From Pseudomonadota bacterium (lineage in GTDB: Bacteria; Pseudomonadota; Gammaproteobacteria; Xanthomonadales; Xanthomonadaceae): a stretch of DNA of 64,000 bases. The stretch covers positions 620,001 through 684,000 of the forward strand of contig JAKACT010000002.1 in the NCBI GenBank assembly GCA_021821195.1, written 5' to 3'. This document shows positions 1 to 64,000 of the stretch, in pieces. The notes beneath the pieces were generated by a model. The model did not search any database and was not told where the DNA came from. It saw nothing but the letters and a program-made list of their open reading frames with translations. How positions within the stretch are numbered: the stretch's first letter is position 1; each line of letters begins with the position of its first letter. The position numbers were made by a program, and so were the translations under genes.

Positions 1-2313
1 CGCGCACGGCGCTGGGGCGCGGACTGGGTGGTGCCGGGCGCGGTCACCGCCTTACTCGGCGATGGCCGCGGCGGCTGGCTGGCTGCGCACGACGGTGGCG
101 TGCGCTGGCGGCATGGCGATGGCCGGATCGAACGCATCGAAGTGGGCAGGCGGGTCAGTGCGGTGGTGCTGGATGAGCGCGGCGTGCTGTGGATGAACCT
201 GTCCGACGGCCAGCTGCTGCGCCGCGATGCCGACGGCAGCCTGTGGCCGATGGGGATCCCGGGGACGGTCAACAAGGCATTGCTGCTGGACCGGGAAGGC
301 CTGGTCTGGGTCGGCAGCAGCGATGGCCTGTACCGTGTCGCCGATGGCCAGGCCAGTGGCCTGACCCGGCGCGATGGGCTGGGCAGCGACTACGTCCGCA
401 CCGTGCTGGAGGACGACGCAGGCGCCTACTGGATCGGCCATGCCGACGGCCTGTCGCGCTGGTCGCATGGCCGGATGCAGGCCATCCGCTTGGGTGGGGG
501 CGGCGGCGCGCACGACACCTCGGTGCTGTCGCTGGCCCAGCGCGATGGCAAGCTGTGGGTCGGCACCTACGACCTTGGCGTGCTGCAGCTGGATGCGCAG
601 GGGCGGGTGCTGCAGCGCGTGCGGCTGGGCAGCGGCACCCAACCGGTGGTGCGCGCACTGCTGCCGGAGGCCGATGGCAGCATCTGGATTGGCGGCAACC
701 ACGGGCTGGTGCATTGGCGCAATGGCGAGGCGCATTCCTACCTGGGGGGCGCCGGCCAGCCCGACTTCACCGTACAGGCGCTGTACCGCGACCCCGGCGG
801 CCAGACCTGGATCGGCACCAATAACGGCATGGCCATGCTCGACGCTGCCGGCCGGTTGCACCGCTGGGAGCCGAACCACGACGTGCCCGCGCAATATTTC
901 TTCGACTTCCTGCGCGATGGCGGCGGTGACCTGTGGATCGCCAGCGACCGCGGCCTGCTGCGGATGCGCGACGGCCGCTTCACGGTCTACGACCACGAGC
1001 GCGGGCTGCCGCGCGACAAGCTGTTCCGGATCATCGACGACGGTGCCGGCAGCCTGTGGCTGTCCAGCAACATGGGCGTATTCCGGGTGTCGCGGGGTGA
1101 GCTGGATGAAATCGATGCCGGCACCCGCACGCAGCTGGCCGTGCACGTGCTGGACCGCAGCGATGGCATGCCCGGCAGCCAAGGCAACGGCGCCAGCCAG
1201 CCTTCCGGTTGGCTGGCGCGGGAAGGCCAGCTGCTGTTCCCGACCTCGGCCGGGCTGGCGGTGATCGACCCACACGCGGAGGTGACCGGTCGCGCCGGCG
1301 CGCCCCCGGTGGCATTCGAGCGGGTCACCGTGGACGGGCAGGTGCAACCGCTGAGGCCACTGCTGACCCTGCAGCCGGGGGCCAACCGGCTGGCGATCGG
1401 CTATGCCGGGATGAGTTTCCGCGCGCTGGACAAGCTGCGTTACCGCTACCGCCTGCAAGGCTACGACCAGGACTGGGTGGGCGCGACCGCCGGCAGCGAA
1501 GTCGTCTACACCCGGCTGCCGCCGGGCCGCTACCAGTTGGAAGTGGAAGCGATGGCGATGCCGGTGGATTGGTCGCGCAGCGAACGCATCGGCAGTGCGC
1601 GGATGGACATCGAGGTCATGCCGGCGCTGTGGCAGCGGCCGTGGCTGCGCGCGCTGCTGGCACTGGGCGTGGTGGTGGCGGTGGCGCTGCTGGGATGGTG
1701 GCGTACCGCCAGCCTGCGGCGCCGCCAGCGCCGGCTGAACCAGATCATCGCCGAGCGCACCGAGGAGCTCAGCGAGAAGAACCGCCAGCCGGAGGTCGCC
1801 GGTTATCGGCTGCAGCACTTGGCCACCCACGACGGGCTGACCGGGTTGCCCAACCGTCGCGCTGGCGACGCCCACCTGGTGGCCGCGGTGGCGCAGGCGC
1901 TGGCCGACGCCAGGCCGCTGAGCATCGCCCTGCTCGACATCGACTATTTCAAGCAGATCAACGACCAGCATGGCCATGCCACCGGCGATGCGGTGCTGCA
2001 GGCGATTGGCGAGGCACTGGCGGTTTTCGTGGCGGAGTGGGGGCTGTTCGCGGCGCGCTTTGGCGGCGAGGAATTCCTGCTGTGCATGGAAGAACTGCCG
2101 CTGGCCGACGGTGCGGCCAGGATGGGCGAGTTGTTGGCGCGCATCGGGGCGCTCGAGGTGGCGACGGAGGAAGGCGTGGTGCTGCACTGCACCTTCAGCG
2201 CCGGCGTGGCCGAACTGGCGCCGGGGCAATCCGCGCATGCGCTGTTGGCGCAGGCGGATGACCGCCTGCTGCAGGCCAAGCAACAGGGGCGCAACCGCAT
2301 CGTCGCCGGCTAG
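1..2313 (+). CDS. Reg_prop/Y_Y_Y sensor diguanylate cyclase (5' partial)
   Basis: The reading frame is open to the first base of the window, so the true start lies upstream and about 770 residues are visible. Repeated W-(I/V)-G-like and GDLWIAS-like segments form the two-component-regulator beta-propeller repeats. A Y_Y_Y domain follows (RYRYRLQGYD, then YTRLPPGRYQLEVEA), then one membrane helix near nucleotides 1620-1695, a short coiled coil, and a C-terminal GGDEF domain with FGGEEF at about 2060. In this family a periplasmic propeller senses a ligand and the cytoplasmic GGDEF domain makes cyclic di-GMP. The GGEEF signature is intact, so an active cyclase is likely. The ligand cannot be inferred. 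The gene converges on the LysR gene, and the two ends overlap by 4 bases. Confidence 0.85.
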   Translation, partial: RARRWGADWVVPGAVTALLGDGRGGWLAAHDGGVRWRHGDGRIERIEVGRRVSAVVLDERGVLWMNLSDGQLLRRDADGSLWPMGIPGTVNKALLLDREGLVWVGSSDGLYRVADGQASGLTRRDGLGSDYVRTVLEDDAGAYWIGHADGLSRWSHGRMQAIRLGGGGGAHDTSVLSLAQRDGKLWVGTYDLGVLQLDAQGRVLQRVRLGSGTQPVVRALLPEADGSIWIGGNHGLVHWRNGEAHSYLGGAGQPDFTVQALYRDPGGQTWIGTNNGMAMLDAAGRLHRWEPNHDVPAQYFFDFLRDGGGDLWIASDRGLLRMRDGRFTVYDHERGLPRDKLFRIIDDGAGSLWLSSNMGVFRVSRGELDEIDAGTRTQLAVHVLDRSDGMPGSQGNGASQPSGWLAREGQLLFPTSAGLAVIDPHAEVTGRAGAPPVAFERVTVDGQVQPLRPLLTLQPGANRLAIGYAGMSFRALDKLRYRYRLQGYDQDWVGATAGSEVVYTRLPPGRYQLEVEAMAMPVDWSRSERIGSARMDIEVMPALWQRPWLRALLALGVVVAVALLGWWRTASLRRRQRRLNQIIAERTEELSEKNRQPEVAGYRLQHLATHDGLTGLPNRRAGDAHLVAAVAQALADARPLSIALLDIDYFKQINDQHGHATGDAVLQAIGEALAVFVAEWGLFAARFGGEEFLLCMEELPLADGAARMGELLARIGALEVATEEGVVLHCTFSAGVAELAPGQSAHALLAQADDRLLQAKQQGRNRIVAG

Positions 2314-3194
2314 GGCTTCGTCGCCCGTCCGCTGCTTGCATCCAGCAGGGCGATGAATGCCTGCGCCGCGCGCGAAGGCGTGCGCCCGGCGTGCGTCACG
2401 TAGCCCAACCGGCGCGACAGCGCCAGTCCGCCAACCGGCAGCGTGCGCAGGCTGCGGTCCAGCAGGGTCCGTGGCAGCACGCCCCAGGCCAGCCCCACGG
2501 AGGCGAGCATCTTCAGCGTCTCCATGTGGTTGCTGGTCATCCGCAGCCGCAGCGGCAGGCCGCGCCGGGCGAAGGCGTCGGCGACGATGCGATGGGTGAA
2601 GGTGTGCGGCTCCGGCAGCACCGCCGGGTAGGCGGAGAGGTCGGCCAGCTTGGGGCGTGGCCTGCGCGCCAGCGGATGGCTGGGGGCGGCGACGAAGCAC
2701 AGCGGGTCGTCCCATAGCGTTGCCGACAGCAGCGGCGGCGTGGCTGGCCCGAGCGTGGTCAGCGCCAGCTCGATCCGTCCCTGCAGCACCTCGTTCCAGG
2801 CCTGCTCGGAATCCATGAAGCGGATATCCAGTTCCACCCGTGGGTATTTCGCCACGAACCGGCGCAGCAGCGGCGGCAGCCGGTGCAGCCCGATGTGGTG
2901 GCTGGTGGCCAGGCGCAGCACGCCACCCACGCCTTCGCCCACCTCGTGCAGCGCCCGCCGCGCATCGTCGGCATCGTCCAATAGCCTGCGTGCGCGCGGC
3001 AGCAGCGTACGCCCGGCCTCGGTCGGCACCACCTGCCGGCCCAGCCGGTCGAACAGGCGCGTTTCCAGCGAGGCCTCCAGCTGGGCGATGCGCTTGCTCA
3101 CCGCCGGCTGGGTCAGGTGCAGCCGCTCTGCCGCGAGGGAAAAGCCGCCGTGTTCGGCGACCGCGACGAACGCGGCAAGGTTGGCGAGGTCCAT
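2310..3194 (-). CDS. LysR-family transcriptional regulator
   Basis: This 294-residue protein has an N-terminal winged helix-turn-helix (residues about 3-60, with [19 protein letters not shown]) and a periplasmic-binding-like effector domain after about residue 90. The length is normal for LysR proteins. It is transcribed divergently from leuC, and the 97-base gap contains a 21-bp dyad with a T-N11-A core, so it probably regulates leuCD and itself. The effector is likely a leucine-pathway intermediate, by analogy with other leu-linked LysR regulators; that is inference. No other target is evident nearby. Confidence 0.85.
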
Positions 3195-3214
3195 TGCATT
3201 CCTTGGAGGAATCG

Positions 3215-3235
3215 AATGGATGAAAAATATCCATT
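3215..3235. promoter_or_regulatory. Putative LysR operator between lysR and leuC
   Basis: The sequence AATGGAT, seven bases, then ATCCATT is a perfect 7-bp inverted repeat. It contains the T-N11-A spacing typical of LysR-type recognition boxes (T at 3221, A at 3233). It lies 21 bases upstream of the lysR start and 57 bases upstream of the chosen leuC start. The AT-rich centre stands out from the surrounding GC-rich DNA. Function is inferred from symmetry and position. Confidence 0.55.
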
Positions 3236-3291
3236 TGAGTCATCGAAGGAAAGCCGGCAATCTGGCCATGGACACGCCCCGGGACGCGCCG

Positions 3292-4713
3292 ATGGCCGGC
3301 AAGACCTTGTACGACAAGCTGTGGGAGATGCACGAGGCCAGCCGCCGCGATGACGGTTCCTCGCTGCTCTACATCGACCGCCACATCCTCCACGAGGTGA
3401 CCTCGCCGCAGGCGTTCGAGGGCCTGCGGCTGGCGGGTCGCACGCCGTGGCGGGTCGGCGCCAACCTCGCCACGCCCGACCACAACGTGCCGACCACGCA
3501 GGCCGAGCGCGCCGGCGGGCTGGCCGCCATCGCCGACGAGACCTCGCGCATCCAGGTGCGCACGCTGGACGAGAACTGCGCCGACTTCGGCATCCTCGAG
3601 TTCCCGATGGACGACCCGCGCCAGGGCATCGTCCACGTGGTCGGCCCCGAGCAGGGCGCCACGCTGCCGGGCATGACCGTGGTCTGCGGCGATTCACATA
3701 CCTCCACGCACGGCGCGTTCGGGGCGTTGGCGCATGGCATCGGCACCTCGGAGGTCGAGCATGTGCTGGCCACGCAATGCCTGGTCGCGCAGAAGATGAA
3801 GAACATGCGCGTGCGCGTCGAAGGCGAACTGCCGCCGGGCGTGACCGCCAAGGACATCGTGCTGGCGGTCATCGGCCGCATCGGCACCGCCGGCGGCACC
3901 GGCCATGCGCTGGAATTCGCCGGCAGCGCGATCCGCGCGCTGTCGATGGAAGGCCGCATGACCGTCTGCAACATGGCGATCGAGGCGGGCGCGCGGGTCG
4001 GCATGGTGGCGGTGGACGACACCACCATCGACTACGTGCGCGGCCGTCCGTTCGCGCCGGCCGGCGAACAGTGGGATGCGGCGGTGGCGCTGTGGCACAC
4101 GCTGGTCTCGGATGCCGACGCGCATTTCGACGTCGACATCGAACTGCGCGCGGAAGACATCCGCCCGCAGGTGAGCTGGGGCACCTCGCCGGAAATGGTG
4201 CTGGCGGTGGATGGCAACGTCCCCGATCCCGCGCGCGAGACCGACCCGGTGAAGAAGGATTCCATTACGCGCGCCCTGGAGTACATGGGCCTGCGCGCCA
4301 ACCAGCCGATCACCGACATCCGGCTGGATCGTGTCTTCATCGGCTCGTGCACCAATGCGCGCATCGAGGACCTGCGCGCGGCGGCAGCAGTGGCGAAGGG
4401 CCGCAAGGTGGCGGCGACGGTGAAGCAGGCGCTGGTGGTGCCGGGCTCCGGGCTGGTCAAGGCGCAGGCCGAGCGTGAAGGGCTGGATCGCATCTTCCTC
4501 GACGCCGGCTTCGAATGGCGCGAGCCCGGCTGCTCGATGTGCCTGGCCATGAACCCGGATCGGCTGGAAAGCGGCGAGCACTGCGCCTCCACGTCCAACC
4601 GCAATTTCGAAGGCCGGCAGGGCGCGGGCGGCCGCACCCACCTGGTCAGCCCGGCGATGGCCGCCGCCGCCGCGATTGCCGGCCACTTCATCGACGTGCG
4701 GGAGCTGCAATGA
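3292..4713 (+). CDS. leuC: 3-isopropylmalate dehydratase large subunit
   Basis: LeuC forms the isopropylmalate isomerase with LeuD and interconverts 2- and 3-isopropylmalate in leucine synthesis. The protein has 473 residues from the chosen ATG ([16 protein letters not shown]), which is the usual LeuC start. An in-frame ATG at 3268 would add eight residues and cannot be excluded. The three cysteines that hold the 4Fe-4S cluster are visible at 353 (GSCTNAR), 414 and 417 (GCSMC). The stop codon overlaps the leuD start in an ATGA arrangement, so the two subunits are translationally coupled. Confidence 0.96.
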
Positions 4714-5354
4714 ATCCGTTCACCAAGCACACGGGCGTGGCGGTGCCGCTGGACCGCGCCAACGTCGACACCGACCAGATCATCCCCAAGCAGTTCCTGA
4801 AGTCGATCCGCCGCAGCGGTTTCGGCCCCAACCTGTTCGACGAGTGGCGCTACCTCGACGTCGGCCAGCCGGGACAGGACTGCTCGACGCGGCCGCTGGA
4901 TCCCGGCTTCGTGCTCAACCAGCCGCGCTATGCCGGCGCCAGCGTGCTGCTGGCGCGCGCCAACTTCGGCTGCGGCTCCAGCCGCGAGCACGCGCCGTGG
5001 GCGCTAGCCGAATACGGCATCCGCGCGATCATCGCGCCAAGTTTTGCCGATATCTTCTACAACAACAGCTTCAAGAACGGGCTGTTGCCGATCGTGTTGC
5101 AGGACGACGAAGTGGATGCGCTGTTCGCGCAGTGCGAAGCCGCGGAAGGCTATGCGCTGGCCATCGACCTGCAGGCGCAGGCGGTGACGCGGCCGGATGG
5201 GACGCAGCACCACTTCGCCGTCGACGCCTTCCGCAAGCACTGCCTGCTGCACGGACTGGACGACATCGGCCTGACCCTGCAGCAGGCCGATGCCATCCGC
5301 GCCTTCGAGGCGCGCCATCGCGCGGCGCAGCCGTGGGTGTTCACGCGCGGCTGA
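4710..5354 (+). CDS. leuD: 3-isopropylmalate dehydratase small subunit
   Basis: LeuD is the 214-residue small subunit that completes the active site of isopropylmalate isomerase. The N-terminus ([20 protein letters not shown]) and the segment [15 protein letters not shown] are family hallmarks, and the length is normal. Its ATG overlaps the leuC stop codon by four bases. It ends 6 bases before the stop codon of the convergent endonuclease-family gene, so there is no room for a separate terminator. leuB is not part of this transcript; it lies on the opposite strand in the ilv operon. Confidence 0.97.
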
Positions 5355-5360
5355 GCGCGG

Positions 5361-6227
5361 CTATTCCAGGCGCAGCCGTGCCGTGACTGGGAAGTGGTCG
5401 GACGGGTAGCGCTGGCCGTCGGAGTCGGTCAGCACCGCGTAGTCGAGCACGCGGATGCGCGGGCCGACGAAGATGTAATCGATGCGCGGACCAAGCGGCT
5501 GGCCCATCGCGAAGCCGTTGAAGGTGCCTTCGGGACCGTACGGCGGTGTTTCCGAGCGCGCGCGTGCATCGCCCATCGCCGCCTGCATGTGGCGGATCTG
5601 CTCGGTCTCCGGGCTGGAGTTGAAGTCGCCCAGCGCCACCAGCGCATCGCCCGGGTCGCGCCCGGCCAGCCAGCGCAGCAGCAGCGCGGCCGATTCGCGG
5701 CGGGCCACTTCGCCCTCGTGGTCGAAGTGCACCGACACCACGGTGAGGGCCTTGCCACTGGCCTTATCGCGCAGGCGCGCCCAGCTTGCCAGCCGGTTGC
5801 AGCAGCGTGCGTCCCAGCCCTTCGAGGGGACCTCCGGGGTCTGGCTGAACCAGAAGTCGCCGTGCGCCAGCAGCGCGAAACGGTCGCGGCGGTAGAAGAT
5901 CGCCGAGTGCTCGCCGGCCTGCTTGCCGTCGTCGCGGCCCACGCCGACGCGCGCGTATTCCGTCAGCGCGTCGAGGTCGGCAAGCTGCCCCGGTAGCGCT
6001 TCCTGGGTGCCGAACAGATCGAAGCCGTGGCGGCGCACCAGCGCCTTCACCGCTTCGCGCCGATGCGGCCAGGCGTTGGCGCCGTCGCTGGCCACGTCCA
6101 GCCGCAGGTTGTAGGTGGCGACGCGCAGATCGCCGGGCCCGCCGGCAGTGGTCAGGCTGGTGGCCAGCAGCAGGGCCAGCGCGGCGAACATGCGCCGTAG
6201 CCGGCGGTGGATGGCGGGGTTCGGCAT
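5361..6227 (-). CDS. Endonuclease/exonuclease/phosphatase-family protein, exported
   Basis: This 288-residue protein has a likely signal peptide (charged start followed by FAALALLLATSLTTAG). It then shows the EEP superfamily motifs: RVATYNLRLD, the catalytic-region glutamate in FGTQEA, LGDFNSSPET, and the closing SDHFPV. The fold covers metal-dependent nucleases and phosphodiesterases such as sphingomyelinase-like and inositol-phosphatase-like enzymes; the substrate cannot be told from sequence. It lies downstream of leuB on the same strand, 74 bases away, with a strong palindrome in the gap, so it may be transcribed separately from the ilv-leu operon. Confidence 0.8.
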   Translation of the reverse strand: MPNPAIHRRLRRMFAALALLLATSLTTAGGPGDLRVATYNLRLDVASDGANAWPHRREAVKALVRRHGFDLFGTQEALPGQLADLDALTEYARVGVGRDDGKQAGEHSAIFYRRDRFALLAHGDFWFSQTPEVPSKGWDARCCNRLASWARLRDKASGKALTVVSVHFDHEGEVARRESAALLLRWLAGRDPGDALVALGDFNSSPETEQIRHMQAAMGDARARSETPPYGPEGTFNGFAMGQPLGPRIDYIFVGPRIRVLDYAVLTDSDGQRYPSDHFPVTARLRLE

Positions 6228-6250
6228 GGAAGGCTTCTGGAGGAAGGGAG

Positions 6251-6275
6251 GAAAGTGGGGTCAGACCCCACTTTC
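6251..6275. repeat. Perfect 12-bp inverted repeat with 1-base centre
   Basis: GAAAGTGGGGTC, a single A, then the exact complement GACCCCACTTTC. It sits between leuB and the endonuclease-family gene, both leftward. The tiny centre makes a good DNA cruciform or protein site, or a dispersed palindromic repeat, but there is no run of T after it on either strand, so it is a poor intrinsic terminator. A partial copy (AGTGGGGTCAGG) is visible near 7416 between leuA and leuB. Confidence 0.6.
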
Positions 6276-6301
6276 TCACGCTCTGCCTGCGCTGGATGGC
6301 G

Positions 6302-7393
6302 TCAGTCGCGCAGTTCCATCACGTGGCAGGGCAACTCCAGCTGTTCCAGCACCGTCGATGTGACCGCGCGGGTGCCGACGGCGCGTGCGCGGTCGCAGGT
6401 CAGGTCGGCGGTGAGCGCGCCACCTTCGAGCGCGCGTGATACCGCCAGCTCCACGCACTGCGCCTCGCCCTCCAGCCCGAGCGCATGGCGCAGCAGCATC
6501 GCCGCGCTGAGGATGGCGGCGTAGGGATTGGCGATGCCCTTGCCGGTGATGTCCGGCGCACTGCCGTGGATCGGCTCGAAGATCCCGCAGCTGCCTTCGC
6601 CCAGGGAGGCCGACGGCAGCAGGCCCAGCGAGCCGGCCAGCATCGAGGCTTCGTCGGTGAGGATGTCGCCGAACATGTTCTCGGTGACGATCACGTCGAA
6701 CGATCGCGGCCGCGCCAGCAGGTGCATCGCCATCGAATCGACCAGCTGGTGTTCCAGCTGCACGTCCGGGAACTCCTCGCCCACGACGCGCGTCGCCACC
6801 TCGCGCCACAGCCGCGAGGTTTCCAGCACGTTGGCCTTGTCCACCGAAGTCAGCCTGCCGCTGCGCGCGCGCGCCAGCCGGGCGGCGTGGCGCACCACGC
6901 GCTCGATCTCGGCGACGCTGTAGCGGCAAACGTCGGACGCGTCGCCGTCGCTGCGGGCCTTGTCGCCGAAATAGATGCCGCCGGTCAGCTCGCGCACCAC
7001 GATCAGGTCCACGCCCTGCAGCAGGTGGGGCTTGATCGGCGAGGCGCCCAGCGTGGCCGCGTGCGGCTTGACCGGGCGCAGGTTGGCGTACAGGCCCAAC
7101 GCCTTGCGGATCGCCAGCAGCCCCTGTTCCGGGCGCACTTTGGCGCCGGGATCCGACCATTTCGGGCCGCCCACCGCGCCCAGCAGGATCGCGTCGGCGG
7201 ATCGGGCCGCCGCCAGCGTGGCGTCCGGCAGCGCACTGCCGGTGGCGTCGATGGCGGCGCCGCCGATCAGGTGTTCGCTGAAGTCGAAGTCGTGGCCATA
7301 GCGCGCGGCCACCGCGCGCAGGACGGCAACGGCGGCGGCGGTGACTTCGGGGCCGATGCCGTCACCCGGCAGTACGACGATGTTGGCGTGCAT
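6302..7393 (-). CDS. leuB: 3-isopropylmalate dehydrogenase
   Basis: LeuB oxidises 3-isopropylmalate to the 2-oxo acid with NAD+, the third step of leucine synthesis. The 363-residue protein carries the family segments [12 protein letters not shown] at the start, [25 protein letters not shown] and the NAD-site [16 protein letters not shown]. Length and order are standard. It lies 27 bases downstream of leuA on the same strand and is the last amino-acid gene of the ilvC-to-leuB operon. Confidence 0.97.
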
Positions 7394-7420
7394 GTGTGCG
7401 GTTCCTTGGGGGGAGTGGGG

Positions 7421-8989
7421 TCAGGCGGGGATCGCCACGGGGTGCGTGGCCTGCGTGCGCAGCACGCGGTTGGCGACGTCGAGCCAGGCGATCGCGCTGG
7501 CTTCCAGCACGTCGCGGCTGGTGCCCTGGCCGCTGAACGTCTCGCCGTCGATGCGCGTACTCAGGTTGGCCTCGCCGCGGGCGTCGCGGCCGATGCCCAT
7601 GCTGTGCACTTCGTAGCTTTCCAGCGCGAAATCGACGCCGGTGGCCTGCGCCAGCGCGGCGAACAATGCTGCGATGGGACCGTCGCCATGGGCGTCCTGG
7701 CGCACCTGGCGACCGTCGGGATCGGACAGCTCCACCCGCGCGCGGGTGTGCTGGCCTTCGTCGGTCAGATGCATGGCCGCCACCCGCCAGCCGGGCCCGA
7801 AGCGTTCGCCTTCGACCAGCCGCAGCAGGTCGGCATCACCGATCACGTGCTGGGTCTGGGTCAGTGCCTTGGCGTCGGCGATCACCCGGTCCAGCTGCAC
7901 ATCGTCCAGCACGTGGCCCAGCGCGCGCAGGCGGTCGGCCACCGCCGCGCGCCCGCTGTGGCGGCCCAGCACCAGCTGCGAATCCGGCCAGCCCACGTCC
8001 TGCGGGCGCATGATCTCGTAGGTATCGCGGTTCTTCAGCATGCCGTGCTGATGGATGCCGGACTCGTGCGCGAACGCGTTCAGGCCGACGATGGCCTTGT
8101 TGCGCTGTACCTGGATGCCGGTGATGCGCGACAGCAGGCGCGAGGTGTCCAGCAGCTTCGGGGTGGCGATGCGGGTATCCGCGCCGTACCAGCCGCGACG
8201 CACCTTCATCGCCATCACCAGTTCTTCCAGCGCGGCGTTGCCCGCGCGCTCGCCGATGCCGTTGATGGTGCATTCCACCTGCCGCGCGCCGCCCTCGATG
8301 GCGGCCAGCGAGTTGGCCACGGCCAGGCCCAGGTCGTTGTGGCAGTGCGCGCTGAACACCACGCCGTCGGCGCCCTTCACGTTGGTGCGCAGGAAACGGA
8401 ACAGTTCGCGGATTTCCTCCGGCGTGGCGTAGCCCACGGTGTCCGGCACGTTGACGGTGCGCGCACCGGCGGCGATCGCCGCTTCGAACACCTCGACCAG
8501 GAAGTCGCGCTCGGTGCGGAAGGCGTCCTCGGCGGAAAACTCCACGTCATCGACGTGCCGACGCGCCAGCTCGACGCCCATCACCGCGCGTTCGATCACC
8601 TGCTGCTTCGACATCGACAGCTTGTGTTCGCGGTGCAGCGGGCTGGTGGAAATGAAGACATGGATGCGCGGTGCCGCGGCGGCATCCAGCGCGCGTGCGC
8701 AGGCTTCGATGTCGCCGGCGTGGCAGCGTGCCAGCCCGGCGATGGCGGCGCCGCGCACCTCGCGCGCGATGGCCTGCACGGCGCCGAAGTCGGCCGGCGA
8801 GCTGTTGGGGAAGCCGGCCTCGATCACGTCCACCCCGAGATCGGCCAGCGCGTGCGCAAAGGCGATCTTCTGCGGGCTGCTCATGGTGAAGCCCGGTGAC
8901 TGTTCGCCGTCGCGCAGGGTGGTGTCGAAGATGACGACGCGATCGGGGGGTGCGTGTTCCGGGGCGGCGGCGTTGGCGCTTGCGTTCAT
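7421..8989 (-). CDS. leuA: 2-isopropylmalate synthase
   Basis: LeuA condenses acetyl-CoA with 2-oxoisovalerate, the committed step of leucine synthesis. The protein has 522 residues from the chosen ATG, giving the expected catalytic TIM barrel ([14 protein letters not shown], metal-site [13 protein letters not shown]) and a C-terminal regulatory domain, so leucine feedback is likely. The start codon overlaps the ilvA stop in an ATGA arrangement, which fixes the start well and indicates translational coupling. Confidence 0.96.
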
Positions 8990-10086
8990 GCGTAGCTGGT
9001 CTCGGGTGCGGGTGTTGTACGCGCGGTGCGCGGCACGGGAATGGCGATGGAGGGGAGCGAGCCGGCAGCACGCGGGGGCGTGGAGGCTGCCGGCGGCGTA
9101 AGTCGCTCCTGCCTGCGTTGCCGTGGTTTGCGCGGCGGGCGCGGACGCACGTCCTGCAGCAGCCCCGCCAGCACCGCTGCATCGAGATTGCCGCCGGAGA
9201 CCACCGCGCACTTGCGCTTGGCGGCGACGCGTTTGCCCGCCGCCAGCGCCAGCGCGCCCGCGCCCTCGGCGATCAGGTGTTCCTCCAGCGCCAGCCGCAC
9301 CAGCGTCTCGCGCAGCTCGGCTTCACGCACGATGACCACGTCGTCCAGCAGTTCCGCCAGCACGCGGCGGGTCAGCGCCCCCGGAATCTTCACCTTCACG
9401 CCGTCGGCCAACGTGGCCACCGGCTCGATGATCCGGTCGTCCCCGCGCAGCGCGCGCGCCATCGCATCGACGCCTTCCACCTGCGCGCCGACCACCCGCA
9501 CGCCCTGCGTTTTCAGCGCCAGCGCAACGCCCGCTGCCAGCCCGCCGCCGCCGATCGGCACGATCACCACGTCCGGCGACAGCGCGCTGGCGATTTCCAG
9601 CCCCACGGTGCCCTGCCCGGCGATCACGTCGGGGTCGTCGAAGGCGGACAGCAGCCGGTAGCCATGCTGCGCGGCCAGCTCGGCGGCGAAGGCCCTGGCT
9701 TCGTCGTAGCTGTCGCCGTGCAGGCGCACGGTGGCGCCCCAGTGGGCGACGCCGGCGATCTTGGTGGCCGGCGCGGTTTTCGGCATCACCGTGATCGCCT
9801 GCATGCCCAGCCGGTAGGCGGCCCAGGCCAGGCCCTGCGCGTGGTTGCCGGCGGAGGCGGCGATGGTGGGCCGCAGGTCGTCGCGTTCGCGCGCGGCCAG
9901 CAGCGCGTTCATCGCGCCGCGCACCTTGTACGAGCCGGTGCGCTGCAGGTTCTCGAGTTTCAACCAGCAGCCGGAGCGCTCGGCGTAGTGCAGCGGCGTC
10001 GGCCCGAGGTAGCGGCGCAGCCGCGCCTGCGCGGCCAGCACGTCGCTGGCGGTGGGTGCGCGAGGCGTGGCCGCATCCGTGTTCAT
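8986..10086 (-). CDS. ilvA: Threonine dehydratase without regulatory domain
   Basis: This PLP enzyme deaminates threonine to 2-oxobutyrate for isoleucine synthesis. The PLP lysine is K54 in GSYKVRGA, and the phosphate loop IGGGGLAAG is present. The protein has 366 residues against roughly 510 for enterobacterial IlvA. The ACT-like regulatory domain is missing, as in short or catabolic forms, and is replaced by a tail of about 50 residues rich in Pro, Arg and Thr after position 310. Its place between ilvM and leuA argues for a biosynthetic role despite the short form. It overlaps ilvM upstream and leuA downstream by four bases each. Confidence 0.92.
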
Positions 10087-10316
10087 GCTTCGCGTACGTC
10101 CACCGCCAGGCAGTCGTACAGCCCGGCCAGCTGGTGCCGCAGGCTTTCCGGTTCGCGGCTGCCTTCCACGGTCATGCGCAGGTGCCAGCGGTCGCCGTCG
10201 TCCTGGGCTTCGCCATCGACGCTGACGGGCTGGAAGCCGCGGCGCTCGGCGGTGCCCAGCACGCGGGCCAGCGCGCCCTCGGCGCGGCGCAGGGTGAGAT
10301 CAAGCTGGTAGCGCAT
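10083..10316 (-). CDS. ilvM: Acetolactate synthase small (ACT) subunit, IlvM type
   Basis: This 77-residue single ACT domain protein (starting MRYQLDLTLRRAEGALARVLG) lies immediately downstream of the acetolactate synthase large subunit. The short length matches IlvM rather than the roughly 160-residue IlvH/IlvN type. Its ATG lies inside the last codons of ilvG (17-base overlap), and its stop overlaps the ilvA start. The coupling suggests stoichiometric production with the large subunit. A single short ACT domain usually means weak or no valine feedback; for this organism that is inference. Confidence 0.9.
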   Translation of the reverse strand: MRYQLDLTLRRAEGALARVLGTAERRGFQPVSVDGEAQDDGDRWHLRMTVEGSREPESLRHQLAGLYDCLAVDVREA

Positions 10317-12042
10317 GGGGCGTCTCCGTGGCGGTTCGGGCGGGCGCGACGACCGCGTCGTCGACGGCGGGATCGAGCATCTGCGCGTTGTTGCGGTTGG
10401 GCGGCACCAGCGGCCAGACGTTGGCGGCGGTGTCGATGGCCACGTGCAGCAAGGCCGGACCGTCGGCATCCAGCAGTGCCTGCAGCGCGGCATCGACGCC
10501 GTCGGCGCGGTCCACGTGCACGGCGGTGATGCCGAAGGCGGCGGCGACCGCGGCGAAGTCCGGGTTGTCGGACAGGTCGATCTCGGAATAGCGCCGGTCG
10601 AAGAACAGCTCCTGCCACTGCCGGACCATGCCCAGGGCTTGGTTGTCCAGCAGCACGATCTTCACCGGCGAGCGGTAGCGCTTCAGCGTCGCCAGTTCCT
10701 GGATGTTCATCATGATCGAGCCGTCGCCGCTCACGCAGACCACGCGCGCACCGGGATTGGCTTCCTGCGCCCCCAGCGCCGCCGGCAGGCCGAAGCCCAT
10801 CGCGCCGAGGCCGCCGGAAGTCAGGTGCTTGCGCGGATGGTCCAGGCGCCAGTGCTGCGCCACCCACATCTGGTGCTGGCCGACATCGCAGGCCACCGTG
10901 GCATCCGGCGCCAGCTCGGACAGCCGCTTTAGCAGCGCAGGCGCGTACACGCCGCTGCCGGGTGCGTCATAGCGCGGGGCGAACTGTTGTGCGCGCTGCC
11001 GGCACTGCGCGCGCCAGGCCTTGCGCGCGGCACCGTGGCGGCCGTGCAGGTGGGCGGCGCAGGGGAGGGTCAGCTTGGTCAGCGTGGTGACGATGTCGCC
11101 GCGCACGCCGGCATCCGCGTGGCGCAGCTTGCCGATCTCGCAGGCGTCGATGTCCATGTGCACCACGCGCGCATGCGGCGCGAACTCGGCCAGCTTGCCG
11201 GTGGCGCGGTCGTCGAAGCGCGCGCCCACCACCACCAGAAGGTCGGCTTCCTGCACCGCCAGGTTGGCGGCGCGGCTGCCGTGCATGCCCAGCATGCCGA
11301 GGTTGAGCGGGTGCTGGGTCGGCAGTGCGCCGAGGCCCTTCAGGGTCAGCACGGCCGGGATCTGGGTGGCATCCACGAAGGTGCGGAACGCCTGCACGGC
11401 ATCGCCCAGCACGATCCCGCCGCCGCCGTACAGCACCGGCCGCTGCGCCTGCGCGATCAGCGCCAGCGCTTCGTGCAGGGAGGCGTCCTTGGGCGCTTCC
11501 GGTGCGTCGGTACCGGACGACACATGCGGCGGCAGATGCGCGGCATCGGCGACCTGCACGTCCTTCGGCAGGTCGATCAGCACCGGGCCGGGGCGACCGC
11601 TGCGCGCCAGCCGGAACGCCTCCCCCACCATCATCGGCAGGTCCTCGACGCGGCGGGCGATGAAGCTGTGCTTCACCATCGGCATCGTCATCCCGAACAC
11701 GTCCAGCTCCTGGAACGCGTCCGTGCCCATCAGGTGGGTGGGCACCTGTCCGGTGATGACCACCATCGGCACCGAGTCCAGCATCGCATCCGCGATCCCG
11801 GTGACCAAGTTGGACGCGCCGGGGCCGGAGGTGGCCACGCATACGCCCACGCGCCCGCTGGCCCGCGCATACCCGTTCGCCGCGAACGCCGCGCCCTGCT
11901 CGTGGCGGGGCAGCACGTGGCGCAGCCGGGGGGTGTCGTGCAGGGCGTCGTAGAACGGCATGATCGCGCCGCCCGGGTAGCCGAACAGCGTGTCGACGCC
12001 TTCGGCCACCAACGCCTGCGCCAGCCAGCGGGCGCCGTTCAT
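10300..12042 (-). CDS. ilvG: Acetolactate synthase large subunit
   Basis: This ThDP enzyme makes acetolactate and acetohydroxybutyrate for valine, leucine and isoleucine. The 580-residue protein shows LFGYPGGAIMPFYDAL, the catalytic glutamate E48 in RHEQGAAFA, and the ThDP/Mg segment GDGSIMMNIQELATL. The start ATG shares a base with the ilvC stop (TGATG), which fixes it. I use ilvG because it is paired with a short IlvM-type subunit; ilvB or ilvI are equally valid family names. Confidence 0.95.
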   Translation of the reverse strand: MNGARWLAQALVAEGVDTLFGYPGGAIMPFYDALHDTPRLRHVLPRHEQGAAFAANGYARASGRVGVCVATSGPGASNLVTGIADAMLDSVPMVVITGQVPTHLMGTDAFQELDVFGMTMPMVKHSFIARRVEDLPMMVGEAFRLARSGRPGPVLIDLPKDVQVADAAHLPPHVSSGTDAPEAPKDASLHEALALIAQAQRPVLYGGGGIVLGDAVQAFRTFVDATQIPAVLTLKGLGALPTQHPLNLGMLGMHGSRAANLAVQEADLLVVVGARFDDRATGKLAEFAPHARVVHMDIDACEIGKLRHADAGVRGDIVTTLTKLTLPCAAHLHGRHGAARKAWRAQCRQRAQQFAPRYDAPGSGVYAPALLKRLSELAPDATVACDVGQHQMWVAQHWRLDHPRKHLTSGGLGAMGFGLPAALGAQEANPGARVVCVSGDGSIMMNIQELATLKRYRSPVKIVLLDNQALGMVRQWQELFFDRRYSEIDLSDNPDFAAVAAAFGITAVHVDRADGVDAALQALLDADGPALLHVAIDTAANVWPLVPPNRNNAQMLDPAVDDAVVAPARTATETPHALPA

Positions 12043-13034
12043 CACGCGGCCTCGGCTTGCTTGGCGGCGGGCTGCGGCGCGGTAGCCAGCCACTTCATGT
12101 TGGCGCGCAGCTTCTTGCCGGTGGCCTCGATCGGATGCTCCAGATCGGCCTGCTTCAGCGCCTTGTAGTTGGCATTCCCGGCGGCGTATTCGGCGATCCA
12201 CTGGCGGGCGAAGGTGCCGTCCTGGATTTCCGCCAGCACCTTCTTCATCTGCGCGCGGGTATTGGCGTCCACCACGTAGTCGCCGCGGGTCAGCGCGCCG
12301 TACTGCGCGGTCTCGCTGATGAACTCGTGCATGCGGGTGATGCCGCCTTCGTAGAACAGGTCCACGATCAGCTTCAGTTCGTGCAGGCATTCGTAGTAGG
12401 CGACCTCGGGCTGGTAGCCGGCTTCGACCAGCGTTTCCCAACCCGCCTGCACCAGCCGCGTGGCGCCGCCGCACAGCACCGCCTGCTCGCCGAACAGGTC
12501 GGTTTCGGTTTCCTCCTTGAAGGTGGTCTTGATCGCGTTCTGGCGCGCGCCGCCGATGCCGGCGCAGTAGGTCATCGCCAGTTGCTCGGCTTGGCCGCTG
12601 CGGTCCTGGTGCACCGCATACACGGACGGCACGCCGCGGCCGATCTCGTATTCGCGGCGCACCAGCGCGCCCGGGCCCTTGGGCGCGACCAGCACCACGT
12701 CGAGGTCGTCGCGCGGGGTGATCTGGCCGTAGTGGACGTTGAAGCCGTGCGCGAACAGCAGGCAGGCGCCCTGGTCCATGTTCGGCTCGATGACTTCGCC
12801 GTACAGCTGCGGCTGCACCATGTCGGGGGTGAGCACGGCGACGATCCGTGCGCCCTTCACCGCCTCGGCGGGGGTGTTGACGGTGAAGCCGTCGGCCTTC
12901 GCCTTGAATTCGGTCGGGCCGCCGGGGCGCAGGCCGATGGTCACGTCGAAGCCGGAGTCGCGCAGGTTGAGCGCATGCGCGCGGCCCTGGCTGCCGTAGC
13001 CGATGATGGCGATGCGGGGTTTGCTGCTGGTCAT
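12042..13034 (-). CDS. ilvC: Ketol-acid reductoisomerase, class I
   Basis: IlvC converts acetolactate to dihydroxyisovalerate using NADPH and Mg. At 330 residues it is the short class I form. It shows the Rossmann motif [18 protein letters not shown] and a C-terminal knotted helical domain. It is the first structural gene of the leftward operon, lying about 100 bases after a leader peptide and 46 bases after an intrinsic terminator. Expression of the whole operon should therefore depend on attenuation. It is coupled to ilvG by a TGATG overlap. Confidence 0.97.
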
Positions 13035-13079
13035 TGCGGTGGTTCCTGTCGAGGAGGTTTTGCGCGGGCCAAAACGAAA

Positions 13080-13105
13080 AACCCCGCACCTTGCGGTGCG
13101 GGGTT
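13080..13105 (-). terminator. Attenuator of the ilvC-leuB operon
   Basis: On the leftward strand AACCCCGCACC, the loop GCAA, and GGTGCGGGGTT form a perfect 11-bp hairpin followed by TTTTTCGTTTT, a strong Rho-independent terminator placed before ilvC. The leader coding sequence contains GGTGCGGG at 13153-13160, which can pair with the first arm of this hairpin and so act as an antiterminator. This is the usual logic of amino-acid attenuation: ribosome stalling would favour read-through into ilvC. Confidence 0.85.
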
Positions 13106-13136
13106 CTGCGATTCGGGCGTTGGTTTGTTGCCTGTC

Positions 13137-13250
13137 TTACACGCCGGATCGTCCCGCACCTGTGGGCGAGGTAATAAGTACGAGGACGAGGAGGGACGCC
13201 GCCTTCGAGGCGGTCGTCGGGATCGGCAGTGGCATGTGGCGCTGCAACAT
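13137..13250 (-). CDS. ilvL: Branched-chain amino acid leader peptide
   Basis: This short frame of 37 codons plus TAA has a run reading Ser-Leu-Leu-Val-Leu-Val-Leu-Ile-Thr (codons about 19-27). That concentration of Leu, Val and Ile codons is the signature of an ilv/leu attenuation leader. It ends 32 bases before a perfect intrinsic terminator and is followed by ilvC. An internal ATG at codon 6 (13235) would also work. No Shine-Dalgarno is visible before either, and the likely promoter places the transcript start almost at the first ATG, so the peptide may be translated from a leaderless message. Confidence 0.82.
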   Translation of the reverse strand: MLQRHMPLPIPTTASKAASLLVLVLITSPTGAGRSGV

Positions 13251-13257
13251 GACTTCA

Positions 13258-13286
13258 GGTAAACATGATTCCGCAACGTCTGTCAA
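13258..13286 (-). promoter_or_regulatory. Predicted sigma70 promoter of the ilv leader
   Basis: On the leftward strand a perfect -35 TTGACA (13286-13281) is followed by a 17-base spacer and a weak -10 TTTACC (13263-13258). Transcription would begin near 13251, directly at the leader-peptide ATG. The match is based on consensus only; a weak -10 is common in GC-rich genomes. Confidence 0.5.
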
Positions 13287-13397
13287 CCGTCCCGCACATG
13301 CCGTTTTCGCATGAGCGGAAGTTGCAAACGAAACCGCGCAAATGCAGCAGGATCAAGGCCTGCAGCAATGCCCGCACCTCGCCACGGATCCCCCACG

Positions 13398-15239
13398 ATG
13401 CCCGACTACCGTTCCAGCACCTCCACCCACGGCCGCAACATGGCCGGCGCGCGCGCGCTGTGGCGCGCCACCGGCATGGTCGATGCCGACTTCCACAAGC
13501 CGATCATCGCGATCGCCAATTCCTTCACCCAGTTCGTGCCCGGCCACGTGCACCTGAAGGATCTCGGCCAACTGGTCGCGCGCGAAGTCGAGCTCGCCGG
13601 CGGCGTCGCCAAGGAGTTCAACACGATCGCCGTGGATGACGGCATCGCGATGGGCCACGACGGCATGCTGTATTCGCTGCCCTCGCGCGAAGTGATCGCC
13701 GATTCGGTCGAATACATGGCGAACGCGCACTGCGCCGACGCGCTGGTGTGCATCAGCAACTGCGACAAGATCACCCCCGGCATGCTGATGGCGGCGCTGC
13801 GCTTGAACATCCCGGTGGTGTTCGTGTCCGGCGGGCCGATGGAGGCGGGCAAGACCGCGCTGGCGGATCAAAAACTCGATCTGGTCGACGCGATGGTGAT
13901 GGCGGCCGATGCGGCGGTGAGCGACGAGCAGGTGGCAGCGGTGGAGCGCAGCGCCTGCCCGACCTGCGGTTCGTGCAGCGGCATGTTCACCGCCAATTCG
14001 ATGAACTGCCTGACCGAGGCGCTGGGCCTGTCGCTGCCCGGCAACGGAACCACGCTGGCCACCCACGCCGACCGCGAAGCGCTGTTCCAGCGCGCCGGCC
14101 GGCTGATCGTCGAGTTGTGCCATCGCTGGTACGGCGGCGGGGACGCCAGCGCGCTGCCGCGCGGCATCGCCACCTTCGAAGCGTTCGAGAACGCGATGGC
14201 GCTGGACATCGCGATGGGTGGCTCCACCAACACCATCCTGCACCTGCTCGCCGCGGCGCAGGAAGCGGAGGTCGCCTTCGACCTGCGCGACATCGACCGG
14301 TTGTCGCGGCGCATTCCGCAGCTGTGCAAGGTGGCGCCGAACTCACCGAAGTACCACGTCGAGGACGTGCATCGCGCCGGCGGGATCATGGCGATCCTCG
14401 GCGAACTGGCACGCGGCGGCTTGCTGCACACGGGCGTGCCGACCGTGCACGCGAAGTCGCTGGGCGAGGCGATCGCGCAATGGGATATCGCCACGGTCGA
14501 TGACGAAGCGGTGCGCACGTTCTACCGGGCCGGCCCGGCCGGCATCCCGACCCAGGTCGCCTTCAGCCAGTCCGCCCGCTGGCCGACGCTGGATGCGGAT
14601 CGCAGCGAAGGCTGCATCCGCGACGTGGCGCATGCGTATTCGCAGGAAGGTGGCCTCGCCGTGCTGTACGGCAACCTCGCGGCCGATGGCTGCGTGGTGA
14701 AGACCGCCGGCGTGGACGAGTCCATCCACGTGTTCGAGGGCCGCGCGCGCGTCTACGAGAGCCAGGACGCGGCGGTGGCCGCCATCCTCGGTGACGAGGT
14801 GCAGGCCGGCGACGTGGTGGTGATCCGCTACGAGGGCCCGAAGGGCGGGCCGGGCATGCAGGAAATGCTGTACCCGACCAGCTACCTCAAATCGAAAGGC
14901 CTCGGAAAAGCCTGCGCGCTGCTCACCGACGGGCGTTTCTCCGGCGGCACCTCGGGGCTTTCCATTGGCCACGTCTCGCCGGAAGCGGCGGCGGGTGGGG
15001 CGATCGCGCTGGTGCAGGATGGCGATCGCATCCGCATCGACATCCCCGCCCGCGGCATCGAACTGCTGGTGTCAGACGAGGAGCTCGCCGCCCGCCGTGC
15101 CGTGCAGGCCGCGCGAGGCTGGAAGCCTTCGTTGCCGCGCGCGCGCAAGGTCAGCGTGGCGCTGAAGGCCTACGCCCTGCTCGCCACCAGCGCCGACAAG
15201 GGCGCGGTGCGCGACAGGACGCTGCTGGACGGCGCCTGA
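13398..15239 (+). CDS. ilvD: Dihydroxy-acid dehydratase
   Basis: IlvD dehydrates dihydroxyisovalerate and dihydroxymethylvalerate, the shared third step after IlvC. The 613-residue protein starts [20 protein letters not shown], typical of the family. It carries the iron-sulphur cysteines C122 ([11 protein letters not shown]) and C193 ([13 protein letters not shown]), matching the 4Fe-4S enterobacterial type. It is divergent from the ilvC operon, with the leader and promoter region between them, so it has its own promoter that is not clearly recognisable. Confidence 0.96.
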
Positions 15240-15248
15240 TGCGAGCCG

Positions 15249-15896
15249 TCAGAGCACCCGCGGCGGCTGCCCGCCGACGATCACCACGTCGGCCGGGCGG
15301 CGCGCGAACAGGCCCACGGCGACCACGCCGGGGATCTGGTTGAGTTCGCGCTCCATCGCCACCGGATCGACGATGGACAGGTTGTGCACGTCGAGGATGA
15401 TGTTGCCGTTGTCGGTGGTGACGCCGTCGCGCCACACCGGCTGGCCGCCGGTCAGGCGCACGATCTCGCGGGCGACCAGGCTGCGCGCCATCGGGATCAC
15501 TTCCACCGGCAACGGGAACCGGCCCAGCACGTCCACCCGCTTGCTCGGGTCAACGATGCAGACGAACTTCGCGCTGGCCTCGGCGATGATCTTCTCGCGG
15601 GTCAGCGCGGCGCCGCCGCCCTTGATCAGGCGCTTGTGCGGATCGCACTCGTCGGCGCCGTCCACGTACAGCGACAGCGGGCCGGCGGCGTTGAGATCGA
15701 TCACCTCGATGCCATGCGATTTCAGGCGCGCGGTGCTCTGCTCGGAGCTGGACACCGCGCCCTGGATGCGGTCCTTCCACGCCGCCAGCGCATCGATGAA
15801 ATAGGCGACGGTGGAGCCGGTGCCGACGCCGACGATCATGCCGTCTTGGACGTATTCGATGGCTTTTTCGGCGGCGAGTTTCTTGGCGTCGGACAT
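15249..15896 (-). CDS. rpiA: Ribose-5-phosphate isomerase A
   Basis: RpiA interconverts ribose 5-phosphate and ribulose 5-phosphate in the pentose phosphate pathway. The 215-residue protein shows [13 protein letters not shown] near the start, the catalytic-site DGADECD and [11 protein letters not shown]. Length and motif order are standard. It converges on ilvD with 9 bases between the ends. Confidence 0.96.
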
Positions 15897-15947
15897 GGCG
15901 GTTCCTGCGATGGGATGGGATTGCGCTCCTGCGGAGAGCGGGCGAGG

Positions 15948-16418
<471 letters not shown>

Positions 16419-16428
16419 GCGGCGGCTC

Positions 16429-17022
16429 CTATCCGGCGAGGGTGGCAAGGTGGGTGGCGTCTTCGCAGCAGACCGCGTCCAGGCGCACGTCCCAGGCCTC
16501 GCGCGGCAGCGCATCCACGCGCTGCGCCGCGAACGCCGCGCCGACCAGCCACGGCGGGGCAGGGCGGTCGTGGCGGAAGGCGAGGCTGCGGTCGTACCAG
16601 CCGCCGCCCATCCCCAGCCGGTGGCAGTCGGCATCGAAACCGACCAGCGGCATCACCAGCACCGCCATGTCCTCCGCGCGCAGCGCGCCAGCAGGGGTGG
16701 CGTCCGGTTCGGGGATGCCGTAGCGGTTGGTGACCAGCGGGTCGCCCGCACGCCAGGGCGCGAAGCGCAGCGTGCCGTCCTCGTGCAGCAGGGGAAGGCA
16801 GTAGACGAGTGGGGCGGGCAGGCGCAGCTGCACGGCGTGCAGGCCGATCTCGCCGTCCATCGCCCAGTAGCCGGCGACGTAGCCGGAGGTGGGCAGGAAG
16901 GGAAGCGCCAGCACCCGTTCGGCCAGTGCCTCGGCGGCGGCGATGCGCTGCCGAGGGGGAAGGCTGCGCCGGCGCTCTCGCAGTGTCTTGCGCAGCGTGG
17001 CGCGGTCGATGGGCGGGCTCAC
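16429..17022 (-). CDS. ygfA: 5-formyltetrahydrofolate cyclo-ligase
   Basis: This enzyme converts 5-formyl-THF to 5,10-methenyl-THF using ATP. The 197-residue protein contains the signature GMGGGWYDR (residues 137-145) and a basic N-terminus LRKTLRERRRSL, both typical. It lies directly downstream of 6S RNA on the same strand. The zapA-ssrS-ygfA order is conserved in gammaproteobacteria, where ygfA is read through from the 6S transcript. Confidence 0.93.
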   Translation of the reverse strand: MSPPIDRATLRKTLRERRRSLPPRQRIAAAEALAERVLALPFLPTSGYVAGYWAMDGEIGLHAVQLRLPAPLVYCLPLLHEDGTLRFAPWRAGDPLVTNRYGIPEPDATPAGALRAEDMAVLVMPLVGFDADCHRLGMGGGWYDRSLAFRHDRPAPPWLVGAAFAAQRVDALPREAWDVRLDAVCCEDATHLATLAG

Positions 17023-17060
17023 GCGGGGACGGCCGGCTGCGGAAGGGAGACGTGGGGGAA

Positions 17061-17242
17061 ATGTCTCCGCTGTGGCGATGCATGCGAAACGACCTTGAAC
17101 CCGGGGTTCAAGTGGGAACGCTCGGCGGCCATCGGGCTTTCCGCTCGGGGCGGACTTGCACTCCCGGTTACCGTTGCGTCCCCGTGGTCGTCATTAAGGG
17201 ACAAGGTGAATGTTGCGCACGCCGTCGCTCACAGCAGAGGAC
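17061..17242 (-). ncRNA. ssrS: 6S RNA
   Basis: The interval lies between zapA and ygfA, the conserved position of 6S RNA. On the leftward strand the 5' part CCTCUGCUGUG (17240-17230) can pair, with one G-U pair, with CACAGCGGAG (17074-17065) at the 3' part, closing a long helix of about 180 nt, the usual length. The conserved 3' element is present as ACUUGAACCCGGGGUUCAAGG, close to the enterobacterial ACCUUGAACC...GGGUUCAAGG. 6S RNA binds sigma70 RNA polymerase as a promoter mimic. The ends are estimated from pairing and the promoter and are good to within several bases. Confidence 0.85.
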
Positions 17243-17248
17243 GCGGCC

Positions 17249-17254
17249 AGTATA
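17249..17254 (-). promoter_or_regulatory. -10 element of the 6S RNA promoter
   Basis: On the leftward strand TATACT lies about 7 bases before the predicted 6S 5' end, a five-of-six match to TATAAT. No good -35 is seen at 17 bases further upstream. The position agrees with the transcript end inferred independently from base pairing. Confidence 0.6.
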
Positions 17255-17297
17255 GCCGTTCGGTCGCGGCGATGAGCCGGTTGTTGGTGGCGCGGAT

Positions 17298-17594
17298 TCA
17301 GCTTTGCGCCAGCAGCGCGTCCAGCTTGCGGTTCGCCTCGTCGATCAGGCGCAGCGCCTCGCCACCGGCCGCGGCGGGCGGCGCCTTCGCGGTGTGCTGC
17401 TGCAACTCGTGGGCGAGGTTCAATGCGGTCAGCACCGCCAGCCGGTCGGGCGCGACCATCCTGTTGCCGCCGCGCAGTTCGCGCATGCGTGCATCCAGCA
17501 TCCGCGCCGCCGAGGCCAGCCCGGCGCGCTCCTCGTCGCTGACGCCGACGGTGTATTCACGGTCGAGGATGCGGACGGTGACCGGCTCGCTCAT
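17298..17594 (-). CDS. zapA: Cell division protein ZapA
   Basis: ZapA bundles FtsZ protofilaments at the division ring. The 98-residue protein begins with the family segment EPVTVRILDREYTVGVSDEE and ends in a coiled coil. It overlaps the preceding coiled-coil gene by four bases (ATGA) and lies about 50 bases upstream of the 6S RNA promoter, the conserved arrangement. Confidence 0.93.
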   Translation of the reverse strand: MSEPVTVRILDREYTVGVSDEERAGLASAARMLDARMRELRGGNRMVAPDRLAVLTALNLAHELQQHTAKAPPAAAGGEALRLIDEANRKLDALLAQS

Positions 17595-17812
17595 GTGTGC
17601 TGCTCCAGCGACTTCAGCCGCCCGATCATCGCTTCCACCCGGCTGCGCGCCTGTTCCTGCTTGGACAGCAGCTGGGCGCGTTCGCCCGACATCTGTTCCA
17701 CCTGCTGGCGCAGGCTGCGGTTTTCCTCCTGCAGGCGCTGCATGCGCGCGCCAAGCAGGTCGATCCGCGCCAGCAGTTTGTGCAGTTCGCCTTGCGGGTC
17801 GCGTCCGTCCAT
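17591..17812 (-). CDS. Small coiled-coil protein, TIGR02449/ZapB-like
   Basis: This 73-residue protein is nearly all predicted coiled coil (LHKLLARIDLLGARMQRLQEENRSLRQQVEQM). Such proteins commonly precede zapA in xanthomonads and pseudomonads and are annotated as TIGR02449 or ZapB-like. A role with ZapA in Z-ring organisation is inferred from position and shape. Its stop overlaps the zapA start, so the two are translationally coupled. Confidence 0.8.
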   Translation of the reverse strand: MDGRDPQGELHKLLARIDLLGARMQRLQEENRSLRQQVEQMSGERAQLLSKQEQARSRVEAMIGRLKSLEQHT

Positions 17813-17821
17813 CCGCGCACC

Positions 17822-20122
17822 TTAGGCAGGCGCCGTGCCGGGGTCAAGCCGCACGCCGGCGCACGCCTGCGCGCGCAGCAGGAAGTCCAGGCAAGGCTGT
17901 TCCGGCAGCGGCCGGGAGATCCAGTAGCCCTGCGCGATGTCGCACGCGCTCTGCTCCAGGAACGCCAGTTGGCCCGAGGTTTCCACGCCTTCCGCCACCA
18001 CCTGCAGGCCCAGCGTGCGGGCCATCGCGATGATGGTGGCGGTGATGGTGGCGTCCTCGTGGTCGTCGGGCGTGGCCAGGCCGTCGATGAAGGCCTTGTC
18101 GATCTTCAGGGTGTTGATCGGCAGGCGGTGCAGGTAGGCCAGCGAGGAATAGCCGGTGCCGAAGTCATCCACGGCGATGGATACGCCGAGCTTGCGGAAT
18201 GCGTGCAAGCGTTCGCTGGCGACCTCGGCATTGGCCATCAACACGCTTTCGGTGAGTTCCAGTTCCAGCGCGGACGCCGCCAGCCCGCTGTCGCGCAGGG
18301 CCGCTTCGACCGCGCGCGCCAGCCCGCTGCGCAGCAGCTGCAGCGCGGATACGTTGACCGACACCTTCAGGCGCTGGTCGACTCCGGCGCGGTGCCATGC
18401 CGCTAGCGTGCGGCAGGCCTCGCGGAGCACCCACTCGCCAATCTGCACGATGGTGCCGCTTTCCTCCGCCAGCGGAATGAACTCGTCGGGCGCGACGCTG
18501 CCGTATTCGGGACTGTCCCAGCGCAGCAGCGCCTCGACCGCGCCGAAGCGGCCTTCGGCCAGCACCAGCTCCGGCTGGTAGACCAGCGACAATTCGCCGC
18601 GTTCGATCGCCCTGCGCAGCGCGCCGATCAGGTTGGCGCGGCGGCGGATGTCCCCATCCATCGCGTCGGCATAGCGCAGGAATGCCCGCTTGCCGGTGCC
18701 CTTCGCCTTGTACATGGCGGTGTCGGCGTGCTTGAGCAGGTCGGTGGGGACCTGCGCATGGTCGGGGAACAGGCTGATGCCGATCGACGGCGAGATGATG
18801 AACTCGTAACGGTCGTCGAGCCGCAGCGGCGCGTCGAACGCGGTGATGATGCGCTGCGCGCACTGGTCGGCCTCGGAAGGGTGGGCCAGGCCCTCCAGCA
18901 CCACCGCGAATTCGTCGCCGCTGATGCGGGCGACGGTGCGCTCCGCGCCCGCCACTTCCTGCAGTCGCTGGGCGGCGGCGCGCAGCACGCGGTCGCCGGT
19001 GGCATGGCCCAGCGAATCGTTGACGTCCTTGAAGTTGTCCAAATCGAGGAACAGCAGCGCCAGCCGGTTGCCCTGGCGCCGCGCCTGCACGATCGCGCGC
19101 GACAGGCGTTCGGCCAGCAGGATGCGGTTGGGCAAGTTGGTCAGCGGGTCGTAGTTGGCCAGGTAGCGCAGTTCCTGCTCGATCCGGCGGCGCTCGCTGA
19201 TGTCGCTGGCCACCAGCACGTACAGCTGTCGCTGGGTGGTGGGTTCGCGCAGCGGGCTGCACTGCATGGCGCATAGGAAATCGCTGCCGTCCTTGCGGCG
19301 CTGCCACATCTCGCCGCTCCAGCCGGCCTGCGCGTGGATGGCGCGGCGTGCGTCCTGGTAGAACGCCGGTTCGTGGCGGTCGCCATCGAGCAGGCTGGTG
19401 TCGCGGCCCAGCACTTCCGCTTCCGCGTAACCGGTCATGCGGCTGAACGCGGGGTTGACCGCAACGAAGCGGAAGTCGGCATCCAGCACCGCCACCGACT
19501 CGGCCATGCTGCGCATCACTTCGGCGGCGACCTGGCGCTGGTTCTCCATTTCGCGCAGCGAATCGATGTTGCGTGCCGTCCCGGCGATCCGCGAGACCCG
19601 GCCGTCGGGGCCGTGGCCGACGGCGCGGCCGCGCACCCGCATCCACTGCCATTCCCCGTCCTCGCCCTGCATCCGGTGTTCCGACAGGAACACCGGCGCT
19701 TCCCCGCGCAGGTAGGCGCGCAGCTGGCGGAGCACGCCCTTGCGGTCGTCGTCGTGGAACTTCGGGTTGCGCTCGATGCTGGCCTGCATGGCCAGGCGGT
19801 GGTCGCCGTCCGGGGTGACGCGGGTGACTTCCAATTCGCGGTTGCGCAGGTCGTACTGCCAGAACACCTCGTTCGAGGCCCACAGCGACAGCCGCCACTG
19901 CTGCGCGCGTTCGTCCTGTTCGCGCTGGTGGGCGCGCTGTTCGCGTTCGCGGCGGCGGTGGCTGGCCAGCGCCAGCCACGCCAACAGCAGCACCAGCAGC
20001 GACAGCAACAGTGCCAGCGCGGCGCCCGCCGGCAAGCCCGGCTCGCCCGCAAAGGCAGGCGACGGCAACAGTAGCGCGCCGTAGACAAGGCCTGGTTTTG
20101 CCGAAGCGACGCGGTCCCCCAT
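17822..20122 (-). CDS. Membrane PAS/GGDEF/EAL cyclic di-GMP protein
   Basis: This 766-residue protein has a hydrophobic N-terminus with a main membrane helix around residues 30-53, a coiled linker and two PAS-type domains (roughly 75-200 and 205-320). A GGDEF domain follows with the signature changed to SGDEF, and then a C-terminal EAL domain with intact EALLRW and the late DDFGTGYSS loop. An intact EAL with a GG-to-SG change suggests a phosphodiesterase whose GGDEF domain may be regulatory; that is inference. The signal sensed by the PAS domains is unknown. It is divergent from ygfB. Confidence 0.88.
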   Translation of the reverse strand: MGDRVASAKPGLVYGALLLPSPAFAGEPGLPAGAALALLLSLLVLLLAWLALASHRRREREQRAHQREQDERAQQWRLSLWASNEVFWQYDLRNRELEVTRVTPDGDHRLAMQASIERNPKFHDDDRKGVLRQLRAYLRGEAPVFLSEHRMQGEDGEWQWMRVRGRAVGHGPDGRVSRIAGTARNIDSLREMENQRQVAAEVMRSMAESVAVLDADFRFVAVNPAFSRMTGYAEAEVLGRDTSLLDGDRHEPAFYQDARRAIHAQAGWSGEMWQRRKDGSDFLCAMQCSPLREPTTQRQLYVLVASDISERRRIEQELRYLANYDPLTNLPNRILLAERLSRAIVQARRQGNRLALLFLDLDNFKDVNDSLGHATGDRVLRAAAQRLQEVAGAERTVARISGDEFAVVLEGLAHPSEADQCAQRIITAFDAPLRLDDRYEFIISPSIGISLFPDHAQVPTDLLKHADTAMYKAKGTGKRAFLRYADAMDGDIRRRANLIGALRRAIERGELSLVYQPELVLAEGRFGAVEALLRWDSPEYGSVAPDEFIPLAEESGTIVQIGEWVLREACRTLAAWHRAGVDQRLKVSVNVSALQLLRSGLARAVEAALRDSGLAASALELELTESVLMANAEVASERLHAFRKLGVSIAVDDFGTGYSSLAYLHRLPINTLKIDKAFIDGLATPDDHEDATITATIIAMARTLGLQVVAEGVETSGQLAFLEQSACDIAQGYWISRPLPEQPCLDFLLRAQACAGVRLDPGTAPA

Positions 20123-20209
20123 CGGGGAAGTGTAGGCATGCCCGCGCGGAGGCAACAAGCGGCGTACGGTTGCTAAACTGCCGAAGTCCCCCTGGTTCGA
20201 GAATCCCGC

Positions 20210-20752
20210 GTGAGCGAAACCGAGTTGCCGGCCTGGGCCGAAGTGGCGGCCGCAGCCGACCGCCTGACGCTGGCCAGCAGCCCGGCCGAACTGCATGGCG
20301 CCCTGTGTGGCTGGCTGGCGGCCGGCGGCGCGGATGCCGCAGGCTGGCCGGCGCTGGTGATGGCCGACCCGGCCCTGCCGGCGCCGCAGCCGGGCGATGC
20401 GCTGGATCGCCTGCGCAGCACGAGCGCGGTGCAGTTGGGTGACCCGGAATTCGGCTTCCAGCTGTTGCTGCCCGAGGACGGCAAGCCGATCGACCGCGCC
20501 ACGGCGCTGTTCGCCTGGTGCCGCGCCTTCCTTGGCGGGTTCGGGCTGGCGCTGGACGGCAAGCCGATGTCGGAAGAGGGGCAGGAAGCGCTGCGCGACC
20601 TCGCCAACCTCGGCGCCGCGCAGATCGACGAGGCCGACGACGGCAGCGACGAGGAAGCGCTGGCGGAGATCGAGGAATACCTGCGCATGGCGGTCTTGCT
20701 GCTGCATGCCGATTGCGCGCTGGGGATGCAGCACCGCCAGCGCCTGCACTGA
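20210..20752 (+). CDS. ygfB: UPF0149/YgfB family protein
   Basis: This 180-residue acidic protein has the YgfB pattern: LASSPAELHGALCGWLAAG near the start, then a helical core with FAWCRAFLGGFGLAL and an acidic loop. YgfB is best known as a modulator of gene expression in Pseudomonas; here the role is unknown. The start is GTG. It sits 5 bases before pepP, the conserved ygfB-pepP order. Confidence 0.88.
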   Translation: MSETELPAWAEVAAAADRLTLASSPAELHGALCGWLAAGGADAAGWPALVMADPALPAPQPGDALDRLRSTSAVQLGDPEFGFQLLLPEDGKPIDRATALFAWCRAFLGGFGLALDGKPMSEEGQEALRDLANLGAAQIDEADDGSDEEALAEIEEYLRMAVLLLHADCALGMQHRQRLH

Positions 20753-20757
20753 AGGTC

Positions 20758-22080
20758 ATGCAGCCGCTCACCGCCCACTGGCGCAACGCGCTGGCGCGCC
20801 GCCGCCGGCAGCTGATGCAGGCGGCCGGCGACGGCGCGATCCTGGTGCTGCCGGCCGCGCCGGAGCGCATCCGCAGCCGTGACACCCACCATCCGTACCG
20901 GCAGGATTCCGACTTCTGGTACCTGACCGGTTGCGACGAGCCCGACGCGGTGCTGGTGCTGGTGCCGGGCCGCAAGCACGGCGAGGCGATCCTGTTCTGC
21001 CGCGAGCGCGATCCCGAGCGCGAGGGCTGGGACGGCCCGCGGCTGGGGCCCGAGGGTGCGGTGGACGTGCTGGGGATGGACGACGCCTATCCGGTGTCGG
21101 ACATCGACGAGATCCTGCCCGGCCTGCTGGAAGGCCGCCGCCGCGTGCACTACCACCTCGGCCGCGATGCCGACTTCGACCTCAAGCTGATCGGCTGGAT
21201 CAACCGCGTGCGCGCGCAGGCCCGGCAGGGCGCGCAGCCGCCGCAGGAGTTCCTCGAGCTCGGCCATCTGCTGGACGAGATGCGGCTGTTCAAGTCGGCC
21301 GACGAGATCGCGCTGATGCAGCAGGCCGCCGACATCAGCGTGGAGGCGCACCGCGCGGCGATGCGCGCCGTCCGCGCTGGCATCCACGAATACGAGCTGC
21401 AGGCCGAACTGGAATACGTGTTCCGCCGGCATGGCGCGCAGCCGGCTTACGCCAGCATCGTGGGGGCCGGTGCCAACGCCTGCGTGCTGCACTACCGCGC
21501 CAACAGCGCCAAGGCCCGCGCCGGCGAGCTGGTGCTGGTGGACGCCGGCGCGGAACATCGCGGCTACGCCGCCGACATCACCCGCACCTTCCCGGTGGAC
21601 GGTCGCTTCAACCGCCAGCAGCGTGCGTTGCATGATCTGGCCTGCCGCGCGCAGGCCGCGGCGCTGGCGCAGGCGCGCCCCGGCGTGCCCTACGAGGCCG
21701 GCCACGACGCCGCGGTGGCAACGCTGGCAGAAGGCCTGCTGTCGCTGGGCCTGCTGCAGGGCCGGCTGGAAACGGTGCTGGCCAACGGCGACTACAAGCG
21801 CTTCTACCGCCACAAGACCGGGCACTGGCTGGGGCTGGACGTGCACGATGTCGGCGAATACCGCCTGGATGGCGCATCGCGGCTGCTGGAGCCCGGCATG
21901 GTGTTCACCATCGAGCCCGGCCTCTACATTCCCCCCGACGAGGCCTCTGTGGCGCCGAAGTGGCGCGGCATCGGCATCCGCATCGAGGACGACGTGCTCA
22001 TCACCCGCGATGGCCACCGGGTGCTGACCGGCGCGCTGGAACGCAGCGCGGACGAGGTGGAAGGGCTGATGGCGAAGTAA
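20758..22080 (+). CDS. pepP: Xaa-Pro aminopeptidase P
   Basis: This M24 metallopeptidase removes N-terminal residues from peptides with proline in second position. The 440-residue protein has the N-terminal pita-bread-like domain (HPYRQDSDFWYLTGCDEP). The metal-binding catalytic domain has VDAGAEHRGYAADITRTF (two Asp ligands), HKTGHWLGLDVHD (His) and the two Glu ligands in TIEPGLYI and IRIEDD. The length is normal. It is cotranscribed with ygfB. Confidence 0.94.
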   Translation: MQPLTAHWRNALARRRRQLMQAAGDGAILVLPAAPERIRSRDTHHPYRQDSDFWYLTGCDEPDAVLVLVPGRKHGEAILFCRERDPEREGWDGPRLGPEGAVDVLGMDDAYPVSDIDEILPGLLEGRRRVHYHLGRDADFDLKLIGWINRVRAQARQGAQPPQEFLELGHLLDEMRLFKSADEIALMQQAADISVEAHRAAMRAVRAGIHEYELQAELEYVFRRHGAQPAYASIVGAGANACVLHYRANSAKARAGELVLVDAGAEHRGYAADITRTFPVDGRFNRQQRALHDLACRAQAAALAQARPGVPYEAGHDAAVATLAEGLLSLGLLQGRLETVLANGDYKRFYRHKTGHWLGLDVHDVGEYRLDGASRLLEPGMVFTIEPGLYIPPDEASVAPKWRGIGIRIEDDVLITRDGHRVLTGALERSADEVEGLMAK

Positions 22081-22158
22081 TGCCTGCGCAGCCCCGCCTG
22101 GCTTCGCATCCCGCTGCGTTCCGTGGCCGCGCACGTTCCGTGCGCGCTTGATTGCGTT

Positions 22159-22196
22159 CCCGCCAGGCCGGCGCCGCGACGATTTCCCCTGGCGGG
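22159..22196. terminator. Hairpin between convergent pepP and pepQ-like genes
   Basis: CCCGCCAGG at 22159-22167 and CCTGGCGGG at 22188-22196 are perfect 9-bp arms around a 20-base loop, in the 119-base gap between two convergent genes. It could serve both transcripts. There is no strong T run on either side, so this is a candidate only. Confidence 0.4.
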
Positions 22197-22199
22197 ACG

Positions 22200-23519
22200 T
22201 CAGCCTTCGGCGAACGCCTCGCGGGTCAGGTTGATCGGCTCGCCCTCGGTGCAGGCCACGTCGTCCTCGATGCGGATGCCGCCGAAGGGCTTGAACATCT
22301 CCACCCGCTGCCAGTCCACCGCATCGCCCAGGCCCTTCTGCTTCAGCTCGTCCAGCAGCATGTCGATGAAGTAGATGCCCGGCTCGATGGTGACCACCAT
22401 GCCGGGTTCCAGCGTGCGGGTCAGGCGCAGGTAGGGGTGGCCTTCCGGCTTGGCGATGGTGCCGCCGGCGTCGGACGCCGCGAACCCTGCCACGTCGTGT
22501 ACCTGCAGGCCGATGCCGTGGCCGATGCCGTGCGGGAAGAACGCGCTGCTCACCCCGCTGGCCACCGCCTCCTCGGGCGATACCGTGGTCACTCCGAAGT
22601 CGCGCAGCACGCCAGCCAGCCGCAGGTGGGCATCGAGGTGGATGCGCGCATAGTTCGTGCCGGCGCGCACTTGCTCGCACAGCGCCAGCTGCGCGGCATC
22701 GACGGCGCGGATCATCGCCGCGAATTCATCGTCGGCCGCGGAGTAGGTGCGGGTGATGTCGCTGGCATAGCCGCCGAAGCTGGCGCCGGCGTCGATCAGG
22801 AAGCTGCGCACCGGCTTCGGCGGCAACCGGTCGCGGCTGGTGTAGTGCAGCACCGCGCAGTGTTCGTTCAGCGCGACGATATTGCCGTAGGGCAGGTCGT
22901 TGGCGTCCTGCCCGGCGGCCTGGCAATAGGCCAGGTGGATGCCGAATTCGCTGCTGCCGGCGCGGAAGGCGCGTTCGGCGGCGCGGTGCGCGCGCACGCC
23001 GATGCGGTTGGCCCGGCGCATCATCTCGATTTCGTACGGCGTCTTGGACGCGCGGTGGTACTCGAGGTACTGGACCACCGGCTCCGGGTTGTTCGGCACG
23101 TAGCTGCCCAGCGTGCCCTGCGGTTCGCCGACGATGGCGCAGCGGAACGCCGGCGGCAGCAGGCGCATGGCCTCGTCCGCGGTCCGGATCACCTCGATGT
23201 CGAAGTGCTCCACCCAATGGCCGCTGGGCATCGCTGGCACCACGTGCCAGTAGTCGTGCGGCTGCAGGAAGAGCAGCTTCGGTCGCTGTCCCGGCGTGAT
23301 CACCAGCCAGCTGCCCGGTGCCTGGGTGAGCGGCAGCCAAGCCTTGAACTGGGGGTTCACCGCATAGGGGTAGTCGCGGTCGTCGAAGGCCTGGTAGTGC
23401 AGGGTGCCGCTGGGGATGGCCAGGTGGTCGAAGCCGCCGCGGCGCAGTGCTTCGGCCGCACGCGCCTGCAGCGTGGCCAGATGCTGCGGATACAGCGACG
23501 AAAGAAGGGCGTTCGACAT
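22200..23519 (-). CDS. pepQ: M24 family Xaa-Pro dipeptidase (PepQ-like)
   Basis: This is a 439-residue M24 metallopeptidase. The catalytic half carries IDAGASFGGYASDITRTY (metal Asp residues), HGIGHGIGLQVHD (His), and the Glu ligands in TIEPGIYF and IRIEDDV. The N-terminal half (HYQAFDDRDYPYAVNP) and length match the PepQ/prolidase type, which cleaves Xaa-Pro dipeptides and some organophosphates. It is convergent with pepP, giving two related proline peptidases side by side. Confidence 0.88.
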   Translation of the reverse strand: MSNALLSSLYPQHLATLQARAAEALRRGGFDHLAIPSGTLHYQAFDDRDYPYAVNPQFKAWLPLTQAPGSWLVITPGQRPKLLFLQPHDYWHVVPAMPSGHWVEHFDIEVIRTADEAMRLLPPAFRCAIVGEPQGTLGSYVPNNPEPVVQYLEYHRASKTPYEIEMMRRANRIGVRAHRAAERAFRAGSSEFGIHLAYCQAAGQDANDLPYGNIVALNEHCAVLHYTSRDRLPPKPVRSFLIDAGASFGGYASDITRTYSAADDEFAAMIRAVDAAQLALCEQVRAGTNYARIHLDAHLRLAGVLRDFGVTTVSPEEAVASGVSSAFFPHGIGHGIGLQVHDVAGFAASDAGGTIAKPEGHPYLRLTRTLEPGMVVTIEPGIYFIDMLLDELKQKGLGDAVDWQRVEMFKPFGGIRIEDDVACTEGEPINLTREAFAEG

Positions 23520-23577
23520 GGTGGATCCGGCAAGCGGGGGAGGCCCGATTGTCGCGCATCCGCGCCAAGGGTGCAGG

Positions 23578-23922
23578 TCAGTCGTCCGCCTGTGCTGCCC
23601 ATGCCCGCAGGCGGACCGTGGCGTCCGGCGACAGTCCCAGGAAGCGCAGCCCGATCCACGACTGCCCCGGCGCGCCGGCCTTGTCCTGCCAGAGCACGTG
23701 CGCGCCGACTTCCAGCGGCTGCGCCGCGCCGATCCCATCCGGCAGGTTGAAGCGGAACTGGAACAGTGCATCGTCCGGCAGGCTGCGGTTGGCCATCATC
23801 AGCATGCCGCCGACCGAAAGATTGCCCAGATAGCCCACCGGCTCCTCGAGGATGGCATCGATGACTTCGACCCGGCCAGGCACCGCGCGGCGCGGCTGGC
23901 GACGGCGGGGATCATGGCTCAT
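23578..23922 (-). CDS. PilZ domain protein
   Basis: This 114-residue protein is a single PilZ domain. An RRxxR-like basic N-terminus (RRRQPRRAVPGRVEV) and the D/NxSxxG element (LGNLSVGGMLMM) are the cyclic di-GMP binding features. The ATG lies inside the last codons of the DUF1631 gene (11-base overlap), so the two are made together. It probably couples cyclic di-GMP to the DUF1631 partner; that is inference from the overlap. Confidence 0.85.
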   Translation of the reverse strand: MSHDPRRRQPRRAVPGRVEVIDAILEEPVGYLGNLSVGGMLMMANRSLPDDALFQFRFNLPDGIGAAQPLEVGAHVLWQDKAGAPGQSWIGLRFLGLSPDATVRLRAWAAQADD

Positions 23923-26197
23923 GGCCGGGCTCCTTGGCTTGCTTGTCCTCGCTTGGCGCGATCCGCTGCAGGCTGCCGAGGGTGGCGTCCCAGGCCGCGG
24001 TGGCGGGTGCGACGTGCTGTTCCAGCAAGCGCAGCCGGCCGGCTGCGAGCTTGCGGGCAAGGCTGTCGAGGTTGTCGTTGCCGGCGCGCAGGCCGCGCCG
24101 GTTGACCAGCAGGGCTTGGTCGGTGTGTTCGCTGATCCAGGCCAGCCGGCGCCGCTGCGGGCCCTCCTGGCCGTCGTCGTCGAGTTCCACCCACAGCGGC
24201 AGCGGCAGCGAGCGCAGGTGCTCGTAGGCGGCCTGCTCCCCCGGGGTCCTTGGCGGCAGCGGCGGGGTGGTCTCCGCGAAGGCGGTGCTGTCCTCGCCCA
24301 ACCGTCCGCGCGCGCGCAGTTGCACCAGCAGCTCGGTGCGGGAAGCCTGGTCGATGTCGTCGTCGCCCTGGCCGTGGGCCAGCTGCGCGGCGATGGCCGT
24401 GGCGTCCTCGGCGTGGTAGCCAACCTGCTCCAGGGCGGCACGGATCTGTTCCAGCAGCGCCGGATTCGCGGGCTGCGCGGGCCCACCCGAGCCGGCATCG
24501 ACGATGCCGGCGGTGACGTCGAGCAGCTGCCGCCAGGCATCCGACTGTTCGCCGCTGCGCAGGTGGGCTAGCGACAGGACGTCGGTCCAGGTCTGTTCCA
24601 ACAGCGTGCTGTGGAAGCGCGGCAGGTTGCGGCCTTCGAGCAGGCGGCGGATTTCCTGGTCGGCGCGTTGCCGGGCAACCTCCAGCTTCTCGCGCCCGCG
24701 CGCGGCCTCCACCTGCCGGCGCTCGGCCATCTCCGCCTTGCGGTCCAGCGCCTGCAGCCCCGATTGCAGGGTGCGGTTGGCCTCGGCGAAGGCCTCCGTG
24801 GCGCCGCTGGCGTCCTGCTGCACGTGCGAGGCGGCGCGCTGCAGCAGGCCCAGCCACTGCGCATCCAGGTCGTCCTCGGCCAGCCACTGCGCGCCCGATA
24901 GCGAGATGGCGTCGACCAGCTGGCGCGCGGGGTGCGCGGCGTCGGTGAAGAACCCTTGGTCGCGCAGGGCGAGCTGGGTCAGCGGCAGCCGCAGCCGCTC
25001 CAGCATCGCCTCGCCGGGGCTGGTCCTGCGCAGTTCGCGCTGCAGCTGGGTCATGAACAGGCCCAGCAGGTCGAAGGCGTCGCTGTCGACATCGGACAGC
25101 GCAACGCCATGGCCATGTGCCTGGCGCGACTGCGCCAGCAGGATGCGACGGTAGTCGGCCAGCGTGTCCGCCTTGTCCGTGCTGGCGCGCATCCGCTGCA
25201 GCGTGGCGAGGACTTCGTCGTGCGGAACCTGGCCGAGGGTGCGTTCGTCGCGCTTGCCGGGGCGTAGCTTGCTGAGCAGGCTGCGCCGCTGCTGGAGCAA
25301 CGCCTGCAGGGCGGAGAAACCGGCGTCCGCGGTGTCGGCGGGGGCGGTCCGGCCTGCCGGGGCGCCAGCAGCGGGGACATGTCCCGCTTCGGCAGCGGCG
25401 GCATCGAAGGCGGGCGAGGTGGAGGCGCGCACCCGCATCGGCACGAAGCTGAGGTGCGGCAGGATGCCGTCTTCGACCAGGCGGTGGTTGAAGCCCTCCA
25501 GGATTGCCGGATAGGTATCCGTGAGCGTCTTTTCGAGCTGCTGGAACAGCTGCATCCGCGCATAGCGGGAGAGCTTGAGCTGGTCGGCGGCCGCGGCGGC
25601 CGCGGCGCACAGGGCGCGCGGCGCCAGCGGCAGGGTGTCGGCGTCGAACGCGGGGGCGCCGGCCAGCACGCCAAAGCGCTGCCCAAGCAGCTGCAGGCCC
25701 AGGCTGTTGCGCGCCTCGATGCGGCTGGCGATGGTGTCGAGCACGAATTCGTCGCTGACCCCGTCCTCCTCCAGCAGGCTCAGGGTCAGGACCTGGGGCG
25801 CATCGGTTTCCTGCTCCTCGTGGCGGCGCGTGCATTGCAGGCCGGCCAGCGAGGCTTCGACATGGTCGAGGAATCCGCGGACGAAGACCGCCGCGCCACC
25901 GCCCAGGCTGCGCATGGAGGAAATCCGGGCCTGCTCGAGCACGGGGTCGCTGCCTGCCGCGGTGCGGGCCAGCGCGAGTTCGGTTTCATGCAGGACGCGC
26001 GGCAGCAGCTGTTCCATCGTGGGCCGCAAGTCGGCCAGCAGGTGTTCCAGCGCCTGGCGCACGCGCCTGGGGAGGCGGGCGGTCGCCAGCGAGGATGGCG
26101 CGTTGCTTGTGGGTGCGGTCGAGGACACGGCGCGTCGGCGCCCCCCTTGGCGCTTTGGCAACCCGGCCATGGTATGCGGCAACCGCCACCGCCTCAA
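23912..26197 (-). CDS. DUF1631 family protein
   Basis: This 761-residue protein matches the DUF1631 pattern known from xanthomonads and pseudomonads: a largely helical soluble protein with conserved LLADLRPTMEQLLPRVLHETE near the start, a middle segment around LRDQGFFTDAAHPARQLVDAI, and a PilZ-like or SH3-like end (PLWVELDDDGQEGPQRRRLAWIS). No enzyme motif is seen and function is unknown. The start is uncertain; ATG at 26170 (MAGLPKRQGG) is equally possible. It is translationally coupled to the PilZ gene downstream. Confidence 0.8.
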   Translation of the reverse strand: MRRWRLPHTMAGLPKRQGGRRRAVSSTAPTSNAPSSLATARLPRRVRQALEHLLADLRPTMEQLLPRVLHETELALARTAAGSDPVLEQARISSMRSLGGGAAVFVRGFLDHVEASLAGLQCTRRHEEQETDAPQVLTLSLLEEDGVSDEFVLDTIASRIEARNSLGLQLLGQRFGVLAGAPAFDADTLPLAPRALCAAAAAAADQLKLSRYARMQLFQQLEKTLTDTYPAILEGFNHRLVEDGILPHLSFVPMRVRASTSPAFDAAAAEAGHVPAAGAPAGRTAPADTADAGFSALQALLQQRRSLLSKLRPGKRDERTLGQVPHDEVLATLQRMRASTDKADTLADYRRILLAQSRQAHGHGVALSDVDSDAFDLLGLFMTQLQRELRRTSPGEAMLERLRLPLTQLALRDQGFFTDAAHPARQLVDAISLSGAQWLAEDDLDAQWLGLLQRAASHVQQDASGATEAFAEANRTLQSGLQALDRKAEMAERRQVEAARGREKLEVARQRADQEIRRLLEGRNLPRFHSTLLEQTWTDVLSLAHLRSGEQSDAWRQLLDVTAGIVDAGSGGPAQPANPALLEQIRAALEQVGYHAEDATAIAAQLAHGQGDDDIDQASRTELLVQLRARGRLGEDSTAFAETTPPLPPRTPGEQAAYEHLRSLPLPLWVELDDDGQEGPQRRRLAWISEHTDQALLVNRRGLRAGNDNLDSLARKLAAGRLRLLEQHVAPATAAWDATLGSLQRIAPSEDKQAKEPGHEP

Positions 26198-26245
26198 TCA
26201 CGCGGGCCAAGGCGCACCCCGCGGGCCGTGCAGGTATTGCCCGGC

Positions 26246-27397
26246 TCAGTCCAGGAACAGCCCGATCACGTCGTTGGCGAAGCGGCGCCCGAGTTCGGTC
26301 GGGCGCAGCCAGGCCGGGTCCGCCTCCAGCCAGCCGCGCGCGCGCGCCAGCGCCACCTTGTCGGCAATGGCGGCGGCAGGCAGCCCCGTGCGCGCTTCGA
26401 ACATCGCCATCGGCACGCCTTCGTTCAGGCGCAGCGCGTTGAGCATGAAGTCGAACGGCAGCCGCTGCGCGGTCAGGTACTCGTCGCCACCGATCGCCGC
26501 GGCAGTGCCGGCCTTGGCCAGGTAGTCGGTGGGATGCTTTAGCTTCCAGCGCCGCAGCACCTGCTGGGTGGCGCCGAGGGTCAGCTTGCCGTGGGCGCCG
26601 GCGCCGATGCCAAGGTAGTCACCGAAGCGCCAGTAGTTGAGGTTGTGCCGGCACTGGCGGCCGTCGCGTGCGTAGGCGCTGATCTCGTACTGGGCGAAAC
26701 CGGCGTCGGCCAGCCGCGCCTGGCAGGCCTCCTGCATGTCCCAGGCGGAATCCTCGTCGGGAATGCCGGCCGGCACCCGCGCGGCGAACACGGTGTTCGG
26801 CTCCAGCGTGAGCTGGTAGTGGCTGATGTGGGCCGGCGCCAGCGCAACGGCGCGCTCGACGTCGTCCAGCGCCATCGCCAGGGTCTGCTGCGGCAGCGCG
26901 TACATCAGGTCGAGGTTGAGGTTGTCGAAGCCTGCATCCTGCGCCGACTTCACCGCGCGCTCGGCGTCGCCGCTGCCGTGGATGCGGCCGAGCCGCTGCA
27001 GGCAGCCGTCGTCGAAGCTCTGCACGCCGAAGCTCAGGCGATTGACCCCTGCGGCGCGGTAGCCGGGGAAGGGGCCGTGTTCCACCGTGCCCGGGTTGGT
27101 CTCGAGGGTGATCTCCACGTCTGGCGCGAAGCGCAGGCGCGCGCTGGCCTGCTGCAGGAAGCGGTCGATCGCCTCCGGCGGGAACAGCGAGGGCGTGCCA
27201 CCGCCGAAGAACACGCTGTGGACGATGCGGCCCCAGGCCAGCGGCAGGTCGAAGTCGAGGTCGGCCAGCAGCGCGTCGATGTAGGCATCCAGCGGCAATG
27301 CGCCCTTCGCCGCATGCGAGTTGAAGTCGCAGTACGGGCATTTGCGCACGCACCAGGGCAGGTGCACGTACAGCGACAGGGGCGGCGGCGTGAGCAT
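26246..27397 (-). CDS. hemW: Heme chaperone HemW (radical SAM)
   Basis: HemW is a radical SAM protein that binds and delivers heme, long annotated as an oxygen-independent coproporphyrinogen oxidase. The CxxxCxxC cluster is C16-C20-C23 (WCVRKCPYC), and GGGTPSLFP and LSFGVQSFDD follow. At 383 residues it lacks the extra cysteine-rich N-terminus of true HemN. The ATG overlaps the rdgB stop (TGATG), as in other gammaproteobacteria with rdgB-hemW coupling. Confidence 0.92.
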   Translation of the reverse strand: MLTPPPLSLYVHLPWCVRKCPYCDFNSHAAKGALPLDAYIDALLADLDFDLPLAWGRIVHSVFFGGGTPSLFPPEAIDRFLQQASARLRFAPDVEITLETNPGTVEHGPFPGYRAAGVNRLSFGVQSFDDGCLQRLGRIHGSGDAERAVKSAQDAGFDNLNLDLMYALPQQTLAMALDDVERAVALAPAHISHYQLTLEPNTVFAARVPAGIPDEDSAWDMQEACQARLADAGFAQYEISAYARDGRQCRHNLNYWRFGDYLGIGAGAHGKLTLGATQQVLRRWKLKHPTDYLAKAGTAAAIGGDEYLTAQRLPFDFMLNALRLNEGVPMAMFEARTGLPAAAIADKVALARARGWLEADPAWLRPTELGRRFANDVIGLFLD

Positions 27398-27984
27398 CAC
27401 GCCTGCCGCAGTTTCATGCGCAGCTGCGCCAGCGCGACGCCGCGATGGCTGTCGCGGTTCTTCACCGTGGCCGCCAGCTCGGCCGCGCTGCAGCCGTGCG
27501 CCGGCGAGAAGAACACCGGGTCGTAGCCGAAGCCGCCGCTGCCGCTGCGCGCCTGCAGGATGCGGCCTTCCCACCTGCCTTCGGCGACCAGCGGCATCGG
27601 GTCGTCGGCATGCTGCACCAGTGCGAGCACGCAGACGAAGCGCGCGCTGCGATCCGCGTCGGCAACGCCGTCGAGTTCACGCAGCAGCCTGTCGATGTTC
27701 GCCTCGCTGTCGCCGTGGCGACCGGCATAGCGGGCGGAATACAGGCCGGGAGCGCCCTGCAGCGCATCGACGCACAGCCCGGAGTCGTCGCCCAGCGCCG
27801 CAAGGCCGGTGGCGCGGGCGGCATGGCGGGCCTTGAGGATGGCGTTCTCGATGAAGGACAGGCCGGTTTCCTCGGCATCGCCCACGCCGAATTCGGACTG
27901 TGCGTGCAGGTCGAAGCCCTCGCCGAGCAGCGCGCGCAGCTCGGCCAGCTTGCCGGCGTTGCCGCTGGCCAGGACCAGCTTCAT
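27397..27984 (-). CDS. rdgB: Non-canonical purine NTP pyrophosphatase
   Basis: RdgB hydrolyses dITP, ITP and XTP to the monophosphates, keeping damaged purines out of nucleic acids. The 195-residue protein begins [15 protein letters not shown], has [13 protein letters not shown] in the middle, and [12 protein letters not shown] and SHRGVAL near the end, all Ham1/RdgB hallmarks. It follows rph by 13 bases and overlaps hemW. Confidence 0.95.
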
Positions 27985-27997
27985 CGGGTGGCCCGGC

Positions 27998-28741
<744 letters not shown>

Positions 28742-28806
28742 GGTGAAAACCGGAAATCGATGGGGCGCTAGATTACCATTCGCACTTTGCAGGCCTTGGA
28801 TTCCGC

Positions 28807-29670
28807 ATGATCCGTAGCATGACCGCCTTCGCCGCCGGCGAGCGCAGCACCGAATGGGGCGTGCTTTCCGGCGAACTGCGCGCGGTGAACCACCGTTTCC
28901 TGGAACTGGGCCTGCGCCTGCCCGACGAGCTGCGCGCATTCGAGGCCGCGCTGCGTGAGCGCGTGTCCGCGCGCGTATCGCGTGGCAAGCTCGACCTGGT
29001 GCTGCGCCTGCGCACGACCGTCGCCGGTGATGCGCTGCAGGTGGACGAGGTGCTGGTGGGCAGGCTTGCGGCGCTGGCGCAGCGGCTGGACGCCGGTTTC
29101 CCCAATCTGCAGGTGCAGTTCACCGAGCTGCTGCAGTTCCCCGGCGTGCTGCAGTCGCGCGGGCTCGATGCGGACGCATTGCAGCGCGAGGCGCTGGCGG
29201 TGCTGGATGCGGTGCTGGACGACTTCATCGCCGCGCGCGAGCGCGAGGGCGGCAAGCTGGCGCAGGTGATCGGCGAGCGCGCCGGGGCCATCGCCGGGAT
29301 CGCCGCCGAAGTGCGCACGCTGGTGCCGCAGATCCGTGCCGGCCAGCGCGCCAAGCTGGAGGCACGGCTGGCCGACCTGTCGCAGCCGGCGGATCCGGGC
29401 CGGCTGGAGCAGGAGCTGGTGATCTGGCTGCAGAAGCTCGACGTCGACGAGGAGCTGGACCGCCTCGACAGCCACCTGGTCGAACTGCGCCGGATCCTCA
29501 AGGGCGGCAGGGAGCCGGTGGGCCGCCGCCTCGATTTCCTCCTGCAGGAATTCAACCGCGAGGCCAACACGCTGGGCAGCAAGTCCGTCGATGCCCGCAC
29601 CAGCAACGCCGCGGTCGAGCTGAAGGTGCTGATCGACCAGATTCGCGAGCAGATCCAGAACATCGAGTAA
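28807..29670 (+). CDS. yicC: YicC family endoribonuclease
   Basis: The 287-residue protein starts [18 protein letters not shown] and ends with the conserved [19 protein letters not shown] and a final helix, the full YicC/YloC pattern. Family members cleave RNA and affect small-RNA stability. It lies 6 bases before gmk, the widespread yicC-gmk order, and is divergent from rph. Confidence 0.93.
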
Positions 29671-29676
29671 CGGCCC

Positions 29677-30294
29677 ATGCGCGGAACCCTCTACATCGTG
29701 GCCGCGCCTTCCGGGGCCGGCAAATCCAGCATCGTCAATGCGGTGCTGAAGCGCGATCCGAACCTGCGGCTGTCGATTTCGTTCACCTCGCGCGCGCCGC
29801 GGCCGGGCGAGCGCCACGCCGAGCACTACAACTTCGTCACCGCGGCGGAGTTCGAGGCGATGGTCGAGGCCGGCGATTTCTTCGAATACGCCAGCGTCCA
29901 CGGCGACTGGAAGGGCACCGCCCGGCAGTCGGTGGAGCCGCAGCTGGCGGCTGGCAACGATGTGCTGCTGGAAATCGACTGGCAGGGCGCGCGGCAGGTC
30001 CGGGCCAAGGTGCCGGATGCGGTCAGCGTGTTCATCTTGCCGCCGTCGCGTGCCGCGCTGGAAGAGCGCATGCGCAAGCGCGGGCAGGACAGCGAGGAGG
30101 TGATCGCCCGCCGGCTGGCCGCCGCGCGCGAGGAAATGAGCCACTACGGCGAGTTCGACTACGTGATCGTCAACGAGGTGTTCGACGTCGCGGTGGCCGA
30201 GATGTGCAGCATCTTCACCGCCAGCCGGCTGCGCAAGGACGCCCAGGTGGCCCGCCACGCTCGCCTCATCACCTCCCTGCTGGTCGATCCGTAG
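29677..30294 (+). CDS. gmk: Guanylate kinase
   Basis: Gmk phosphorylates GMP to GDP. The 205-residue protein has the P-loop APSGAGKSS (residues 8-16), the GMP-binding TSRAPRPGE, and the lid-region FFEYASVHGDWKG. It is followed after about 150 bases by rpoZ and then spoT, so the guanine-nucleotide genes are grouped. Confidence 0.96.
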   Translation: MRGTLYIVAAPSGAGKSSIVNAVLKRDPNLRLSISFTSRAPRPGERHAEHYNFVTAAEFEAMVEAGDFFEYASVHGDWKGTARQSVEPQLAAGNDVLLEIDWQGARQVRAKVPDAVSVFILPPSRAALEERMRKRGQDSEEVIARRLAAAREEMSHYGEFDYVIVNEVFDVAVAEMCSIFTASRLRKDAQVARHARLITSLLVDP

Positions 30295-30371
30295 CGGCGT
30301 CGCCGGCCCGCCCGCGCGGCGCCAGAGGCCGGCCGGAGCTGCCGTATGTGATTGATTTTCAAGCGCGCGCC

Positions 30372-30400
30372 TTGCGAATCGCGCTGCGCGCGTCTACACT
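30372..30400 (+). promoter_or_regulatory. Predicted sigma70 promoter of rpoZ
   Basis: TTGCGA at 30372-30377, a 17-base spacer and TACACT at 30395-30400 form a good sigma70-like pair, 47 bases upstream of the rpoZ ATG. It suggests rpoZ-spoT can be transcribed independently of gmk. The call rests on consensus and spacing only. Confidence 0.55.
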
Positions 30401-30447
30401 CCCCGGTTCTTTCGATCCCTTGCGCGGCCCATCGCCGCAGGACAGAC

Positions 30448-30747
30448 ATGGCCCGTATTACCGTCGAAGACTGCCTGCAGGTGGTCGACAACCGCTTCGA
30501 ACTCGTGATGATGGCGGCCAAGCGCGCGCGCCAGCTGGCCGGCGGCGTGGAGCCCAAGCTGGACAACAGCGAAGCCAATGACAAGCCTACCGTGCTGGCG
30601 CTGCGCGAGATCGCCGCGCGCGCCATCGACACCGACTTCATCGACGCGGTGGAGAAGGCCGAGCGCGAGCGCAAGGAGCGCGAGGCGCTGGAATGGGCCG
30701 CCGCCGAAGTGGTGGCCGGCGACGACGACATGAAGGGCGACGACTGA
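30448..30747 (+). CDS. rpoZ: RNA polymerase omega subunit
   Basis: The 99-residue protein begins [20 protein letters not shown] and continues [11 protein letters not shown], the omega signature. Omega helps assemble RNA polymerase and forms part of the ppGpp site. The acidic C-terminus ([10 protein letters not shown]) is typical. spoT follows about 100 bases downstream, linking polymerase and alarmone genes. Confidence 0.96.
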
Positions 30748-30771
30748 GCGCAGTCCGCGCCTTCGCCCATG

Positions 30772-30795
30772 GAAGCGGCCCTGCGGGGCCGCTTC
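30772..30795 (+). terminator. Hairpin between rpoZ and spoT
   Basis: GAAGCGGCCC, the loop TGCG and GGGCCGCTTC form a perfect 10-bp stem just after rpoZ. The following TGCGTTGTGG has few T residues, so termination would be weak. It may attenuate read-through into spoT. Confidence 0.45.
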
Positions 30796-30848
30796 TGCGT
30801 TGTGGAGAACCGTTTGCGGGCATGGCGCGGCAAGGTTAGGCTCGAACC

Positions 30849-33017
30849 ATGACGCCCGGCGATCCCGCGCTTGCCCTGCACGACCCCGCGCCCGACGCGG
30901 CGGCGGTGCCGGACTACGTGCAGGCGCTGGAGCGCGCCGCCTATTACCTCGACGACGCGCAGCGCGCACAGCTGCGCCGCGCCTGGGCGATCGGTGCGGC
31001 CGCCCACGCCGGGCAGACCCGCAAGTCGGGCGAGCCCTACATCACCCATCCGGTGGCGGTGTCGCAGGTGCTGGCCGAGCTGGGGCTGGACCTGGAAACG
31101 CTGGTCGCGGCGATCCTGCACGACACCATCGAAGACACCCCGCTGACCCGGGCCGACGTCGCCGCGCAGTTCGGCGAGACCGTGGCCGAGCTGGTCGATG
31201 GCGTCACCAAACTGGAGAAGGTGCGCTTCGCCGACAAGCAGGAAGCGGCGGCGGAAAGCTTCCGCAAGATGCTGCTGGCGATGTCGCGCGACCTGCGCGT
31301 CATCATGATCAAGCTGGCCGACCGCCTGCACAACATGCGCACGCTGGGGGCGAAGTCGCCGGACGCGCGTCGCCGCATCGCGGTGGAAACGCTGGAGATC
31401 TACGCGCCGATCGCGCAGCGGCTGGGCATGAACCTGATCAAGGCCGAGCTTCAGGACCTCGGCTTCAGGGCGCTGCATCCGTGGCGGCACGCGGTGATCG
31501 CCAAGCGCATACGCAGCCAGCCGCTGGTGCGGCGCGAGGCGCTGGTGCAGATCGAGGCGCGGCTGGCGCAGCGGTTGGCGCTGGAAAAACTCGAGCATCG
31601 GTTGGTTGGCCGGGTGAAAACGCCGTGGAGCGTCTATACCAAGATGCGCGCGCAGAGCCGCAGCTTCGCCCAGGTGATGGACGTGTTCGGTTTCCGGGTG
31701 GTGGTGGATACGGTGGCTGACTGCTACCACGCGCTCGGCGTGGTGCATGCGGTGTACAAGCCGCTGGACGGGCGCTTCCGCGACTTCATCGCCATCCCCA
31801 AGGCGAACGGCTACCAGTCGCTGCACACGGTGCTGTTCGGGCCGTACGGCTCGCCCATCGAGGTGCAGATCCGCACCCGCGAGATGGACCTGATCGCCGA
31901 ACGCGGCGTGGCCGCGCACTGGGCCTACAAGATCGGCGTTGACGGCGGCGGCAACAGCGCGCAGAGCCGGGCGGCCGCGTGGATCGCCAACCTGGTGGAA
32001 ACCCAGCGTGGCACCGGTTCGTCGCTGGAATTCCTGGAGAACGTCAAGGTCGACCTGTTCCCCGACGAGGTCTATCTGTTCACGCCGAAGGGCGACATCC
32101 TCTCGCTGCCGCGCAATTCCACCGCGCTGGACTTCGCCTACGCGGTGCATACCGATGTCGGCAACCATGCCGTGACCGCGCGCGTGGACCGCCGGCTGGC
32201 ACCGCTGCGCACCAAGCTGGTCAGTGGGCAGTCGGTGGAGATCATCACCGCGAAATCGGCGGTGCCGACCACCCAGTGGCTGGAGTTCGTGGCCACCAGC
32301 AAGGCCCGCACCGCGATCCGCCAGCAGCTCAAGCAGCTGGAGCACGAGGACGCGGTGCAGCTGGGCCATTACATGCTGGACCGCGCGCTGGGCGCGCAGG
32401 GCACCGCGCTGGACCGCATCCCGATGCAGCGGCTCGAAGCCTATCTGGCCGACAACCGCTACACGCGGCTGGAGGCGATGCTGGCCGACATCGCGCTGGG
32501 CAACCGCATGCCCTCGCAGGTGGCGTTGGCGCTGGCGCAGCAGGAGAGCAGCGGACAGCCGGGCGCGCCGGCGCTGCAGGAGCGCATCCTCATCACCGGC
32601 GGCGAACGCGGGGTGATCAGCTTCGCCCAGTGCTGCCTGCCGATCCCGCGCGACGAGATCATGGGTTATCACAGCGCGGGCAAGGGCATCGTGGTCCACC
32701 GGATGGAGTGCCCGAACCTCGCCGAGCTGCGCAAGTCGCCGGAGCGCTGGGTGGCGATCGGCTGGGACCGAGAGGTGTCCGGCGATTTCAGCTCCGCGAT
32801 CCGCATCGAGGTGGAGAACCGCCCGGGCGTGCTGGCGCAGGTGGCGGCGGCGATCGCCAATGCCGACTCCAACATCGACCGGGTGGAGTACCTGGAGCGC
32901 GACAGCAACATCGCGGTGCTGCGTTTCGGCATCGACGTCACCGACGGCCGCCACCTGGCCGAAGTCATCCGCGGCGTGCGCCGGCTGCAGGTGGTGCAGG
33001 ACGTGCAGCGCTGCTGA
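30849..33017 (+). CDS. spoT: Bifunctional (p)ppGpp synthetase/hydrolase
   Basis: The 722-residue RelA/SpoT protein carries the HD hydrolase domain with GEPYITHPVAV and an intact HDTIED motif (ILHDTIEDT). The synthetase domain follows with VFGFRVVVD, GYQSLHT and EVQIRT, then a TGS domain (VYLFTPKGDILSLP) and a C-terminal ACT domain. The intact HD site means it can degrade ppGpp; whether synthesis is strong cannot be told. It follows rpoZ, as in other gammaproteobacteria. Confidence 0.95.
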   Translation: MTPGDPALALHDPAPDAAAVPDYVQALERAAYYLDDAQRAQLRRAWAIGAAAHAGQTRKSGEPYITHPVAVSQVLAELGLDLETLVAAILHDTIEDTPLTRADVAAQFGETVAELVDGVTKLEKVRFADKQEAAAESFRKMLLAMSRDLRVIMIKLADRLHNMRTLGAKSPDARRRIAVETLEIYAPIAQRLGMNLIKAELQDLGFRALHPWRHAVIAKRIRSQPLVRREALVQIEARLAQRLALEKLEHRLVGRVKTPWSVYTKMRAQSRSFAQVMDVFGFRVVVDTVADCYHALGVVHAVYKPLDGRFRDFIAIPKANGYQSLHTVLFGPYGSPIEVQIRTREMDLIAERGVAAHWAYKIGVDGGGNSAQSRAAAWIANLVETQRGTGSSLEFLENVKVDLFPDEVYLFTPKGDILSLPRNSTALDFAYAVHTDVGNHAVTARVDRRLAPLRTKLVSGQSVEIITAKSAVPTTQWLEFVATSKARTAIRQQLKQLEHEDAVQLGHYMLDRALGAQGTALDRIPMQRLEAYLADNRYTRLEAMLADIALGNRMPSQVALALAQQESSGQPGAPALQERILITGGERGVISFAQCCLPIPRDEIMGYHSAGKGIVVHRMECPNLAELRKSPERWVAIGWDREVSGDFSSAIRIEVENRPGVLAQVAAAIANADSNIDRVEYLERDSNIAVLRFGIDVTDGRHLAEVIRGVRRLQVVQDVQRC

Positions 33018-33098
33018 AGCAGCGGCGCGTGGCGCCGGGGTGGGCTGCGCTGCGCAGCGCCCTACAATGACGGGACCCACCCATTCCACGGAGTCCCC

Positions 33099-33479
33099 AT
33101 GTCCCGCACCCCGATCCATTCCGACGCCGCGCCCGCCGCCATCGGCCCGTACTCGCAGGCGATCCGCGCCGGCAACACCGTCTACCTGTCCGGGCAGACG
33201 CCGCTGGTGCCGGCCACCGGGCAGATGGCCGAAGGCGACATCGAGGCGCAGGCGCGGCAGGCATTCGACAACCTGAAGGCAGTCTGCGAAGCGGCCGGCG
33301 GTTCATTCGACAACATCGTGCGGCTGGGCCTGTACCTGACCGACCTGGGCGATTTCGCCCGCGTCAACGCGGTGATGGCGGAATATTTCAGCCAGCCCTA
33401 TCCGGCGCGTTCCACCATCCAGGCGTCCGCGCTGCCGCGCGGCGCGGCGTTCGAAGTCGATGGCGTGATGGTGGTCTGA
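33099..33479 (+). CDS. ridA: RidA family enamine/imine deaminase
   Basis: RidA hydrolyses reactive enamines released by PLP enzymes such as threonine dehydratase. The 126-residue protein contains [14 protein letters not shown] near the start, the conserved late arginine in [16 protein letters not shown], and the usual length. A TACAAT -10-like element lies about 30 bases upstream of the start, but no -35 is clear. It also fits the metabolism of the IlvA product made elsewhere in the window. Confidence 0.94.
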
Positions 33480-33504
33480 AGCCGGGAGCGTCCTGGCCGA
33501 CACC

Positions 33505-34411
33505 ATGCCCGCCGCAGCATCGCCCGCGCTTGCCGACACCCCTCTTTCCGTCCTGACCGGCGTCGGCCCGGCGCTGCGGGAGAAGCTGGCTGCGCGCGGG
33601 CTTTCCACCCTGCAGGACCTGTGGCTGCACCTGCCGCGCAGCTACGAGGACCGCACCGCGGTCACCCCCATCAGGCTGCTGCAGCCGGGCGTGGCGGCGC
33701 AGGTGGAGGGACGGGTGGAGGCGGTCGAGCGCGGCTTCCGCTACCGCCCGATGCTGCGGGTGGCGCTGTCCGACGAAGGCCGCGGCACGCTGGTGCTGCG
33801 GTTCTTCCATTTCCGCGCGGCGCAGGTGGCGCAGTTCGCTGTAGGCGCGCGCGTGCGCGCCTACGGCACGCCGCGGCCCGGTCAGTTCGGGCTGGAGATC
33901 GTGCATCCCAGCTATCAGGTGCTGGGCGGCGAAGTGGCGCTGGGCGAGACGCTGGATCCGGTCTATCCGGCCGTCGAGGGCATCGGTCCGGCCAGCCTGC
34001 GCAAGCTGGTGCTGCAGGCATTGCAGCGGCTGCCGGACGAGGCAGCGCTGGAACTGCTGCCGCAGACTGTGCTGCGCGCGCTGCGGCTGCCGTCGCTGCG
34101 CGAGGCCATCCTGACCCTGCACATGCCGCCGCGCGACGCCGATGTCGCCGCGCTGCAAAGCGGCCTGCATCCGGCGCAGCGGCGGCTGGCGCTGGAGGAG
34201 CTGCTGGCCCACCAGCTGGGCCTGCGCCGGCAGCGGTTGGCGCTGCAGGCGGAGGGCACGCGCGCGCTGCGCGGCGATGAAAAACTGGTGGCGAAACTGA
34301 AGAAGTCGCTGCCGTTCGCGCTGACCAAGGCGCAGGCGCGGGTCTACGCGCAGCTGCGCGAGGACCTGCGCCAGCCACGTCCGATGCTGCGGCTGGTGCA
34401 GGGTGACGTGG
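33505..34411 (+). pseudogene. recG: recG, truncated by island insertion
   Basis: Residues 1-302 are a normal RecG N-terminus: the GVGPALREKLAARGLSTLQDLWLHLPR start, the wedge domain, and the beginning of the helicase core (LTKAQARVYAQL). The match stops at LRLVQGDV, exactly where RecG reads GDVGSGKT in Walker A. After base 34411 the frame runs into foreign sequence and stops at 34569 after about 52 unrelated residues. The product would keep the fork-binding wedge but lack all helicase activity. RecG is normally about 690 residues. The 3' part is not in the window and presumably lies beyond the right edge. Confidence 0.92.
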
Positions 34412-34412
34412 C
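34405..34412. other. Left island junction in the recG Walker A codons
   Basis: The recG sequence is followed through GGTGACGTGG (34402-34411). The next base is C where GDVGSGKT-encoding DNA would have G. The crossover therefore lies at or just before 34411, within or beside GACGTGG. This codes for the most conserved motif of RecG, so the site will be present in nearly all related hosts. The right junction is outside the window, so a duplicated core cannot be confirmed. Confidence 0.8.
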
Positions 34413-34457
34413 TTTGGGAGTGTTAGCCTGTCGCTCTGTTCACAGTAAGGGTCGGCG

Positions 34458-37019
34458 ATGGCGCGGCCGAAGAAATTGCTGTCCTCGGGGGCAAACCCGG
34501 AGTCGACCCTCACCCTTAACGCTCAAGGTAGCACTTCCTCGTCCGACCATCCGCTCCTCCTCGAGCTAGCCGCTGCATTCTTACTGGCGCTCCACGACAG
34601 CTTGGCTGTCGGATGGCAGGGCGGCCGCTCCCGGAGAGCGACGACATTTACAACGCCGGCGGGGCAGTTTGACGTGCGGCTGTTCAACGGACGGGTCGGC
34701 GACTGGCGAGCGCCCCGACGCGTGAGTTTCCAGCAAGTCCTCTTGGAGCGATGGGGCGCGCTCGCGGATCTATTTAATGCGCTTCTTGCCGGCGACCCCA
34801 CCGACCTACGCCTGTTCTCCGATCACGTCTCGGCATTTCTCGGCGACCAGTACGACGTTCGACGGACCAACACGGTCGTCGCCCGCGTCGAAGCAAAGCT
34901 GGTTGTGCTCGGCATTCGTACCGACCCTGAGAAGGACGCCCACAGGCACGCCGACGCGATCCGCACGTGGGTGCAGATGAACGGTCTTCCCAAGGCAGTG
35001 GTCGACCTGGCCCACGGCAGGCCGCGTGTCGACGTCCCTGCTCTCGTGCAGCACGCGGGCGAGTACGACGCGCACCTGGGCGCTGTTCTTGCTCCGCTGT
35101 TGCAGGAGACGCTCGATGAAGTGGCGGTGCGCTCGCCTTGGTCCGAAAGCGCGAAGCGCTTTGTGCCGACGACCCACCGACCACACGGCCGCGAAACATT
35201 CCCGGGCGTTCTGTTCGACTTCCAACGCTTCGGAGTCGAGCGGGGCGGTCTACTCGACGCCGTCATAGACCAGATCCAGCTGCCGGGCGACCACCTAACG
35301 ACGGGGGCGCTACGGAACTGGATCTTGTGGCTCACGTGCGAGAACAGGGACGACTCCCAGCGAGCGCAGGCGGTCGAGATACTCTCGAAAGTATCCGGAC
35401 ATACACCCGCGGAGGCGCGCACGCTCAGTGAGCTGCTTGCCGGTGTTACCGCGCTCCGCGCGATGACCGACAAGACTCGCTACGGGTACATCACGAGCTT
35501 TCGCCACCTACTGACCCGCACGTATCTCGCCATCGGCGCAGAGGCTCCCCGCTTCCCGCGTGGCGCCATGAAAGCGCTCGTGACGACAACGCGTGGGATG
35601 CTCAGCGACGCGCCTGATCCAGGCGCAATCAACCCCGAATTCCGCTCGACGATCGTGAACGTCGCCCAGGGGCCGCCGCAGCGGGCTCGGCAAAGTGCGA
35701 TCGGTCACGTGGAAGACCGACTTCTGCGCGTGAAGGCAGCTTGCGACCAGGACATCGAAGGATTCCTGAAGTGGAGGGCGTGGACTGAAGCCGCCGAAGC
35801 GCTTCCCCTCGACGAACAAGCGCTGGGTTACGTCGACCGCCTCATCGCCCATGGCGCACGCGAAGATTCGAGCCTCCAGCGCTGGCTGGTCATGGCGGAC
35901 CTTCAAACCATCGTTGCAGTAGGTCTGGCAGCCATGAGGAAGAATGGCTACCACACGCGAGAAGGTTACGGCGTGCGGGTCGCGACCAACCGCTCCATCA
36001 ATCTCGGACTCGCGGCAGAACGGTTACAGATGGCGTTCCCTGAGCTGGAGCGGTGGTCCAGCAAAAGATCGGGTCAGGGCAGGTTCTCAACCTTCCGCAA
36101 CCTGCTCAGCCACTGGTATGTCCCACGATGGGTGCAGTTTGCTATCGAGCTGCGGATTCAAGCGGAAACTGCATTCAACCGTCATACCGTCAGGAGCCTG
36201 ACCGCGTCTGGCATAAGTATCAGCAACGCCACGATCGAGCTGCAGGCGCTGAAGGGTAAGACGGAAGAGCTTCAAACAGCCGAGATCGATGGCTCGGACC
36301 GAACGCTCCGTGCTGCACTCGAGCTGATGAGGGGACACAGCAAGAATGTCGTCGAGCACTGGCAGGCCGATGAAAAGCGTGTCTTCGTTGCGCTGGTGAG
36401 CAGCAACGACACGGTTTCGTTCGGTCTTTGGCCATGCCACCACATACATGAGCGCTTCATCGAGTTCCACAAGCTCTTCAAGTTCACCCGAGAGCAGTTG
36501 CGAAACCAGAATGCAGGGCTCGCTTATCTCAAGCGCCAAGATGTCCATGAGGTCCAGGGTCGACTTGGCCATGCGAGCCTCAAGACCACCTCGGGCTACG
36601 TTCGTCAGCACATAATCTCGGTCCTGAATCGCGCGAACATCGCTGAGTTCGTGCGTCGATTGGGCGCGAGCATCGTCTGGGCCATCGAGGGTTCTGAGGC
36701 TGTGGGAAGTCGCGGCATGCTGGAGGCCGATGTAAGCGCACGGCTTCTCTTCCCGCTAGGTGTTCAAAAGCAGGTCACTGCAGCGCCCGAGTGTGATGCG
36801 TGGATTGCGGATCCTGAGTGGAAACTGCAAATCGACGAGGTTCGCATACGTCATCTCGTTGCCCAGCGCGCCTATTACGCGCGGAACTGGCAGAAGCTCA
36901 GGGCGTCTTCGCCGGAGGCGTACGAAAAGGTGCATCGGCCGCGTATCGAGTTCGTCGCGGCTCTCTGGGAGATCGTGGCCGATTCGGAGTTTGCCCAACT
37001 GCTTCAGGAGCCAGCATGA
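34458..37019 (+). CDS. Large tyrosine recombinase, TnpA-like
   Basis: This 853-residue protein ends in a tyrosine-recombinase catalytic region: a FTREQLRNQ segment at the position of the HxxR box, LGHASLKTTSGYV with the likely nucleophilic tyrosine, and a further C-terminal extension. It is far longer than phage integrases and fits the large recombinases of Tn554-like and other multi-recombinase elements. It starts 46 bases inside the island and reads inward. Its stop overlaps the next recombinase start by four bases. The family label rests on operon layout as well as motifs. Confidence 0.75.
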   Translation: MARPKKLLSSGANPESTLTLNAQGSTSSSDHPLLLELAAAFLLALHDSLAVGWQGGRSRRATTFTTPAGQFDVRLFNGRVGDWRAPRRVSFQQVLLERWGALADLFNALLAGDPTDLRLFSDHVSAFLGDQYDVRRTNTVVARVEAKLVVLGIRTDPEKDAHRHADAIRTWVQMNGLPKAVVDLAHGRPRVDVPALVQHAGEYDAHLGAVLAPLLQETLDEVAVRSPWSESAKRFVPTTHRPHGRETFPGVLFDFQRFGVERGGLLDAVIDQIQLPGDHLTTGALRNWILWLTCENRDDSQRAQAVEILSKVSGHTPAEARTLSELLAGVTALRAMTDKTRYGYITSFRHLLTRTYLAIGAEAPRFPRGAMKALVTTTRGMLSDAPDPGAINPEFRSTIVNVAQGPPQRARQSAIGHVEDRLLRVKAACDQDIEGFLKWRAWTEAAEALPLDEQALGYVDRLIAHGAREDSSLQRWLVMADLQTIVAVGLAAMRKNGYHTREGYGVRVATNRSINLGLAAERLQMAFPELERWSSKRSGQGRFSTFRNLLSHWYVPRWVQFAIELRIQAETAFNRHTVRSLTASGISISNATIELQALKGKTEELQTAEIDGSDRTLRAALELMRGHSKNVVEHWQADEKRVFVALVSSNDTVSFGLWPCHHIHERFIEFHKLFKFTREQLRNQNAGLAYLKRQDVHEVQGRLGHASLKTTSGYVRQHIISVLNRANIAEFVRRLGASIVWAIEGSEAVGSRGMLEADVSARLLFPLGVQKQVTAAPECDAWIADPEWKLQIDEVRIRHLVAQRAYYARNWQKLRASSPEAYEKVHRPRIEFVAALWEIVADSEFAQLLQEPA

Positions 37020-39298
37020 ACCCCGCAGTCGCACTGAGCGAAGCGCACGCAGTCAACGCCTCCCAGGTCGAGGCTCCGGCCGGGCACTGGCCTGAACATC
37101 AGATCTCCCACCCTGCCATTCTCAGTCGCTGGGAAGATCCGTTCCTCCTGATCAGAGCGGAGTCAGGAGTCGTCCGTCGCTTTGACCTGGCAGAGGTTCC
37201 GTTGCCTCGGAATTGCGACGTGGGCGGTCCAATTACAAAGCCATGCAAGCTTGGCGACTTTCCGCACTGGATGGACGTCTGTAAAGCCTACGCTGCGCTG
37301 GCCCTTCACGACACGTCGGCCTACACAGCCGTTGATATCGTCAGCAACGCATTGGGCAATGTTTATCGATTCTTTGCCTGGTGCATCAGGCGCCGGGTGC
37401 TGCATCTGAACGTTCTGACGGAGAGCGATCTCAAGGCGTTTGCACAGGAGCTCCAGCCCAATGGCTGGTTCAGTGCCCTTCCGATCGAGCCGTGGATTCG
37501 GGCTGCACTCGACGAAGCGAAGGCTGATGAGTATCTACGCTCGCGCCTTATCTCGCATAGGCGCAATAACTCCTTTGTCAGCTTCAACACGGAGGGGCTG
37601 TCGCGCGAGATCGGTTGTGTCGTCACACAACCTGAGTACCCCTCCTGGATGGGGGAGCACCTACAGGAACTCTCGCCTGATGCCTCGATTCGGTTTCAGG
37701 TGCAGCGGGCAAGGAAGGATCGTGCATGGTCCGCGTCCTCTTTCAAGAACTGCTTTGTAGCCGTTCGCCGCCTGAGTCGCATCGCCGCGCCGTTGGATCG
37801 CCTTACTTTCGACCCGTTTCCCAACACGCGGGCAGCCGCCATCGCGTCGGGCGGCCGTCCGGACGGGCGGACGCCCAACTTACCCATCGAGGAGGCAGGT
37901 CGACTGCTGGGCACCTCCCTGAGTTGGATCTACGAGAAGTCGCCGGGGGTCGAGGAACTTCTCCGTATCTGGACGGATGCGAAAGCCTCGGCCGAGGCCG
38001 CAGGCCTGAATGGCAAGTCCATTCCGGCGGCATGCCTGCGCGTCGTCAACAAGGCCTATCCCGAGATTGCCGCCCGATTCGACTTGCCACGCGGGAAGAT
38101 CGGCCTCGCGAGCATCTCGGCAGACGGGCTATCGATCGCTGACTTTCTACAACGCATTCAGACATCGGCCGTCGTACTGATCGGCATCAACCAGGCTCGT
38201 CGAAAGAACGAGGTCACCGGAGAGGACGACCGCCCTTGGGGCGTCTACGCAGGCTGCGTGTCCAGGTCCGACCCGTTCGTCGAAGCCTACGAGATCGACA
38301 TGTACATCGAGAAGACGTGGCGGGACTGGCGAAAGATGCCAGCGAACCGTATTACGGCTGATGTAGTGAGCGTACTCGAGCGGCTACGGGTGGCGATGCC
38401 CGGTCCTGCCATGCGGGTAAGCGACGACGTCAGTGAGAGGCGAAGGAACAAGCTCTTCGTTTTTCCCACGCAGGCGCATGACCGAAACGCTGAGCTGGCG
38501 GAATACCGGTTTAGCAAACACAGCGACACACTCTTTAAAGAGGCAAAGGTCGATCCAAAGTGGCGGCGCACGCATCAGTTCAGACGGCTTTTCGCATTGT
38601 TGTATATGTACCGACACGATCACCCGTCGCTGCAGGCGCTGTCAGAGATGCTCTGCCATCTGGACATCGAGTGCACTCGGACATACGTCACGGACGCCAG
38701 TATGGTCGCCGAGGCCGAGCGAATCGCAGTGCTGTATCGCTGTCAAGACGAGGCCCCGCTCGAGGAGCTGGCCGAAGCGCGGCGGGAGTATGCAGAAGAG
38801 CAGATCCGGGCCATGCTCACCTCGGCCGAAGCAGGCGGAACGTTGACGCGTCGTGTGCGCAGGTGGGTCAAAGCCCTGGTGTCGAAAGTGGAATTCGACG
38901 CGGATGACCTTGAACGTGCGCTAGCGGCGGTCCGGACGAAGATGGACAAGCGCGGCTACAGTCCGGAGTCATATCCGCACGGCATCTGCTGGGCAAGCCA
39001 TCGCCACGCGTCGCGCGCGAGCTGCGGCCGTGGCGGGGATCTGGCCCGGGAGCACGCGGGCATCGACGTTTGCTCGAAGTGCCCATTTCATAGTACGTCG
39101 GTCGCATTCCTTGAGAACGTTGAGCGAGATCTTAGGCAGCTGCGTGAAGCCGAGGACGTGGCTGCATGTTCGGCGGAGGCGGCGACCGTCAGGCAGGAGA
39201 TCGTGGCCTTGGAAGGACTTCTGGCCATGGAGCGCCGCTTGATGGAGCGCGAGTGGCGGCAAGACCCCGATAGAGCCGTTTTGGAGGAGCCCGCGTGA
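37016..39298 (+). CDS. Large tyrosine recombinase, TnpB-like
   Basis: This 760-residue protein has a clear tyrosine-recombinase C-domain: HQFRRLFAL (HxxR box), LCHLDIECTRTYV with the candidate catalytic Tyr. It is followed by a cysteine-rich tail (GICW, SCGRGGD, DVCSKCPFH) that looks like a small zinc-binding element, as in TnpB-type recombinases of Tn554 relatives, and a terminal coiled coil. The ATG overlaps the previous stop (ATGA) and its own stop overlaps the next GTG start, so the set is translated as a unit. Confidence 0.78.
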   Translation: MNPAVALSEAHAVNASQVEAPAGHWPEHQISHPAILSRWEDPFLLIRAESGVVRRFDLAEVPLPRNCDVGGPITKPCKLGDFPHWMDVCKAYAALALHDTSAYTAVDIVSNALGNVYRFFAWCIRRRVLHLNVLTESDLKAFAQELQPNGWFSALPIEPWIRAALDEAKADEYLRSRLISHRRNNSFVSFNTEGLSREIGCVVTQPEYPSWMGEHLQELSPDASIRFQVQRARKDRAWSASSFKNCFVAVRRLSRIAAPLDRLTFDPFPNTRAAAIASGGRPDGRTPNLPIEEAGRLLGTSLSWIYEKSPGVEELLRIWTDAKASAEAAGLNGKSIPAACLRVVNKAYPEIAARFDLPRGKIGLASISADGLSIADFLQRIQTSAVVLIGINQARRKNEVTGEDDRPWGVYAGCVSRSDPFVEAYEIDMYIEKTWRDWRKMPANRITADVVSVLERLRVAMPGPAMRVSDDVSERRRNKLFVFPTQAHDRNAELAEYRFSKHSDTLFKEAKVDPKWRRTHQFRRLFALLYMYRHDHPSLQALSEMLCHLDIECTRTYVTDASMVAEAERIAVLYRCQDEAPLEELAEARREYAEEQIRAMLTSAEAGGTLTRRVRRWVKALVSKVEFDADDLERALAAVRTKMDKRGYSPESYPHGICWASHRHASRASCGRGGDLAREHAGIDVCSKCPFHSTSVAFLENVERDLRQLREAEDVAACSAEAATVRQEIVALEGLLAMERRLMEREWRQDPDRAVLEEPA

Positions 39299-39903
39299 CG
39301 ACGACTCCGAACCACGTTTCCAACGCCAACAAGGTCGCAGCGAAGGCCGCGATCGTTGCAAAACGCGAGCAGTTGGAGCACTGGTCGCGGACGGGGCTGC
39401 CATTCAAAGGGGGCGCGACGCCTACCGTTGGTGAGCCCTACGAATTCGATTGGTATCCCCAGAGCCTGCGGGACTTCTGCCGGTGGGATGGTTCACAGAA
39501 CAGCCCCGAGATCGGGCCGTTTCGAGCCACGGCGTTTCAAACGCTCTGCTCGTATCCCGAGGAGAAGGCGACGGTAACGTCCCTGCTGGCGGCGCTCGAG
39601 AAACTGCGGTCGGCAACGATCAAGCGTCTTGATCCTAAAGCCGCGCTACGGGATGCAGAGGGACAGGTGCTGATCGAGCGGCAGTTACGCGCGGGGGCAT
39701 TACTCGGGTATCGCGCGGCCCGCCAGCAGGTGCGTGTCCTGGCCGCGTCCTTGGCCGATGAGCAGCGCGCGCATCGGGAATCCATAGCGCACCTGTCGGA
39801 GCAGCTAGAGAAGGCCCATCGGGACGTGGCGGCGTTGTCGGCGGAAGTCGCTGCGCTGACGGCGACCATTCGCAAAGTGAAGCCCATCCGGGCAGTCGGT
39901 TGA
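39295..39903 (+). CDS. Short coiled-coil protein, TnpC-like
   Basis: This 202-residue protein has no recombinase motif. Its N-terminal half is basic and mixed; residues about 120-190 form a long predicted coiled coil (RAHRESIAHLSEQLEKAH). Position and shape match the small third gene (tnpC) of Tn554-type elements, an accessory that affects efficiency and orientation of integration. The start is GTG, sharing bases with the tnpB stop, with a strong GGAGGAG ribosome site at 39282-39288. Confidence 0.65.
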   Translation: MTTTPNHVSNANKVAAKAAIVAKREQLEHWSRTGLPFKGGATPTVGEPYEFDWYPQSLRDFCRWDGSQNSPEIGPFRATAFQTLCSYPEEKATVTSLLAALEKLRSATIKRLDPKAALRDAEGQVLIERQLRAGALLGYRAARQQVRVLAASLADEQRAHRESIAHLSEQLEKAHRDVAALSAEVAALTATIRKVKPIRAVG

Positions 39904-39916
39904 AAGGACGTCGCAA

Positions 39917-41929
39917 TTGACCTGGATGCTCGACCAGTCCGATACCCCTGTGGGGGGCCATGATCCGAGGGATCTTGCTGCTCGACTGAGCGCGGGCGTG
40001 GATCGGAGCCGGGCCCTGAAGCGCTTGGGCGCCGTCGGAGTGTCAGAGCTTTGGCAGGCAGCCCTCTATCTTCCGACCCGTTTTCTCGATGCACGTCAGC
40101 CCATAGAACGGTTTTTCGGACTGGGTCCTTCCACGGGCGATGTCGTCTGTGTCGGCCGTTACGCGGGCGACTTCCGTACCCGGTGGACCCCCCGCCGCGG
40201 CCGCGCGACGGCGCCGCAGGCCCAGGGCTCACTGGTCGATGGCGTCGGGATGAAAGTGCGCTTCTCCGTGTTCGGCGACGCGCGGAGCCTGCAAAAGGCG
40301 CTGGAAGAGGCAGGCGTCGAGCCGGTGGCCTTCGCAGGCACGCTCACCGCCGTGGGCGACCTTCTTTTTTTGAACAATCCGGTCTTGCTGGACGCTAGCG
40401 CACTCGGCCACGTGCTTCCCGTATACCCAGGCAAGACGCGCGTGCTGTCGGTCGCCATGGCCCGAAAGCTGGTGACTGCGCTGCTCCCTGACGCGATTCC
40501 TGCCGCGGCGGCACATCTGCGGGCGTCCGTGAGCGGTGTCATTGACCCCTTAGACCTCCGGCGCCTCCTCCGTCGCCCGCGCGGAACCTTGGAAGACCTG
40601 TTGTGGGAAGCGCACCTGCCGGCGGCGCCCGAGATCGGGGAGGCGGCGCAGCAGAGCCTGGAAAGGCTCTCGGCGATCCTCACGATCGGCGAGCTGCGTG
40701 AGCTCCAGGGTGAACACCCACCCGCTCGCCAAGCGTTTGATATCGGGGGATGGCAGGATCTGTTGGGCCGGGTGCCGTTCCGACTCACCGACGAGCAACG
40801 CGCAGCCGCAGCCCAGCTCGTGGACCGTTTCCGAGGGCCGACGACGTCGGCGACCTTGATCAATGCCGACGTCGGCATGGGCAAGTCGATCGTGTACCAG
40901 CTGGCGTCCGCGGCTGCAGTACGCGCGGGCGCCCGGGCCGCTGTGATGCTTCCCAACGAGCGTCTAGCGTCGCAAGCGCATCAAGAGATCGTGCGCCTGT
41001 TTCCGGAGCTCGGTGCCGTATTAGTGACAGGCAAGAGCAGGAAAAACGCCAAGTCGAGCAACTGGCTTGTAGGAACGACGGCCATGTTGTTCCGGGACGT
41101 GGGGCCACTGGACATCTGCGTCGTCGACGAACAGCACCGGTTCTCCGTGGACCAGCGCAGGGCACTCGCGGCAAACGGCACGCACGTGGTCGAGATCAGC
41201 GCGACTCCGATCCCGCGAACACAAGCGCTCTTGCTATACGGAAAGCTGGATGTCATTCGGCTGACGCATCGTCACAGTCCACAAGACATCCACACGCGCG
41301 TGGTCGAGCGCGGCGGTACTGACCAGATGATCGACGAGATTCGGAGCGTCATCGCTCGCGGATCCCGGGTGCTGATCGTATGTCCGCGTCGCGAGGAGAG
41401 CGAGGAGGATGACGGCGAGGCGCTTCCGTCGGTCGCGCGTGTCGCTGGAAAATGGGAGCGTCTCTTTCCCGGGATCGTCCGGTCGCTGCACGGCGAATCC
41501 GAGCCGGAGACGGTGCAGGTCGCCTTCGACGATATCGCGAGCGGTGCGGCTCAGATCCTCGTCGCGACGACAGTGGTCGAGGTCGGGCTGAACATCCCGG
41601 ATCTGCGTGCAGTGATCATCGTGCATGCCGAGCGGTTCGGCATTTCCCAGCTCCATCAGCTGCGAGGGCGCCTGGCCCGTGAAGGCGGGCATGGCGTCTG
41701 CTATCTCTACCTTCCTCGACGCGCGGGCATGGATGCCATGGCCCGACTGAACGCCGTGGCGGCAACGAACGACGGCTTCGAGCTCGCGGAGTTTGATATG
41801 CGTGCTCGGGGCATCGGGGATGTCTCGCAGGCAGGCCAAAGGCAGCACGGGGGCACCGGGAGCATTTTGTTGACCCGGCCGGTCCCGATGGACGTCTTCG
41901 TCGAGGTACTCGCCGAGGTCAGCCGTTGA
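39917..41929 (+). CDS. Divergent full-length RecG-like helicase on the island
   Basis: This 670-residue superfamily 2 helicase resembles RecG along its length. The N-terminus has LKRLGAVGVSELWQAALYLP (like RecG LxxLWLHLP), then an OB/wedge-like region and VLPVYPGKTRVLSVAMARKL. Helicase motifs are intact: Walker A ADVGMGKS (317-324), DEQHRF (404-409), SATPIPRT (428-435), VEVGLNIPD (554-562), QLHQLRGR (578-585), and a late RARGIGD like the RecG TRG region. The start is probably TTG, placed 9 bases after AAGGA; ATG at 39926 is the alternative. It follows tnpC by 13 bases and overlaps the next integrase. It may help transposition or replace the broken host RecG. Confidence 0.85.
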   Translation: MTWMLDQSDTPVGGHDPRDLAARLSAGVDRSRALKRLGAVGVSELWQAALYLPTRFLDARQPIERFFGLGPSTGDVVCVGRYAGDFRTRWTPRRGRATAPQAQGSLVDGVGMKVRFSVFGDARSLQKALEEAGVEPVAFAGTLTAVGDLLFLNNPVLLDASALGHVLPVYPGKTRVLSVAMARKLVTALLPDAIPAAAAHLRASVSGVIDPLDLRRLLRRPRGTLEDLLWEAHLPAAPEIGEAAQQSLERLSAILTIGELRELQGEHPPARQAFDIGGWQDLLGRVPFRLTDEQRAAAAQLVDRFRGPTTSATLINADVGMGKSIVYQLASAAAVRAGARAAVMLPNERLASQAHQEIVRLFPELGAVLVTGKSRKNAKSSNWLVGTTAMLFRDVGPLDICVVDEQHRFSVDQRRALAANGTHVVEISATPIPRTQALLLYGKLDVIRLTHRHSPQDIHTRVVERGGTDQMIDEIRSVIARGSRVLIVCPRREESEEDDGEALPSVARVAGKWERLFPGIVRSLHGESEPETVQVAFDDIASGAAQILVATTVVEVGLNIPDLRAVIIVHAERFGISQLHQLRGRLAREGGHGVCYLYLPRRAGMDAMARLNAVAATNDGFELAEFDMRARGIGDVSQAGQRQHGGTGSILLTRPVPMDVFVEVLAEVSR

Positions 41930-43230
41930 GCACGGCCCTCGCGCTCGTTGAGTGGACCGATGACGGGCGCGGTGGGGTGCCCGTGTTCTACGACCGCCGC
42001 CGGCGGCTGGTGGATGCGCTCCACGACTTCGTCGAGTCCATCGCGGCAGCCAAGCGTGACGTCGCCTCTCCGACCGGGTATCGCTCGGCTGTCGATCCGG
42101 TCACATACGCGCTTCTGGGCTGGCTTCGCTTCCTGGACGCCAAAGGGCTCGACCTGTGGGCGGCCACCGACGCTCTTCTGGTCGAGCACCGGGACAACGA
42201 AGTAAAGGCCGTCATGCAGTCTCCGCGCGCGAAGCAGGAGAAGCGCCTGGCCATGCGGACCGTCAATGATCGTTTGCGCTGGATCTATCGCTTCTATGCA
42301 TGGTGTCGACGGGATGCGCTGCTGGGCGTGGCCGTTTTGGGCCTGAAGGGGCCGGTCACCTCGACCCTCTGCGAGCCCGCGGCGCGCACGAGTCAAGGAA
42401 AGCCCAAGCGCGATCCCGCAACCGACTATCCGAAGTGTTTCAAGCGAGTATCAGGCCGGGGAAGTGGTAAGCAACATTTTGCTACCAGCGAGGAGAAGCG
42501 AAGGCTCATCGAGGCGCTGACGACCAGTGACGACGCATTCGTGCGCGAGAGGAACCGACTGTGGATCGAGCTGACTGACCGCGTCGGTTGGCGCGCTGTA
42601 ACGCTCACAGGCTTGGAGGTAGACGACTTTTCGCCGGATCGATCGACCGAGCTGGACGATGGCAGTCGCCTGGTATCGCCCAAAGTACAAAAGTTCGGCT
42701 ACGGCGACAGCTTCGAGGTTCCCGCGACGCTTTTCGCACGCGTGACGCGGTTTATTGCCGCGCGCGAGGCTCGTATGAAGCAGAACGGGTGGTCGGAAGC
42801 GGTATCGCAGCGAAGGCTCTTCACCAGTGCCACATCAGGGCGGCCGTTGGGCGACCAGACCATCGTGCAGGCGTTCGGCAAGGCGTATCGCGCGATTGGT
42901 GTACCTGCGCGTCAGGGGGCCGGCCACCACAGTCTGCGGCGAAAATTCGGCGATGGGGCGGCCGTGCAGGAGCTCCAGTCCCGCAAGGAGCTCGGCCTCT
43001 CGACAGCTGCGGAAGACGTGATGCACGCGACCGCGCGGAAGCTCGGACAGCGCAGCATTGCGTCGCAGACGCCTTACCAGCGCGCCGTTCGGTCAGGCAC
43101 GCGCGAGTCGACGGTTGCGAAGCTCAGCCAGACGGTCGAGGAGCAGAATTCCGTCATTGCCGATCAAGACGAGGAAATTCGCCGCTTGCGGCTTGAGGTG
43201 GAGCGAGCAAAGGCTGGGCTCCAGACTTAG
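41926..43230 (+). CDS. Tyrosine recombinase/integrase (fourth recombination protein)
   Basis: This 434-residue protein has an N-terminal SAM-like DNA-binding region (YALLGWLRFLDAKGLDLW; RLRWIYRFYAWCRRD) and a catalytic domain. Catalytic residues are candidate R223 (GWRAVTLTGL), H335-x-x-R338 (HSLRRKF) and Y384 (SQTPYQ), with a C-terminal coiled coil (EEQNSVIADQDEEIRRLRLEVERAK). The start is TTG, sharing bases with the helicase stop. This joins it to the helicase in one transcript. It is smaller than the first two recombinases and may act on a different site or set directionality. Confidence 0.78.
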   Translation: MSTALALVEWTDDGRGGVPVFYDRRRRLVDALHDFVESIAAAKRDVASPTGYRSAVDPVTYALLGWLRFLDAKGLDLWAATDALLVEHRDNEVKAVMQSPRAKQEKRLAMRTVNDRLRWIYRFYAWCRRDALLGVAVLGLKGPVTSTLCEPAARTSQGKPKRDPATDYPKCFKRVSGRGSGKQHFATSEEKRRLIEALTTSDDAFVRERNRLWIELTDRVGWRAVTLTGLEVDDFSPDRSTELDDGSRLVSPKVQKFGYGDSFEVPATLFARVTRFIAAREARMKQNGWSEAVSQRRLFTSATSGRPLGDQTIVQAFGKAYRAIGVPARQGAGHHSLRRKFGDGAAVQELQSRKELGLSTAAEDVMHATARKLGQRSIASQTPYQRAVRSGTRESTVAKLSQTVEEQNSVIADQDEEIRRLRLEVERAKAGLQT

Positions 43231-43282
43231 GGGGTCGGCGAGACGCCTCGCGACCGGTCTCGGGGATCAGTCAGCGCCGGCG

Positions 43283-44065
43283 CTACTCAGCAGGCGTCAT
43301 CGGTGTGAACGCGCGAGCGATCAGAAGACTTTCGGGCTCGTACGGAAGCGTCCAGAAGGCTGCTCCCAGCCGTGTCAGCTTGGACGCGAACAAACGGCTG
43401 GCAGCACTTTCAGGGGTCGGCTGAAACGGTACGAAGGCGCAGTTCGACCAGTCGCCGTTGGCGAGGCGCTGGGCGCGCTTGCGCAACTCCGTGTAGATCC
43501 CTTCGCGAATCACGCCCGTCTCCGTGCTGCGAAGTTGCTGCGCCAAGGACGCGCCGTAGCGGGTGGCGGCCCAGCAGCAGTAGCGCCACTGTGCGATGGG
43601 AAGAACCTGCCGGCTATCCCGGACGACAAATGCCAGGTCGGATGCCCACGAGGTCTCGAAATGATGGCGGGCCAGTTGGGATTCGAAGAACCGCTCGGCT
43701 TCGGAGGCAGCGAGTTCGTGCCATAGGCGGATGCGCGACGCGAGTCCGTAATTGTCGTGGGGGACCTCTTCGAGAAAGTCCTCAAGCGCTTGCAAAAGGC
43801 CAGGCCGCAGGTAGTCCTTCCAGGCATACCGCCACTGGATCTGCTCGATCGGCGTCTCTTCCGCGGTCGGGTCCAGCTCCCATCGGGCGTCTGGCCACGG
43901 CGCTTCGATGATCCCCTGCTCGCGTAGGGCATGGAGCATTGCAAGGGAGTGGCGACGGGTGGGCGCTACCGGGATGCGCTTGTGCTGGGCCATCAGCAGC
44001 GCAGCAAGCGCCAGGCAACCTTGGATCCCCAAGTCGTCCAGGGTAGGCGCTGGTACGGGGGCCAT
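43283..44065 (-). CDS. Unknown protein divergent from an XRE regulator
   Basis: I do not recognise this 260-residue protein. It is soluble, rich in Trp, Arg and Ala, with a first region suggesting a winged helix-like unit (SLAMLHALREQGIIEAPWPD) and a helical body (ALEDFLEEVPHDNYGLASRIRLWHELAASEAERFFESQL, split by turns). No catalytic motif is evident. The start at 44065 is chosen for the GGAGG ribosome site at 44072-44076; longer starts lack one. It converges on the recombinase operon and is divergent from a small XRE gene with a dyad between, a layout common to regulated accessory or defence genes. Confidence 0.7.
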   Translation of the reverse strand: MAPVPAPTLDDLGIQGCLALAALLMAQHKRIPVAPTRRHSLAMLHALREQGIIEAPWPDARWELDPTAEETPIEQIQWRYAWKDYLRPGLLQALEDFLEEVPHDNYGLASRIRLWHELAASEAERFFESQLARHHFETSWASDLAFVVRDSRQVLPIAQWRYCCWAATRYGASLAQQLRSTETGVIREGIYTELRKRAQRLANGDWSNCAFVPFQPTPESAASRLFASKLTRLGAAFWTLPYEPESLLIARAFTPMTPAE

Positions 44066-44086
44066 GAACGGGCCTCCGCCCTCGCT

Positions 44087-44107
44087 GGTAAGCATCCTAA
44101 GTTTACC
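44087..44107. promoter_or_regulatory. Dyad between the unknown gene and the XRE gene
   Basis: GGTAA at 44087-44091 and TTACC at 44103-44107 form an inverted repeat with an 11-base centre in the 81-base divergent gap. The AT-rich centre contrasts with the surroundings. It is a plausible operator for the adjacent XRE protein. Confidence 0.4.
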
Positions 44108-44146
44108 ATAGTATCGCTGGCGGCCGGTCTTTCTCACCCTATTGGC

Positions 44147-44497
44147 ATGGCCAAGTTGAGCAAGACTGTCAAAAGGGTGCAGCCATCGACCACGTTCTCG
44201 AAACGCCTCAGGCAGGCACGGGAGCGCGCGGGGCTGACACAAACCGAGCTCGGCCTTCGGGTCGGGATGGACCCGTCAGCCGCCAGTCCGCGAATGAACC
44301 AGTACGAGAAGGGCATCCACGAGCCCCCGCACGCGATGGTCAAGCGTCTCGCGGAGGAGCTTGGCGTGCCGGCAGCCTTCTTGTTCGTAGACGACGATCG
44401 GCTCGCGGATCTGCTGCTCTTATGGACCGAGCTCGGGGACGAGGGTCACGAGAAGCTTCTGCGGTACGCCAAGCGGCAGGTAAAGGCGCAGGAGTAG
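44147..44497 (+). CDS. XRE-family helix-turn-helix regulator
   Basis: This 116-residue protein has a Cro/cI helix-turn-helix at residues about 18-72 (FSKRLRQARERAGLTQTELG, then NQYEKGIHEP) and a short C-terminal helix region. The start is the ATG giving MAKLSKTVKR; the frame remains open upstream but without support. It is divergent from the unknown 260-residue gene and probably controls that gene and itself. Confidence 0.82.
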   Translation: MAKLSKTVKRVQPSTTFSKRLRQARERAGLTQTELGLRVGMDPSAASPRMNQYEKGIHEPPHAMVKRLAEELGVPAAFLFVDDDRLADLLLLWTELGDEGHEKLLRYAKRQVKAQE

Positions 44498-44570
44498 GCG
44501 TGTGCCACTGCATGAGGTGAGTCGACCGGGCGCTGGCAGGACGACGTCAATGCTGGGTCACGATCCGGGC

Positions 44571-44601
44571 TTGACCCTGTAGTAGCTCCAGACTCTAGTA
44601 T
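44571..44601 (+). promoter_or_regulatory. MerR-type promoter/operator upstream of lpdA
   Basis: TTGACC (44571-44576), a 19-base spacer and TAGTAT (44596-44601). The over-long spacer is the hallmark of promoters activated by MerR-family proteins. The spacer carries an imperfect dyad CTGTAGTAGCTCCAG. It differs at only a few positions from the site at 49961 beside the island merR gene, so the same regulator very likely acts here, about 5 kb away. Confidence 0.72.
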
Positions 44602-44628
44602 CGGTCGCCTGTCCCCGGGAGCTTCAGC

Positions 44629-46035
44629 ATGGCCGAGACATACGACGTCATCATCATTGGCGGTGGACCAGGCGGCTATCCGGCCGCGATTCGTGGCGCG
44701 CAGCTGGGTCTCAAAGTCGCTTGCATCGAACGTCGCCGGCGCCTGGGTGGGACATGCCTCAACATTGGCTGCATTCCGTCCAAGGCCCTGCTCGAGTCAT
44801 CCGAGCGCTTCCACGCGGCCTCGAGCGAATTCGCGGTGCACGGGGTCGAGTTCGATGGGTTGCGGGTCAACCTGCCCCGGTTGCTGGCTCACAAGGATGA
44901 TGTCGTCGCCGGCCTGGGCAACGGCATCGACTTCCTCTTCAAGAAGCACGGCGTAACGCGCCTGCAGGGTAGCGGCCGGATCGCAGCGCCAGGGCGCGTC
45001 GAAGTCACGGACGATGCCGGGCACACTCAAGAGTTTTCAGGCCGCTGGATCATCATCGCGACCGGATCGGACAGCACGCCGCTGCGCGGCGTCGAGGTCG
45101 ATGAGGATCGGATCGTATCGTCGACAGGCGCGCTTTCGTTCCCGGAGGTGCCCGCGCACATCGTGGTCATCGGTGCGGGCTACGTCGGCCTCGAACTCGG
45201 CTCGGTGTGGCGTCGACTGGGTGCCCGAGTCACCGTGGTCGAATACCTTGACCGCATCACACCAGGAATGGACGTCGAAGCAGCGACGGTGCTGCACAAG
45301 GCGCTGAAGTCGCAGGGCTTCGAGTTCCGCCTCTCCCAGAAAGTCGTCGGCGCGGCAGTGAACGGTGACGGTGTTGAGCTCTTGATCGAACCGGCCAACG
45401 GCGGTGCTCAGGATCGGATCCACGCTGATCGGGTGCTGGTCTCCATCGGGCGTCGGCCCTTCACCGAGGGACTAAACCTGGAACAGCTCGGCGTGGAGCG
45501 CGACGCGAAGGGCTTCATCAAGGTCGACGACCACTGGCGCACGAATGTCGAAGGGATCTACGCGATCGGCGATGTCATCGGTGGCGCGATGCTCGCGCAC
45601 AAGGCGAGCGAAGAGGGTGTTGCGTTGATCGAGCAGCTGGCGGGACTGCCGGGGCATGTGAACTACGGGACGATCCCGGCCGTGATCTACACGGCACCCG
45701 AGGTGGGCTCGGTCGGTCAGACGGAGGAGCAGCTCAAGGCTGCAGGCATCCCATACAAGGTGGGGCGATTCCCCTTCAGCGCCAGCGCGCGTGCACGTGC
45801 CAAGGCGCAGACCGATGGGCTCGCCAAGGTGCTGGCGCACGCGGAGACGGACCGCATTCTTGGCGTACACATCGTGGGCCCGGAGGCGGGCTCGCTCATC
45901 CATGAGGCCGTCGTCGCGATGGAGTTCAGCGGATCGGCGGACGACGTGGCGCGCAGCTGCCACGCCCATCCCACGCTCCCGGAGGCCCTGAAGGAAGCTG
46001 CGATGGCGGTGAACGGCTGGGCCCTGCACATCTAA
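44629..46035 (+). CDS. lpdA: Dihydrolipoamide dehydrogenase family flavoprotein
   Basis: This 468-residue FAD disulphide oxidoreductase has the FAD motif IIIGGGPGGYPAA, redox cysteines C43 and C48 (GGTCLNIGCIPSKA), the NAD motif VIGAGYVGLELGSVW and the active-site pair H447-E452 (HAHPTLPE). It fits E3 of 2-oxo acid dehydrogenases. It lacks the N-terminal metal-binding and C-terminal vicinal cysteines of mercuric reductase. It stands alone on the island without E1/E2 genes, behind a MerR-type promoter, so it is probably metal-induced and may regenerate thiols. Confidence 0.9.
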   Translation: MAETYDVIIIGGGPGGYPAAIRGAQLGLKVACIERRRRLGGTCLNIGCIPSKALLESSERFHAASSEFAVHGVEFDGLRVNLPRLLAHKDDVVAGLGNGIDFLFKKHGVTRLQGSGRIAAPGRVEVTDDAGHTQEFSGRWIIIATGSDSTPLRGVEVDEDRIVSSTGALSFPEVPAHIVVIGAGYVGLELGSVWRRLGARVTVVEYLDRITPGMDVEAATVLHKALKSQGFEFRLSQKVVGAAVNGDGVELLIEPANGGAQDRIHADRVLVSIGRRPFTEGLNLEQLGVERDAKGFIKVDDHWRTNVEGIYAIGDVIGGAMLAHKASEEGVALIEQLAGLPGHVNYGTIPAVIYTAPEVGSVGQTEEQLKAAGIPYKVGRFPFSASARARAKAQTDGLAKVLAHAETDRILGVHIVGPEAGSLIHEAVVAMEFSGSADDVARSCHAHPTLPEALKEAAMAVNGWALHI

Positions 46036-46099
46036 CGCGAGGGTTCGCTCCTTCCTTGCCGCGTGTCTGATCGCCGCAGAAGGTCCGCGGCAGGATGGT

Positions 46100-47362
46100 C
46101 TACGCCCCAGTTACGGGCGCAGGGGCGCCAGTACCGCGCGGAGCCGGCGCGGGAATATCGAAGACGAGCACGGTCATGATCAGTTCGCGATTGCTATCGG
46201 CCGGGTGGTGCATCACGAACCGGTACCCGGACTCGTGGGTCCAGGCAGGCGTCCGCTTGTAGTTCGCGTGGGCCTCGGTGGTCTTCTTGACCTCCTCCAG
46301 CACTTTCGTCGTATCCCTGTTTCGATTGAAGACGACGATTGCGGCCTTGGTATCACGCCAGGCGGAGTAGCCGAGCAGCTGGTCGATCGTCGCGGCGTAG
46401 CCTTTGGCGCCTTTCCAGAACTTGCACTCGGCAATGAAGATGTTCCTGTCCTGCTCCCGGATCAGGATGTCGGTCTTGCCCTGGTTGTTGAACGTCTCTC
46501 CCGTCGCGGAACCCTGGTAGTGGCCGTTCAGCTGTACGAGGTAGTGGTCGCGAAGGGACTCCTCGTCCATCCGCGCGAAGGTCGCGGGGCTGCGCTCCAT
46601 GACGGTCGTCATGTTCTGGATCACGTCGAGGATGTGGTCGTAATGCTCCATCGCCAGGACAGGCTCCGGCTTGAATGGCGCAGTCGAGGCCGCCGGCAGT
46701 GTAGGCACTGCCTTCCTGCGCACGGCAGGAACGACATAGGTCTCCGGTGCGCCTGCGCGCTCACGCAACGGGATGCCGAGTCCAGCGACCAAGCCCTGCT
46801 GGTGGAGGACTTGCTCGCGTCGTCGCCGGATCGCTTGGTCGGCAATCGCACCCAGAGAGCCGTTATAGGCCTCCAGGTCATTCCTGATCCATGCGAGGTG
46901 TCGCTCCACTTCGTCGATCTCGCGATCGATCAAAGCACGGACCGCCCCGGGCCCTCCCTGCTGGCCAGGCGTAAACGCCAAGGTCAGCGTCTGCGCTCCG
47001 GCGACCCCTCGAGGCGGCGACATCGTGAAGGTGCTCGCCCGCGACATGAAGAGGTCCCGGTCGCCAACGAACGGAATGTGCACGTAAAGCCGCTGGACCG
47101 TTGCAGTGAACCGGTGACCGTAGTCCTCCCTCGTCTCGGTTTCCTCTTTCGACTCGACGCTCCATTGGTCCCGGTAAAGCGCAGGAGGCTCCATGTGGTA
47201 CTTCTCGACGAAGAAGCGGGCAAGGTCGTCAGGTGATGTGTTCAAAAGCCGGTTGGGGTCGAGGGCGCGCACTTCGCTATCGATCGCATGGCGGCGTGCA
47301 TCAAGCGATGCGCGAAGGTCGAGATTGCTGAAAAGCAGATTGCTGCGGTCTGACAGGCCCAT
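46100..47362 (-). CDS. Candidate PD-(D/E)XK nuclease of unknown role
   Basis: This 420-residue protein is not recognised as a whole. Residues 150-190 are helical and charged. The C-terminal part (about 270-400) looks like a restriction-endonuclease fold: D298 in GKTDILI, then E312-x-K314 in FIAECKFW, with spacing typical of PD-(D/E)XK Mrr-like nucleases, and later QLLGYSAWRDTKAAIVVF. No methylase or partner is next to it, so it could be a stand-alone defence or repair nuclease. It is convergent with lpdA. Confidence 0.65.
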   Translation of the reverse strand: MGLSDRSNLLFSNLDLRASLDARRHAIDSEVRALDPNRLLNTSPDDLARFFVEKYHMEPPALYRDQWSVESKEETETREDYGHRFTATVQRLYVHIPFVGDRDLFMSRASTFTMSPPRGVAGAQTLTLAFTPGQQGGPGAVRALIDREIDEVERHLAWIRNDLEAYNGSLGAIADQAIRRRREQVLHQQGLVAGLGIPLRERAGAPETYVVPAVRRKAVPTLPAASTAPFKPEPVLAMEHYDHILDVIQNMTTVMERSPATFARMDEESLRDHYLVQLNGHYQGSATGETFNNQGKTDILIREQDRNIFIAECKFWKGAKGYAATIDQLLGYSAWRDTKAAIVVFNRNRDTTKVLEEVKKTTEAHANYKRTPAWTHESGYRFVMHHPADSNRELIMTVLVFDIPAPAPRGTGAPAPVTGA

Positions 47363-47569
47363 TCATGGCTTCCTTCTCGGTCGACCCCAAGGTCACTCAA
47401 CGTGACGAGCCCATCGGACATCACTTCCGCGGCTGCGTCTCGAGCTGCCTGCATTGTTGCACCGGAGCGAGCCGTGCCCCAGCGACGGGTCTAGGCTGCA
47501 GGCAGGCGTCGCAGATTTTGGGACGGCTGCAAGGAGGATGCGATAAGGAATCAACTCAGGGGTGTAGGT

Positions 47570-47923
47570 ATGGACAGAAGTGCGTGGATGTTGGTGAGAG
47601 CGTGTCTACCCGGTGCAGTGCTGTTTGCCGGAGCGCTCGTGTCGGCCGCACTACTCGCCGGCTTGAATCGAGGGCCATTGGCTGCAGGCTTGTTCGACAT
47701 GCTCCGGTGGGTGCCGATCGCAATGGCCGGAGTGGGCTTTCTGCTCATAGGCGCCGCAAGTTATCGGCTATGGCGCTGGGAGCGCGGGATGGGCCCGTCG
47801 TGCGTAACGTGCGGTGGCCCGTTGGGACACGAGCGCGAGGGGCGCGCCAATCGCGGCGGCGCATTTCGGCGGTGCTATGCCTGCGGCAAAGCCGTGAACC
47901 ACCGGTACTACGCCCATCAGTAG
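47570..47923 (+). CDS. Small membrane protein with C-terminal zinc ribbon
   Basis: This 117-residue protein has two likely membrane helices (about residues 8-32 and 43-66) and a cytoplasmic tail with CVTCGG and CYACGK, a four-cysteine zinc ribbon. Function is unknown. It converges on the NAD synthetase gene, with the last 7 bases overlapping. It lies on a metal-resistance island, which makes a metal-linked role possible. Confidence 0.6.
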   Translation: MDRSAWMLVRACLPGAVLFAGALVSAALLAGLNRGPLAAGLFDMLRWVPIAMAGVGFLLIGAASYRLWRWERGMGPSCVTCGGPLGHEREGRANRGGAFRRCYACGKAVNHRYYAHQ

Positions 47924-49539
47924 CGGAAACCGTTGGAGATCGGGTATCGCCGTTCGCGCCCAAATGCGCGTCGACTGACCTTGGGTCCAGGGGCTGCCTG
48001 CTGCCGCTTCCACTCCGCGATGCGAACCAGTCGCAGGATGTTGTCGACCAGCTGCTCGCCGAAGCCGGCAGCGACGATCTCGGCGCGCGACTGTTCCTGA
48101 TCGATGTGCCTGAAGAGCAGTGCGTCAAGGACATCGTAGGGCGGTAATGAGTCCTGGTCCTTCTGATCGGGCCGCAGCTCCGCGGAGGGAGCGCGCTGGA
48201 TGACGCCCTGGGGGATCGCGAGGGGCCCCACGGTGTTGCGCCAGTGCGCGAGGCGGTAGACCTCGGTCTTGTAGACGTCCTTGAGCGGTGCATAGCCGCC
48301 GACCATGTCACCGTAGATCGTGGCGTATCCGACCGCGTATTCGCTTTTGTTGCCTGTGGTCAGCACCAATCCGCCGAGCTTGTTGGACAGCGCCATCAGC
48401 ATTGCTCCGCGAATGCGCGCCTGCAGGTTCTCCTCCGTGGTATCGATAGCCGCGCCTTTGAACACCGGCGCGAGCGTATCCAGATATGCCTGGAAAGGCG
48501 TCTCGATCGGCAGCGTCAGCATCGACACGCCGAGCGCTTCGCATTGCGCGGAGGCCAGATCGTTCGAGAGCTCCGCCGTGTAGCGCGAGGGCATGCGCAC
48601 CGCGGTGACGTTGCTGCCGCCCAGTGCGTCGGCGGCGATCGCGAGCACCAGTGACGAGTCGATCCCACCTGAGAGGCCCAGGATCACCTTGTCGAACCCA
48701 TTCTTCTTGCAGTAGTCGCGAGTGCCGATGACCAGCGCCTGGTACATCAGGCCGTCCTCGCTTTCATCCGCGCTGCGCGGCCAGGCGATCGGCGTGAAGG
48801 TCTGCAGCTCCGGGTCGAAGTCCGTGATCAGCAGGTGTTCCTCAAACGCGATGGCAGCCGGGGCGACCGCACCGCGCGCGTCTGCCAGCAGCGATGCCCC
48901 ATCGAAAACCGTGGAGTCTTGCCCGCCCACGACATTGACGTAGGCGATGGCAGTCCCGTTGTCCCGCGCACGCTTGGCAAGGAGCGCATCGCGCTCGGTA
49001 TGCTTGTGGCGTTCGAAAGGCGAGGCGTTCGGCACGAGCACGAGGCGCGCGCTCGCCGCGGCGGTCTCGGCTATCGGCTCCAGGCCCCACAGGTCCTGGC
49101 AGATCAACAGGCCAACCCGCACCGGGCCGACCTGGAAGACGCAAACGCCCCCGTCCGGATCGGTCTCGAAGTAGCGGCGTTCGTCGAAAACAGCGTGATT
49201 GGGCAGATCCCGCTTGCGATAGGTCGTTTCGATGCGCCCGTCGCGAATGACGCTTGCAGCGTTGTAGACCACGCTTCCCGCCGCCTCCGGCCAACCGACG
49301 ACCGCGACGATGCCCTGCGTCGAATGCGCAATGGCCCGCACGGCCGTGTCGCACTCCGCGAGGAACTGGGGGCGAAACAGCAGGTCCTCCGGCGAATAGC
49401 CGCTGACGCAGAGTTCGGGGAAGACGATCAGGTCAGCCCCGTGTGCGTCGCGCGCCTGCTCGATGAGCGTCTGGATGCGCCTGACGTTGCCGGTGATGTC
49501 TCCGACCGGGAAGTCGTACTGGGCCAGGGCGATGCGCAT
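47917..49539 (-). CDS. nadE: Glutamine-dependent NAD+ synthetase
   Basis: NadE makes NAD+ from deamido-NAD with glutamine as nitrogen donor. The 540-residue protein has an N-terminal nitrilase-type amidase domain with the E42, K109 and C147 triad (FPELCVSGYSP, YRKRDLPN, LLICQDLWG). The C-terminal synthetase carries the PP-loop SGGIDSSLVLAIAADALGG. Its ATG shares a base with the merR stop (TGATG), so it is translationally coupled to the metal regulator. A chromosomal nadE would normally exist elsewhere, so this is probably an extra copy under metal control. Confidence 0.92.
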   Translation of the reverse strand: MRIALAQYDFPVGDITGNVRRIQTLIEQARDAHGADLIVFPELCVSGYSPEDLLFRPQFLAECDTAVRAIAHSTQGIVAVVGWPEAAGSVVYNAASVIRDGRIETTYRKRDLPNHAVFDERRYFETDPDGGVCVFQVGPVRVGLLICQDLWGLEPIAETAAASARLVLVPNASPFERHKHTERDALLAKRARDNGTAIAYVNVVGGQDSTVFDGASLLADARGAVAPAAIAFEEHLLITDFDPELQTFTPIAWPRSADESEDGLMYQALVIGTRDYCKKNGFDKVILGLSGGIDSSLVLAIAADALGGSNVTAVRMPSRYTAELSNDLASAQCEALGVSMLTLPIETPFQAYLDTLAPVFKGAAIDTTEENLQARIRGAMLMALSNKLGGLVLTTGNKSEYAVGYATIYGDMVGGYAPLKDVYKTEVYRLAHWRNTVGPLAIPQGVIQRAPSAELRPDQKDQDSLPPYDVLDALLFRHIDQEQSRAEIVAAGFGEQLVDNILRLVRIAEWKRQQAAPGPKVSRRAFGRERRYPISNGFRY

Positions 49540-49949
49540 CACGCCGCCTCGCCCGGGGCAGGAGAGTGCTTGAGGGCGTCGAGGATGGTGCACTGGGCCC
49601 GAACGCCGCCGCCGCAGCTGCTGATGGTGCGCTCCAGCTCGCGCGCCACGCGCTGCAGGTCGCGAATGCGTTCCTGGACGTCGATCAGGTGCTGCTGCGC
49701 GAGGCGGGTGACGTCCTCGCACGCCAGGTCGCCGTCCTGGTCCAGCCGCATCAGGCTTCGGATCTCGTCCAGGCTGAAGCCCAGATCCCGACCCCGGGTA
49801 ATGAAGCGCAGACGCTCCACGTCCTGCTCCGAATACGACCGGTACCCGCTGCCCGTCCGGGTTGGCGCCGGCATGAGGCCGATCCGCTCGTAGTACCGAA
49901 TCGTTTCCAGGTGGCAGCCGCTTGCCTGGGAGGCTTCGCTGATCTTCAC
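49539..49949 (-). CDS. MerR-family divalent-metal regulator (CadR/PbrR type)
   Basis: This 136-residue protein has the MerR winged helix (LETIRYYERIGLMPAPTRTGSGYRSYS) and a dimer helix. The metal cysteines are C77, C112 and C120. C77 is the position that marks sensors of divalent ions; copper sensors have Ser there. The pattern fits Cd, Pb, Zn or Hg, and the island context favours Cd or Pb. It is divergent from the FTR1 gene with a MerR-type operator in the gap, and coupled to nadE downstream. No other metal regulator is visible on the island. Confidence 0.9.
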   Translation of the reverse strand: MKISEASQASGCHLETIRYYERIGLMPAPTRTGSGYRSYSEQDVERLRFITRGRDLGFSLDEIRSLMRLDQDGDLACEDVTRLAQQHLIDVQERIRDLQRVARELERTISSCGGGVRAQCTILDALKHSPAPGEAA

Positions 49950-49960
49950 GCTCGGATCCC

Positions 49961-49991
49961 TTGACTCTGTAGTCGCTACGGACTCTACGAT
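49961..49991 (+). promoter_or_regulatory. MerR-type promoter/operator upstream of the FTR1 gene
   Basis: TTGACT (49961-49966), a 19-base spacer and TACGAT (49986-49991). The spacer includes CTGTAGTCGCTAC(A/G)G-like dyad symmetry, placed between the divergent merR and permease genes. The site resembles known Pb/Cd regulator operators and the island site at 44571. Because the -10 contains an ATG at 49990, the permease must start further down. Confidence 0.8.
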
Positions 49992-50019
49992 GCCGGCTCC
50001 GTCGAAGCGTGAAAAGTCG

Positions 50020-51996
50020 ATGTCCCCGATTGCCTGGCGCTGCGTACTGTCCGCCCTCCTTGCCGTGGTGGGGCTGGCCTCCGCTTGTTCGGCACGGGCG
50101 GCCGACCCGGCGGCCGAGGCGCGGCAGGCATGGCAGCTGCTCGACTACATCGCGGTCGACTACCCCGCGGCGATCCAGAGCGGTGAGGTGGTCGACGCGG
50201 GCGAATACGCGGAGATGCGGGAGTTCACCGCATCCGTCAGCGCGAAGCTGGCCGCATTACCGCCGGGCGCGGGGCACGCGGCGCGCCTTGCGAAGGCCAA
50301 GCAACTGGAAGGGCTGGTGGCCGAGCGCGCTGACGCAGAGCAGATCGCCCGCAGCGCAGGTGCCTTGGCGTCGGAGCTCCTGACCGTCTACAGGATCGAG
50401 GCCGCGCCCGCGGCTGTCCCCGATCTGGCGCGGGGCGCGGCCCTGTACGCCCAGCAGTGCACCGCGTGCCATGGCGCGACCGGCCGAGGCGATGGTCCCG
50501 CTGCCGCCGGCATGGATCCGCCCCCGATCGCCTTCACCGACGCCGACCGTGCAAAGCACCGCAGCCCGCTGTCGCTCTACCAGGTCATTTCGCAAGGACT
50601 GCCGGGCACCGCGATGATGAGCTACGCCCATCTGTCAAACGATGATCGATGGGCCTTGGCCTATTACACCGGCGGACTGGCGTACGACGCGGCGGCCCGG
50701 GAACAGGGTGCGGCGGTCTGGGCAGACAACGAGCAGGTGCGTCGCGTATTTCCCGACCTGGCTGCGTTATCGGGCGCTACCGAAGCCGACATCTCGAAAA
50801 CGCTGGGAGCGGACAGGGCGCGCGCGATCACCGCCTATCTGCGTGGTGAGCCGAGTGCCGTGGCCGCCTCCTCGCCAGTCAACAGCAATGCATCTCTAGC
50901 GCTGGCCCGTCAGCGCCTGCAGCAGAGCGTTGCCGCCTACCGGTCGGGTGACCGGGGGCAGGCGTCGGCACTGGCTTTGTCCGCGTATCTCGACGGTATC
51001 GAGCCTGTCGAGCCGCAGCTCGGATCGCGGAACCGCAAGCTTCTCCGACAGATCGAGTCCGCCATGGCGACCCTTCGCGCCAGGATCGGCGAGGGCGCAC
51101 CGACCTCCGCCGTCGAAGCTCAGGCCGCAGCGGTCGGACAGCTGCTGGACCGCAGCGAGTCGGCGCTTGCCGACCGGAGCAATAGCACCACCACAGCGTT
51201 CCTGGGCAGCTTCACCATCCTCTTGCGCGAAGGGGTCGAAGCCCTGCTGATCGTCATCGGCATGATCGCCTTCCTGCGCAAGGCCGAGCGCAGGGATGTG
51301 CTGCCGTACGTGCATGCCGGATGGATCGGTGCGCTGTTGGCGGGCGGCGTAACGTGGGCCATCGCGACGTATGCAGTGAGCATTAGTGGCGCGGAGCGGG
51401 AGGTCACCGAAGGGCTGTCGGCACTGTTCGCGGCGATCGTCCTGCTCAGCGTCGGCATCTGGATGCACCAGAAGAGCACGGCCGGCCGCTGGCAGCAGTA
51501 CCTGCAGGAAAAGATGTCCGCGGCGCTCACGCGTCGTTCCGCGACCTTCCTGTTCGTGCTGTCGTTCGTCGCGGTGTACCGAGAGGTCTTCGAGACCATC
51601 CTGTTCTACGCCGCGATGTGGAACGAACAGGACAGCTCCGCGATCCTCGCCGGGCTGGGCTTGGGCCTGGTCGTCCTGGCCGTCATCGCATTCGCGCTGC
51701 TGCGACTGGGAACGCGATTGCCGATCGGCCAGTTCTTCCGCTTCAGCTCGATCCTGATCGCCGTCCTTGCCGTGGTGCTTGTGGGCAAGGGGGTGGCGGC
51801 GCTGCAGGAAGCCGGCTGGATCAGCCAGGCCTTGGCTGCCGTGCCACAGATCGAGTGGCTGGGCCTTTACCCGACGTGGCAGTCGATCCTCGCCCAGCTC
51901 GCCGTCGCGGCGATCGCCATCTTCGGTTTCGTCGCCAATGCGCGTGGCGCAAAGGCCATGCCTTCCGCGCACGAGCCTCCGAGAGGTAATGCATGA
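50020..51996 (+). CDS. Cytochrome c-FTR1 fusion permease (PbrT-like)
   Basis: This 658-residue protein has a signal sequence (with a possible lipobox ending LASAC), a periplasmic helical region and a cytochrome c domain with C147-x-x-C150-H151. An FTR1 permease domain follows with seven or so helices and the two ion-binding motifs R-E-G-x-E (from residue 403, REGVEALL) and R-E-x-x-E (R521-E525, REVFE). The same fusion is found in PbrT, which takes up Pb2+, and in some iron importers. The start at 50020 is chosen because an upstream ATG lies in the -10 box. It is driven from the MerR operator. Confidence 0.85.
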   Translation: MSPIAWRCVLSALLAVVGLASACSARAADPAAEARQAWQLLDYIAVDYPAAIQSGEVVDAGEYAEMREFTASVSAKLAALPPGAGHAARLAKAKQLEGLVAERADAEQIARSAGALASELLTVYRIEAAPAAVPDLARGAALYAQQCTACHGATGRGDGPAAAGMDPPPIAFTDADRAKHRSPLSLYQVISQGLPGTAMMSYAHLSNDDRWALAYYTGGLAYDAAAREQGAAVWADNEQVRRVFPDLAALSGATEADISKTLGADRARAITAYLRGEPSAVAASSPVNSNASLALARQRLQQSVAAYRSGDRGQASALALSAYLDGIEPVEPQLGSRNRKLLRQIESAMATLRARIGEGAPTSAVEAQAAAVGQLLDRSESALADRSNSTTTAFLGSFTILLREGVEALLIVIGMIAFLRKAERRDVLPYVHAGWIGALLAGGVTWAIATYAVSISGAEREVTEGLSALFAAIVLLSVGIWMHQKSTAGRWQQYLQEKMSAALTRRSATFLFVLSFVAVYREVFETILFYAAMWNEQDSSAILAGLGLGLVVLAVIAFALLRLGTRLPIGQFFRFSSILIAVLAVVLVGKGVAALQEAGWISQALAAVPQIEWLGLYPTWQSILAQLAVAAIAIFGFVANARGAKAMPSAHEPPRGNA

Positions 51997-52114
51997 TTGC
52001 GGTACTTCGCCCCTGGGTATGGATGCCTAGCGGCAATACCGGTGGTGCACGAGTCGGTGCGCTGCGCTCGATGCCAGTTGCCGATGAAATCCGTCCCTTT
52101 CTGGAACCCCACCG

Positions 52115-52738
52115 ATGAGTGACTGCGGCTGCCACCACGAAGCGAAAAATGCTCAGGAACGCAAGATCCTGATGATTGCGCTTGCCCTCAACGCTACGAT
52201 GGCCGTCGTCGGCGGTATTGCAGGCTGGATTGGCCAGTCCACAGGCCTGCTCGCCGATGCGCTCGACATGCTTTCGGACGCCACGGCCTATGCGATCGGC
52301 TTGGTCGCCATTGGCCGCACCGCGAGCTTCAAGGCCAATGCGGCCACGCTCAGCGGCATCGCCCTGCTGCTGCTCGGCCTGGGCGTCCTGTTCGAGGTGG
52401 GACGTCGCGTGGTCTACGGCGCCGAGCCGGCCAGCGGGTGGATGATCGGCACGGCCGCCGTGTCGCTCATCGTGAACATGTCGGTCCTTCGGATGCTCGC
52501 TCCGCTCAAGTCCGGCGAGGTGCATCTCCGGGCCACATGGATATTCACGCGCGCGGACATCGTCGCAAACGTGGGTGTGATCGTGGCGGGCATGCTCGTG
52601 TTTTGGCTGCGTTCACCTATTCCTGACTACGTCATCGGCACCCTGATCGGGCTCTACGTCGTCAAGGAAGCCGTGTCGATCCTGGTGGAAGCGCGCCGCG
52701 CGCGTCGCGGCGGCCCGACGCCCAACGGGTCGAGCTAG
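52115..52738 (+). CDS. Short CDF-family cation exporter (first copy)
   Basis: This 207-residue protein has six predicted membrane helices and CDF metal sites: LLADALDMLSD in helix 2 and TRADIVAN in helix 5. It lacks the cytoplasmic C-terminal domain of normal CDF exporters (about 300 residues) and has instead a Cys/His N-terminus (MSDCGCHHE) that may bind metal. It lies 118 bases after the FTR1 gene on the same strand and may share its promoter. It probably exports Zn, Cd, Co or Pb. Confidence 0.82.
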   Translation: MSDCGCHHEAKNAQERKILMIALALNATMAVVGGIAGWIGQSTGLLADALDMLSDATAYAIGLVAIGRTASFKANAATLSGIALLLLGLGVLFEVGRRVVYGAEPASGWMIGTAAVSLIVNMSVLRMLAPLKSGEVHLRATWIFTRADIVANVGVIVAGMLVFWLRSPIPDYVIGTLIGLYVVKEAVSILVEARRARRGGPTPNGSS

Positions 52739-52844
52739 GTGCTTGGTAGAGCCTGCCATCGCCGAGCGGTTGCTCCAGACCCGGCGGTCGGCACCCACCC
52801 TTTTGAAATAGTGTACAGCTTGATGATCGCCTAACCTATCCACC

Positions 52845-53222
52845 GTGCTGAGCTGGAATGGCCCCCGCTGGAGAAACACGCTGCGCGTGCTCGCGTTGGC
52901 GCTGCTCGTGCTCAGCATGGTGGCCCGGCCTGTGCTAGCTGCGATCGGAGAGGCGCACGAACTGGCGCATGATCCTAGCGGTCGGCATGTTCATGTCGCC
53001 GAAGCGGGCGGGACGGCCGCGGACGCGGCACCGGAAGAACGCTCAGTCGGGCACGCCCTGCTCCATTTCGCGCACTGTTGCGCCCAGCTGTCGGTGGCCA
53101 TGGCGGATGGGCTGTTCATCCCCGCCGTAATGCCGCGCAGTTCGCTCGCGGTGCGCCCCGAGGTGGCGCCACCCGGTTCGGGCGCCCGCGTCTCGCCGTT
53201 CCGACCTCCCATCGCGGGCTGA
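52845..53222 (+). CDS. czcI: CzcI-like small periplasmic metal-resistance protein
   Basis: This 125-residue protein has a GTG start, a signal peptide or anchor (VLALALLVLSMVARPVLA) and a His/Cys-containing mature part (RHVHVAEAGG, HALLHFAHCCAQL). It directly precedes czcC, the position of czcI in Cupriavidus-type operons. The family is poorly conserved, so the name rests mainly on position, size and composition. In other systems CzcI modulates czc expression. Confidence 0.6.
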   Translation: MLSWNGPRWRNTLRVLALALLVLSMVARPVLAAIGEAHELAHDPSGRHVHVAEAGGTAADAAPEERSVGHALLHFAHCCAQLSVAMADGLFIPAVMPRSSLAVRPEVAPPGSGARVSPFRPPIAG

Positions 53223-53281
53223 CGAACGCGCCGATTAATGCGGCGCAGCGCTGTTCGTCTCATCTTCCCTGGAGTTTTCCC

Positions 53282-54555
53282 ATGCGATCGCGATTCGCGG
53301 CTACGGCCGCGTGCGTCGCAGCGATGCTGTTCACCCATTCTGCATCCGCTGCCGACCGTTTGACCCTTGACGACGCGTTTGCGCGCGTCGGGCAGGCACA
53401 CCCTGATTTGCGACTGGCCGGCGGCCAGCGCAACGTATTGAATGCGGAACTCGACCGGGCGAGCTTCAGGCCGCCGCTCGTGGTCGGCGCATCGGCCGAG
53501 AACGTGCTCGGGACCGGCGAGGCGAGCGGCCTGTCGGGCGCGGAGCTGACCCTCACTCTCGCATCCGTCCTTGAACGCGGCGGCAAGCTCGACGCCCGCC
53601 GCGCGCTGGTGCAGTCGCGGATCGACTCGCTGGCGATCCAGCGGGAGGCCAAGCGGCTCGACCTCCTGGCGGAAGTGGCGAGGCGTTACCTCGCCGTCGT
53701 TTCGGCGCAAAAGCAGCGCGAAATCGCCGACCTTGACATCGCGCAGCGCCGCCGAACCGTCGCAGGTGCCCGGGAGCGGCTGAATGCCGGCGCCTCACCC
53801 AAATCGGTCGTACTTACCGCCGAGGCCATGCTCGCCCGCGCCGAGCTGGAACGGGCCCGCGCCGTGCAGCGCGAGGCCGGCGCGCGGCAGCATCTGGCCG
53901 CCCTGTGGGGCGAGCGCGACCCGAATTTTCAAGTGGTCGCGACCAATCCCATGGCGCTGCCGAAGGTGTCGGGCTTCGACGAGTTGACGACATGGCTCGC
54001 CCGCACGCCCGAGATCGCCCAATTCGCCGGCGAACAGCGCATCCGCGAAGCGCGGCTGCAGCTGGCTCGCACGCAGGCGACCCCGGACATTGACTGGCAG
54101 GTCGGCGTGCGCCGGCTCCAGGCGACGGACGACTTCGGCTTCGTGGCCAGCGCCTCCATGCCTCTGGGGGCACGCACCAGCGCGCAGCCCGAAATCCGGG
54201 TGGCGGAGGCCGAGCTCGCGCTGCTCGAGATCGAGCGCGAGAGCCGCAACATCTCACTGTATTCGACGCTCGCCGACGCGCATGCGCGCTACCTGTCCGC
54301 GCAGCTCGAGGTGCGCCGGCTGGCCAGCGACGTCATCCCCAAGCTCGGTCGCGCCGAGGCGGCTGCCGAGCGGGCATACCGCGCGGGCGCCATCAGCTAT
54401 CTCGAATGGGCGCAGTTGCAGTCCGAACTCACCAATGCCCGCAAGCAACAACTCGAAGCCGCGCTGGAAGCCCAGCGCGCCCTGATCGAAATCCAGCGCC
54501 TGACCGGCCAGCCCTTCGTGGCGGCCCCCGCAGAGCGCGTATCCGGAGAGACCCC

Positions 54556-54559
<4 letters not shown>
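53282..54559 (+). CDS. czcC: Outer membrane efflux protein CzcC (TolC family)
   Basis: This 425-residue protein has a clear signal peptide (ATAACVAAMLFTHSASA) and two internally related helical repeats typical of TolC-type channels. It forms the outer membrane exit of the CzcCBA pump. The chosen ATG is the one that yields the signal peptide. Its stop overlaps the czcB start (ATGA). Confidence 0.9.
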
Positions 54560-61849
<7,290 letters not shown>

Positions 61850-61943
61850 GCCGGCGAGGCGGATACGTGCCGCACTCGGCCCTTCGAATGGCGTCGGGCC
61901 GGCGAGCCTGCCCGCACGGCTGCCCGATGAACCGGGCGGTGCC

Positions 61944-62423
61944 ATGAACATGCCCACCGACCTCACGGCTGCACTGGCGGCGGAGTTCGCTATGCCCGGC
62001 GCTTCGGTCATGCTGGTCAGCAGCCTTCGACTGCTGCTGGCGGCGGTGCTCGGCGGCGCCATCGGGTACGAGCGCGAGAAGAAGGAGCGATCGGCAGGGC
62101 TGAAGACTCACATCCTGGTGTCCGTTGGTTCGGCGCTGTTCGTGATGGCGCCGCTCTACGCAGGCGTTTCGCAGGCCGACAACACGCGGGTCGTCCAGGG
62201 CGTGGTGTCGGGTATCGGTTTCCTCGGCGCCGGCGCGATCCTCAAGCTGCAGCGGGACATGCGTGTCGAAGGGCTGACCACCGCGGCGAGCATCTGGCTC
62301 ACCTCGGCGATCGGCGTCGCTGCCGGGCTCGGCAATGCGCTCCTGGCGATCATCGCCACGGGCGTGGCTCTGTTCGTGACCGCCGTGATTCCGCGCCTGG
62401 TCCCCGATGGCGGCCGGAAGTGA
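61944..62423 (+). CDS. MgtC/SapB family membrane protein
   Basis: This 159-residue protein has four or five membrane helices and the family segments GGAIGYEREKKERSAGLKTH and SGIGFLGAGAILK. It lacks the C-terminal ACT domain of Salmonella MgtC. MgtC-type proteins affect magnesium and ATP homeostasis; here a role with metal stress is inferred from position. It starts 94 bases after the ATPase in the same direction. Confidence 0.85.
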   Translation: MNMPTDLTAALAAEFAMPGASVMLVSSLRLLLAAVLGGAIGYEREKKERSAGLKTHILVSVGSALFVMAPLYAGVSQADNTRVVQGVVSGIGFLGAGAILKLQRDMRVEGLTTAASIWLTSAIGVAAGLGNALLAIIATGVALFVTAVIPRLVPDGGRK

Positions 62424-62467
62424 GTGCGGTGGACAGGCGACAAGCGACGTGACGGAGGAAGCGATCC

Positions 62468-63082
62468 ATGGGTAAGGCATGTTGCGGGCCCGGGCCCGAC
62501 GTCGAACGACTGCAGGCGGAGCAGCGGCGGGCGCTCAAGATCGTGCTCGCGATCAATGCATCTACCTTCGCGATGATGCTGGTCGCGTCGCTGGCGAGCG
62601 GGTCGGTGTCCCTGTTGTCGGGTGGGCTGGACAACCTGGGCGATGCGCTGACGTACGGCGCAAGCCTCGCTGTCGTCGGCCGCCCGGCCCCCTGGAAGGC
62701 GCGAGTCAGCCTGCTCAAGGCGGCGTTGATCCTCGCTGCGGCAATGGGCGTCGCCGTCCAGCTCGCCATCCGCATCGGCGAGCCCTCGGCCCCGGCACTG
62801 GACACGATGTCCGTGGCGGCCGTACTGAACCTGGCGGCGAACGTCTATTGCCTGCGACTGCTCACACCCTTCCGGCATGGCGACATCAACATGGCGTCGT
62901 CCTGGGAGTGCTCCCGCAACGACGTGATGGAAGGCGTCGCCGTTCTGCTGACGGCGGGCGCGGTCTGGCTGACCGGCTCCGGATGGGCGGACATCGTGGT
63001 CGCCGCCGCGCTGCTGGTGCTGTTCCTCAGGTCCGCCATGCGCGTGACGCGCGATGCGTGGGCGGAACTGCGGCGTGCCTGA
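62468..63082 (+). CDS. Short CDF-family cation exporter (second copy)
   Basis: This 204-residue protein is related in size and layout to the mini-CDF at 52115: a cysteine N-terminus (MGKACCGPG), six helices and no cytoplasmic domain. The helix-2 site is altered to LLSGGLDNLGD, losing the first acidic residue of the usual A-D-x-x-D pattern, and helix 5 has SRNDVMEG. The metal choice is therefore probably different from the first copy. It follows mgtC by 44 bases. Confidence 0.8.
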   Translation: MGKACCGPGPDVERLQAEQRRALKIVLAINASTFAMMLVASLASGSVSLLSGGLDNLGDALTYGASLAVVGRPAPWKARVSLLKAALILAAAMGVAVQLAIRIGEPSAPALDTMSVAAVLNLAANVYCLRLLTPFRHGDINMASSWECSRNDVMEGVAVLLTAGAVWLTGSGWADIVVAAALLVLFLRSAMRVTRDAWAELRRA

Positions 63083-63208
63083 CCGGCCGGAGGCGGACGG
63101 AAGCGGTGCCGGCGGACCGGGCCGCGCGCGGTGCGCTCCGGACGAAGCGAAGGACGTGCCTGCGCTGCGAAGCGGCCTGATCTCTCTTCACAACAATGTG
63201 AGCGCTGC

Positions 63209-63730
63209 ATGGACATCCGAAAAAATCGGTCCGCGATGGTCTGGCTGCTGCTCTCGGCGGCCGTGATCGCAATCGACCAGGGGAGCAAGGCCTGGGTACT
63301 GGCGCACCTGCCCGAATACACCCCGATTCCCGTCGTCGACGGCCTGTGGAACTGGTACCGCTCGTACAACACGGGCGCGGCCTTCAGCTTTCTGAGCGAG
63401 GCCGGCGGGTGGCAGCAGGTGTTCTTCAGCATGTTGGCGATGGTGGTTTCCGTCGCTCTCGGCATCGCCCTGAAGCGATTGCCGCGCGCCAACTGGCGGC
63501 AGGCTGCGCCGTATGCGCTCATCATCGGTGGCGCGCTGGGCAATGCCGCCGACCGGATCGCGCGCGGACACGTCGTGGACTTCATCCAGTGGCATTGGAA
63601 GGACTACTACTGGCCGTCGTTCAACCTGGGCGACGTGGCCATCGTGGTCGGCGCGGTGGGGCTCGTCCTTTCAGAGGGCGTGTCCGCGCGACGCAGGCGG
63701 TCACCCGGCGCGCGGCGCGCGGGTCGGTGA
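63209..63730 (+). CDS. lspA: Lipoprotein signal peptidase (signal peptidase II)
   Basis: This 173-residue protein with four membrane helices has both catalytic aspartates: D115 in GALGNAADR and D142 in FNLGDVAI. It cleaves prolipoprotein signal peptides. In lead operons an lspA-like gene (pbrC) accompanies the phosphatase pbrB; no phosphatase gene is seen here within the window. It may process island lipoproteins such as CzcB. It is likely a second lspA copy. Confidence 0.92.
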
Positions 63731-64000
63731 CGATGCGAGCGAGCGCGGTGGTGCGCGAGGGCGACGCGTGAGCAGCCCCGCGCGCCGACGCATCGCGACC
63801 GCATGGCGGCACGGCGGCGCCAGAAGCGGCAGGTACGCGCAGACGCCGCGCCGCGCTGGGGTACGCCATCGCTCACGAGCCATCTAAGCGCTTGATACAG
63901 AACGATAAAACAGCGTTTGTGCACTGTTTTTACACGTATCTCGGCTGACCCCCGGCCGTAGGACTTGTCCTATTGACGCTCCCGTCCAGAGACCACGCTG
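63731..64000. other. Right-end non-coding stretch of the window
   Basis: No convincing gene is seen in the last 270 bases; the open frames are GC-driven. Composition turns AT-richer after about 63890. It contains a stem AAAACAG/CTGTTTT (63907-63913 and 63924-63930) followed by T residues, possibly the terminator of the metal operon, and a perfect palindrome TAGGAC-TT-GTCCTA at 63959-63972. Confidence 0.45.
63907..63930 (+). terminator. Possible terminator after lspA
   Basis: AAAACAG, ten bases, CTGTTTT, then further T residues. The stem is AT-rich and only 7 bp, so it is a weak candidate. It is the first such structure after the long rightward metal-gene series. Confidence 0.35.

Follow-up and report, generated by a model that had tools for sequence, protein, structure and literature searches.

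Within the window analysed here, a 64,000-nucleotide stretch of a Xanthomonadaceae genome, five genes run in the same direction, and the gene for a RecG-type superfamily 2 helicase lies between those of tyrosine recombinases. This raises the question of what such a helicase does in an operon of recombination genes. A first-pass annotation had described a tnpA-tnpB-tnpC-like set, with the helicase as a built-in part of the module and an extra recombinase coupled to it. Re-reading the window bore out the five open reading frames on the forward strand, together with their overlaps at 37016, 39295 and 41926 (ATGA, GTGA and TTGA, respectively) and the 13-base gap before 39917. The operon forms the left end of such an insertion, a genomic island, and starts 46 bp inside the boundary at which the host recG gene is split (Table 1). 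We regard it as virtually certain that this is a mobile island in recG that carries its own RecG homologue.

Table 1 Features of the island's left end and its recG junction in the window
Feature	Position	Strand	Evidence or remark
Host recG, 5' half with wedge and OB domains, to LVQGDV	33505..34411	+	RecG models match aa 9-305 only; RecG_wedge
attL spacer CTTTGG	34412..34417	+	absent among spacers of 52 island-free recG sites
Island left end, core TGTTAGC at 34421-34427	34418..34457	+	inverse GCTAACA at other end, contig C8
int1, tyrosine-recombinase-fold protein, 853 aa	34458..37019	+	open reading frame; alignment
int2, tyrosine recombinase, 760 aa from ATG at 37016	37016..39298	+	Phage_integrase E 1e-3; alignment
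Small accessory gene, 202 aa, probable coiled-coil	39295..39903	+	
RecG-type superfamily 2 helicase, plasmid lineage, 670 aa, full length, helicase motifs intact	39917..41929	+	
int3, tyrosine recombinase, 434 aa; start overlaps helicase stop	41926..43230	+	alignment
Island cargo to window end: efflux, iron, NAD synthesis genes, others	43231..64000		

The operon lies in an island that breaks host recG

Upstream of the recG 5' half lie genes that we take to be gmk, spoT and ridA. Since Pfam matches to the integrases were weak (Phage_integrase reached an E value of 0.001 against int2 and 0.16 against int1, and did not match int3), the three were identified as such by alignment with relatives. 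In all six aligned sequences, int1 has Asn at the position of the usual first Arg and lacks the His of the HxxR motif. The alignment gives int2 an R-K-HxxR-H-Y set together with a C-terminal Cys/His cluster, and int3 an R-K-HxxR-Q-Y set. If these residues have the catalytic roles that we presume, int2 and int3 are apparently complete recombinases and int1 appears degenerate. The small gene we take, by place and kind, to be TnpC/Srap/GinD-like.

In both types of island described below, recG is cut within its Walker A codons (LVQGDV/GSGKT) and its halves lie at the two island ends. In the window's own genome the island reaches the end of contig C6 and the 3' half, which begins GSGKT, is found at the end of contig C8. 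In a genome of the same genus that is assembled as one contig (G949), the whole island, 34,863 bp as we count it, lies between the recG halves, so that about 4.2 kb would be absent between C6 and C8 if the arrangement is the same. After insertion, the P-loop of the 3' half reads LANIGSGKT in one island type and LANISSGKT in the other (the latter translated by hand). Host RecG is broken by the insertion: the motor is lost from the 5' half and the proper P-loop from the 3' half.

An intact recG is the usual state in these bacteria. Across the window's genus and that of Pseudoxanthomonas sp. Root630, 54 of 63 genomes have a recG that passes the model cut-off, four have the island and five have a fragmentary or frameshifted recG or none. 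By genus, 20 of 25 genomes passed the RecG cut-off in that of the window (two with the island, three fragmentary or frameshifted) and 34 of 38 in that of Root630 (two with the island, two others, G1291 and G1299). In these last two, the matches listed comprised Mfd-level hits only. No other full-length RecG was present among the matches listed for the island genomes G000, G949, G1179 and G1206, the next-best match in each being assigned to Mfd on length and sequence. A match on contig C7, considered as a third RecG in the window's genome, was rejected, as its sequence reads as Mfd. One metagenome-assembled genome (MAG), G937, has two other full-length RecG-like genes, which are perhaps contamination.

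Recent movement of two diverged island types into one recG site

An int2 profile, limited in reach by its use of two peptide patterns only, was run against 84,980 species genomes and matched 45 stretches, four of which encode relatives. The same five genes, in the same order and with a recG 5' half directly upstream, were found in the MAG Gammapro7, in Pseudoxanthomonas sp. Root630 and in P. mexicana DSM 17121. We refer to the window's island as type A and to these three as type B. The recG 3' halves were also found in the type B genomes and are 82-84% identical to that of the window's host. Between the types, identity is 36% for int1, 40% for int2, 40% for the small gene, 63% for the helicase and 43% for int3. 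Since the order is kept in three other genomes at 36-63% identity, the layout is not a product of chance, and the tight coupling of a RecG-type helicase and a further recombinase to the tnpA-tnpB-tnpC-like set holds in two diverged element types. The helicase is better conserved than the recombination genes (63% versus 36-43%).

Comparison of copies within each type points to recent movement. Over the type A core, G000 and G949 are identical at 8,813 of 8,813 bp, against 95.8% and 93.7% identity for the flanks; two pairwise comparisons of type B cores each gave two mismatches in 8,900 bp, with left flanks at 81.3% and 88.0% identity. Cores that are 99.98-100% identical between host flanks that differ by 4-19% show that the islands moved recently into the same recG site. 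For type A cargo, identity reaches 99.5% across 18,739 bp, and the window's positions 61,970-63,601 (about 1.6 kb) have no match at that place in G949. Among the stretches compared, type B copies have cargo in common only in parts; the island in DSM 17121 spans about 52.9 kb.

Such islands are rare in the genomes sampled. Counting the window's own genome each time, matches were found in 2 of 200 genomes of the order (one weak), 2 of 369 of the class, 4 of 398 of the phylum (three weak) and 7 of 395 of the family (two weak). An int3 profile run over 274 genomes of the class recovered the window's genome and 16 weak matches, all at or below 26.2 bits. Weak hits in six genomes (G071, G831, G836, G820, G1105 and G1274) were not counted as elements, and some of them may be distant relatives. 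Viral contigs, searched with int2 and with the helicase, gave pattern matches among which no relative was confirmed, and plasmid searches with type B int3 and the int2 of G505 (see below) returned only plasmids already known.

Junction sequences are consistent with exchange at a 6-bp spacer

The left junctions consist, in this order, of GAYGTNGG, a six-base stretch NNNNGG and the element end with TGTTAGC; at the right junctions the element end GCTAACATARG is followed by NNNNGG and the host sequence NAAGACC. The corresponding empty-site pattern fits 52 of 53 recG loci, the sole miss being the island copy of G949. Spacers of these empty sites (CAGCGG in 47, TTCCGG in two, and CAGTGG, TTCGGG and TAGCGG in one each) all consist of Gly-Ser-Gly codons. 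The attR spacers are CAGCGG, the common native form, in type A and in loci L028 and L030, and TACGGG in L029, whereas the attL spacers are CTTTGG (type A), GACAGG (L028), CACCGG (L030) and TACGGG (L029). A foreign-looking spacer is present at attL only in three of the four distinct junction pairs; in the fourth (L029), both ends have one. In type B, the three attL spacers correspond to Gly-Thr-Gly, as if they had been brought from other recG genes, a reading that the type A spacer does not fit.

We propose that Int1, Int2 and Int3, together with the small protein, would insert the island into the Walker A codons of recG, with exchange taking place at the 6-bp spacer between the inverted GCTAACA and TGTTAGC cores. 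Strand-biased circularizing integrative elements (SEs) leave a donor 6-bp footprint in attR (PMC10214605), and in Tn552-II it is the right end that has the att brought in by the element (PMC12486829). With the footprint at attL here, its polarity looks reversed, as judged from four distinct junction pairs.

The helicase is a RecG homologue of a plasmid lineage

The window helicase matches RecG models, in each case below their cut-offs (TIGR00643, 286.6 bits versus 659.4). The RecG-type superfamily 2 motor is present (1gm5 RecG, E 1.5e-62, query 229-659) and is retained together with a TRG-like stretch. In the N-terminal region, the Pfam RecG wedge model gave no match and neither did a two-sequence profile comparison with RecG; a 14-row profile did align with RecG's wedge/OB region (hhalign probability 98.4, 255 columns), which completes a full-length RecG architecture. 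A structure prediction from a two-row alignment had a mean pLDDT of 42.7 and was not used.

In a motor-domain tree, which leaves out one plasmid sequence whose Walker A could not be recognised and which has several long branches, the two island helicases group with 12 plasmid helicases (support 100/99) and apart from nine chromosomal RecGs (100/100), and so lie outside the chromosomal RecG clade. Taken together, the tree and the N-terminal alignment indicate that the helicase is most likely a RecG homologue of full length that belongs to a plasmid lineage, and not a captured host recG. Similar genes occur in 251 plasmid records, a count that takes in ordinary RecG-like matches. Plasmid-borne RecG-like helicases fall in one clade with those of the islands. 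At the 13 plasmid loci inspected, the neighbours of the helicase are plasmid genes, in some cases mobH or ssb, and the stretches viewed (6-8 kb flanks for five, 1.5 kb for eight) contain no annotated integrase. Phage records gave 55 RecG-type matches, none covering 80% of the helicase.

Related cores at other places carry other helicases or none

Including that of the window, we distinguished seven related core types, one of which, on a Rhodovastum plasmid, was admitted by its int2 match alone. The five at places other than recG are those of G505, of comM in G1214 and of plasmids of Alteromonas, Methylibium and Rhodovastum, the last with other genes intervening between the parts of the core. 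The slot filled by the helicase in the window holds a RecG-like helicase in two of the seven types and a RecD2-like helicase, at or near the same operon position, in three; in the remaining two, the comM island and the Methylibium plasmid, the small gene is followed by the last integrase with no helicase in between (the plasmid has a DnaB-like gene further on). No RecG-like match was found in the 14-44 kb searched around each of the five other-place cores, the comM island being the one that was covered over its whole length.

The view of the helicase as a built-in part of the module therefore does not extend to the family: across the seven core types compared, homologous elements commonly lack a RecG-like helicase. 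Insertion into recG had gone unmentioned in the first-pass annotation, and it is with this insertion that the helicase goes instead.

The comM-type island likewise breaks its target, and a second ComM was not found in that genome; replacement of the target is thus not a rule of the family. For the element in G505, a tRNA-Leu target seen by eye was set aside, ARAGORN and Rfam giving no confirmation.

Comparison with known integrative elements

Elements of the Tn554 family have the gene order tnpA-tnpB-tnpC and a complete TnpA recombinase. Compared by description, the order of the first three genes fits here, and int1, by alignment, is without two catalytic residues. Tn554-related elements insert site-specifically in a gene, and Tn552-II carries tgl, a relative of its target gene, for which the authors suggest a possible rescue of the target (PMC12486829). 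In the case described here, target and candidate replacement are RecG and a further recombinase follows.

GInts have a left-end ginABCD operon of three integrases followed by a small gene, with no helicase (PMC5385486). They resemble the island in their three tyrosine-recombinase-like proteins, one of which (GinC) is, like int1, without the first Arg, in their small protein and large variable cargo, and in insertion inside a gene with junctions that fit 6-nt staggered cuts, a likeness that here concerns junction sequences only (PMC5385486). They differ, by description, in that the order here is int1-int2-small gene-helicase-int3 and the target is recG. SEs share a four-gene core, a recombinase-fold protein without catalytic residues (Tfp, which int1 resembles), a coiled-coil accessory protein, inverted motifs, a 6-bp spacer with a footprint and occurrence in Gammaproteobacteria (PMC10214605). 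Their core order is intA-tfp-intB-srap and their footprint lies in attR (PMC10214605). The order seen here is different, a helicase is added, and the foreign-looking spacer is at attL, beside the operon, or in L029 at both ends.

Broadly taken, the island belongs with the site-specific genomic islands of the GInt, SE or Tn554 kind. That kind of element and the carriage of a target-like gene (tgl, with its suggested rescue) are already in print. Among the papers listed by searches of the open-licence literature, none dealt with recG as the target of an island, with replacement of RecG or with helicases in such elements.

Probable replacement of the RecG that the island breaks

Outside the islands, the same helicase type turned up behind another broken recG. 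A helicase profile run over 287 family genomes, a sample that did not take in Root630, gave eight matches at E values up to 1e-60. Three are known islands, and the three weakest (about 205-208 bits) read as ordinary RecG. A match in G1012 (321 bits, 33% identical) lies beside apparent transfer genes, and one in G054 (725 bits) shares 46% identity with the window helicase. In the latter genome the break in recG falls at another site, motif V, after LVATTVI, and the helicase gene follows directly in the same orientation. Within 40 kb, int1, int2, the small gene and int3 had no homologues, and the recG 3' end was not found in the stretches read. Helicases of this type thus sit behind a broken recG in 6 of the 6 genomes found to have one, from three lineages.

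These observations lead us to favour, on balance, the view that the island helicase replaces the RecG activity that the host has lost, as a substitute for the target gene with a precedent in the tgl gene of Tn552-II. Further support comes from the retention of recG in most genomes of the two genera, the lack of another full-length RecG among the matches listed for four island genomes, the 63% conservation of the helicase between types, its RecG-like N-terminal region and motor, and the lack of RecG-like matches in the stretches searched around the five cores elsewhere. Against replacement speak the RecD2-like helicases of three related cores, the comM island with no second ComM found, the separate plasmid clade and unusual P-loop of the helicase, its failure to match the Pfam wedge model and the two-sequence profile, the two other RecG-like genes of G937 and the recG 3' end not found in the stretches of G054 that were read. 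On this account, insertion would deprive the host of RecG, the operon would be transcribed together with the recG 5' half, and the product of the fourth gene would take over from the broken protein. The shared orientation and the 46-bp distance behind the 5' half suggest that recG's own transcription probably drives the operon; a simple consensus scan of positions 34200-34560, which is weak evidence, found no promoter-like site.

RecG proteins act on branched DNA, and the main rival reading, compatible with replacement, is that the helicase serves the island's own recombination by processing Holliday junctions or nicked circles that excision and integration would produce; any resemblance to the target gene would then be incidental. 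We consider this the less likely reading, although the overlap of helicase and int3 in types A and B speaks for it and the RecD2-like helicases at or near this position in three cores at other sites suggest that the slot may serve recombination. Against it stand the cores with an empty slot (the comM island and the Methylibium plasmid) and the helicase behind broken recG in G054, which has no such integrases within 40 kb. In the GInt study, a minimal element that carried ginABCD but no helicase was mobile (PMC5385486). That the helicase is ordinary plasmid-derived cargo with no special role is very improbable: its nearest relatives in the tree and the similar genes in plasmid records would fit, but it keeps the same operon place at 63% identity in two diverged types and, in all six genomes, lies directly behind a broken recG or in an operon behind one.

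Replacement by the island helicase, if it occurs, bears on how mobile elements treat their targets, since elements that land in conserved genes must spare the target or compensate for its loss. In this case that gene encodes a general DNA-repair helicase, recG is broken at two different sites, and compensation would come from a homologue of another lineage. More tentatively, and with somewhat less than even confidence, we suggest that several elements independently evolved insertion into recG and its destruction, together with a plasmid-lineage RecG of their own that is transcribed from recG, leaving host fork repair dependent on the element. Were this so, retention of the element would be favoured and the helicase could outlast a decayed element, as G054 may show. 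These genomes offer a natural complementation test for RecG function in which an element may control the fork repair of its host, and the related elements with differing helicases or none provide material on the role of helicases in such recombination.

The window helicase also has an unusual P-loop, NADVGMGKS. We considered an altered P-loop as self-protection against insertion and dropped the idea, the G054 helicase having NADVGVGKS in a genome whose recG is broken elsewhere; the G054 sequence instead makes the unusual P-loop look like a trait of the clade.

Insertions into recG and related cores at other sites

The recG gene of G054, a genome encoding a related helicase, is interrupted at motif V (LVATTVI|) by an insertion that is independent of the one in the window. 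The next gene after this broken recG codes for a RecG-like helicase, 46% identical to that of the window; within the stretches read, neither the recombinase of this insertion nor the 3' end of recG was found.

Related cores were identified at other sites. In the one-contig genome G1214, comM (FQLVA|) holds a four-gene core that lacks a helicase. By eye, int2 of this core is broken by an apparent IS3-type insertion. In the related core of G505, the helicase slot is taken up by a RecD2-like helicase, and a possible broken tRNA, read by eye, is an unconfirmed candidate for the target of this core. By eye, the Alteromonas plasmid element has a tandem duplication of ~100 bp immediately 5' of int1.

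recG in a type B carrier and in genomes related to type B carriers

For two genomes of the genus of Root630 (G1291 and G1299), the recG search listed only matches scoring as Mfd and no recG. The MAG Gammapro7 possesses two additional full-length RecG genes (contigs C30 and C45; loci L035 and L038), which are perhaps contamination.

Positions of the interrupted recG, related cores and cargo gene families
Feature	Locus	Coordinates
Interrupted recG with the next gene (helicase), G054	L165	13085-16875
Core in comM, G1214	L092	6446-13716
	G1214:C1	357-394 kb
Core, G505	L021 (same place as L031)	7037-15860
Duplication, Alteromonas plasmid	L014	about 3590-3790
Island cargo	window	44629-63180
Pyridine nucleotide-disulphide oxidoreductase; glutamine-dependent NAD synthase	window	within 44629-63180
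FTR1 iron permease with cytochrome c	window	within 44629-63180
Efflux set (outer-membrane/HlyD/RND)	window	within 44629-63180
P-type ATPase; MgtC family	window	within 44629-63180
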